From contig JAKUPT010000015.1 of NCBI GenBank assembly GCA_022450595.1, forward strand, positions 1 through 43,534: a DNA stretch of 43,534 nucleotides, written 5' to 3'. The notes beneath the pieces are model-generated. The model worked only from the letters and a program-made list of their open reading frames with translations. It made no database searches and had not been told where the DNA came from. This stretch comes from Bdellovibrionales bacterium. GTDB taxonomy: Bacteria > Bdellovibrionota > Bdellovibrionia > Bdellovibrionales > UBA1609. The translations under genes and the position numbers were made by a program. Below, piece after piece: positions 1 to 43,534 of the stretch; the stretch's first letter is position 1, and the number at the start of each line of letters is the position of its first letter.

Positions 1-719
1 AGATTTCTTTCTACAATTCTCCAAGGACGAACAGTCATAGTTAAATTAAGTCCTCCGAGTGTTAAACCAGCCAAGGCTTTGAAGCGATGACTGTTTGCAA
101 ACGCACGAGTTACAGCTTCAGGAAACTTTCCTCCAACATAAAAAACAAAAGCATCAGGAGGAAGGTCAGTTTTAATAAAATTTACCACTGAACTTACAGC
201 ATCGAGATCTTCAACCTTCATTTCATTAGCTTCATAAAGGGAATCTAGCAATTCATTGTATGAACCCAATAGTTTATCAATATCAGAGTGTGATTTTAAA
301 ATGTCTTTAATGGCTTTAGCTGGATCGTCAGCATTTTGTGCTTTTTGAATGATGTCATAAGCAGAAAGTTTTATCTCTCCGCTTTTAAGTTTTTCATTTA
401 ATTCTTCATAGGAAAGCTTGTCTAATTGAGAAGGAGAGTAGCCTGAGTGTTGCTGTTTCACTGCTTCTGCAATACCAACATGCCATTCTTTAGTAATCAT
501 TGAGGCAAAGTTTTGTGCCTGTTCATAAGCTTCTTGTCTTAAATCAGTTTTCCAAAGAACATTAAGTGGAGTCAGTGTGTAAAGGTACTGATTGGCTCTA
601 AAGTGAACTACCTTTTTGTCGGACTTAATTTCACGAACCTTTTCCACATCAATATGGGCAAATACTGATGAAGACATAAATAAACATAAACTTGATAATA
701 AGATTTGACGGAATGTCAT
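1..719 (-). CDS. hypothetical exported protein (partial, runs off left edge)
   Basis: Minus-strand frame open from ATG at 719 to the window edge; N-terminus MTFRQILLSSLCLFMSSSVFAHIDVEKV reads as a signal peptide; not in ORF track because truncated. Confidence 0.7.
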   Translation of the reverse strand, partial: MTFRQILLSSLCLFMSSSVFAHIDVEKVREIKSDKKVVHFRANQYLYTLTPLNVLWKTDLRQEAYEQAQNFASMITKEWHVGIAEAVKQQHSGYSPSQLDKLSYEELNEKLKSGEIKLSAYDIIQKAQNADDPAKAIKDILKSHSDIDKLLGSYNELLDSLYEANEMKVEDLDAVSSVVNFIKTDLPPDAFVFYVGGKFPEAVTRAFANSHRFKALAGLTLGGLNLTMTVRPWRIVERN

Positions 720-883
720 AGATCCCCCTCTGATTGTTTTGTTGAAGTTTTGCTAAAGGCTCCTTCAAAAGTCAAAAAGTGGGACCTGTGTTGAAAATAG
801 TTCATGCAAATATGCATAAATTTATAAACTCCATAAGAGTTATTGTTGTGGAGTTCTTTTATAATACGCGTTATAAGGCTTTT

Positions 884-1876
884 ATGGGGATAAGGGTTCT
901 TGCCAGTTTTTTATTGTTAATTTCTATTCAGGTGCAAGCACAATCTATGTGCGTGGGTCTATTTAGTTCAAGTATTTATAATGTTAAAACCACGTCCTGG
1001 AATCAAAGCCTTTACTTAAAAACACTTTCTCAGGTTCATGAGTCACAAAAAATTCCATCTTCTAAAGAGTTTGGCCAAATAGAAGTACAGCTAGGGTTTA
1101 TTCAGGCTTTAGTGAATAGATCGGGTTTGCAGGGGCAAGTTCATCTACAACAACTTCCAAAAAAGTTTCAGTTTAAAAAGCAGGTCAGCGAGTATAAGGC
1201 TCAAAAGTTAATTGAAAACCTTGTAAGTCTTCAAAAAGAAAAAATGTTTTTTATCAAAAGATGGTTCACGGTGCATAGAAAAGAAGTCAGTGAAAAACAT
1301 ATTGATAATTATTTAAAACAACAGCTTCTTCTCAGTGAATTTTTATCTCTATTAAAATCAAATGAGCTTTATAAACCAAATTCTAAGTTTGAAAAAGTTT
1401 TGCAGTATATTAATGACAACCAGTCTTATCGTAAGTTATTGACTTCAGTTCTAGTGAATTACTTTAGTATTCAGTGGTTTGGCTTTCCGATGTACTTACC
1501 GGAGTTTCAATTTTTACATCAAAAAAAGCTCACTAGCTCTGAAATAAGTAATCTTAAAAGTTTATCCCACAAACAAAGACTTGAGAGCATTAGGCAAAGG
1601 CATTCTGGAAGAGTGAAGTTAGATCGTATTTTGAACTTTCCGAGAGATGCTTTCCCTGCCTTTATGACCTTAACTTTGCTCTATTATGCCTTTAATCCGA
1701 TTGTATATATTCCAGAGTACATCACTAAAAGTACTAACTCTGAGCTTTATCAAGCTTGGATGGAGATTTATAAAAAAGAGAATGGACATTACCCTAATGT
1801 ATTTTTTAACTCATCGGATAGAAATGAGTGGGCTGGTCTTTATAAAAATATAGTGGATCAGTATTCTACACATTAA
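884..1876 (+). CDS. hypothetical exported protein
   Basis: ORF 779..1876; internal ATG at 884 gives a signal peptide (MGIRVLASFLLLISIQVQAQS), so 884 is preferred as start. Confidence 0.6.
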   Translation: MGIRVLASFLLLISIQVQAQSMCVGLFSSSIYNVKTTSWNQSLYLKTLSQVHESQKIPSSKEFGQIEVQLGFIQALVNRSGLQGQVHLQQLPKKFQFKKQVSEYKAQKLIENLVSLQKEKMFFIKRWFTVHRKEVSEKHIDNYLKQQLLLSEFLSLLKSNELYKPNSKFEKVLQYINDNQSYRKLLTSVLVNYFSIQWFGFPMYLPEFQFLHQKKLTSSEISNLKSLSHKQRLESIRQRHSGRVKLDRILNFPRDAFPAFMTLTLLYYAFNPIVYIPEYITKSTNSELYQAWMEIYKKENGHYPNVFFNSSDRNEWAGLYKNIVDQYSTH

Positions 1877-2960
1877 AGCGAAACAGCATCACATCGCCAT
1901 CTTTAACGATGTACTCTTTGCCCTCTGAACGGTACTTACCAGCCTCTTTAATGGCCTGTTCACTTTTAAGGTTAAACAAGTCCTCACAGTGATAGACTTC
2001 GGCACGTATAAAGCCACGCTCAAAATCAGAGTGAATCACTCCGGCGGCTTGTGGAGCTTTGGTGCCTTTTCTGATCGTCCAGGCGCGGACTTCTTTTTCA
2101 CCAGCGGTGAAGTAAGTTTCAAGTTCAAGTAATTTGTAAGCCTCGCGGATCAGTCGATCCAGCCCTGGTTCTTGCATGCCCATGCTTTCTAAAAACTCCA
2201 TTTTTTCATCGGCTTCTAGTTGTGCAATTTCCGCTTCAAGAGAGCTACACACTGTGATGGTTTTGTTGTTTTCAGCCTCTGCAAAGGCTTGAACTTTTTT
2301 AACAAACTCTTGGCTGTCTTCAATGTCTTCACTCACATTGCACACATATAAAACAGGCTTAGTTGTTAAAAGCTGCAGGTTTTTTAAAAGTTTGAATTCG
2401 TCTTTATCATATTCAAGGGCACGAGCAGGCTTTCCGTCCTCTAGGCCTTTTAAGATTTTTTGCATTAACTCAAATTCAGCTAAAATGTTTTTATCTTTTG
2501 TGCCTTTGGCAATTTTTGAGGCTTTTTGAACGCGCTTTTCAAGGCTTTCAAGGTCAGCCAGCAAAAGTTCGGTATTGATGGTTTCAATGTCACGAATGGG
2601 GTCAATAGAGCCCTCAACATGAACCACATTAGAGTCTTCAAAGCATCGCACCACATGCACGATGGCGTCGGTTTCACGAATGTTGGCTAAAAACTTATTG
2701 CCCAAACCTTCACCTTTGCTGGCTCCAGCCACAAGGCCTGCAATGTCCACAAATTCAATCACGGTGGGGATTTCTTTTTGGGGCTTAATAAACTCAGTGA
2801 TCTGTTTAATTCTTGGATCCGGAACGGTCACCACACCTACGTTTGGATCAATGGTACAAAACGGGTAGTTGGCACTTTCAGCCTTGGCTGAAGTCAGTGC
2901 ATTAAATAGAGTGCTTTTTCCTACGTTTGGAAGTCCAACAATACCAACTTGTAAGCTCAT
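1866..2960 (-). CDS. ychF: redox-regulated ATPase YchF (OBG-family GTPase)
   Basis: [44 protein letters not shown], full-length family hallmark. Confidence 0.97.
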
Positions 2961-2975
2961 AATAGGTCCTTTGAG

Positions 2976-3536
2976 TTAATTAAACTTAGTGGCGGTTTTC
3001 TGGTAGCCATCCACAACAAAACTTTCCACAGCATCTACTAATAAATTTAAATAGTCAGGCAGATTTTGATCTTCTTCCTTGGAAAAGTTTTGAAGAACAT
3101 AGCTTGCCACATCTTGCCCCGGGTGAGAAGGGCGTCCCACGCCAGCTTTAATACGAGAATAATTGTTATGGCCAAGCTGTCCATGAATACTTCTAATTCC
3201 ATTATGCCCACCATGACCTCTGGATTGTTGAATTTTAACTTTGCCATAGGGCAGGTCAATCTCATCGTGAATCACAAGCATATTTTTAGGATCTATTTTA
3301 TAAAAATTTAAAAGAGGAATGACCGACTCGCCAGACAAGTTCATAAAAGTTTGAGGCTTTGCAAGTAGTACGGGCTCAGAGTTGATTTGAACTTTTGTGA
3401 CTTCAGCTTTTAATTGAGATTTGTAAGGAGCGGCATCAAAGGCTTGGGCTACGGCATCTATGGCCATAAAGCCAATATTGTGTCTGGTCATTAAATATTT
3501 TTGGCCCGGATTACCCAGGCCAACAATAAGATGCAT
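2976..3536 (-). CDS. pth: peptidyl-tRNA hydrolase
   Basis: MHLIVGLGNPGQKYLMTRHNIGFMAIDAVA...KPQTFMNLSGESV...HDEIDLPYGKVKIQ...GHNGIRSI. Confidence 0.97.
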   Translation of the reverse strand: MHLIVGLGNPGQKYLMTRHNIGFMAIDAVAQAFDAAPYKSQLKAEVTKVQINSEPVLLAKPQTFMNLSGESVIPLLNFYKIDPKNMLVIHDEIDLPYGKVKIQQSRGHGGHNGIRSIHGQLGHNNYSRIKAGVGRPSHPGQDVASYVLQNFSKEEDQNLPDYLNLLVDAVESFVVDGYQKTATKFN

Positions 3537-3555
3537 ATAAAAATTTACCTAAATG

Positions 3556-4215
3556 TTATTCTTTATCAGCAGCAGGCTTTTTAGATTCAGCTTCAGTTGG
3601 AACATCAGCAGCTGCTACTTCTTCAGTCTCTTCCACTTTTTCTTCTTGTGGAGGGTTCACACTACAAATAGTAAGTTCTGGAGATGTAAGAATCTTTACG
3701 CCTTTTGGAGCTTGAGCGATATCAGACACGTGATAACTTTCATGAAGTCCAAGTTCACTCACATCTACGTGAATGCTTTCAGGGATGTCACTTGGTAAGC
3801 ATTCCACTTCAATATCACGACGAGCGGCTGTGAATAGTCCACCGGCTTCTTTTGTGCCGATTGGTTTACCATCAAAGATCAATTCAACATTTACTTGAAC
3901 AGTTTTCTTCATATCTGGAGCGTAAAAATCAATGTGAATTGGTTTGTGAGTGGCTGGGTGACGTTCAATGTCTTTTCTTAAAACTTCAATGCCATCTAAG
4001 TTTTTATCTTCAGACTTTAAAACAAACATTGAAGATTCATAGTGGTGTCCACCAAACTTTTCTGCTTGAACAAGTGGAATTGAGAAAAGTGTGTTTTCAT
4101 TTTGTGGACCATAAATAATGGCTGGAATCATTCGGTCTAATCTAAGACTACGGGCTTGGCTTTTGCCAGGAGTTCTTGGAACAGCGTGAAGCTCAATAAA
4201 TTCATTTGTTTTCAT
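3556..4215 (-). CDS. rplY: 50S ribosomal protein L25/general stress protein Ctc
   Basis: L25/Ctc-type sequence (YGPQNENTLFSIPL...HIDFYAPDMKKTVQVNVEL) with acidic low-complexity tail; adjacent to pth and prs. Confidence 0.93.
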   Translation of the reverse strand: MKTNEFIELHAVPRTPGKSQARSLRLDRMIPAIIYGPQNENTLFSIPLVQAEKFGGHHYESSMFVLKSEDKNLDGIEVLRKDIERHPATHKPIHIDFYAPDMKKTVQVNVELIFDGKPIGTKEAGGLFTAARRDIEVECLPSDIPESIHVDVSELGLHESYHVSDIAQAPKGVKILTSPELTICSVNPPQEEKVEETEEVAAADVPTEAESKKPAADKE

Positions 4216-4243
4216 AGTTTTTACCTCTTCTTAAATTTAATCT

Positions 4244-5188
4244 TTAATCAAATAATGATGTTACAGAGTCATGGGAGTAAATTCTCTTAATGGCCTCTGC
4301 AAATACCTTAGACACACTAACTACTTCAATTTTAGAGCACTGCTTTCCTTGTTCACTTAATGGAACCGTATCAGTGACCCAAACCTTCTCAAGACCACTT
4401 TCTGAGATTCTTTGAATCGCAGGGCCAGAAAAGATAGGATGTGTCGCAATTGCAAATACCCTTTTTGCACCATTTTTTAGCAAGCTGTCAACTGCTTGTA
4501 CAAGAGTTCCTGCGGTATCGATCATATCGTCCACAATAATGGCGTCTTTGCCTTGAACATCTCCAATTAAATGTAATGCTTTGGCCTCATTGGGGCCAGA
4601 TCTACGCTTATCAATGATGGCAATAGGGCACTCAGCGCGTTTTGCGAAAGCTCTGGCGCGTTCTACACCACCAGCATCAGGGCTTACAACCACAAACTGA
4701 TCTCCATAGCCCATATGCTCTCTCCAGCTACGGGCAATTGTAGGAATTGCAAAAAGATGATCCACAGGACAGTTAAAAAATCCTTGGATTTGAGCTGAAT
4801 GTAAATCAATGGTCACAATACGGTCAGCCCCGGATGTGCTTAGTAGGTCTGCCACACATTTGGCTGAAATAGGGGCACGGGGGGCGACCTTACGATCCTG
4901 ACGCGCGTAGCCAAAATAAGGAATAACAGCGGTGACCGAACTGGCACTGGCTCTTTTAAGGCTGTCCATCATAATAAAAAGCTCCATGTAGTTTTGATTT
5001 ACTGGAGGACAGGTGCTTTGAATCACAAAAACATCAGAGCCACGAACACTTTCATGGATCTCCACTTGAACTTCACCGTCGGCAAAGCTTGAAATGTCGC
5101 TTTTGCCCAGTGGGATACCCACTCCGTTTGCGACTTTTTCGGCGAAGGCTTTATTTGAATTTCCTGAAAATATTCTTAAATTTGTCAT
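4244..5188 (-). CDS. prs: ribose-phosphate pyrophosphokinase
   Basis: MTNLRIFSGNSNKAFAEKVANGVGIPLGKSDISSFADGEVQVEI...; start placed at 5188 rather than the 5251 ORF start. Confidence 0.97.
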   Translation of the reverse strand: MTNLRIFSGNSNKAFAEKVANGVGIPLGKSDISSFADGEVQVEIHESVRGSDVFVIQSTCPPVNQNYMELFIMMDSLKRASASSVTAVIPYFGYARQDRKVAPRAPISAKCVADLLSTSGADRIVTIDLHSAQIQGFFNCPVDHLFAIPTIARSWREHMGYGDQFVVVSPDAGGVERARAFAKRAECPIAIIDKRRSGPNEAKALHLIGDVQGKDAIIVDDMIDTAGTLVQAVDSLLKNGAKRVFAIATHPIFSGPAIQRISESGLEKVWVTDTVPLSEQGKQCSKIEVVSVSKVFAEAIKRIYSHDSVTSLFD

Positions 5189-5294
5189 AGGCTGGTTTTC
5201 TATCGTATTCCGCTTTATAAGTCCAGAAACTATATTTATATTTTTTACCACCTAATAATTGACGGTCTATACCAGAGTTGCAGATAATTAAAGC

Positions 5295-5621
5295 ATGGAT
5301 TTTGAGATTAAAGAATACAAAGATTGGCTTGTTGTTTCGGTTGAAAACCGTATGGACAGTTTTAATTATAAAGTGATCACAGATGCTGTAGATCAAGCCG
5401 TTCAATCTGGTCACAAAAAATTAGCTTTAAATCTCTCACGTGCAGAATTTTTAAGTCTGCCAAGCATAAAATACTTTTCGGATTTGGCAAAACAACTTGA
5501 TAAATCGGGTGGGCAGCTGGCTTTTTGTGCCCCTAGCGAAAAGATCAAACGCCAAGTCTATATTTTTACATCACCTAAGGCCATTCACTTTTATAGATCC
5601 ACAGATGAGCTTTACAACTGA
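5295..5621 (+). CDS. STAS-domain (anti-anti-sigma-like) protein
   Basis: 108 aa; VVSVENRMDSFNYKVITDAVDQAVQSGHKKLALNLSRAEFLSLPSIKYFSDLAKQLDKSGGQLAFCAPSEKIKRQ matches STAS fold pattern. Confidence 0.75.
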   Translation: MDFEIKEYKDWLVVSVENRMDSFNYKVITDAVDQAVQSGHKKLALNLSRAEFLSLPSIKYFSDLAKQLDKSGGQLAFCAPSEKIKRQVYIFTSPKAIHFYRSTDELYN

Positions 5622-6208
5622 TTTTGCAAAAAGTCTTTAAACTGACGAATCACTAAAGCTCTGTGGGAGTGCTTGTTTTTATAAGCCACTCCAAGCTCTG
5701 AAAGAGTTTTGTCTTCACCATTTGGTATAAAACACACATCATAGCCAAAACCCTGTCCTGGACGAACTTTTTCAGAAATTTTTCCTTCAAATTGAGACTC
5801 AAAAATGTGCTCTTCTCCACTCGGGGCAATGGCAATCAGTGCCGCTTTAAAAACAGCCTCTCTTTGCTGTGGAGCTCTAATTTTTAGCATTTTTAAAAGT
5901 TTAGCCACGTTTTCTTCATCACGGGCGTTGTCTCCGGCATAGCGGGCCGAGTGAATACCAGGCAAGTTGTTTAATGCTGGAACCTCAAGACCGGAGTCTT
6001 CAGCTAAAACCCATGCATCGCTTATTCGTGTTCTTAAAGCTTTGGCTTTAATGCGAGCATTTTCTTCAAAGCTTGAACCAGTTTCTTTAGGGGAGAAGTA
6101 ATTTTTTAATTCCGTTTGGCTGTGAATCTCTAAATTTAAATCATGTAAGAGAGACTTAAATTCACTGAGTTTACCTTTGTTACCAGTAGCAATCCATAGT
6201 TGTGACAT
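5612..6208 (-). CDS. rdgB: XTP/dITP diphosphatase (RdgB/HAM1)
   Basis: LWIATGNKGKLSEFKSLL...VLAEDSGLEVPALNNLPGIHSARYAG. Confidence 0.96.
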   Translation of the reverse strand: MSQLWIATGNKGKLSEFKSLLHDLNLEIHSQTELKNYFSPKETGSSFEENARIKAKALRTRISDAWVLAEDSGLEVPALNNLPGIHSARYAGDNARDEENVAKLLKMLKIRAPQQREAVFKAALIAIAPSGEEHIFESQFEGKISEKVRPGQGFGYDVCFIPNGEDKTLSELGVAYKNKHSHRALVIRQFKDFLQNQL

Positions 6209-6925
6209 TTATTTCTCCCAATTCAGAGCTGACTTTTGGTGGGAAATGATTTCTTGGCAGCCTTTTGAAGCAAGTTCTGTCATTTTGTAAAGTTGGTCAG
6301 AGTTAAAGGCTTGAGACTCCGCTGTTCCTTGAATTTCAATAAACTCATTGTTGTCATTCATAACAAAGTTCATGTCAGTGTCTATGTTAGAGTCCTCGTC
6401 GTAATTTAAGTCTAACAATGCCTCAGTGGGAGTGAGCCCCACACTGATCGCAGCGACATAGTTTTTAATTGGTAAGGATTTAATTTCTCCTTTTTTATTT
6501 AAAAACTCTAAAGCCTTAGCCAGAGCTACAAATCCTCCGGAAATCGCCGCTGTTCTTGTGCCACCGTCGGCCTGTAAAACATCACAATCAATATTAATTT
6601 GACGCTCACCTAATTGTTTTAAATCCACAGCCGCTCGAAGGGCACGGCTGATCAGTCTTGAAATCTCTAGTGTGCGGCCCCCGGTTAAAGCTTTATCTCG
6701 TCTTATGCGAGAATGGGTCGAGCGAGGAAGCATTCCATATTCGGCTGTCACCCAGCCTTGTCCTGAGCCCTGCAGCCATTTAGGCACTGTTGGCTCAACA
6801 CTGGCGTTGCATAGAACATGAGTTTCTCCGAATTTAATCAACACGCTACCTTCAGCATATTTGCTAAAGTCTGTGATCATTTCAATTGCTCTCATCTGCT
6901 CGGGAAGACGTCCATCAGTTCGCAT
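6209..6925 (-). CDS. rph: ribonuclease PH
   Basis: [44 protein letters not shown]...[17 protein letters not shown]. Confidence 0.97.
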
Positions 6926-7670
6926 TTTTATCCTTTTGAATTTGGGTTTTATAACTCACTAAGCCTTTATAAATACTTTTGGCAATCTCTTTTTGGTAAT
7001 TTGAATCTTTTAAAAGGCGTCGTTCTTTAGAATGACTCAAATAACCAACCTCAACTAAAACTGAGGGAACTTTAACATTAGAAATTACAAAAAATGGAGC
7101 TTGTTTGATGGCCGTGCTTTTGCGCTTTTTTTGTCCACTCCAAGAAGAATAAAAGGATTTAGCCAGCTCAGAGCTTAGCCTGGTTTTTTGTTTTCTATGA
7201 AAGTCTTCTAGGATTGTTTGAACCACTTTTGAGGAGTGTTGGAATTGAGGTGGAAGAATGTCTTTTTTAGGAGCCCCTTGGTTTTCCATTTTTGTTAAGA
7301 AAATAACTTCTTCATCTGGCGACATTAAGTTTTTAAAATAAAATTCAGCCCCTTTAGCTCTTCGATCTTTTGAAGAGTTGGCATGAATGCTAATAAAAAG
7401 ATCGGCATTATGGGACTGATTGGTTTGAATGGCTCGCTCTTCCAGTGTGAGATCTACATCTCCGTGGCGAGTGAGTTCGTAGGAAAACTCTGAATCTTGA
7501 TTTAAAAACTCTAACAGCTTAAGGCTTATGCTTTTTGCAATATCAGCCTCTCTAATGCCCCCATAAACGGCGCCGTTGTCAGAGCCCCCGTGACCTGGGT
7601 CAATAACAATATGAAATTTTGAAGCCGAGGCAAAAGTAGAAATAAATAAAAGACTTAATACAAACTGCAT
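6915..7670 (-). CDS. N-acetylmuramoyl-L-alanine amidase (Amidase_3)
   Basis: [34 protein letters not shown]...[19 protein letters not shown]...[10 protein letters not shown]; signal peptide. Confidence 0.93.
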
Positions 7671-7753
7671 TACTTTATCTTATAGAGCTTCTGTGAAATT
7701 AAAAAGCAACTCGGAAAAATCTGAGCCAAGGTAGGTGTGTGCATAATTTTTAT

Positions 7754-7795
7754 AAAAAAAAGCGACCTGGGGGTAAGGAGGGGGGCCAGGCCGCT
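7754..7795 (-). terminator. Rho-independent terminator on the minus strand with no annotated minus-strand gene feeding into it
   Basis: Minus strand reads AGCGGCCTGG-CCCCCCTCCTTACCC-CCAGGTCGCT-TTTTTTTATA: 10-bp stem (one G-U), 15-nt loop, U-run. On the plus strand the same stem has an A-C mismatch and no U-run. Confidence 0.75.
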
Positions 7796-7843
7796 AAGGG
7801 GGATATGATTGTATTGAGCAACAGCTGTGCCAGCATATAGAGG

Positions 7844-7876
7844 CCTTAGATTTCAACTGAGGAAGTGACGCAAAGC
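7844..7876 (+). promoter_or_regulatory. possible fragment/variant of a c-di-GMP-I (GEMM) riboswitch core
   Basis: Stem CCTTAG(7844-7849)/CTGAGG(7857-7862) followed by GTGACGCAAAGC; GACGCAAAGC is the 3' strand signature of GEMM aptamers. The AGGGCAAACC half and tetraloop receptor were not found. Confidence 0.15.
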
Positions 7877-8055
7877 ATTAAATGAAATTTATGGATGTAA
7901 TTTTTAAGGTGTGAACAACTAGACTTTTCTATAGCAGTCTATCTTACTGATTTTACTTACAAAAAATAAGTTTTTTGGGCAAATTTTTGGGCTTTCATTT
8001 TAGGACCAAAAGGGGACCAAAATGTAATTAATTCCTTAATAACATCTCAAACTGT

Positions 8056-8063
8056 GCCGATAG
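8056..8063 (+). promoter_or_regulatory. sigma28/FliA-like -10 element (GCCGATAG) upstream of the 8086 gene
   Basis: ACTGTGCCGATAGC; FliA -10 consensus GCCGATAA. The -35 at the expected spacing (TAATAACA) is weak. Confidence 0.4.
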
Positions 8064-8085
8064 CTGTAAAGAACGGAGAATTGTT

Positions 8086-9114
8086 ATGCAGCTAAGATGG
8101 TTTCAAATAATTTTAATTCTAATTGTTGGGTTAACAACAGGCGTGTCGAGCAGTTGGGCCGATCTTGAAGATGTGGAATTAGAGCTTGAGGGAGTAACTT
8201 CTGACTCTGAGGCCGCCATTAAAGAAGCCCAAGATGCTAAAGAAAGATTGGCGGAAGAGCGTGAAAGAAGAGATCGCTTAGAGCAAGAGGCCAAGCAAAA
8301 GATGGCTGAAGCTCGTCAAAAAGAGCGAGAGGCTAGAATTGAAATTGAGTCTTTAGATAAAGAAATTGTAGAAGTTAAAAAAGACATTGAAAAGTATCAA
8401 AAAGAAAAACAACAAGCACAAATGCGCTATGATCAAGCCGTTAAAAATATGCAAGACAAAAGAGACGAGCTGGATCAAGAAAAAAAGAAACGTGACATCG
8501 CTTTAAGACAAAAACAAGACGCTCAGGCAAAGCTTGATATTCAACTGCAAACAAACAACCAGTTACGTGATGAAATCAACAATATAAAAACTGAGATCAA
8601 ACAAGAACGTCAAAACTTAAGAGACATTAAAACCTCTTACAAAAACGAAACACAAAATTATCAAGATCTAAAAGCTAGAAAAGAGCGTGAAAGAGTTGAG
8701 GCTAACAAAGAGATTCGAGCTTACCGCAAGCAGATTCGCCAGTACCAAGATATGATCAGAAAAACAGAACAAGAAAAACAAAAGTACTTAGATAAATTAA
8801 GCCAAAAAAAACAAGAAGTCTCTATGGGGCGGCAAGAGCTTGATAACATCAAAAGAGATTACGAAGTTAAAAAACAAGAGCTGGCTGAACATAAAAGAAG
8901 AGTGTCTTCACAAATGACAGCCTTAGCTCAAAAAAACTCGAAAAAAATGCGAGTGAGAAAAACATGTAATGTAAGATCAAAACCAAGCACAAAATCAAGA
9001 GTCATTATACAAGCGGGTTCAGGGCAAACAGTTACAGTGGAAAACTACAATTCAAGTTGGTTTAGAATATATGTGCGCGGTAAGAAATATTTTATTTCAA
9101 AAACCTGCTTTTAA
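8086..9114 (+). CDS. exported coiled-coil protein with C-terminal bacterial SH3 domain
   Basis: Signal peptide, about 200 aa charged heptad-rich coiled coil, then MRVRKTCNVRSKPSTKSRVIIQAGSGQTVTVENYNSSWFRIYVRGKKYFISKTCF (SH3b). Confidence 0.85.
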   Translation: MQLRWFQIILILIVGLTTGVSSSWADLEDVELELEGVTSDSEAAIKEAQDAKERLAEERERRDRLEQEAKQKMAEARQKEREARIEIESLDKEIVEVKKDIEKYQKEKQQAQMRYDQAVKNMQDKRDELDQEKKKRDIALRQKQDAQAKLDIQLQTNNQLRDEINNIKTEIKQERQNLRDIKTSYKNETQNYQDLKARKERERVEANKEIRAYRKQIRQYQDMIRKTEQEKQKYLDKLSQKKQEVSMGRQELDNIKRDYEVKKQELAEHKRRVSSQMTALAQKNSKKMRVRKTCNVRSKPSTKSRVIIQAGSGQTVTVENYNSSWFRIYVRGKKYFISKTCF

Positions 9115-9126
9115 TAGGAGGCCGCT

Positions 9127-9729
9127 ATTCAAAACTCAGTCAATTTGTGCTGTTTGTACAATATAAAATCAGGACAGTTGCTGGAGGGATTGAGCATTTC
9201 AGAAGCTCAAGCTGTTGTTATGGTGATACCAAAATCTGAAAAGCCCAACTGGTGTGTATGGATTAAGGGAATGAATGAGTGGAAGGCCTTAAACTATGTC
9301 CCAGAGCTAAACTTTCCTTTGCAGCGTAATATTAACTATCCAGAGCTTCCTAAAGAGCAGACTTCAAGCCAAGTAATTGATGGGCTGTATGACTATGAGC
9401 TAGATGAAGACTCATTAAAAGAGTTTATAGATCGTCAGCATGAGCGCATTGTAAGGCGCTTTAAGGTGTCCATTGAGCGTGACAATAAAGTGTTTGAATC
9501 TCATTCCATCAATGTGTCTGTGGGGGGTGTATATTTAGAAGACCCTGTGCCGGAATGGGTGGTGGGGTATTGTAATATCACCATTGAAAAGCCAGACACC
9601 AAAGAAAAGATTCGACTGGCTGGTGCTGTGGTAGACAATCAAAAGCCGGACAATAGAGTCAGACTCTCTTTCACTCCTTTTGCAAAACGTGAGCAAGAAA
9701 GCCAGCTTTTTTACTGGCTAGCAGCTTAA
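9127..9729 (+). CDS. PilZ-domain protein with N-terminal GYF-like segment; probable AUU start
   Basis: ORF track starts at TTG 9145, but AGGAGG (9116-9121) sits 5 nt upstream of an in-frame ATT at 9127. PilZ motifs RIVRR (RxxxR) and NVSVGG ([D/N]xSxxG). Confidence 0.75.
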   Translation: MQNSVNLCCLYNIKSGQLLEGLSISEAQAVVMVIPKSEKPNWCVWIKGMNEWKALNYVPELNFPLQRNINYPELPKEQTSSQVIDGLYDYELDEDSLKEFIDRQHERIVRRFKVSIERDNKVFESHSINVSVGGVYLEDPVPEWVVGYCNITIEKPDTKEKIRLAGAVVDNQKPDNRVRLSFTPFAKREQESQLFYWLAA

Positions 9730-11411
9730 CGGTGATAAATTCCTAAACCCTGTGGCTTAGCTCTTGATCCCTCAGCACTGAAGTCTTTTGCCACAGTCTT
9801 GATTTGCTCTAAGCTATAGCTTTGCTCTAGCATTGGCTTCTCAGGTGTTGAAGCCAGATGCAATGTTTGTGTGGGAAACGCAAACTCAATGCCTAAGTCT
9901 TTTGCCAATCTTACTACCTCTAACAATAAGTTTTGTCTTTGAATCAATTCGTCACTCCAAGTCGGAGTTTCAACAAAGCAGTAAAACAATATATTTAAAC
10001 TGCTGGGGCCAAAGTCATTAAAGACAATATGAAAGTTTTCTTTATTAGTATAAGGGTTGGCTAAAATAATATTTTTTATTCCCTCAAGGAAGGCTTCCAT
10101 TTTTTCAGGTGGCGTATCATATGTCACCCCTATTGTGGTTTTCACTCTGCGATACTGACGCTCACCCATGTTATCAATATTGATGGTTGCAAGTAGAGAG
10201 TTTGGAACTGTCATTAATGAGTTATAAAATGTTCGAATGCGAGTGGAACGAAATCCCACCTCAACAACAGTGCCGTCTACATTATTGTCGGCAACAATCC
10301 AGTCACCCACTTTAAATGGGCGGTCTATGATAATCATTATTGAACCAAAAAAATTAGCCGCAGTGTCTTTGGCCGCTAAGGCAAAAGCCAAACCCCCAAG
10401 CCCTAGACCTGCAAGTAAGGACATCACATTAAAGCCCATGTTTTGTATTACAAGCAAAACTCCAAAAACCGCCACAAAAACTTTTAAAGATTTTGCAACC
10501 ATAGGCACTAACTGGTCATCTAATGTGGTGTCTGTTTTTTTGGTGAGAAGTTCTAGTTTTTCAATAACAATATCTATAAGTTTATAAGCCGCCCAAACTA
10601 AACTTAAAGTAAATGTGGCTTTAATGGCGGCCATGAGTGTGGCATGGGGCCAGCCACTGATATCAATAAACTGCACACCTAGGTACCAAAAAGCACTGGC
10701 AACAAGCAGTCCAGAGGGCCCCTCTACTGAGACCAGAATTTTTTGCTTTTGTGAGCCGGACTTAAATACATGTTTAACAAGTTCTAAAATAAATTCTGTT
10801 ATCTTTTTTAAAATAAAACCAATGAGTAATAAAATGAATATCGCAATCCACTGCCACTTGGCCATCCCAAATAGATCTTCAGTCATCCAGTCAGGAAAGT
10901 GCTTTTTCCAAAATGGATCTTTATACATAGCTCCCTGACCACTGTCTTCTAAATAGGGGAGATGTTGAACTTTTTTATAAAACTCATGGGCACGCTCTAC
11001 CGTGTTAGCAGAAATTAAATAATCCCCCACACGGTCGCCTTCTTGAACCTGTCTGATGGTGATTTCTGTATCTTTGAGACGCCACTTTTTCACATCTGTT
11101 TCAGCAGGTATTTTTGAGTAATCAATCAGAATCACTCGATCGATGACTTCTTTTAAAAAGATCGCGGCCTTTTTGGCGTCTTGAGATCGACTTTCTTTGG
11201 GAATTTCTGATAAATCCATACAGCGAATCGCGTCCTCAATTCTGGACTGTAACTGCTTATCATTTTGTTTTATTCCTTTTTTGTAATCGTTCATAGCTGT
11301 TATAAACGATTTCATAGTGTCACGAGGATGATCCAGTTTAAGGGGAGCTAAAAGCGAAGCATTGGCAGATATAAAAAATAAGAAAATAAGATTAAATATA
11401 AGTAGTTTCAT
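9726..11411 (-). CDS. MscS-family mechanosensitive ion channel
   Basis: GLGLGGLAFALAAKDTAANFFGSIMIIIDRPFKVGDWI...VGFRSTRIRTFYNSLMTVPNSLL; N-terminal signal peptide and TM helices. Confidence 0.95.
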   Translation of the reverse strand: MKLLIFNLIFLFFISANASLLAPLKLDHPRDTMKSFITAMNDYKKGIKQNDKQLQSRIEDAIRCMDLSEIPKESRSQDAKKAAIFLKEVIDRVILIDYSKIPAETDVKKWRLKDTEITIRQVQEGDRVGDYLISANTVERAHEFYKKVQHLPYLEDSGQGAMYKDPFWKKHFPDWMTEDLFGMAKWQWIAIFILLLIGFILKKITEFILELVKHVFKSGSQKQKILVSVEGPSGLLVASAFWYLGVQFIDISGWPHATLMAAIKATFTLSLVWAAYKLIDIVIEKLELLTKKTDTTLDDQLVPMVAKSLKVFVAVFGVLLVIQNMGFNVMSLLAGLGLGGLAFALAAKDTAANFFGSIMIIIDRPFKVGDWIVADNNVDGTVVEVGFRSTRIRTFYNSLMTVPNSLLATINIDNMGERQYRRVKTTIGVTYDTPPEKMEAFLEGIKNIILANPYTNKENFHIVFNDFGPSSLNILFYCFVETPTWSDELIQRQNLLLEVVRLAKDLGIEFAFPTQTLHLASTPEKPMLEQSYSLEQIKTVAKDFSAEGSRAKPQGLGIYHR

Positions 11412-11436
11412 AAAATTCTCCTGATAAGTTTACTTA

Positions 11437-12102
11437 TCAATCTTTAAAGCAGCATTCAATAAGATGTGTTCTTTTTGGTGTTAAGGGCCATAAAAAGTAG
11501 CTCTTGTTGCTACACCAGTTAGAGATATCTTGAGTCTGATGATCAATCACCTCAGAGTGGGGATGAAGTGAGCTTTTTAGATAGGCTTTAAGGTCTGAGT
11601 CAGCCTTTGGTGCTTCAAGCTCTTGAGTTTTTTGATCATTGGTGTACCAAGAGTAGACATCGTGAAAACTAGCCCAGCTTTTCTTTTTTAAATATTTTTT
11701 TAAAAGTTCATTATGGGCTTCAATTTCGCTAGAGTTCATTGTGGCAGTTATTTGACCTAAAAGATTAGAAAACAGCAAGCTGTCGTGGTTTTCAGTCATA
11801 TGTTTAAAAAAGTCTTGAGTTTTCCAGTTTGTTTTGAGTTTATGATTTTTATAAAAAAACCAATGAGCCAAAGGGTCTAAATCATAGCAGGTTAAATTTT
11901 CAAACTTATTTAAAAACTCAGTAGAAAGGCAGTACCCCCCGCTGGGGCCAACAATAGTTAAATTTAAGCTTTTGGGATTCCACTGGTTTAAAAACTGATT
12001 GAGCTGCTGTTTGAACTCTTGCCAAGATGTTTTATGGCGAAAGGCTTTAATGTGATATTGAAGTCCGCCGGACAGAGTTATTGTTTTTTTTAGATTGCTC
12101 AT
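11437..12102 (-). CDS. hypothetical protein, possibly SAM-methyltransferase-like fold
   Basis: LNLTIVGPSGGYCLSTEFLNKFENLTCYDLDPLAHW resembles motif I/II of Rossmann methyltransferases; otherwise unrecognised. Confidence 0.5.
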   Translation of the reverse strand: MSNLKKTITLSGGLQYHIKAFRHKTSWQEFKQQLNQFLNQWNPKSLNLTIVGPSGGYCLSTEFLNKFENLTCYDLDPLAHWFFYKNHKLKTNWKTQDFFKHMTENHDSLLFSNLLGQITATMNSSEIEAHNELLKKYLKKKSWASFHDVYSWYTNDQKTQELEAPKADSDLKAYLKSSLHPHSEVIDHQTQDISNWCSNKSYFLWPLTPKRTHLIECCFKD

Positions 12103-12129
12103 GGGAAATCCATTTCTTAGACTTCGTTT

Positions 12130-12858
12130 ATGGGTTCAACAGAAATCATATTAACAATTGCAGCATTTGTCACATCTTGTATTTCGGGGGCCATTGGTAT
12201 GGCAGGGGGCATGTTACTTTTAACAGCCATGTTGCCTTTTTTTCCGCCCACGGTTTTGATCCCCCTCCACGGCAGTGTGCAGTTGGTCTCAAATGGATTT
12301 CGACTGTCTTTAAATTATAAAGCCCTTAAAAAAGATATTTTTATTTTAGCTTTTTTAGGCTCATTTATCGGAGCTTTTTTTGCTGAAAAAATTATTTGGA
12401 ACGTGCAAGGGGAATACTACCAGTTGATTTTGGCAGGCTTTATTATATTTATCACCTGGATGCCGAAATTCAGAAACAGTTGGAACTTTCCGGGACGATT
12501 TTTTATTTTGGGGGGCTTTTCAAGTTTTGCCTCCATAGTTTTTGGTATCACAGGACCTCTTTTAGCACCGTTTTTTTTATCTGAGAATTTAAGACCTCAA
12601 CAAATTGTTGCCACTAAGGCTTCGATTCAATTTGTGGGACATATTTTAAAGTTGAGCATTTATGCCTACTCTGGTTTTGCCTTTCATCAGTACTTTCATA
12701 TTTTAGTACCAATGATTTTAGCTGTTCTATTGGGCACATGGCTGGGGAAGAAGCTATTATTCAAAATGAATGAAAAGCTTTTTAAGCTGATCTTCAAGTG
12801 GGTGATCACGGCGGTTGCAAGTTATATATTGTTTAAAACTCTTTATGGACTGATTTAG
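12130..12858 (+). CDS. TauE/SafE-family membrane permease
   Basis: AFVTSCISGAIGMAGGMLLLTAMLPFFPPTVLIPLHGSVQLVSNGFR... multi-TM. Confidence 0.9.
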   Translation: MGSTEIILTIAAFVTSCISGAIGMAGGMLLLTAMLPFFPPTVLIPLHGSVQLVSNGFRLSLNYKALKKDIFILAFLGSFIGAFFAEKIIWNVQGEYYQLILAGFIIFITWMPKFRNSWNFPGRFFILGGFSSFASIVFGITGPLLAPFFLSENLRPQQIVATKASIQFVGHILKLSIYAYSGFAFHQYFHILVPMILAVLLGTWLGKKLLFKMNEKLFKLIFKWVITAVASYILFKTLYGLI

Positions 12859-12866
12859 GAGAGGTA

Positions 12867-13514
12867 ATGAATAAGATTTCAAATTATATACTACTTGCAG
12901 CTTTTGCAATTCCTTTTAAGGCTTCCGAGTGGCAGACCTTAAGTTATTCAAGTCTTCCTGAGCACAAGTTGGAATTTAAAACTGACTCACTTCATGTGGG
13001 AGTCAAAAAATCAGCTATGCCATTAATTTACCCGTTAAAAGCTAAGCCTAAGGTCAGCTCCATATGCCTAAGAGGAGTTAAAAAAGGACACATCAATTTA
13101 GAAGACCCAAAAAAGCAAGGCCAAGAAGGCTTAGATGACTTTGCTATCCGTTTAGGATTAGTGGAAAAAGGCAACGAAACTCTTAACTGGTTTCAAAAAA
13201 AGATCGCAGCCAGCTGGGTACTAAAGCTTTTCTCCCTTGCTGAAAAAGATGAGGGCATTAATAAGATTCATTTTTTTACAGCCGCTCAAGACAAGTCTTT
13301 AGTGGGAAATGAGCGAGAGCATCCCTTGGGGAAAGGGCTTATGCTTGAAAAAAACATATGGCACTTAGATAAGTCACAAAAGGAGTTTGAGTTCAGTTAT
13401 AAGCTTGATAAACCTATTGAGAGTTTAGCCATTTGGCTATCTATTGATGGGGACGACACAAAGTCCTCCTATGAAATAGATATTAAAAGTTTAAGTTTAA
13501 ACTGCTTGGATTAA
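12867..13514 (+). CDS. hypothetical exported protein
   Basis: ORF with signal peptide-like N-terminus; no family confidently recognised. Confidence 0.6.
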   Translation: MNKISNYILLAAFAIPFKASEWQTLSYSSLPEHKLEFKTDSLHVGVKKSAMPLIYPLKAKPKVSSICLRGVKKGHINLEDPKKQGQEGLDDFAIRLGLVEKGNETLNWFQKKIAASWVLKLFSLAEKDEGINKIHFFTAAQDKSLVGNEREHPLGKGLMLEKNIWHLDKSQKEFEFSYKLDKPIESLAIWLSIDGDDTKSSYEIDIKSLSLNCLD

Positions 13515-13951
13515 TTAAGCTCTATTGTGAACATAAATATAAAGCCCAAGCTTCTAAAAACAAAAGCCGACACCCCTAAAGGCAGGTGCACTTTTTTGAT
13601 TTTTGCATTTGGCTTTAGGTACATCTTCCACCCTGTTATCAGTAAGGGGATGTACAAAACTGTGGCCAAGGTGGAGAATCCAATATGGGCCTGCTCAGGC
13701 CAACTTAAGTTAAAGCTCAGTGCCGTGTCGCTCGCTTGACGTTGATACTCTAAAGTTAGTACTAAGCCTAAATCAATCAAAATACCCGTGTTCATAAGGC
13801 GTATGTGCTGAAGCTTATTGGATTTTCGCACTAAAAAGCCCCAAACTATTAAAAAATAAGATAGACTTGCAAGGCTCATATAGATATTTGAAGTATAGCT
13901 AAAGATAAATATTAATAAAACTATGCCAACAGCTAATAAGTATTTCTTCAT
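13511..13951 (-). CDS. small integral membrane protein (DUF420-like?)
   Basis: 146 aa, about 4 TM segments with spaced His (LQHIRLM, QAHIGF, KVHLPLG). Confidence 0.55.
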   Translation of the reverse strand: MKKYLLAVGIVLLIFIFSYTSNIYMSLASLSYFLIVWGFLVRKSNKLQHIRLMNTGILIDLGLVLTLEYQRQASDTALSFNLSWPEQAHIGFSTLATVLYIPLLITGWKMYLKPNAKIKKVHLPLGVSAFVFRSLGFIFMFTIELN

Positions 13952-14056
13952 TTCACATCACTCACAGGGGTTTATTTGTGGCTATAACTAACGAGCCCAA
14001 GCTCTCAGGTCAATATTTATAGTCTGCTTTAGTGTTTTTACCATTTTTGCTGTATT

Positions 14057-14683
14057 GTGTTTAAATTATGTGGAGGCTTTATGAGCGAAGTTTTTAATAT
14101 CATTGATTATGTGGGGACCGTTGTTTTTGCAATTACTGGCGCTTCAATTGCAGCCAGTATTAAGTTTGATTTTTTTGGAATGCTGTTTTTGGCCTTTTTA
14201 ACAGCTGTTGGAGGAGGAACAGTTAGAGACCTTATTATCTCAGAGCCTGTGTTTTGGACACAAGACCCAATATATTTGTACCTAATATTTGTAGCCACAT
14301 TTTCCACATTTTTTCTTAAAAGCTTTTACGAAAAGCAGTCGTCGCTTTTGTACTTTTTAGACACCTTAGGGGTGGCAACCTTTGTCGTGATTGGTACTCA
14401 AAAGACCTTGCTATTAGACTTCAACCAAGAGACGGCCTTTATTATGGGCACCATAAGTGCCGTTTTAGGTGGGATATTAAGATCCGCTTTTAGTGGTGAA
14501 TTTTCAATTTTATCGAATCGAGAGCTTTATGCCACACTGGCTGCAGCAGCATCATTGCTTTTTATTGTTTTAAGCGCAGCTGAGGTTAACTTGAATTTAT
14601 CAGCATCTGTCACAATCATATTTACTTTTGTAATACGTCATTTAGCTACAAAGTTTGGGATAAAGTTACCAACAGCTAAGTAA
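14057..14683 (+). CDS. TRIC/UPF0126-family membrane protein (YadS/YicG-like); start probably ATG 14081
   Basis: IIDYVGTVVFAITGASIAASIKFDFFGMLFLAFLTAVGGGTVRDLIISEPVFWTQDP: repeat family hallmark. Confidence 0.9.
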   Translation: MFKLCGGFMSEVFNIIDYVGTVVFAITGASIAASIKFDFFGMLFLAFLTAVGGGTVRDLIISEPVFWTQDPIYLYLIFVATFSTFFLKSFYEKQSSLLYFLDTLGVATFVVIGTQKTLLLDFNQETAFIMGTISAVLGGILRSAFSGEFSILSNRELYATLAAAASLLFIVLSAAEVNLNLSASVTIIFTFVIRHLATKFGIKLPTAK

Positions 14684-14686
14684 TAG

Positions 14687-15205
14687 TTAAGTTTTACGTA
14701 AGTCTGTAATAAATTCTTTTAGATCTGGGTCAATTTTTTTGTTAATGCTTTTAATATGAGTTCGAAGTGTGTTTTCAGTAATATTTAGATCCTTAGATAT
14801 ACTGTTATTGCTTTTACCTTCAATTAAGCAATTTAAAACTTTTTGTTCTTTTTTTGTTAATTGGTATTTGTCTAACTGTTCGTTTAAATAATCAAGTTCA
14901 TCATCTTTTTGATATGAGATAATACTATTGTAAACTTTAGTCGATATGGTTGTAACGTCAAATAAGCTTTTATTTACTTTTAGGTTTTTATATAATCGCA
15001 TTCCTTGTTTAATATTAGAGTCTGTATTTGGAAAGTCACCGCAGATCTTAAAAGAATTTTTTTGACAAAAAGTCCCAAATTGGTTTCCGCAATAACACAA
15101 ACAACTATTGTTTTGGTAAATGATATTACCAGATTTATTTAATATACATACAGATATTTTTTCATCGTCTATCAGCTTCAACAGGTCTTTGCTACCAGTG
15201 TACAT
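14687..15205 (-). CDS. PAS-like, Cys-rich LuxR-family transcriptional regulator
   Basis: N-terminal VCILNKSGNIIYQNNSCLCYCGNQFGTFCQKNSFKICGDF; C-terminal HTH YQLTKKEQKVLNCLIEGKSNNSISKDLNITENTLRTHIKSINKKI. Confidence 0.8.
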   Translation of the reverse strand: MYTGSKDLLKLIDDEKISVCILNKSGNIIYQNNSCLCYCGNQFGTFCQKNSFKICGDFPNTDSNIKQGMRLYKNLKVNKSLFDVTTISTKVYNSIISYQKDDELDYLNEQLDKYQLTKKEQKVLNCLIEGKSNNSISKDLNITENTLRTHIKSINKKIDPDLKEFITDLRKT

Positions 15206-15309
15206 AAAATTAACCCAAATTTAGAACAGTTATATGTTTATTATGTAAATTATTAATCAAAGTCAATTGTCTTAATGTCCAGCTCCATTATTAATAGTGG
15301 CTTTCACCA

Positions 15310-15317
15310 GGGGGGGG
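15310..15317 (+). repeat. G8 homopolymer in divergent luxR/cheA intergenic region, flanked by TCACC...GGTGA
   Basis: TTCACCAGGGGGGGGTGATCT read directly. Confidence 0.85.
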
Positions 15318-15422
15318 TGATCTAAAAAAGATCTAGTTTTAAATTTTCTTCCTGTTAATTTTATAAACAATGACGATACTTAATCTTGTAAATAAATTTT
15401 AGACTAGTTTAGGGTATGTTTA

Positions 15423-17588
15423 ATGAATGAAGATTTTAAAGAACTATTAGAAGACTTTGTCACTGAGTCTTTAGAGCTGTTGTCAGAAGCAAACAATGCG
15501 CTAATTGAGCTTGAAAAATCACCTCATGACAAAAAGCAAATTGATTGTGTTTTCCGGGGTGTGCATTCCATCAAAGGTGCTGCGGCTTTAATGGGGCTTA
15601 GTAAAATTGAAGAATTATCTCATCTATGGGAAGAGTTGCTGAATAAAATCCGAGAAGGGTCTTTACATATTAATGAAAACTTAACAGATACTTTTTTAAT
15701 GGCTGCCGATATCCTTGAGAAAATTTTATTAAATTTAAAAAAAACAGGTGACGAAGGCAATTATGATATCTCTGAGGTATTAGAACTTTTTAAAAACAGT
15801 TTTAACTCTGAAAAAATAAAGAGTGAAACCCGTGAGAGTGTGCCGCAAAAAATAACACTCCAAAATAATTCACCGTCTTCAACTGCTAGTATGGAAATTA
15901 TCGATTCGCATATTAAAGTAGACATAAATACTTTAGATAAAATTATGAATTTAATTTCTGAATTAGCTTTAACTAGAAATCAACTCATAACTAGAGACGA
16001 TTTGAAAGAAAACTTATATGTCTCAAAAAGCTTAAAAAACTTAAACACATTGACCTCAGATCTGCAACAAATGGTGATGAAAACCCGAATGCAGCCAATT
16101 TCAACTTTATGGAATAGATACCCAAAAATGATAAGAGATTTGTCAAAAAATCTAGGCAAAAAAATATCTATTAAAATGGAAGGTCAAGAGACCGAACTCG
16201 ACAGGTCGCTTATTGAAGCTATTAAAGATCCTTTAGTTCATTTAATAAGAAATGCTGCTGACCATGCCATTGAAATGCCTGAAGAGAGAACTGCTAATAG
16301 TAAACAGATAGAGGGTGAAATAATATTACGTGCTTATCATAAAAGTGGAAAAGTTAATATTGAAATACAAGATGATGGCAAAGGAATCAGTTTAGAGTCT
16401 GTTAAGAAAAAAGCCATTGATAAAAATTTATATACTTCAGAAGAGTTGGAAAAATTATCGGATAAAGAAATATTAGATATAATTTTTATGCCAGGTTTTT
16501 CAACAAAAGATCAAGCAACCACAATCTCCGGACGAGGAGTTGGTATGGATGTTGTTAAAACCAACATCCAAGCTATTGGTGGAACAATTGAGCTGAATAG
16601 TATTATGGGTAAAGGAGCTTGTGTGAAAATTAAAGTTCCATTAACTCTATCTATATTGCCAGCACTCATTGTTAAAAGTGCTGATAATACATTTGCAATC
16701 CCTCAGACTCATCTTGTTGAATTAATACACATTAAAGAAGATAAAATTAATACAATAATTGAAGAGGTGAATGGCTCATTAGTTTTAAGATCACGAGGCA
16801 AGCTACTTCCATTAATAAGCTTACAACAAATCACAAGTACGAAGAATTTTGATAAAACTGAATTGGTAGAAGATCAGGACCTTAAAGTTGTTGTATTGCA
16901 GTCAGATGAGAAATTATTCGCACTTATAGTTGATGAAATAAGTGATACTTTAGAAATTGTAGTAAAACCGTTAGATCGCCTTTTGCAACATATTCCAATA
17001 TATTCTGGAGTAACTATAGTTGGGCAAGATACAGTTGGTTTAATTGTTGATGTGGGAGGTTTGGCGAAATCATTAAATCTTTCTAAAAACCAGAAAGATA
17101 TTAGTTGTAAGGTTAATGATGAAGATTATGTGAACTCCAAAAATAATAATTTTGTAGGTTTAGTTACGTTTTTGAATTCTAACAATAATTTAATGGCACT
17201 TCCCATTGAGGATATATCCAGAATTGAAAAGATCAATACATCTATATTTCAAAAAATAGGTAATAAGGCCTATATTCACTATAATGAAAAAATTCTTCCT
17301 GTTTTTAATTTAAGCGATATATTTGATGAATTAAAACCGACCGCAGCAGAAGATTCCATAACATTACTGATATATGAAGATGTAGATTTTAGTTTTGGAA
17401 TAGTTGTTGATAAGCTTTCGGATATTCTTACTGTTAACCAAGATTCATACATTAAAGATGAGTGTCGACTTGGAGTAGATGCAAAGCTTGTTATTAATAA
17501 TAAAATTATAGAAGTAATTGATCTATCAAAATTTAAACAACTAGTTAACAACAATAATAATACAGCTCACAATAGGGTGGCTTTATGA
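15423..17588 (+). CDS. cheA: chemotaxis histidine kinase CheA, lacking an obvious P2 domain, with two tandem C-terminal CheW-like domains
   Basis: P1 VFRGVHSIKGAAALMGLSKIEELSHLWE; P3 INTLDKIMNLISELALTRNQL; P4 VHLIRNAADHAIE...GRGVGMDVVKTNIQAIGG; then two CheW-like modules. Confidence 0.95.
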   Translation: MNEDFKELLEDFVTESLELLSEANNALIELEKSPHDKKQIDCVFRGVHSIKGAAALMGLSKIEELSHLWEELLNKIREGSLHINENLTDTFLMAADILEKILLNLKKTGDEGNYDISEVLELFKNSFNSEKIKSETRESVPQKITLQNNSPSSTASMEIIDSHIKVDINTLDKIMNLISELALTRNQLITRDDLKENLYVSKSLKNLNTLTSDLQQMVMKTRMQPISTLWNRYPKMIRDLSKNLGKKISIKMEGQETELDRSLIEAIKDPLVHLIRNAADHAIEMPEERTANSKQIEGEIILRAYHKSGKVNIEIQDDGKGISLESVKKKAIDKNLYTSEELEKLSDKEILDIIFMPGFSTKDQATTISGRGVGMDVVKTNIQAIGGTIELNSIMGKGACVKIKVPLTLSILPALIVKSADNTFAIPQTHLVELIHIKEDKINTIIEEVNGSLVLRSRGKLLPLISLQQITSTKNFDKTELVEDQDLKVVVLQSDEKLFALIVDEISDTLEIVVKPLDRLLQHIPIYSGVTIVGQDTVGLIVDVGGLAKSLNLSKNQKDISCKVNDEDYVNSKNNNFVGLVTFLNSNNNLMALPIEDISRIEKINTSIFQKIGNKAYIHYNEKILPVFNLSDIFDELKPTAAEDSITLLIYEDVDFSFGIVVDKLSDILTVNQDSYIKDECRLGVDAKLVINNKIIEVIDLSKFKQLVNNNNNTAHNRVAL

Positions 17589-18055
17589 ATTCGTTTAAAA
17601 TTAGTAGCTTCTATATTGATAATTATTTATTTGGACTTAATGTTGGTCATATTCAAGAAATAATAAAGAGTCCAAAAATTACTCCAATCCCATCCTCAAG
17701 TGATTATATATGTGGACTTATTAATTTAAGAGGGCAAATACTTTCATGCATTGATCTGCGTTCGATGATGGCACTTGATAATTATAGTGAGTCAAAAAGT
17801 ATGAGTGTAATTGTCGATTCTGAAGATGTATTAATAAGTGTACTGGTAGATGATGTCTCTGAAATATTAGAAATCAATGATTATGACTATGAACAAACTC
17901 CAGATAACATTTCGAATAACATATCCAGATTTTTGCATGGTGTTTATCAGTTAAATTCTGGAATATTATTAGAGCTAGATATTAACAAAATTTTAAAATT
18001 TATTGAAAATTATGAAATTAAAAATTCTTTTAATAATAATATGAGGGGGGCATGA
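17585..18055 (+). CDS. cheW: chemotaxis coupling protein CheW
   Basis: [54 protein letters not shown]; overlaps cheA stop (ATGA). Confidence 0.94.
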
Positions 18056-19674
18056 TGAGTCAGGCTTTAGAACTAACAAAAAATTTAGGCATTGATGAGG
18101 AATCATTGAATAAAAGAAAAGAATTTATAAAGCTATCAAAGTCCGAAATGGATCTTTTAAAGGAGTTAATACCATGGGCTAAGGAAACGGCTCCAAAAAT
18201 TGCAAAGGAGTTCTACGACTGGCAGTTTAACTACTCAGGAACATTAGAGTTTTTTCAAAACTATTCAGAAAAAAAAGGGATGAGCTTACAGGCATTACGT
18301 GATCATCTTGAAAAAGCTCAAACAAATTACTTAATCACAGTATTTACAGGGGCAGAGGAAGAGTACGGTTTGTCGTATTTTGAATATAGACTTAAAGTAG
18401 GTAAAATTCATGATCAAATTAATCTTCCATTTAAGTTTTATATTGGAGCTTATATAGAGTTTCAAGCTTTGGTTCGAAAATATTTACAGAAAAAAATTAA
18501 AAGAGCCTCTGTTGCCTCAAAATATATCATCGCTATTGATAAAGTGTTTAACTATGACATTCAAGCCGTTGGGGACTCATTCTTAATGAGCACCATGGAA
18601 TCTATTGGCTTTAGTTTAGAGGGTATTCAGTCTGGTTTTGGCAAAGATAAAACAGAATCATTATCTGATATAAAAGATTCTGTTGATGTTTTAATTAAAC
18701 AGGCACAAGCCATTGCTGACGGTAATTTATCAGACCCAATTTTAACTAAAAGAATTCAAGGAGTGTTAGGTGAGTCCTTTGGTCGAGTGTCAGATAACTT
18801 AAATCAAATACTCACTGAAATAACACAATGCTCTAATTCTATTGCTTCATCTTCATTTGATTTAAATGAATTAAGCAAAAATATGACATCTCATGCAGAG
18901 GAGTTATCGTCACGAGCAAATAATGCCTCTACGGCTTCTGAAGAAGTGAGTCAAAGTACTCAAACTGTTGCTTCAGCCAGTGAAGAGATGTCAGCAAGTG
19001 TTCGTGAAATAGCATTAAATGTAAGCAAAGCCACAAAAATTTCAAATGAAGCCAGTATTGTAGCAAAAGATACAAACGCAGTAATCTCTGGATTAGAAAC
19101 TAGTAGTTCAGATATTGGTCGTATCATTAAAGTAATTACAGATATTGCGGACCAAACTAACTTGTTAGCACTTAATGCAACCATTGAAGCGGCACGAGCC
19201 GGTGAAGCAGGTAAAGGTTTTGCTGTTGTGGCAAACGAAGTTAAAGATCTTGCCAAACAAACAGCCGCAGCAACTGAAGAGATCAGTTCAAAAATCACAA
19301 CCATTCAATCTGACAGCAAAGAGGTTATTACAGCTATTGGAAAAATAAGTGAGATTATTGCCAATATTAATGATACTCAAACTTCTGTAGCTAGTGCTAT
19401 TGAAGAGCAGACAGCTACGACGAATGAAATTACAAGAAGTATTACTGAGGCTGCTAGAGGGAGTGAAGAAATATCGCAGAATATTCATGGAGTGGCTCAA
19501 GCTGCTAGTTCTACAAAAGATGGAGCAGACAAAACTGAGTTGTCTGCAGTTCAGCTAAGTGAACTGGCTGAGGCATTAAATAAAGCTATTTCTCATTTTA
19601 AAATTTTAACGAGTGATCAGGATAATATTAAAGTTTTAAATACAGATAGGCCTCAATTAAGAGTTTCGGTATAA
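18052..19674 (+). CDS. hemAT: globin-coupled methyl-accepting chemotaxis protein (HemAT-type aerotaxis transducer), soluble
   Basis: N-terminal protoglobin with [23 protein letters not shown] (proximal-His region), C-terminal MCP tip [48 protein letters not shown]; no TM segments. Confidence 0.92.
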
Positions 19675-19678
19675 TGTT

Positions 19679-20734
19679 ATGGAAAAGTCTGGTATTCATG
19701 CATTGGTTGTTGATGATAGTGCCTTATTTCGAAAACAAATTGAAAGACTTTTTTATTCTGATGCGGCCTTTGAAAAAGTCTCTTTGTTTTCAGATGGTAA
19801 TAAAGCCCTTAATTTTATTAAAGACTCAAAACCAGATGTTGTAATTCTAGATATTGAGATGCCTATAATGAACGGCTTAGAACTGTTAAAACACATTAGA
19901 GATCTTGATAAGCCTTTGCCCATTATTATGTTTAGCTCGCTTACACAAAAAGGAGCGGCAGTTACACTAGAGGCTTTAGCTTATGGTGCCACAGATTTTG
20001 TAGGGAAACCCTCTACGATAGATGGCTTTTCAAATACTCCTGAGCAAGTCTTTGAAGCATTGCTTTTTAAAACTAAAACACTGGCAAAAAGATCAAGTTA
20101 TATAAAAACCTCTTTAGATACTCATGTTAAAAAGTTAAAAAATTCTAGAGTCGATTTAATAGTTATAGGATGTTCAACGGGCGGCCCAAAAGCCCTTGAA
20201 ACACTTTTATCGCAAATTACAAATGATATAAGTGCTCCTATTTTGATTGTTCAACATATGCCACCACTATTTACAAAACTTTTAGCCGATCAACTTGATA
20301 GCAAAACGAATCTCAATGTTAAAGAAGGTGCAGATAATCAATTTGCCGAACCAGGAGCTGTATATATAGCACCTGGTGGCTATCATATGGTTATTGATCG
20401 AAACTATAAAATCTACCTTAATCAGGAGCCAATGGAGAATTCTTGTCGTCCAGCTGTAGATGTTTTATTTAGGTCAGCTGCAGCAGCTTTTGGTCAAAAC
20501 TGTTTAGGTGTTTTGTTGACCGGCATGGGATCTGATGGCCTTAAGGGGTGTCATAAGATTAAAGACTGTAGTGGCTCTGTATTTGTACAAGATCAAGAGT
20601 CTTCAGTTATTGGTAGCATGCCGGGCGCTGTACAGTCAGCAGGCCTTGCAGATGCTGTTTACTCCTTAAACGATATTGGATTGCAAATCTATAACTATAC
20701 TCTTAAAAATAGCGTTGAAAAAAAATGTATTTAG
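19679..20734 (+). CDS. cheB: protein-glutamate methylesterase CheB
   Basis: REC domain (VVDDSALFRKQ...VVILDIEMPIMNGLELL) and methylesterase (VIGCSTGGPKALETLL, VQHMPPLFTKLLADQL). Confidence 0.96.
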   Translation: MEKSGIHALVVDDSALFRKQIERLFYSDAAFEKVSLFSDGNKALNFIKDSKPDVVILDIEMPIMNGLELLKHIRDLDKPLPIIMFSSLTQKGAAVTLEALAYGATDFVGKPSTIDGFSNTPEQVFEALLFKTKTLAKRSSYIKTSLDTHVKKLKNSRVDLIVIGCSTGGPKALETLLSQITNDISAPILIVQHMPPLFTKLLADQLDSKTNLNVKEGADNQFAEPGAVYIAPGGYHMVIDRNYKIYLNQEPMENSCRPAVDVLFRSAAAAFGQNCLGVLLTGMGSDGLKGCHKIKDCSGSVFVQDQESSVIGSMPGAVQSAGLADAVYSLNDIGLQIYNYTLKNSVEKKCI

Positions 20735-20744
20735 TTGAGGGACT

Positions 20745-21563
20745 ATGAATAATTTAGAATTTATGTATATACAATCACTGTTGTTAGAAAAACTCGGTAT
20801 TTCTCTTGAAGACAGCAAAGAATATCTGGTGCAGTCACGGCTAAACCCCATAGCGCAAGCGCACGGAATGAATAATTATCATGATTTGGTGAAATATTTA
20901 AGAATTAACAAAGACAACACATTGATTAAAAGTGTTTTGGAAGCCATGCTTACTCACGAAACTTATTTTTTTAGAGATGTTAAATTTTATGACTCTTTAA
21001 AAGACCATGTTATTCCAGAAATTATTAAAAATAATAGACACACTAAAGAATTAAAAATCCTGTCCTGCGCCTGTTCTACCGGACAAGAGCCCTATAGTTT
21101 GGCTATAATGCTAACTGAAAACTTTCCGGAGTTAGCTTCTTGGAATATATCCATTAAAGCTTTTGATTACTCAGCAAATGCCATTGAAAAGGCTAAGTCA
21201 GCTTGCTATACCTCTTATGAAGTAAATAGGGGGTTGTCAGAGGCTTTAATATCTAAATATTTTACCAATAATGGAAAGCATTGGACACTACGTTCTGATA
21301 TACGCAACTTAGTGTATTATTTTAGAGCAAATCTTTTAGAAAACCTACCTGATGTTTCTGCCGCTGATTTATTACTTCTTAGAAATGTGCTTATTTATTT
21401 TGATCTTGATAATAAGAAAAATATTTTAAAAAGCATACAGACATATATAAAGCCATCGGGATATCTATTCTTAGGCAGTGGAGAGACCACTTTAGGTCTA
21501 ACTAATGAGTTAACAAAGGTTAGAATAAATAATTGCGAAGGGTATCAGCTTTTATTGAGTTGA
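20745..21563 (+). CDS. cheR: chemotaxis protein methyltransferase CheR
   Basis: THETYFFRDVKFYDSLKDHVIPEI...LSCACSTGQEPYSLAIML...LLLRNVLIYFD. Confidence 0.96.
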   Translation: MNNLEFMYIQSLLLEKLGISLEDSKEYLVQSRLNPIAQAHGMNNYHDLVKYLRINKDNTLIKSVLEAMLTHETYFFRDVKFYDSLKDHVIPEIIKNNRHTKELKILSCACSTGQEPYSLAIMLTENFPELASWNISIKAFDYSANAIEKAKSACYTSYEVNRGLSEALISKYFTNNGKHWTLRSDIRNLVYYFRANLLENLPDVSAADLLLLRNVLIYFDLDNKKNILKSIQTYIKPSGYLFLGSGETTLGLTNELTKVRINNCEGYQLLLS

Positions 21564-21754
21564 TATATTTTTCGTATTAAAGTGGCTTGTTCTTGGTGCT
21601 GATTTGAGGTCTGTTTTAGGGTGATGATTTTTTTATTTGCTCTAATAAAGAGCTTTAATGCTGCGTTTATCCTCAACACTGGACGCTAGTTAATTCTTTA
21701 TGGTAGCGTAAATCCACTTAATTTTTTTGAGTATAGGCAGAAGCGGAGGCTGAG

Positions 21755-22393
21755 TTGAGTACAAGCTGTGTGGAAAGTTTAGATTTTGAGCGTATACTAG
21801 TTTGTGAGGATCATCCTTTTGTACAGTTTGGTATAAAATCTTTAATGGATAAAATTGTACCCCATTGCAAATTGATTTTTAGTCAAACAGGTCGCGAAGC
21901 TATTAGTCATCTAAAGCAACATCGGGCGGAGTTAGCTCTTGTGGATTTAGGCCTGCCAGATATGACTGGAGTAGAATTAATTAGCAAGCTTAAGTCTTTA
22001 AATAATAGTATTAAAATATTAGTATTAACTAGTTGTGAAAACCCTACAGTTTTAAAACAAGTGGTTAACTTGGGTGTTTCTGGAGTTATGCAAAAAGCTT
22101 CTTCTGCTGAGGAGTTAGAGTGCGCTTTTTTACATATAAAAAATAAAAAGAAAAATATCTATTTAGACTCTTATGTGAAAACTATTTTAAGTGTTACTGA
22201 TGGTATTAGCTTCACACCAAAAGAAGTTGAAGTTCTGCAAAAAATAGTTAAGGGTCTTTCAAATCAAGAAATTGCAGACAAGCTTAAGTGTAGCATTTAT
22301 AGCGTTCGATTTCATCGTGCAAATATACTAAGTAAAACCAATATGCGAAGTGCGGCTGAATTAACTGCTTGGTATTTAAAAGGGCAAGCGTAG
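21755..22393 (+). CDS. NarL/FixJ-family response regulator
   Basis: REC: LVCEDHPFVQFGIKSLM...LALVDLGLPDMTGVELI; LuxR HTH: FTPKEVEVLQKIVKGLSNQEIADKLKCSIYSVRFHRANILSKTNM. Confidence 0.93.
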   Translation: MSTSCVESLDFERILVCEDHPFVQFGIKSLMDKIVPHCKLIFSQTGREAISHLKQHRAELALVDLGLPDMTGVELISKLKSLNNSIKILVLTSCENPTVLKQVVNLGVSGVMQKASSAEELECAFLHIKNKKKNIYLDSYVKTILSVTDGISFTPKEVEVLQKIVKGLSNQEIADKLKCSIYSVRFHRANILSKTNMRSAAELTAWYLKGQA

Positions 22394-24091
22394 TGTTGCA
22401 GTTGTTCCTTTCTGTTTTAATGATTCAAACTTAAGTGTGCCATTATGAAGTGCAACAAATTTTTTTACAAAAGTAAGTCCCAAACCAAAGCCTTCAGACT
22501 TAATGTTTATAGCGCTAAAGTTATTGTCAGTAGAATTATTTATAACCTCTAGTTTTTTTAAGTCTATACCTGAGCCTTGATCAATAACTTTAATTATAAT
22601 CTCCTTGTCATTTTTATCTAAGAATATAGTAATTTTTTGGCCAGGAGAAGAGGCTCTAATACAATTAGTCATGAGGTTTCTAAGAATGGACTCAATCATA
22701 AATCCGTCTGCTTGGTATATTAAGGTCGGTTGTTTAGACTCTAACTTTACATCAATACCTTTTTCAGCCCAAATAAAATCAATGCCTTCAATCGTTTCTT
22801 TTATTAGACAATTCATTTCAAGCGATGTTCGAACTGGTTGAAAAGTATTTTTTTGCAGACGTGTCCAAAGTAATATATTTGTCATAAGTTCTTTTGATGA
22901 AAATGTAGATGATACTAATGATCTTGCAAGGGTTCTTAATTCTGGCCCCACTTCTTTTTCTAAATTAGAAGAGATAGCTGTTTGTGTTTGTATAACATTT
23001 GAGAAATCATGAGTAATCATAGTTAGTAAATTGGACTTGAACTCAATATGATTATTTAATTTTTTTTCAATTTGTTTTTGTAATGTAAGTTCATGAAAGC
23101 TTAATATTTTTCCATGAGGGAGTCCTCGTGAGTTTAGGCGGTCAATATTCACTTCAAAATGACGCTCACCTCGATTTTTTTTGGAGAAGTTCCAATTTGC
23201 TAACATTTTATTAATATCAATATTTTTAAATATTTTGATAGTGTGAATGTTTTGATGAATGTGTTTTGAACTTAAATTAAAGGTATGCAATGCAGCCTTA
23301 TTAAAGTCTTTAAGCTGATTGTTTTCATCTAAAATTAGAATTGGATCTGGGTGCAATCTAAATATCTGATCTTTTGCGATTGTTGGAATATCCAAGAGAC
23401 CATGTTTTATAATTGCATAAAGTATTGCAGATTCAATTAATAAAAATGTTCCACCAGAAAGCATTGCCCATCTCAGAGGGCTGTCTGTGACAACACAGTA
23501 AATATCAATAAATAAACCAACAAATCCACTTATAGATAAAATAATTAGTTGCCTAAGCTTATTGCCTTTAAGTTTTGTGAGCATATATAGTGAATATATA
23601 ACTCCAGATATTCCGAATAAATAAGCCCATAAAATGTGAGCCATAAACCATGGCCCTCCATTGAAAGATACAACCTTAGCTCCTTGCCAAAGAAATAGCT
23701 TGTAGTTAGTAGTTAGTAGGTCGCCCAGGCCTGGAACAATAGAAAATATGACGGTTACCAGTGAGGGAGCAAAACTTATAGCAATGACCCATGGTTTACA
23801 TAAAATATGCCGGCCACTAAAGGCTACTGTTAAAAAGTAAAACCAAGCTTGAGCTATGATGGCATGACCTACATAACGTAATCTTGAAAAGGCCTCTTTG
23901 CTTTCTAATGACTCTTGGATGTAAACATTTAGCCCAAAAAAAGAAATCACACAGACTGAAGTAACAAATAAAACAAGCCATCGTCCCTCTGGCCTTTTTT
24001 GTTGAATACTGGCCACTTTTATAAGCAACAAGACACCAACAATAAAAACACAGATTTTTAAAAATAAAATTAATATTGGAACACTAAGCAT
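22376..24091 (-). CDS. sensor histidine kinase with 7TM N-terminal region, PAS-like and HATPase domains
   Basis: Seven hydrophobic segments, LDENNQLKDFNKAAL PAS-like, DHp LTMITHDFSNVIQTQ, HATPase MTNCIRASSPGQ...VIDQGSGIDLKK...GFGLGLTFVKKFVALHNG. Confidence 0.9.
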   Translation of the reverse strand: MLSVPILILFLKICVFIVGVLLLIKVASIQQKRPEGRWLVLFVTSVCVISFFGLNVYIQESLESKEAFSRLRYVGHAIIAQAWFYFLTVAFSGRHILCKPWVIAISFAPSLVTVIFSIVPGLGDLLTTNYKLFLWQGAKVVSFNGGPWFMAHILWAYLFGISGVIYSLYMLTKLKGNKLRQLIILSISGFVGLFIDIYCVVTDSPLRWAMLSGGTFLLIESAILYAIIKHGLLDIPTIAKDQIFRLHPDPILILDENNQLKDFNKAALHTFNLSSKHIHQNIHTIKIFKNIDINKMLANWNFSKKNRGERHFEVNIDRLNSRGLPHGKILSFHELTLQKQIEKKLNNHIEFKSNLLTMITHDFSNVIQTQTAISSNLEKEVGPELRTLARSLVSSTFSSKELMTNILLWTRLQKNTFQPVRTSLEMNCLIKETIEGIDFIWAEKGIDVKLESKQPTLIYQADGFMIESILRNLMTNCIRASSPGQKITIFLDKNDKEIIIKVIDQGSGIDLKKLEVINNSTDNNFSAINIKSEGFGLGLTFVKKFVALHNGTLKFESLKQKGTTATLRLPF

Positions 24092-24180
24092 ACCTGAATG
24101 TACTCTTTTAAACTTTGCTCGTTCAATAAGTTTTTTTGTTTTTTTCTAATGCTATTGTCTAGAAATTTGCCTAGCCCTGT

Positions 24181-24188
24181 GCCGATGT
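24181..24188 (+). promoter_or_regulatory. sigma28/FliA-like -10 element (GCCGATGT) upstream of the 24251 gene
   Basis: CCCTGTGCCGATGTAT with GAAATTTG 11 nt upstream (5/8 to TAAAGTTT). Confidence 0.4.
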
Positions 24189-24265
24189 ATAGGGACCTTT
24201 TTAGTTATTTGTGCTGCAATTTATGGACAAGTTAAGGCAATTTAAAATTAATGGGGAGTTTGGTG

Positions 24266-24835
24266 ATGGGTAGTTTGTGGCGATATAACAACATAATTTT
24301 AGCTTTTATGATAGGACTAGTTATGTTTTCTAACACAGCCTTTTCAGATACAAGCAGTGGAACAGAGGATTTAAAAGAGGATTCTGGTAATCATCTGCAA
24401 CAAAACTCTTCATCACACAGCCAAAAAAACAAAGACTGGCAAGCGGATTTAGCTATTATGAATATTGATAGACAAGGTAGTGTAACTACACTTATGCCTA
24501 TGCTTGGCAAAAACCTTTGGGAAAAAAATAACTTTGATTTGTCGATAAATCTAGGGGTTAGCTTTTATAAATATAATAACGGTGATCACTTAATTATAAG
24601 TTTAGTAAATTTAAAGCCTACCTATCATTTTAAAAAGTCTAAATTATCACTTTCAGCAATAATTGGTACTCAGTTTTGGGAGTATGAAGAAGCCTATGTA
24701 GATACTGGATTGAGCTTGGCTTACTCGACCATTGAACATACAAATCTTTTTGATAAGTTGTTTATTTTACTTGGACAAGTGGAGTCTACTCCAAAAAGTT
24801 CATACTTAGGTTTTGGAATATCAAAAAATTTTTAA
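24266..24835 (+). CDS. hypothetical exported (outer-membrane-like) protein
   Basis: Signal peptide ...IILAFMIGLVMFSNTAFSD then beta-rich sequence ending in F; start at ATG 24266 or upstream 24251. Confidence 0.6.
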   Translation: MGSLWRYNNIILAFMIGLVMFSNTAFSDTSSGTEDLKEDSGNHLQQNSSSHSQKNKDWQADLAIMNIDRQGSVTTLMPMLGKNLWEKNNFDLSINLGVSFYKYNNGDHLIISLVNLKPTYHFKKSKLSLSAIIGTQFWEYEEAYVDTGLSLAYSTIEHTNLFDKLFILLGQVESTPKSSYLGFGISKNF

Positions 24836-24853
24836 TTAAAAGGATATTAAAAG

Positions 24854-26602
24854 ATGAAAATATATATATTTATAGTAACGCTAACAATCTTATTACTTAC
24901 AGCAGCTTGTGGGCCAGGAATGAGCAAGCTAACCAAGCCAAGTCTGGTAGGTCAGACCTATACACTGACTTTTGACTCAAATACGGGTACGGGAGCTATA
25001 CCTGAATCACGAACTCTTAAGGTAGGGGAAAAAACAACACTTCCCATTGCAAGTACATTAAGTAAAACTGGGGCCGGATTAACACATTGGAGTGAATCCA
25101 GTGATGGTTCAGACACTAATCTTACTGTGGGCTCAAGCTTTACTATGCCGGCGCGTAATGTCACTTTATATGCCAAGTGGACGGATGATGTGTATGTGGT
25201 GAGTTTTGATGGTGGCAATAAGACTTCCGGCACTCTGCCAGATATTATGTTAGTAAACGACGGAGACACAGCAACCATCCCTGGTGTTGGAAGCTTAGAA
25301 AAAGTTGTTGATAACGAAAGCCTTAGTTTTGTTGGCTGGAATACCTCTGATGACAAATCTGGAACTTTTTATTCTGCTAGTGATACAATTACAATTTCAG
25401 GAGCATCTGTTCATTTATATGCATCATGGAAAGATATAACTTTTGTAAGTCCCCTAGGTGATGACTCTACAGGTAAAGGCACTAAGTCCAAACCTTATAA
25501 AAGCATTGAAAAAGCAATAACTGAGTCTCTAGATTATAGTGAAATTCGAATTGCCAACGGAACCTACAACACAACATCAACTTTAAACTTAAAAAATGCA
25601 ATGGACATCAAAGGAAGTTATGATTCTAACACTTGGGTGCAAAACTTAGATGGATTTCAAACTGAAATATTATCCAGTCAATCTGTTGGGATTTTATGTG
25701 ATACTAAAATAAAGCCTTTTGTTGTTGAGGGACTTAAGCTTGTCGTTGATCCAAGTAGTAGCGTAAATGGTATAGAGCTAGAAGAGTGTCCTAATGCTAC
25801 TATTAGAAATAATTATATAAAAGTAATTTATACCAGTAATGGAACTACGCGTGGAATTGTAATTAATGCTACTTTAAATACTAGCAATGCCACTATAGAA
25901 TCAAATATTGTTTATAGTGAAGCGGGAAGGTATACTTACGGAATCTTTATAAGCTATTTAAGAGATGGAAGTACACTTGAAATAAATAATAACGTAATTC
26001 ATGCAGTAAAAATAAACTCAATGAATGGCGCACCAACTTCTATATATATTAATGCAGGTAGTGGTACAAAAACCCTTAATGTAAGAAATAATACAATGGT
26101 ATTTGGTCGTCATAACCCTGATACATCAAGTGCTTTAGGTGAATCTGACGGAAGCAACGCTAGTACATTAAATGTATATTTTGATAACAATATTGTTTTT
26201 GGTGCAACTGCTGTAGATGGTACATATCCAACAGCGGGAATTTATCAGGGAAACAACTCAACTTGGAATTTAGTCTCACTTAAAAATAACAATTTTTTTC
26301 AACTAAACTCAATGCTAGTGTCTTTGAAAAACTCTCAAGACTATACAACTATAGTTGATTTAGAAAATGGCGTTGGCGCTGCCGCTACCGACAATATCTC
26401 GGTTGACATGATTGCTGGAGGCTATTTTCAAGATCCAAATAATATGGATTATAGCCTTTCTGCAACAGCTCCAACTAGTATTTCTGAAGGTGGCTTAAAA
26501 GGAGATGATTTAGGTTGGGGTTTTAGTAAGGATATACTTGGCCAGACACGCACAGGTAGCCTTGGCACAGGATGGTCTATGGGCGCACACGAAAAAGACT
26601 AG
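24854..26602 (+). CDS. lipoprotein with InlB B-type (Listeria-Bacteroides) repeats and right-handed beta-helix/DUF1565-like domain
   Basis: Lipobox LLTAAC; two repeats ending YAKWTDD and YASWKD with FDSNTGTG/FDGGNKTSG; then FVSPLGDDSTGKGTKSKPYKSIEKAI...RIANGTYNTT. Confidence 0.85.
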   Translation: MKIYIFIVTLTILLLTAACGPGMSKLTKPSLVGQTYTLTFDSNTGTGAIPESRTLKVGEKTTLPIASTLSKTGAGLTHWSESSDGSDTNLTVGSSFTMPARNVTLYAKWTDDVYVVSFDGGNKTSGTLPDIMLVNDGDTATIPGVGSLEKVVDNESLSFVGWNTSDDKSGTFYSASDTITISGASVHLYASWKDITFVSPLGDDSTGKGTKSKPYKSIEKAITESLDYSEIRIANGTYNTTSTLNLKNAMDIKGSYDSNTWVQNLDGFQTEILSSQSVGILCDTKIKPFVVEGLKLVVDPSSSVNGIELEECPNATIRNNYIKVIYTSNGTTRGIVINATLNTSNATIESNIVYSEAGRYTYGIFISYLRDGSTLEINNNVIHAVKINSMNGAPTSIYINAGSGTKTLNVRNNTMVFGRHNPDTSSALGESDGSNASTLNVYFDNNIVFGATAVDGTYPTAGIYQGNNSTWNLVSLKNNNFFQLNSMLVSLKNSQDYTTIVDLENGVGAAATDNISVDMIAGGYFQDPNNMDYSLSATAPTSISEGGLKGDDLGWGFSKDILGQTRTGSLGTGWSMGAHEKD

Positions 26603-26884
26603 AAGTAAAATGCAGGTACAAGTTCAATTTGTCATTGCAATACTCTCAGGTGATCGGTGCCAAACTTAGTTTATTAATAGGCTGTGAACTCAATTGCTTT
26701 GTTTTTTCCTGTTTCATCTAAGTTTTGTTTCTTATGGAAACACATAAAAGTCAACTTAAGAGACTGTCTCAACCTGATTCGATAGGTTTTAACAGTTTTT
26801 TGAAATTGAACATTAATTATACATTGTTAAAAAATTCTATATAAAATTGCTTTCTAACTAAGAGTAGCTACAACTAACAAGGCA

Positions 26885-26912
26885 TCCTTATTGCTCTTTA
26901 AATTAATAAGGA
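26885..26912 (+). promoter_or_regulatory. 5'UTR hairpin sequestering the Shine-Dalgarno of the 26922 gene
   Basis: TCCTTATT (26885-26892) pairs perfectly with AATAAGGA (26905-26912); AAGGAG SD lies in the 3' arm. Confidence 0.55.
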
Positions 26913-26921
26913 GTGTAAGTT

Positions 26922-27917
26922 ATGTCTCAATATAAAACAATATTAACACAACAGTCTTTAAAGCTTTGGCTTGCACTTACTTTAGTGGCTCTAATTCCTA
27001 TTTCATTTAATTCTTGCAAGGGTTTAGATGCTCCTTATGAATCTAATCTAAGTTCTATTGAGGGGCAGTCTAATAATAGTTCTCAAGAGCCAGATTTGGG
27101 TTCGCAAGAACCGAATCCAGGATCTCAAAAGGGAGTAATTTTTTATGATAGTTTTGAATCACAAGATTTATCTACGACTAACTCTGAAGGCTTTTCGTGG
27201 CATAGGCCAAATCGAACTTCGCTAGTCAATAGTTTTGGCTATGCTGTGTGGAATGGTCGCTCTATTAACAATGGACCATATCCGGATAGATTCTGGGAGG
27301 GTTTTAACAGCGATCATTCTATGAGGTTTCGTTATCCAGCCGGAGAAACATGGGCCGAACAGCGTTTTTCAATTGGAGCTCCTAAAACTGAAATATGGAT
27401 CAGTTATATGATACGAATTCCTATAAATTACTCACACGGTGTGGGAGGAGGATCCCCAACAAATAATAAATTTATTTCTTTGTGGATGGATGATTATTCA
27501 CATAAAGGCGATGGTTCAAGCTTTTGGCTGAGCATGGAGAATGCCGGCAATGGTAATACAGACCTAGCTTTTACCTATAGCTTAGGCTCCTACAAAGCCT
27601 CTGAAGGCATGAGGCAACATGCAGCTTTTATTAATGCCAATGAGGATAAAGGCAGATGGGTGAAAATAGTTATTCATCTTAAAGCAGAAAGTAGTCCTGG
27701 TGCAAAAGATGGTGTGGTCGAAACTTGGCGTAGGTGGGAATCCGAAAGTGACTATGTTCAGCTACACGGTAAGTATGATGTTCCTTTTAAAATTCCAGCT
27801 AATGGTCCAAATGGATTCTATAAAGGATATTTACTAGGATGGGCCAATGGAACCTATTCAGAACTCACAGAGTGGTTGATTGATGATTTTACATTATCAT
27901 CTTCTAGCCTGCTATAA
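26922..27917 (+). CDS. lipoprotein with polysaccharide-lyase/concanavalin-like domain (heparin-lyase-like?)
   Basis: Lipobox SFNSC; GVIFYDSFES...WAEQRFSIGAPKTEIWISYMIRIP...GRWVKIVIHLKAES...WLIDDFTLS pattern of jelly-roll lyase-like proteins. Confidence 0.65.
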   Translation: MSQYKTILTQQSLKLWLALTLVALIPISFNSCKGLDAPYESNLSSIEGQSNNSSQEPDLGSQEPNPGSQKGVIFYDSFESQDLSTTNSEGFSWHRPNRTSLVNSFGYAVWNGRSINNGPYPDRFWEGFNSDHSMRFRYPAGETWAEQRFSIGAPKTEIWISYMIRIPINYSHGVGGGSPTNNKFISLWMDDYSHKGDGSSFWLSMENAGNGNTDLAFTYSLGSYKASEGMRQHAAFINANEDKGRWVKIVIHLKAESSPGAKDGVVETWRRWESESDYVQLHGKYDVPFKIPANGPNGFYKGYLLGWANGTYSELTEWLIDDFTLSSSSLL

Positions 27918-27924
27918 ATTGTGG

Positions 27925-27937
27925 GGTGCCCGGCACC
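27925..27937. repeat. GGTGCCCGGCACC inverted repeat (REP-like candidate)
   Basis: Perfect 5-bp arms GGTGC/GCACC around CCG, immediately 3' of the lipoprotein gene. Confidence 0.4.
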
Positions 27938-28041
27938 AATAGTAAAAATTAAATTTCTGTTACTACAAATTTATAATCTTCTTTTACACATCGAAACTTT
28001 TAATGCAAAGAATACTTGAGTAAAAAATCTCAGGTGTTCTT

Positions 28042-28254
28042 TTGATTTTCATTTATCAGATAAAGTGGGGGCTCATAGTTGATGGTCAAAATGTGATTGA
28101 AAAAATCACACTCAATTTTGGTGGTCAAAATTTGGCCCAACTTTTTATTCCTGAGGTATATTCTGAAAAGAGCCGATCTGGAGAGGGGTATATTCAACTT
28201 GAATCCGACCCCAGGATTAAAGCAAATCTTAACTTCCAAGTACTTTATGAGTAA
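28042..28254 (+). CDS. short hypothetical ORF, possibly a gene remnant
   Basis: 70 aa, protein-like C-terminal half (FIPEVYSEKSRSGEGYIQLESDPRIKANLNFQVLYE); no clear RBS. Confidence 0.3.
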   Translation: MIFIYQIKWGLIVDGQNVIEKITLNFGGQNLAQLFIPEVYSEKSRSGEGYIQLESDPRIKANLNFQVLYE

Positions 28255-28358
28255 TTAGAGTAACGGCTATTTTGGAGTTGGGGAAAAGGGCTGAACGATA
28301 AATGGATGTCAATGAGGGCGTTGTCTGTAACACCCTCAGATGATAATATATTTCAAAC

Positions 28359-29336
28359 TTACAAATTAATAAGCTTAACGCTCTCATCCCAGCTAGCGGT
28401 GGCTAGGTGCTTGCCGTCTTTTGAAATATCCATTCCGCGGATTCTATTTTTATGCAAATCAATTTTATCAATAATCTTTAAAGATTTTGCATCAATTATT
28501 TTTAAATAGTTTTCTTTTTCCGAGTTAAAGGCATCAACTCCGGCATAGATTTTAGAACCGTCAGCTGAGTACTCAACACTTTGAGCTAAGTAGTTGTTAA
28601 TAGAGACTCGTTTGATAATGTTAGACTTTCCTTCACGCCAAAGCTCTAAATTGCCATAGCTATTTACAGAAACAATGTCGTTGTTTACTGGAGAAAACGA
28701 AGCATCCCAAACAGTGCTGTTAGAGTTTCTATCATGAAACACTTCTCTAAGGCTTAAGTCACTGGTGTTAAACACTCGAATGTCATTGTCTATTCCGCCA
28801 GTAGTTAAAATTCTTTTGCCATTATGTGAGAATTTTACGGTTAATACAAAACCGCCCATATGAGCTTTAACGACATCCACAAGTTCACCCTTTTGAGTGT
28901 CCCATAGGGCAAGCTCTCCACCCATATAGCTTACAGCTAATAAGTGATTTGTAGGAGAAAAGTCGAGTGACATAATTCCATTAGACGTGTTGTTGCCTTT
29001 TACAAGAGTTTTAAGTTTTTGCTTGGTGTTTATGTCCCATAATATTAAGTGGCCATCGCTTGAGCTTGTAGCAAGAATGTTATTATTTAATTTTGAGAAG
29101 GCAACACTATAAACAGTTCTTTGGTGGTCGTGAATTTTGAAAAGTTCTTTTTTGTCCTCAGTGCTCCATACAATGACCGATGTATCGCTTGATCCTGATG
29201 CCAAGTACTTACCATTTTTTGAAAAGCTAACGGAATGCACTTCGTTGTTGTGTCCAAGTAATTCAGCAACATCTAATGTCATAGCTTGCGCACTTAAACC
29301 GATTGAAATTAATAATAAAGTTATACGTAAGATCAT
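28359..29336 (-). CDS. exported WD40-repeat protein
   Basis: Repeated HxxxVxSVxFSxxGKxLASGSxDxxVIVW units; signal peptide MILRITLLLISIGLSAQAM with start at 29336. Confidence 0.93.
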   Translation of the reverse strand: MILRITLLLISIGLSAQAMTLDVAELLGHNNEVHSVSFSKNGKYLASGSSDTSVIVWSTEDKKELFKIHDHQRTVYSVAFSKLNNNILATSSSDGHLILWDINTKQKLKTLVKGNNTSNGIMSLDFSPTNHLLAVSYMGGELALWDTQKGELVDVVKAHMGGFVLTVKFSHNGKRILTTGGIDNDIRVFNTSDLSLREVFHDRNSNSTVWDASFSPVNNDIVSVNSYGNLELWREGKSNIIKRVSINNYLAQSVEYSADGSKIYAGVDAFNSEKENYLKIIDAKSLKIIDKIDLHKNRIRGMDISKDGKHLATASWDESVKLINL

Positions 29337-29562
29337 ATCCCCACCTTTTGTTGTTTGCCTAAAATTTAAATACAAAGCTGTTAGCAAGTCAAACTGATGT
29401 AATATGCAAATTTAAACTTATTAAGGGATAAATTGACTCGAGTAGTTCTAAAGAGTTTTTTTACTCAAGATGAGTGATAGTAGAGCTGGGTATTTATGTT
29501 TTATTTGCTAATCGTATTGCTTTTAAATAAAATATTTTTATCTATCTCTTAAAAGTGCATGA

Positions 29563-29745
29563 GTATCTTGTTTTGCAATTTTCACCATAGCTATAAATAC
29601 AGATGCAACAGGTTTTGCCACTCCCGATAGATGGATGCCTGGAGAGGCTTGCATTGTTCCTCCACCTAAAACAACTGAGGCGGCTGAGGAAAGAATGAAC
29701 TCTGAGTACGAGGTATCAGATTGGTACTTTTCAAAAACAAAATAA
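29563..29745 (+). pseudogene. open frame without credible start, probable gene remnant
   Basis: VSCFAIFTIAINTDATGFATPDRWMPGEACIVPPPKTTEAAEERMNSEYEVSDWYFSKTK*; an ATG in another frame immediately upstream (29559) would fuse only by a frameshift. Confidence 0.3.
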
Positions 29746-29762
29746 CTCAAACATTTAAATCT

Positions 29763-29796
29763 AAAAAAGCTCTGAAGTGGTTCAGAGCTTTTTTTT
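29763..29796. terminator. bidirectional intrinsic terminator (likely serves the minus-strand 29881 gene)
   Basis: AAAAAAGCTCTGAA-GTGG-TTCAGAGCTTTTTTTT: perfect stem, U-runs on both strands. Confidence 0.85.
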
Positions 29797-29809
29797 GTGT
29801 AGGGTGGAA

Positions 29810-29848
29810 GCGTTAAAGTCGTAGATTCGAGTCTCACGGCATCCACCA
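29810..29848 (+). repeat. tRNA 3'-end-like fragment (TTCGAGT loop, acceptor half, CCA), possible attachment-site scar
   Basis: GTAGA-TTCGAGT-CTCAC-GGCATCC-A-CCA has exact 5+7+5+7+1+3 spacing of a tRNA 3' end but T-stem is imperfect and no tRNA body precedes it. Confidence 0.4.
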
Positions 29849-29880
29849 AAGGATAAATAATAAGTAGAAATAACTAGTAT

Positions 29881-31545
29881 TTACGAAACATCCCTACACA
29901 TTTTTTTAGGATTTATTTTTAGTTCGTTAAGTGCTTTTTCAATAACTAGTAAAACATAGTCCAGATCAACTTTAGAGTGAATCGCAGATACTGTGAAACG
30001 GAATCGAGATGAATTTTTACTCACGGCAGGGTACACAACAGGTATTGTATAAACACCTGCATCGAATAGTATTTTATACATCTTTCCAAGAAGCTCGTCG
30101 TCTCCAATAATTACTGGAACAATTGCTGAGTCATGATTTTTGTCGATCTCAAAGCCAAGTTCTCGCAATCCGTCTACAAAAAAACTAATATTTTCACGTA
30201 AATGACTTCTTCTTTCTGGTTCTTTTTGAAAAATCTCAAGAGATTTTAAAGTCGCCATAACTGTGGATGGGGGGAGTCCTACACTGAAAAATACGGAACG
30301 TGCAGATATGTTTATCCAATCGATAACCTCTTTTGATCCACACATAAAGCCACCAATTGTGCCACAAATTTTAGAGAATGTTCCCATAGTTAAATCAATG
30401 TTTCCGTGAAGATCATATTTTTCGGCGGATCCAAGTCCATTTGTGCCAAGTACACCAAATGAGTGTGCGTCATCAAGCATTAAGCGACAATTGTATTTCT
30501 TTGCAAGTTTGTAAATCTCGTTAAGAGGCGCACTGTCACCGTCCATTGAAAAGACTCCTTCTGCTATAATCATAGCTCCATCAGCTTTTTCTCGATATCT
30601 CTCAAGTATAGTCTCCAGATGTTCCATGTCGTTGTGTTTGAAAAGTCGAGATGTGGCTTTTGATTGAAGCATCCCATCTGCAATGGAGGCGTGCGATAAA
30701 ATGTCAGCTATCAAAAGGTCATTGACTCCCGCCAAACAACTAATAGTGCCTAGGTTAGCAGCATAGCCAGAGTTGAAAAGTGTCGCACTTTCTGTATTAA
30801 AAACTTCGGATAGTTTGTGTTCTAGTTTTTGATGTTCTTCAGTCTGGCCGGTAGTTACAGGGGAACCGGTTGCTCCGAAGCCGTACAGGTCCAAGCCTTT
30901 TTTTGCAGCCTCTACGACTTCTGGATGGCTTGATAACCCTAAGTAGTCATTAGAGGCCATTACGATGAAGTCATCTCTTCGATTTGCCCTTTTTTTTGTT
31001 AAATTTATTTTTGTGCCAGAGCTTGGCTTTCTTATAAGCCAATATCCCCATCGGTCGTTTTCTTTTAGTGATTGAAAATAGTATTGAAAGTCATAGGCCT
31101 TTTTAAAAATATCATTAGATTCACTATTTTTTTCAAGAAAATCACCTAAGGTTGAGCCCATAGAATCAATTTCAAGTTCACTACTAGTTGTAGGTTTTGA
31201 AAAATCCAAATCAATATAGTGAGAAAATGTGGTGTCGACTGGGGCCATAATATCTACGAACATAATACCAAATAAAGTTAATTCTTCTTTCGTGTGAATA
31301 AACTTAATAACACTTCGTCCAAATTCCCATTCGTTATCTTCAAAGCTTAGTTTCCCAAGAGGAAGGAGATCTCCAATTTTTAGTGAGTCGGTGTCTTCTG
31401 TGTTTTTAACTTCAAACGAGCAACCAGTTTTTGAAATATCTTTTAGTGATCCTTTTAAATCGAAACAAGTACTTGTTTGTAAATGAATTGAGATAAGTTT
31501 ATCAGCTTTTATATTATATCGTCGTCTTCTTGGTTTTCGACTCAT
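29881..31545 (-). CDS. PilZ domain fused to PLP-dependent alpha-oxoamine synthase (AONS/KBL/serine palmitoyltransferase family)
   Basis: N-term RKPRR (RxxxR) and LKDISKTGCSF ([D/N]xSxxG); C-term MASNDYLGLSSHPEV, GSPVTTGQTEEHQKLE, MLDDAHSFGVLGTNGLG, MGTFSKICGTIGGFMCG (PLP-Lys). Confidence 0.92.
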   Translation of the reverse strand: MSRKPRRRRYNIKADKLISIHLQTSTCFDLKGSLKDISKTGCSFEVKNTEDTDSLKIGDLLPLGKLSFEDNEWEFGRSVIKFIHTKEELTLFGIMFVDIMAPVDTTFSHYIDLDFSKPTTSSELEIDSMGSTLGDFLEKNSESNDIFKKAYDFQYYFQSLKENDRWGYWLIRKPSSGTKINLTKKRANRRDDFIVMASNDYLGLSSHPEVVEAAKKGLDLYGFGATGSPVTTGQTEEHQKLEHKLSEVFNTESATLFNSGYAANLGTISCLAGVNDLLIADILSHASIADGMLQSKATSRLFKHNDMEHLETILERYREKADGAMIIAEGVFSMDGDSAPLNEIYKLAKKYNCRLMLDDAHSFGVLGTNGLGSAEKYDLHGNIDLTMGTFSKICGTIGGFMCGSKEVIDWINISARSVFFSVGLPPSTVMATLKSLEIFQKEPERRSHLRENISFFVDGLRELGFEIDKNHDSAIVPVIIGDDELLGKMYKILFDAGVYTIPVVYPAVSKNSSRFRFTVSAIHSKVDLDYVLLVIEKALNELKINPKKMCRDVS

Positions 31546-32127
31546 GATGAACCTCCTAGATGAAAATTTATTACAAGTTTATATCGGAAATTGTCCGTTA
31601 TTTCTGAATATTTTAACTGGGAGTATATGCAACTAAATATGATTTTGTTATTTAAGGTGTACAATGACCGGACGTCTTGAGTTCCATAGGGACTAAGCGT
31701 TTAGATCCCACAATTCCTACCCATTTCGCCTATCCCAAGGCCTAGATTAAAGACTTTACCGTGTTGTGAGGGGCTTGGGAGCGCCGAATAAAGCAATCAA
31801 TAATTGAGTTTAAAAGTAGCCCCAAGTGGTCTTCCGGTGTCGATACAAAGGCTTCTTCCCCTTTCATTGTGGCTTGTGCCTGTCAAATATAAATAAAATG
31901 TATCTATGTATGAGGTGTACATAAAGACCCGAAAGGGTCAAGAATTTGATGGACTGGTGAGACTTAAACGCCAAGAAACGTTATGTAATATTCATGAATA
32001 GGTAGGGATATTCCTCTCGGATTTATGATGTTTAGCTCTTTAGTACAAGAAGTGTATTCGTGGACATACATATAATCATATAATTTTATGTTTTGGACTC
32101 AAATTTTATATTATAAAAACTCTTAAA

Positions 32128-32964
32128 TTAAATACTGGTTGGCATATTCCTATAAAATGGCGGTAAATTGCCTTTTATATATGGATATATTTTGGGAAAT
32201 AATAACTTAGAGTTTTTATACTTAAAAAATAAGAGCTTTGCTATTGCTTGTTTAGACTTAGTAGAAATATCTTTATTTTTCAGTAAATCTAAAAAAAATG
32301 TTGGTATTTTATTAGTTTTAATTTCATCTTTTAACATTAAAAACTCTACTGTATTATGAACATCTATACCGGTTTTTAGTTTTTTCTCTAAAACCTGAAT
32401 TGCAATATCATTAAGATTAAGTTTTTGACTTCTTTTCACTAAAGATAATATCGCTGAACTTCTATTTTGATCTTGAGCCATAATGTTTAAAATTGCCTGC
32501 TTAGTTTCTTCCGAATAGTTAAAAAACTCCTCTACGAAATTCATGCTTATATCACTAAAAAAATAAAAATTTTTAGAGTTTAATAACTTTTTAACGATTT
32601 CAGTTTTATTATAGTTTAATTTTTTTAAAGCAGATAAAAAGCAGTCCTGAGGTCGCATATTAGACTCTAAAGTATAATCTAATAAAAACATACTTAATGT
32701 AGGTCCTTTAACAGTTTTATCTATTGAATCAATTCCTATATCAAGGTTATTTAGAAAAAAGGAAGTATATGAATCATGATCTTGATTTTGTTCGAGAGTT
32801 TCAAGAGCAAGCAAACAAAGCTTTCTTTCTCCACTTATTATCGATCCTGTAACTCCACCACCAATAAAATACATTTGAGCTTTACTCTTAAGTGATGGAT
32901 TAACAAGAATAAAAATATAAATTATAATTGCAAATATACCTAAAAAAATAATTATTTTTTTCAT
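32128..32964 (-). CDS. hypothetical membrane-anchored protein, alpha-helical
   Basis: 278 aa with N-terminal TM (MKKIIIFLGIFAIIIYIFILV); helical-repeat-like remainder. Confidence 0.55.
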   Translation of the reverse strand: MKKIIIFLGIFAIIIYIFILVNPSLKSKAQMYFIGGGVTGSIISGERKLCLLALETLEQNQDHDSYTSFFLNNLDIGIDSIDKTVKGPTLSMFLLDYTLESNMRPQDCFLSALKKLNYNKTEIVKKLLNSKNFYFFSDISMNFVEEFFNYSEETKQAILNIMAQDQNRSSAILSLVKRSQKLNLNDIAIQVLEKKLKTGIDVHNTVEFLMLKDEIKTNKIPTFFLDLLKNKDISTKSKQAIAKLLFFKYKNSKLLFPKIYPYIKGNLPPFYRNMPTSI

Positions 32965-33245
32965 TTAGAGTGCTCCAAAATAAAATTTCTTTTATTTAAT
33001 TTATACCTTTTAAGCATATGATTGTATAATATTTAATCTGACTTGCAATTAGGTCATAAATCATAATTTATTACTATTTCTTTCAAGAGTAGTTTCGTAG
33101 TTCCTCCAAATGGAAGTCAGTAGCAAGCGGATTATTGTATCCTCCATTGATTATTTGCTTTTGAGATCAAACAACCTGAGAAAATACCCTACCGATTTGT
33201 GGCTTTTGGTGAAGTTACCAAAAGGTTACTAAGTACTGAAATTTC

Positions 33246-33267
33246 GTGACATTTCATGAAATGTCAC
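33246..33267. repeat. perfect 22-bp palindrome GTGACATTTCATGAAATGTCAC
   Basis: Equal to its own reverse complement. Confidence 0.9.
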
Positions 33268-33371
33268 CCAGTCTTCTGGTGTTCTATTAAAATTTACTAA
33301 GTGTGGTTCTTCGGTTCTTCCCGGTTCATGGTGGGAGACAGTGAGTCCGCCTTCGCTTAGGCTTCGGCGTG

Positions 33372-33406
33372 ACATCCAATTTTTAGCTGGAGCTAAAAAT
33401 TGGATG
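33372..33406. repeat. 16-bp-arm inverted repeat overlapping the tRNA-Gln 3' end
   Basis: CATCCAATTTTTAGCT-GG-AGCTAAAAATTGGATG; right arm includes the encoded CCA end of the tRNA. Confidence 0.9.
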
Positions 33407-33476
33407 GGGTAGCAGGACTCGAACCTGCGAATGACAGAATCAAAATCTGTTGGCTTACCAACTTGCCGATACCCCA
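33401..33476 (-). tRNA. tRNA-Gln (anticodon TTG)
   Basis: TGGGGTATCGGCAAGTTGGTAAGCCAACAGATTTTGATTCTGTCATTCGCAGGTTCGAGTCCTGCTACCCCATCCA: full cloverleaf, anticodon loop TTTTGAT, encoded CCA. Confidence 0.97.
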
Positions 33477-33871
33477 TCACAGAGAGACTCAAATTATTGA
33501 TTTTAAAGTGATAAATCAAGAAAAAGCTGGGTGGGGTTGAAAATTGTCTATGTGCATTAAGCAAATCGTCGCATTTTCACAATGAAGTTTATAATTATTT
33601 TATTATGCCTTACGACTTCTTCCATCAGTTCTATGGAATTTGACAGAGCCTAAATCTTTGAGAGGTTGCTGCTTTATTTAACTGTGATCAAACACTTTGC
33701 CCTTCAATATGTTTCAAACGGAGACGCTCTTATAAAATGTGCTTATTTTTTAATCAGCAAAGGCTGTTTTCTCAAAAAAATATAGCCCCTTCTAAAGTCT
33801 GACAGACCAATGGCCGAAAAAGAGATTACAGCATCACCTGAAATGGTGCGAATACAACTTGGAGGATAGCT

Positions 33872-34183
33872 ATGAAAATCACAGAAGTTAAAGTCTTTCC
33901 TGTAAATGAAGACCGCCTCAAGGCTTACGTCACCATTACTTTAGAAGATTGTTTTGTGGTCAGAGACCTTAAAATCATTAAAGGCAACAACGGCCTATTT
34001 GTGGCCATGCCGAGCAAAAAAAGAAAAGACGGGCAGTTTAAAGATATTGCCCACCCTTTAAATCAAGAAACCAGAGAGCACATTGAGCAGATGGTTTTCG
34101 AGGCCTACGAAAGAGAAGTCAAATCCATGGGGCAAGCTCTTAAGGATCTCAAAAACACTGAAGACGATTACGACAATCAATAA
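33872..34183 (+). CDS. spoVG: SpoVG-family septation/RNA-binding regulator
   Basis: MKITEVKVFPVNEDRLKAYVTITLEDCFVVRDLKIIKGNNGLFVAMPSKKRKDGQFKDIAHPLN. Confidence 0.96.
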   Translation: MKITEVKVFPVNEDRLKAYVTITLEDCFVVRDLKIIKGNNGLFVAMPSKKRKDGQFKDIAHPLNQETREHIEQMVFEAYEREVKSMGQALKDLKNTEDDYDNQ

Positions 34184-35575
34184 TCACTTAATAGTTAATT
34201 GAATCAGGATGACCTGCTCACCTTTAAGAAGTCTTAAAAGGTTAGGTTGTCCTCTTTTTAAAAGCCTAAGCACGTCTTTTGGTGTGCTCACAGCCTGTTG
34301 ATTCACATCTAAAATAATATCACCAGGGGCAAGGCCGGCTTTAGCGCCTGGGCTTCCGGGGTCAATTTCTGTAATCACAGGTTTTTTTCTTTGCAGTCTA
34401 GGGAGATTAAACTCTTTGGAAAGCTTTGGTGACCATTCCGAAATTTTAAACCCTAAATCAAAAGGGGCTTTTTGCCCGGAGTAGGACTTTGTTGGAGCTT
34501 GAGCCACTGTTTGGTTTTTTGGGTGCTGTTTGATCACAGCTTTGGAGTTTTTCTTTTTTCCTTTTCTTAAAAATTCAATTTTTACTTTATCACCAACACT
34601 TGTGTCTTCAACAGCCGAGATCAAATCATTGTAGCCCTCAATCTTTTCACCGTTAAATTCAGTGATCACATCATAAGGCTTTAATCCGGCCTCTTCAGCG
34701 GGGCTGTCTGGGTAGACGTGAGCCACAAAAGCCCCTTTGGTGTCTTTAAGTTTTAAGGCTTGTACGATTTGAGGGTTTAGCTCTTGTAGCCCAACACCTA
34801 AGTAACCTCGTTTAATAAAACCAAACTTTTCAAGCTGTGGAATGATTTTTTTCACTTCATTAATCGGGATGGCAAAACCAATTCCTTGTGCTCTTCCATC
34901 AATAGCCGTATTCACTCCAACAACCTGGCCTTGAAGATTCACTAAAGGGCCACCAGAGTTTCCGGGGTTGATGGAGGCGTCAGTTTGAATAAAAGAAAAC
35001 TTATTTAACTCATCAATGTTGCGGCCTTTAGCGGAAACCACTCCTTTGGTGAGCGTGTGCCCGTGTCCAAAGGGATTTCCAAAAGCGGCGACAAACTCTC
35101 CCACTTCTAAATGATCACTGTTTCCTAATTTTATGGTGGGGAGTTTTTTATCTACTTCAATTTTAATCAAAGCAATGTCCGTGCGCTTATCTTTACCAAT
35201 CACTTTGGCTGGGTATTGCTCGCCATTTTCTTTAATCTGAACCTGAATTACGTCAGCTAAATCAATCACATGGTTGTTGGTTAAAATCAACCCATCCTCA
35301 CGGATGATAAAACCGGTCCCTAAAGACTGCTGAGGTTTTTGTGGCATCTGAAAGCCAGGGCCAAAAAAGTATTCAAAAAACAAGCTGTTCGGATCGTTGG
35401 GGCGCATCTGCTGTCTGGGGGCCTGAGAGGTGTTAATGTTCACCACGGCCGGGTTGACCACTTTGTTGAGTTCAACAAAAATATTCGACGGCAGCGGCTC
35501 ACCTTTTTTCACATCGGGCAATTGAGCAAAACTGTTCAATGAAACTAAAAGCAATAAAGACAACATCCATTTCAT
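34184..35575 (-). CDS. degP: periplasmic serine protease Do/HtrA (trypsin plus two PDZ domains)
   Basis: GTGFIIREDGLILTNNHVI...DIALIKI...IQTDASINPGNSGGPLVNLQGQVVGVNTAI; two PDZ repeats. Confidence 0.95.
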   Translation of the reverse strand: MKWMLSLLLLVSLNSFAQLPDVKKGEPLPSNIFVELNKVVNPAVVNINTSQAPRQQMRPNDPNSLFFEYFFGPGFQMPQKPQQSLGTGFIIREDGLILTNNHVIDLADVIQVQIKENGEQYPAKVIGKDKRTDIALIKIEVDKKLPTIKLGNSDHLEVGEFVAAFGNPFGHGHTLTKGVVSAKGRNIDELNKFSFIQTDASINPGNSGGPLVNLQGQVVGVNTAIDGRAQGIGFAIPINEVKKIIPQLEKFGFIKRGYLGVGLQELNPQIVQALKLKDTKGAFVAHVYPDSPAEEAGLKPYDVITEFNGEKIEGYNDLISAVEDTSVGDKVKIEFLRKGKKKNSKAVIKQHPKNQTVAQAPTKSYSGQKAPFDLGFKISEWSPKLSKEFNLPRLQRKKPVITEIDPGSPGAKAGLAPGDIILDVNQQAVSTPKDVLRLLKRGQPNLLRLLKGEQVILIQLTIK

Positions 35576-35759
35576 AATAATTATAACCTTTGGTTAGTTG
35601 TTAATAAAATTGCAAGTGTCCGAAATAATAATGTGCATGAATTTAAAAATGTCCAGATACAAAGCTGTGGGCAATGATGATTCACAACTTCATTATAAAA
35701 AACCACCGCTGGTGATTTCAACAAGTTTAATATTACAATTTTGTAATCTAAAGAGGGGG

Positions 35760-36020
35760 TTAAGCCTTTTTAGCCTCAACATATTTCATCTGAAGGTCTG
35801 TCACTAGGGCTTTTAAAAATTTTTCCTCATCTTCATTGAGGTTATTTTTTGTTTTATCTTGAAGCATAAGAAGTAAGTCGATATTGAATTTGGCAATATT
35901 TAGGTCTTTTTCCGTTTTTCCTGTTTGTGGGTTTTGTGCCAAGCCTATGTTTATTATCGGGGAGGAGCCCAGAGACATAATTAGAGTTGAAAATGAAGCT
36001 TCCATATTTTGGTTTTGCAT
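35760..36020 (-). CDS. DUF1844-family protein
   Basis: SFSTLIMSLGSSPIINIGLAQNPQTGKTEKDLNIAKFNIDLLLMLQDKTKNNLNEDEEKFLKALVTDLQMKYVE. Confidence 0.85.
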   Translation of the reverse strand: MQNQNMEASFSTLIMSLGSSPIINIGLAQNPQTGKTEKDLNIAKFNIDLLLMLQDKTKNNLNEDEEKFLKALVTDLQMKYVEAKKA

Positions 36021-36032
36021 TGTCTTTCTCCT

Positions 36033-36887
36033 TTAAATTGGAAAGTAGCCCACAAGTTTTTTAATACGTTTTGATTGCGGAGGGTGAATAATAAAGTGCT
36101 TCAGCCAGCCTTTGGGCTGAAAAGCAGACGTCATTAGCATATGAGACATTGATATAGGCACTTTAAATGGCATGGTGGATTTGAAAGATTCCAGCTTCCA
36201 AATCACACGGGCTAAAACCTCAGGGTTTTGTAAAAGCTCGGCTGCGAGTTTATCAATTTCAAAATAATTTTTAGAATGAACATGAATTTTAAGCAAAACA
36301 GAAATCACAGGAGATAACAGCCATGTGAACAAATAGCTTTTAATGCCTAAGTCTTTTCTTCTTATTACAAACAGCCATCTGTAGGCACGATCTAAATTAG
36401 AAGTAAAACTTAAAAGTAGCCCCACTAAAACCCCACTTGTTGTGAAGGCCAGAGTGTCGTTATTTTTAATGGTGGCAATTTGATAGGCAATAATGGCTTT
36501 GATCTCTTCTTCATCAAAGTGCTTTAACACTCCTTCGGTTAAAACAATACGGCTAACATGGAGATTTCGCCCCACAGAAAAAGCCTGAGGGGACAGGGAT
36601 TTGATAATATAGACTTTCGGAACTGGGATCTTCGCTCTTTGCGCTAATTTTTTAGTGTTATAGATAATGCCCCAAGGGTCTTGGCCTTCTAAAACTCGGC
36701 CTTTAAACAGCCTAAGAATTCTAAGGTCACTGTAAAAATAAATACTCGAATGAATGCCTACAGCGAGAGCAAAGCCCCACAAAAGTCCTTGGCGGTCCAG
36801 CAGCATATAGCCAACGGATACAAACATAAGACTGCTAAAGGCGACAAATAGCCAAGATGATGTTGAGTTTTTCAAAAAAACCTCCAA
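36033..36887 (-). CDS. HtpX-like M48 family protein with degenerate zinc-binding motif
   Basis: HtpX-like topology and C-term HPPQSKRIKKL; HExxH position reads IIAYQIATIKNNDTLA. Confidence 0.75.
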   Translation of the reverse strand: MEVFLKNSTSSWLFVAFSSLMFVSVGYMLLDRQGLLWGFALAVGIHSSIYFYSDLRILRLFKGRVLEGQDPWGIIYNTKKLAQRAKIPVPKVYIIKSLSPQAFSVGRNLHVSRIVLTEGVLKHFDEEEIKAIIAYQIATIKNNDTLAFTTSGVLVGLLLSFTSNLDRAYRWLFVIRRKDLGIKSYLFTWLLSPVISVLLKIHVHSKNYFEIDKLAAELLQNPEVLARVIWKLESFKSTMPFKVPISMSHMLMTSAFQPKGWLKHFIIHPPQSKRIKKLVGYFPI

Positions 36888-37040
36888 GTCGGTTTATTGT
36901 AATGGCAAGATGAATATGCGAGTATTAAAAAGTAGCAAAATGAAGCTATGCAAAATATCTGCGATTCTATGAAAAATTATGTATTTCGTAGTGATGTCTG
37001 TTTAAACTTTGACATGCAACATTGATTGAGGAGGCCTAGA

Positions 37041-38030
37041 GTGAGTGTAGACGTAATGGCATTAAATGAGGCTATAAAGCAAGACAGTCAATTTATTGAT
37101 AGAGCCCTTAATGAGGCCTCAAAAGTCGTTGTAGGGCAAAGAGAGATGCTTGAAGGCATTTTGATGGGCCTACTCACTGGCGGCCACGTACTGCTTGAGG
37201 GGGTTCCGGGGCTTGCTAAAACCCTAACAATATCTTCAATTTCTCAAGCCATTTCCCTAGATTTTCAAAGAATTCAGTTCACGCCTGATCTACTTCCGAC
37301 AGATTTGATAGGAACTATGATTTTTAACCCGAAATCTGGGGAGTTTACTCCTAAAAAGGGTCCGGTGTTCACCAATATTGCTCTTGCCGATGAAATTAAC
37401 CGTGCGCCCGCTAAAGTTCAAAGTGCCTTGCTTGAAGCTATGGCTGAAAAACAAGTCACAATAGGTGAGCAAACCTACAAGTTAGACAAACCTTTTTTAG
37501 TGTTAGCCACACAAAACCCACTAGAGCAAGAAGGGACCTATCCACTTCCTGAAGCTCAAATGGACCGTTTTATGTTTAAAATTATTGTTAAACATCCATC
37601 ACGTGAAGAAGAGATGGAGATTTTAAATAAAATGTCTCTAAACAGCATGCCTGAGATTCAACCAGTGATTAGTAAAGAAGAGTTGATCCGTGCTGGTGAG
37701 CGAGTGGATTCCATTTATGTGGATGAAAAGATTAAAAACTATATTGTGGACATTATTATGGCGACCAGAAAGCCTGAAGAGTACAATGTTCACAGTGTAG
37801 ACGGAATGATTCAAGTGGGCTGCTCTCCAAGGGCCACAATAAGTTTAATTAGAGCTTCTAAAGCCCATGCGTTTTTAAGAGGCCGCGGCTATGTGACCAC
37901 TGAAGATATTAGAGCGGTGGCTTATCATGTTTTATGTCACAGATTAATTTTAACTTATGAAGCTGAAGCTGAAGAGATCAGCAAAGAAAAAGTTGTAACC
38001 GATATTTTAAATGCAGTTGAGGTGCCATAA
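37041..38030 (+). CDS. MoxR-family AAA+ ATPase
   Basis: VVGQREMLEGILMGLLTGGHVLLEGVPGLAKTLTI...ADEINRAPAKVQSALLEAMAEKQVTIG; GTG start at 37041 with AGGAGG 6 nt upstream. Confidence 0.96.
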   Translation: MSVDVMALNEAIKQDSQFIDRALNEASKVVVGQREMLEGILMGLLTGGHVLLEGVPGLAKTLTISSISQAISLDFQRIQFTPDLLPTDLIGTMIFNPKSGEFTPKKGPVFTNIALADEINRAPAKVQSALLEAMAEKQVTIGEQTYKLDKPFLVLATQNPLEQEGTYPLPEAQMDRFMFKIIVKHPSREEEMEILNKMSLNSMPEIQPVISKEELIRAGERVDSIYVDEKIKNYIVDIIMATRKPEEYNVHSVDGMIQVGCSPRATISLIRASKAHAFLRGRGYVTTEDIRAVAYHVLCHRLILTYEAEAEEISKEKVVTDILNAVEVP

Positions 38031-38906
38031 TTGAGTATTCCTCCAGAGGTTTTAAAAAAAGTTAAGCTGCTTGAGCTTAGCACAAAAAAACTCGTCAATG
38101 AGGTGTTTTCAGGAGAGTACAATTCTGCACTAAAAGGTCAAGGGATGACCTTTTCTGAATTTAGAGAGTATGTTCCTGGAGATGATGTGCGAGACATTTC
38201 CTGGCCCTTAACCGCCAGAACCGGTAAGCCTTACATTAAAAAGTACGATGAAGAGCGTGAAATGATGGTGATGCTGGTGGTGGATGTCAGCGGTTCCAAT
38301 GACTTTGGCTCTAAGCAGTACTTAAAAGGTGAGGTGATCAATCACCTTGCGGCTATTTTAGGGTATGCGGCTAAAAAAAATAACGACCCAGTGGGGCTAT
38401 TGCTATTTTCTGATCAGGTGGAGCTTTATTTGCCGCCGAAAAAAGGACAGGGTCAGGTTCATAGAATCATTCAAGAGCTTTATTACTTTAAACCTCGCTC
38501 TAAAAAAACCAATCTAGCTCCGGCCATTGATCACTTGTTGAAGGTGTTAAAAAAACGTGCTCACTTATTTATTTTTAGTGATTTTATTATGCCCAACTTT
38601 TCTGCGGGATTAAAACTATTGGGTGCAAAGCATGATGCTATTGCGATCCACATTCAAGACCCCTCAGAGCAAGAGCTTCCAAGTTGTGGATTACTTGATG
38701 TGGTGGACGCCGAAACCGGTGAAACTGTGACTGTAAATACCTCCAGTCAGTACTTTAAAGATACTCAAAAGCAAAAAATGCAGGAAAAGTTTGAAACTGT
38801 AAAACAAAACTTAAGACTTTCACAAATTGATATTATCCCAGTTAAAGTCGGCAGCGACATTGTAGCTCCATTGATTACTTTCTTTAAAAGAAGGAGTCGA
38901 CGTTGA
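38031..38906 (+). CDS. DUF58 domain protein
   Basis: GMTFSEFREYVPGDDVRDISWPLTARTGKPYIKKYDEEREMMVMLVVDVSGSNDFGS. Confidence 0.93.
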   Translation: MSIPPEVLKKVKLLELSTKKLVNEVFSGEYNSALKGQGMTFSEFREYVPGDDVRDISWPLTARTGKPYIKKYDEEREMMVMLVVDVSGSNDFGSKQYLKGEVINHLAAILGYAAKKNNDPVGLLLFSDQVELYLPPKKGQGQVHRIIQELYYFKPRSKKTNLAPAIDHLLKVLKKRAHLFIFSDFIMPNFSAGLKLLGAKHDAIAIHIQDPSEQELPSCGLLDVVDAETGETVTVNTSSQYFKDTQKQKMQEKFETVKQNLRLSQIDIIPVKVGSDIVAPLITFFKRRSRR

Positions 38907-39862
38907 GCCAAAAAAAATCCTCTGATGTACAAATTAAAAAAGTAGAAGGCACAGTTTTCCCAATTTGGACCTGTGAGACTGAAGAGTTAAGTAAAAGTTT
39001 AAACGAACTCAATGTGGCTGACCCTTTTACTTTAAATTGCATCGGAGACTTTGTTGAGCCCTTGGGGAAAAACTTAAAAGTTAAGGTTTTAGAGAAAAGC
39101 CATCCCTACAGTTTGAAAATTTTAAAGGTGATTCAAAGTGAGAGTGAGCAAATACAATTAAAGGCCACCTCTTATGTGCCCGGTGAGCACAACGTGAAGT
39201 TTCAAATTTTAAATTCTGAACAAAATGGGGTTCAGGTTAATGAGCTCACTTTAAAAGTAAATTCTGTGATCGATCCCGAAAAAGGCATGCCTACATCCTA
39301 TGGGGTGATTGGTCCCTTGCAGCTGACTTGGCCCACATGGTTGGTTTTTGCCTTTATAGCCGTACTGGCAACTTTTTTAATTTCAGGTTTGCTGGCTAGC
39401 ATTAGGTCTTATCAAAAAAGCAAAACCTTAAAAGAGATTATGGTGGTTGATGATCAAGATTTAAAAAGTTTAAAAAAATATGAACGCTATAAAGTGGCAT
39501 TAAAGATTTTTATCAAAAATATCAGAGAGTATCGTCGTGAGTATTTAAAACCTGAGGCTTTAAAAACCAAAGACTATAGTGTTGAGAGTTACACCAAAGA
39601 CTTAAGAGATGAATTTGTGCTTTATGTGAGTCGACTGTTTGCTGTCCCATTTAGTGGATCTCGTCCCAAACAAATTTTAAATTTTCTAAAAAAGAAACAT
39701 CCATTTTTTTATGACAATTTTCAAAAAGACTTTAACTACATACTTAATGAACTAGAAGGTATTGATCAAGACAATGCCGACAAAGAGTCTTTACAAAGAC
39801 TTTTTGATAACTTACAGCTTTCTGCTGAAAAAATCTCTGCCCACTTAAGGAGGTTGTCATGA
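38903..39862 (+). CDS. membrane protein of the MoxR/Bat operon (unassigned)
   Basis: Single TM (WPTWLVFAFIAVLATFLISGLLASI), 4-bp overlaps with both neighbours. Confidence 0.7.
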   Translation: MSQKKSSDVQIKKVEGTVFPIWTCETEELSKSLNELNVADPFTLNCIGDFVEPLGKNLKVKVLEKSHPYSLKILKVIQSESEQIQLKATSYVPGEHNVKFQILNSEQNGVQVNELTLKVNSVIDPEKGMPTSYGVIGPLQLTWPTWLVFAFIAVLATFLISGLLASIRSYQKSKTLKEIMVVDDQDLKSLKKYERYKVALKIFIKNIREYRREYLKPEALKTKDYSVESYTKDLRDEFVLYVSRLFAVPFSGSRPKQILNFLKKKHPFFYDNFQKDFNYILNELEGIDQDNADKESLQRLFDNLQLSAEKISAHLRRLS

Positions 39863-40860
39863 TAGAGTGGCACAGCCCTTGGGTGTGGAGTCTTTTTATT
39901 CCACTGGCTTTAATAGTTGCTTTTGGCTTTAAAAAGCATAAAAAAGCGGGCTTTAAATTTAGTGACGTGTCTTTGTTTAAAGACATGGCCTTTTCTTTTG
40001 CAGTGTTTTTTAGTCGTTTGCCAAAATACTTTTTTATTTTAAGTGCAGGTTTAGCAATTTTAGCATTGAGCCGCCCAAGGCAGGCCGACACTCAGGTACA
40101 AAAAAATGTGGAAGGTATTGATATCGTCATTGCTCTTGATATTTCTGACAGTATGTTGATTGAAGACATGAAGCCTGAAAACCGTTTAGAGGCCTCGAAA
40201 AAAACTATTAAAGAGTTTATTGAGAAAAGAATTTCTGACCGTATTGGACTGGTTGTATTTTCAGGTGAATCTTACACACGGGTTCCGATGACTTTAGATT
40301 ACCCTCTATTATTAAATAACTTAGCGAAAGTGGAAACCTCGAGCGGAATCAAAATGGGGACGGCCATTGGGGTTGCCCTGGCTAATGCTGTGGCCCGGCT
40401 TAAGGACTCCACCGCAAAAAGCCGTGTGGTGATCTTTTTAACAGATGGGGAGAACAACACCGGAACTATTGATCCAATGACGGCTATTGATATTGCCCAA
40501 GGCTATGATGTAAAGGTTTATTCCATCGGCATGGGACGTGACGGACAGGCAAGGCTTCCTGTTTATATTGAAACCCCAACCGGACAAAAAATTAAGCAGT
40601 ACAGGCCCATCCATTCAAAAATTAATGAGGGTCTATTAACAAAGATGGCCACGGAAACGGGTGGTAAGTTTTACCGAGCTAACACCTCTAATGCCCTTGA
40701 TGAGGTGTTTAGTGAAATTAACCAACTTGAAACAACAAAAATTGAGGTTAACCAATTCACGACCTATGAAGAGCTTTTTCAAAAGTTTTTAATCTTTGCC
40801 CTTGGTTTATATCTGTTAGGATTTTTTATTAAATATATTGCAGCAAGGAGAATGCCCTAG
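39859..40860 (+). CDS. batA: BatA-like von Willebrand factor type A protein
   Basis: GIDIVIALDISDSMLIEDMKPENRLEASKKTIKEFIEKRISDRIGLVVFSGESYTRVPMTLDY (MIDAS DxSxS). Confidence 0.9.
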   Translation: MIEWHSPWVWSLFIPLALIVAFGFKKHKKAGFKFSDVSLFKDMAFSFAVFFSRLPKYFFILSAGLAILALSRPRQADTQVQKNVEGIDIVIALDISDSMLIEDMKPENRLEASKKTIKEFIEKRISDRIGLVVFSGESYTRVPMTLDYPLLLNNLAKVETSSGIKMGTAIGVALANAVARLKDSTAKSRVVIFLTDGENNTGTIDPMTAIDIAQGYDVKVYSIGMGRDGQARLPVYIETPTGQKIKQYRPIHSKINEGLLTKMATETGGKFYRANTSNALDEVFSEINQLETTKIEVNQFTTYEELFQKFLIFALGLYLLGFFIKYIAARRMP

Positions 40861-41918
40861 TGTTTCGCTTTGCCAACCCTGAATATTTAAACTTACTTTA
40901 CCTGCTCTTAGCACTAGTTGTGCTGGCTATTATTGTAGACCGCAAAAAAGTAAAAAAAATGATGTCTACGTTTGGTAAAACTAATTATTTGTTTCTTGCT
41001 CAAAACATTTCAAAAATCAAAAGGCGTATTAAATTCATTTTAAAAATTGGCGCATTGTTGTTTTTTATCATTGCCTTGGCTAGGCCACAAACCAGTGGTG
41101 ATGAGGTAGATGTAAAAAGCCAAGGTGTAGAGATGATGTTTGCCGTAGACATTTCAAACAGCATGTTGGCCGAAGACATTAAACCTTCAAGACTTGAAAT
41201 GACTAAAAAAGAAATCGAGCGCATGATAGACCAGCTCGGAGGCGACAAAGTAGGTATTGTGGCCTTTGCAGGCTCAGCTGTTCTACTTTCTCCTTTAACC
41301 ACCGACAAAGCGGCCTTAAAGATGTACTTAGACTCTTTAACTCCAGATGCTATTGGCACCCAAGGGACCAACTTTAATCGTGCTATTGAAGTCTCTACAG
41401 AAGCCTTACTTCGAGGTGGCCTTACCAATAGTGAAGGCGCTGCGGTTACAAAAGTCATCGTGGTGTTTTCAGATGGTGAGAACAATGAAGGCAGTTATGA
41501 GTCCGCTGTTGAAAAGGCCTCAGATCAAGGAATTAAGGTGTTTGGAATGGCCGTGGGTACGGAAAAAGGAGCTCCCATTCCTATAAGGGATCAGTATGGG
41601 CAGCTTAAAGGCTATTTAAAAGATCAAAGCAATAAAGTTGTGATGTCTAAAACCTCTGGTGAGACTTTAAGAAAAATTGCACAAAAAGGCTCCGGGGAGT
41701 TTTACTACCTGACTTATGGTGGGGCGACTGTAAAAGAATTAATACAAGACGTTGCAAAGCTTGAGCAGCAAACTTTTGAAGAGGCCAGGGTGGCAAATTT
41801 TAATGAACAGTTTATTTGGCCACTGAGTTTAGCCCTTATCTTTTTACTCTTAGACTTGCTTATTTCTGAAACCAAAATGCTTGGCAGATGGAAGGGCCGC
41901 TTTGAGGTGAACCGATGA
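40860..41918 (+). CDS. batB: BatB-like von Willebrand factor type A protein
   Basis: GVEMMFAVDISNSMLAEDIKPSRLEMTKKEIERMIDQLGGDKVGIVAFAGSAVLLSPLTTD. Confidence 0.9.
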   Translation: MFRFANPEYLNLLYLLLALVVLAIIVDRKKVKKMMSTFGKTNYLFLAQNISKIKRRIKFILKIGALLFFIIALARPQTSGDEVDVKSQGVEMMFAVDISNSMLAEDIKPSRLEMTKKEIERMIDQLGGDKVGIVAFAGSAVLLSPLTTDKAALKMYLDSLTPDAIGTQGTNFNRAIEVSTEALLRGGLTNSEGAAVTKVIVVFSDGENNEGSYESAVEKASDQGIKVFGMAVGTEKGAPIPIRDQYGQLKGYLKDQSNKVVMSKTSGETLRKIAQKGSGEFYYLTYGGATVKELIQDVAKLEQQTFEEARVANFNEQFIWPLSLALIFLLLDLLISETKMLGRWKGRFEVNR

Positions 41919-42913
41919 AGCTTTTATTTGTACTTGTTTTATTATTTAGTCTTAATAGTTATGCTCAGAGTTTAAAAGATCTGCAGGCTGTGTATTGTAA
42001 TAAAATTTCATCCTTAGAGTTAATCAAGCTTGCAAAGATTAAAAACGTTTATTCTCAATTAAAGCAGGTTTCTGAGCGTTTCAAGCCAGTGTTGGATAAA
42101 ATGCCAGAACAACAAAAAAAACAAGTTCTTGATCAGCTTAAAGAGCAAGACGCTGCCAACAACTTAAACTTGCTTTGTAAAGCACTAGATGCTGAGTGTG
42201 ACTTTGACAATATAGACAGTCTTGATGGTTTTATCAGTGAGGTAGAAAGAATTCAGTCCATGGCAGAAGCTTTTGTGAAATCCTCAGCCTCTCAGGCCAT
42301 TAATCAAACAGTGAAGTGTTTATCCACTGATCAAAACAATATCACGTTGAATTTTAACTTTGCACTGGCCTTATCTTTTGCCGATGACAATAAAAAATCT
42401 ATTGAAACTTATAATGGTTTATTGAAAAGACTAGAGGCGTCTGAGTCATCTTTGAGCAAAACCGAATTTAATCGAATGAAGTTTTATATTTTATTTAATT
42501 TAGGAGTACTTCATTCCCAAGAGTCGCAAATTGATCAGGCACTTAATAGGTACCAACAAGCCTTAGAGTTACAGCCTGAGTCTAAAGAGATAAAAACAAA
42601 CATTGAACTGCTTTTTCAACAACAGCAGCAACAGCAAGGTCAAAAAAGTCAGCAGGGCAATCAAGGTGACAACCCTGACCAAAATAAAGACCAGCAAGAA
42701 GAAAAAGAACAACAAAATGAAAAAAATCCTGACAACAAACAAAATCAGGACAAGCAAAATCAAGAGCAACAAGACTTCAAAAGCAAAAACCTATCAAAAG
42801 ATGATGTTCGTAAAATTTTAGAAGAGCTTAAAAATCAGGAAAATAAAATCCGTATGAATGAATATCAAAAAGGTGATAAAAGCCAGGAGAATGAAAATGG
42901 TAAAAACTGGTAA
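41915..42913 (+). CDS. batC: BatC-like TPR protein with Gln/Asn/Lys-rich tail
   Basis: TPR-like NLGVLHSQESQIDQALNRYQQALELQPESKEIKTNIELL followed by QQQQQQQGQKSQQGNQGDN... low complexity; operon position. Confidence 0.82.
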   Translation: MKLLFVLVLLFSLNSYAQSLKDLQAVYCNKISSLELIKLAKIKNVYSQLKQVSERFKPVLDKMPEQQKKQVLDQLKEQDAANNLNLLCKALDAECDFDNIDSLDGFISEVERIQSMAEAFVKSSASQAINQTVKCLSTDQNNITLNFNFALALSFADDNKKSIETYNGLLKRLEASESSLSKTEFNRMKFYILFNLGVLHSQESQIDQALNRYQQALELQPESKEIKTNIELLFQQQQQQQGQKSQQGNQGDNPDQNKDQQEEKEQQNEKNPDNKQNQDKQNQEQQDFKSKNLSKDDVRKILEELKNQENKIRMNEYQKGDKSQENENGKNW

Positions 42914-43534
42914 TATACTGCTACTTATATTTTTTAGTTTATTAACAGCATTCAACGCTCAGGCTCAAGTTGAGGTGAGAGCGACTGTAGATCGTCAAAA
43001 AATGGGTCCAAGTGACACATTCACTCTTTCCATTGAGGTTAACAGTTCAGATAGTGTGAGTATTTCAGATCCAAGACTTCCAGATGATGGCAATTTTGAT
43101 TTGTTAAACACTTGGATTCAAAATCAAATGAGTAGCTCTTTTGTAAATGGACAGTTTACAACAGAAAGAAAAAAGATCTTTAACTACTTACTGGCCCCTA
43201 GAAAGCAAGGTCAAATTACTATTGGACCTATTGAAGTGGTGGCTGATGGTGAAACTTATAAAACTGATCCAATTAATATTGAAGTTTCAAAGTCTTTTAA
43301 AGGGCAAGGTCAAAACAGGCAAAGACAGCAACAGCGTCCACAAGGATCAAATCCTTTGGCTGATGATATGGAAGACTTTGAAGATTTATTTTCTCAGTTG
43401 TTAAGGCGTCGCCCAAGCGTTCCGGGCTTTCAAACCAGTCCTCCATCTAATCCAAATGAAGCCTTTTTTATTCGACTAGAAGTGGACAAAAAGAAGGCTT
43501 ATGTGGGAGAGCAGATCACCGCCTCTTGGTATTT
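42891..43534 (+). CDS. batD: BatD (oxygen tolerance) protein, partial at right edge
   Basis: ATG at 42891 overlapping batC end; signal peptide then QVEVRATVDRQKMGPSDTFTLSIEVNSSDSVSISDPRLPDDGNFDLLNTW...; frame open to window end. Confidence 0.88.
   Translation, partial: MKMVKTGNILLLIFFSLLTAFNAQAQVEVRATVDRQKMGPSDTFTLSIEVNSSDSVSISDPRLPDDGNFDLLNTWIQNQMSSSFVNGQFTTERKKIFNYLLAPRKQGQITIGPIEVVADGETYKTDPINIEVSKSFKGQGQNRQRQQQRPQGSNPLADDMEDFEDLFSQLLRRRPSVPGFQTSPPSNPNEAFFIRLEVDKKKAYVGEQITASWY

What the first reader, a model, noticed from the sequence alone, without database searches (positions are those of the whole stretch)
29881..31545. PilZ domain fused to an alpha-oxoamine synthase: possible c-di-GMP-controlled lipid or amino-ketone biosynthesis
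One continuous 554-aa ORF has an N-terminal PilZ with both c-di-GMP motifs (RKPRR; DISKTG) and a full-length AONS/KBL/SPT-type catalytic domain with PLP-lysine motif GTFSKICGTIGGF and DDAHSFGVLG. I know of no well-described PilZ-oxoamine synthase enzyme. Knowledge: SPT family members start sphingolipid synthesis, and sphingolipids are reported in Bdellovibrio-and-like organisms. It stands alone with no bioF/bio or kbl-tdh neighbours, so a biotin role is less likely. Inference: c-di-GMP gates a serine-palmitoyltransferase-like or related condensation, linking envelope lipids to life-cycle state.
Basis: partly seen in the sequence, partly recalled or inferred. Interest (0 to 1): 0.72.

Follow-up and report, generated by a model that had tools for sequence, protein, structure and literature searches.

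The report
PilZ-regulated enzyme of a signalling operon
[quoted passage not shown] in this genome the partner genes are missing.

Summary
The 554-aa ORF is real (window 31545..29881, minus strand). A PilZ N-terminus is fused to a catalytically intact alpha-oxoamine synthase (AONS). Pfam scores the PilZ below its cut-off, but an AlphaFold model (pLDDT 89.6) matches c-di-GMP-bound PilZ structures.

The fusion is a family: 15 genes in 14 of 144 genomes of the class, one clade (100/100), outside BioF, KBL, ALAS and CqsA/LqsA and beside, not within, the sampled SPTs. In every genome but this one it lies beside an uncharacterised multi-TM histidine kinase, usually translationally coupled and followed by a receiver-cyclase-homology response regulator. 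Kinase and regulator are almost confined to these genomes (Fisher 1e-14, 4e-14). True CqsA/LqsA genes show the same layout. A separate SPT-like gene beside a GNAT acyltransferase exists in six genomes; one has both.

Best reading: synthase of an autoinducer-type signal, analogous to CqsA/LqsA but independently arisen, with nucleotide control through PilZ. The sphingolipid role is not supported. The window genome carries an orphan synthase. Product, receptor binding and c-di-GMP binding are untested.

The parts
29881..31545 (-). PilZ-AONS fusion gene, 554 aa
31210..31524 (-). PilZ domain, about residues 8-112
   Evidence: Pfam PilZ 16.5 bits, below cut-off; AF2 pLDDT 89.6; Foldseek to c-di-GMP-bound PilZ structures; profile comparison with PilZ domains of the same genome E 1.3e-4, probability 54%
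31519..31530 (-). R6-x-x-R9, invariant arginines, one residue shorter than canonical RxxxR
31423..31440 (-). DISKTG, residues 36-41, second PilZ motif ([DNE]xSxxG in the family)
30970..31209 (-). linker and AONS N-terminal arm, residues 113-192, partly low confidence in the model
29911..30969 (-). alpha-oxoamine synthase catalytic domain, residues 193-545
30445..30474 (-). DDAHSFGVLG, residues 358-367 (PLP-contact D358 and H361)
30370..30372 (-). K392, PLP Schiff-base lysine in GTFSKICGTIGGF
29388..29880 (.). downstream gap where the kinase gene lies in relatives; no kinase or regulator remnant found

Best explanation
It is the synthase of a small-molecule signalling module that works like CqsA/CqsS or LqsA/LqsS/LqsR but arose independently. 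The AONS domain condenses an amino acid with an acyl thioester to an alpha-aminoketone. In relatives the product (or a derivative) is sensed by the co-encoded multi-TM histidine kinase, which passes phosphate to the receiver-cyclase-homology regulator. The PilZ domain couples synthesis to a cyclic dinucleotide, probably c-di-GMP. In the window organism the synthase persists as an orphan: it may make a signal read by another kinase, or have been retained for a changed role. SHOWN: fusion, PilZ fold, intact active site, single clade, operon and co-occurrence in relatives, absence of partners here. INFERRED: product class, receptor binding, nucleotide binding, direction of control.
For: All 13 other PilZ-AONS genomes have a related kinase next to the gene (in G133 divergent, about 1.1 kb away), with AONS-kinase gaps of -4 to +17 nt in the rest (73 in one) and the regulator usually overlapping the kinase by 4 nt. 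Full-length kinase in 12 of 14 PilZ-AONS genomes against 1 of 130 others, the exception being a contig that starts inside the kinase; regulator 11 of 14 against 0 of 130 (Fisher 1e-14 and 4e-14). Kinase sensor: N-terminal hydrophobic segment, about 115 aa between, then about 5-7 TM segments by hydropathy. Regulator C-terminus resembles class III cyclases (hhalign 96%, 5e-9; top weak PDB hits are adenylyl cyclases). Curated CqsA/LqsA genes from Pseudomonadota show the synthase + kinase (+ regulator) layout in 7 of 8 loci read, as stated in PMC3376566. Catalytic residues invariant.
Against: The catalytic domain is not in the CqsA/LqsA clade (100/100 apart) and scores 217 bits against that model's cut-off of 428. 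The kinase sensor carries a probable extracytoplasmic region, unlike the six-TM CqsS sensor described in PMC3376566, and has no Pfam sensor match. Operon linkage does not prove that the kinase binds the product; it could regulate a lipid enzyme. Kinase and regulator are missing in the window genome itself. RxxR spacing makes c-di-GMP binding uncertain.
Confidence: 0.5

Rival explanations
1. The enzyme makes a bulk lipid base (3-ketosphinganine-like, deoxy- or sulfonolipid-like), and the kinase and regulator only control the pathway; PilZ ties envelope composition to life-cycle state.
For: In the tree the clade lies on the SPT/ThAOS side; its nearest sampled relatives include an ACP-linked Bdellovibrionales AONS in a cluster with epimerase-like, UbiA-like and lipid-kinase-like genes, named from sequence reading only. 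Best PDB matches are SPTs.
Against: No lipid-pathway neighbours recognised at any PilZ-AONS locus read. A separate SPT-like gene with a GNAT partner exists in six genomes, one of which has both. All SPT models far below cut-off; SRFLNG motif absent.
Confidence: 0.22
2. The PilZ domain no longer binds c-di-GMP; it is a structural or protein-contact domain and the enzyme is regulated only transcriptionally (compatible with either product).
For: RxxR instead of RxxxR in 14 of 14; D36 varies as D/N/E; Pfam does not recognise the domain in the relatives scanned.
Against: R6, R9, S38 and G41 are invariant, and most of the best fold matches are c-di-GMP complexes.
Confidence: 0.35
3. It is an ordinary BioF or KBL that picked up a PilZ domain.
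For: BioF is the best-scoring NCBIfam model (373 bits), and it is the only AONS detected in the window genome.
Against: Below both cut-offs (426 and 460); tree excludes it from the E. coli BioF and KBL clades; no bio or tdh neighbours; other genomes of the class carry separate BioF-like genes, and KBL beside a Tdh-like gene. Biotin genes elsewhere in the window genome were not searched.
Confidence: 0.05

Closest known systems
CqsA/CqsS and LqsA/LqsS/LqsR (alpha-hydroxyketone quorum sensing)
   Same: PLP alpha-oxoamine-synthase-fold synthase next to a membrane histidine kinase and, in some loci, a response regulator; LqsR too has a C-terminus without a recognised output domain (PMC3376566).
   Different: Catalytic domain in a different clade, far below the family cut-off; PilZ domain fused to the synthase; kinase sensor with a probable extracytoplasmic part; regulator carries a cyclase-homology domain.
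Bacterial serine palmitoyltransferase (SPT)
   Same: Same fold and PLP residues; nearest solved structures by sequence (3a2b, 8guh).
   Different: Outside the sampled SPT rows, no SRFLNG motif, below all SPT cut-offs, no GNAT or lipid-pathway partner.
PilZ c-di-GMP receptors (PP4397, YcgR, BcsA, MrkH)
   Same: PilZ barrel fold and DxSxxG-type motif.
   Different: RxxR[FY] instead of RxxxR; fused to an oxoamine synthase, a combination for which the paper library gave no report.
Thermus AONS/KBL-type synthase (8s1y, 7poa) and BioF/KBL
   Same: Catalytic fold, best raw NCBIfam score (BioF).
   Different: Separate branches in the tree; no pathway neighbours.

Membership tests
PilZ domain | PilZ beta-barrel fold | tested here: met
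   AF2 pLDDT 89.6; Foldseek top hits all PilZ proteins
PilZ domain | Pfam PF07238 gathering score | tested here: not met
   16.5 against 22.5 bits; no hit in four relatives
PilZ domain | RxxxR and [D/N]xSxxG c-di-GMP motifs in register | tested here: inconclusive
   DISKTG met; conserved arginines spaced RxxR
PilZ domain | c-di-GMP binding | not testable with these tools
   needs ITC or DRaCALA
alpha-oxoamine synthase superfamily | fold type I PLP domain with H285, D358, H361, K392, R516 equivalents | tested here: met
serine palmitoyltransferase | NCBIfam SPT equivalog cut-offs | tested here: not met
   329/640, 320/500, 259/670
serine palmitoyltransferase | placement inside the SPT clade | tested here: not met
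   separate 100/100 clade
CqsA/LqsA autoinducer synthase | NCBIfam NF005526 cut-off and clade | tested here: not met
   217/428; separate clade
[quoted passage not shown]
   met in relatives, not in the window itself
AONS-kinase-regulator signalling module (analogy to Cqs/Lqs) | same linkage in the window genome | tested here: not met
AONS-kinase-regulator signalling module (analogy to Cqs/Lqs) | product sensed by the kinase | not testable with these tools
   needs biochemistry
BioF | TIGR00858 cut-off and BioF clade | tested here: not met
   373/426; outside the E. coli BioF clade
KBL | glycine C-acetyltransferase cut-off, KBL clade, tdh neighbour | tested here: not met
   342/460; no tdh beside the window gene

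The most novel reading that the evidence does not exclude
An independently evolved autoinducer system in this (probably Bdellovibrio-like) class: the signal synthase carries its own cyclic-dinucleotide receptor, so an intracellular second messenger directly gates production of a cell-to-cell signal, which a cognate membrane kinase reads and turns into cyclase-type output; some members, like this genome, have lost the receiver and keep only the sender.
Probability: 0.35. Interest if true: 0.85.

Novelty: new variant of a known kind. Interest (0 to 1): 0.66.

Why it matters
AONS-based autoinducer circuits are described from Vibrio, Legionella and some other environmental bacteria (PMC3376566); no CqsA/LqsA above cut-off was found in 192 genomes of this phylum. 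A second, separate lineage of AONS coupled to a kinase and regulator would mean such signalling arose more than once. A PilZ domain on the synthase would be a direct route from c-di-GMP, which controls predation and free-living growth in Bdellovibrio (PMC3271064), to cell-to-cell signalling, and it can be tested with one purified protein.

Tried and rejected
BioF/KBL/ALAS identity (scores and tree). Strict SPT identity (cut-offs, motif, tree, separate SPT-like gene in relatives). Strict CqsA/LqsA membership (cut-off, tree). Looking for the missing kinase and regulator elsewhere in the window genome: only kinase-core and receiver-domain matches, at most 196 and 114 bits against 312-1015 and 485-724 bits for the operon copies. 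Remnants beside the window gene: none at E<1 that look real. Promoter and terminator scans: near chance. PilZ-AONS on plasmids: none of 609 matching records covers 80% of the query. The one genome-contig scan returned no relative matched into the PilZ part; since it relies on exact peptides, presence outside this class is not excluded. The full-length AF2 model (pLDDT 80.1, pTM 0.69) has low-confidence linkers, so no claim is made on how PilZ docks on the enzyme.

Full report
OBSERVATION. The ORF at 29881-31545 is on the minus strand and encodes 554 aa without interruption. Residues 193-545 are an alpha-oxoamine synthase: Pfam Aminotran_1_2 1.8e-48, closest solved relatives SPT 3a2b and 8guh (1.6e-75), then a Thermus AONS/KBL, KBL, BioF, ALAS and more distantly CqsA. 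NCBIfam scores it below the cut-off of every curated family: BioF 373/426, KBL 342/460, SPT 329/640, 320/500 and 259/670, ALAS 262/339, CqsA-type 217/428. The PLP-site residues H285, D358, H361, K392 and R516 are invariant among the relatives, so the enzyme should be active.

PILZ. Pfam alone would not have called the N-terminus (16.5 bits against 22.5; nothing in the four relatives scanned). AlphaFold2 on 14 aligned N-termini gave a confident barrel (pLDDT 89.6), and Foldseek placed PilZ structures first, most of them c-di-GMP complexes: PP4397 3kyf 1.2e-5, BcsA 4p00, YcgR 5y6g, MrkH 5kgo. A profile comparison with six PilZ domains of the same genome is weak but in register (E 1.3e-4, probability 54%). 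What is invariant is R6-x-x-R9 followed by F/Y, then [D/N/E]xSxxG with S38 and G41 invariant. Several other PilZ proteins of this genome have RxxxR, so this family is one residue short in that loop. c-di-GMP binding is plausible, not shown.

A FAMILY, NOT A ONE-OFF. The tree (69 rows, IQ-TREE) puts all 15 copies in one clade with 100/100 support. Curated CqsA/LqsA proteins, obtained from Pseudomonadota genomes, form another 100/100 clade; E. coli BioF, KBL and ALAS are elsewhere. The PilZ clade lies on the side of SPT and the Thermus enzyme, next to PilZ-less proteins from an Atribacteria MAG, a Bdellovibrionales MAG (ACP-linked) and a Brevinematales MAG; support for these neighbouring branches is moderate (90-92).

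THE OPERON. Reading the neighbourhoods of the relatives showed what the window could not. The PilZ-AONS gene is followed by a 600-680-aa histidine kinase (N-terminal hydrophobic segment, about 115 aa, about 5-7 TM segments by hydropathy, HATPase) and, in most, a 385-420-aa response regulator with a receiver domain and a C-terminus unknown to Pfam. Gaps are -4 to +17 nt (73 in one with an uncertain start) between synthase and kinase, and usually a 4-nt overlap between kinase and regulator. In G040 the regulator is convergent; in G134 it is a short 230-aa receiver protein; in G133 the related kinase lies divergently, about 1.1 kb away, on a short contig with no regulator seen. The C-terminus aligns with a class III cyclase of the window genome (hhalign 96%, 5e-9), and its weak PDB hits are led by adenylyl cyclases. 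Two aspartates at the likely metal positions are kept, but by inspection the substrate lysine and the transition-state asparagine are replaced, so activity is uncertain. Full-length kinase: 13 of 144 genomes, 12 of them PilZ-AONS genomes; the thirteenth is a 72%-complete genome whose contig starts inside the kinase. Regulator: 11 genomes, all PilZ-AONS genomes. Fisher 1e-14 and 4e-14; these p-values ignore shared ancestry, although the pattern spans five families.

THE WINDOW GENOME IS THE EXCEPTION. It is 97% complete, has the gene as its only detected AONS and has no full-length kinase or regulator of this kind. The gene is flanked by about 490 and 580 nt without convincing genes and then by unrelated genes on the same strand (a WD40 protein, a 278-aa protein without domains). 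The closest relative, G041 (60% identical), has the full operon, so loss of the partners here is more likely than late gain elsewhere.

WHAT IT PROBABLY DOES. Adjacency of an AONS-type synthase, a membrane kinase and a response regulator is the layout of the alpha-hydroxyketone systems (PMC3376566). As a control, eight curated CqsA/LqsA loci were read: seven have the kinase beside the synthase, three of them with a separate regulator recognised as well; the eighth, GC-rich, could not be read by this simple gene calling. I therefore favour a diffusible or membrane-borne aminoketone/hydroxyketone-type signal, made by an enzyme not derived from CqsA, with its synthesis coupled to a cyclic dinucleotide through PilZ. 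The synthase, fold, linkage and co-occurrence are shown; product, sensing and nucleotide effect are inferred.

WHY NOT SPHINGOLIPIDS. Six genomes of the class carry a different AONS that groups with SPTs (92-94 support) and lies beside a GNAT-family acyltransferase; G041 has that gene and the PilZ-AONS. SPT, a ceramide synthase and CerR are the known bacterial ceramide genes, and homologues outside the Spt-like clade are thought to have other activities (PMC11334938). That the GNAT is the ceramide synthase is my suggestion, not tested. Bacteriovorax stolpii is reported to have a conventional SPT (PMC6148460). The SRFLNG segment of the SPT rows is replaced by GSPVTTG or similar. A lipid role with the kinase and regulator as mere regulators is still possible (0.22).

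LIMITS. The library search found no paper on a PilZ-AONS fusion, but it holds open-licence papers only.

Noticed in passing
window 18052-19674 (+): Globin-coupled chemoreceptor (Protoglobin + MCPsignal) inside a CheA/CheW/MCP/CheB/CheR-like cluster at 15423-21563.
   Followed up: partly
window 21755-24091: HisKA_7TM-PAS histidine kinase (22376-24091, minus) convergent with a LuxR-type response regulator (21755-22393, plus), about 6 kb from the orphan synthase; a conceivable substitute receptor, no evidence beyond proximity.
   Followed up: partly
window 9145-9729 (+): Second PilZ protein in the window, over the Pfam cut-off and with canonical RxxxR; the genome has 14 PilZ domains over the cut-off.
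   Followed up: yes
L074, L127, L128, L129, L130, L131: Conserved pair of an SPT-like gene and a GNAT acyltransferase (split in two ORFs in L127), in several genomes near the amidase/RNase PH/RdgB-like block that the window has at 5612-7670 without the SPT pair.
   Followed up: partly
L013 (Bdellovibrionales RIFOXYD12), about 5 to 17 kb: AONS next to an 80-aa ACP-like protein in a cluster that looks like UbiA-type, epimerase-like, lipid-kinase-like, ThiL-like and MMPL-like genes: possible lipid or secondary-metabolite pathway (names from sequence reading, not searched).
   Followed up: no
L139 (Legionella lytica plasmid), 4986-9857: AONS gene directly followed by phosphosulfolactate synthase and phosphatase genes, suggesting a cysteate/sulfonolipid-type pathway on a plasmid.
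   Followed up: no
window 24854-26602 (+): Lipoprotein-like protein with a Listeria-Bacteroides repeat domain and DUF1565.
   Followed up: no
window 37026-42913 (+): MoxR ATPase followed by VWA-domain genes, a BatA/BatB-like operon.
   Followed up: no
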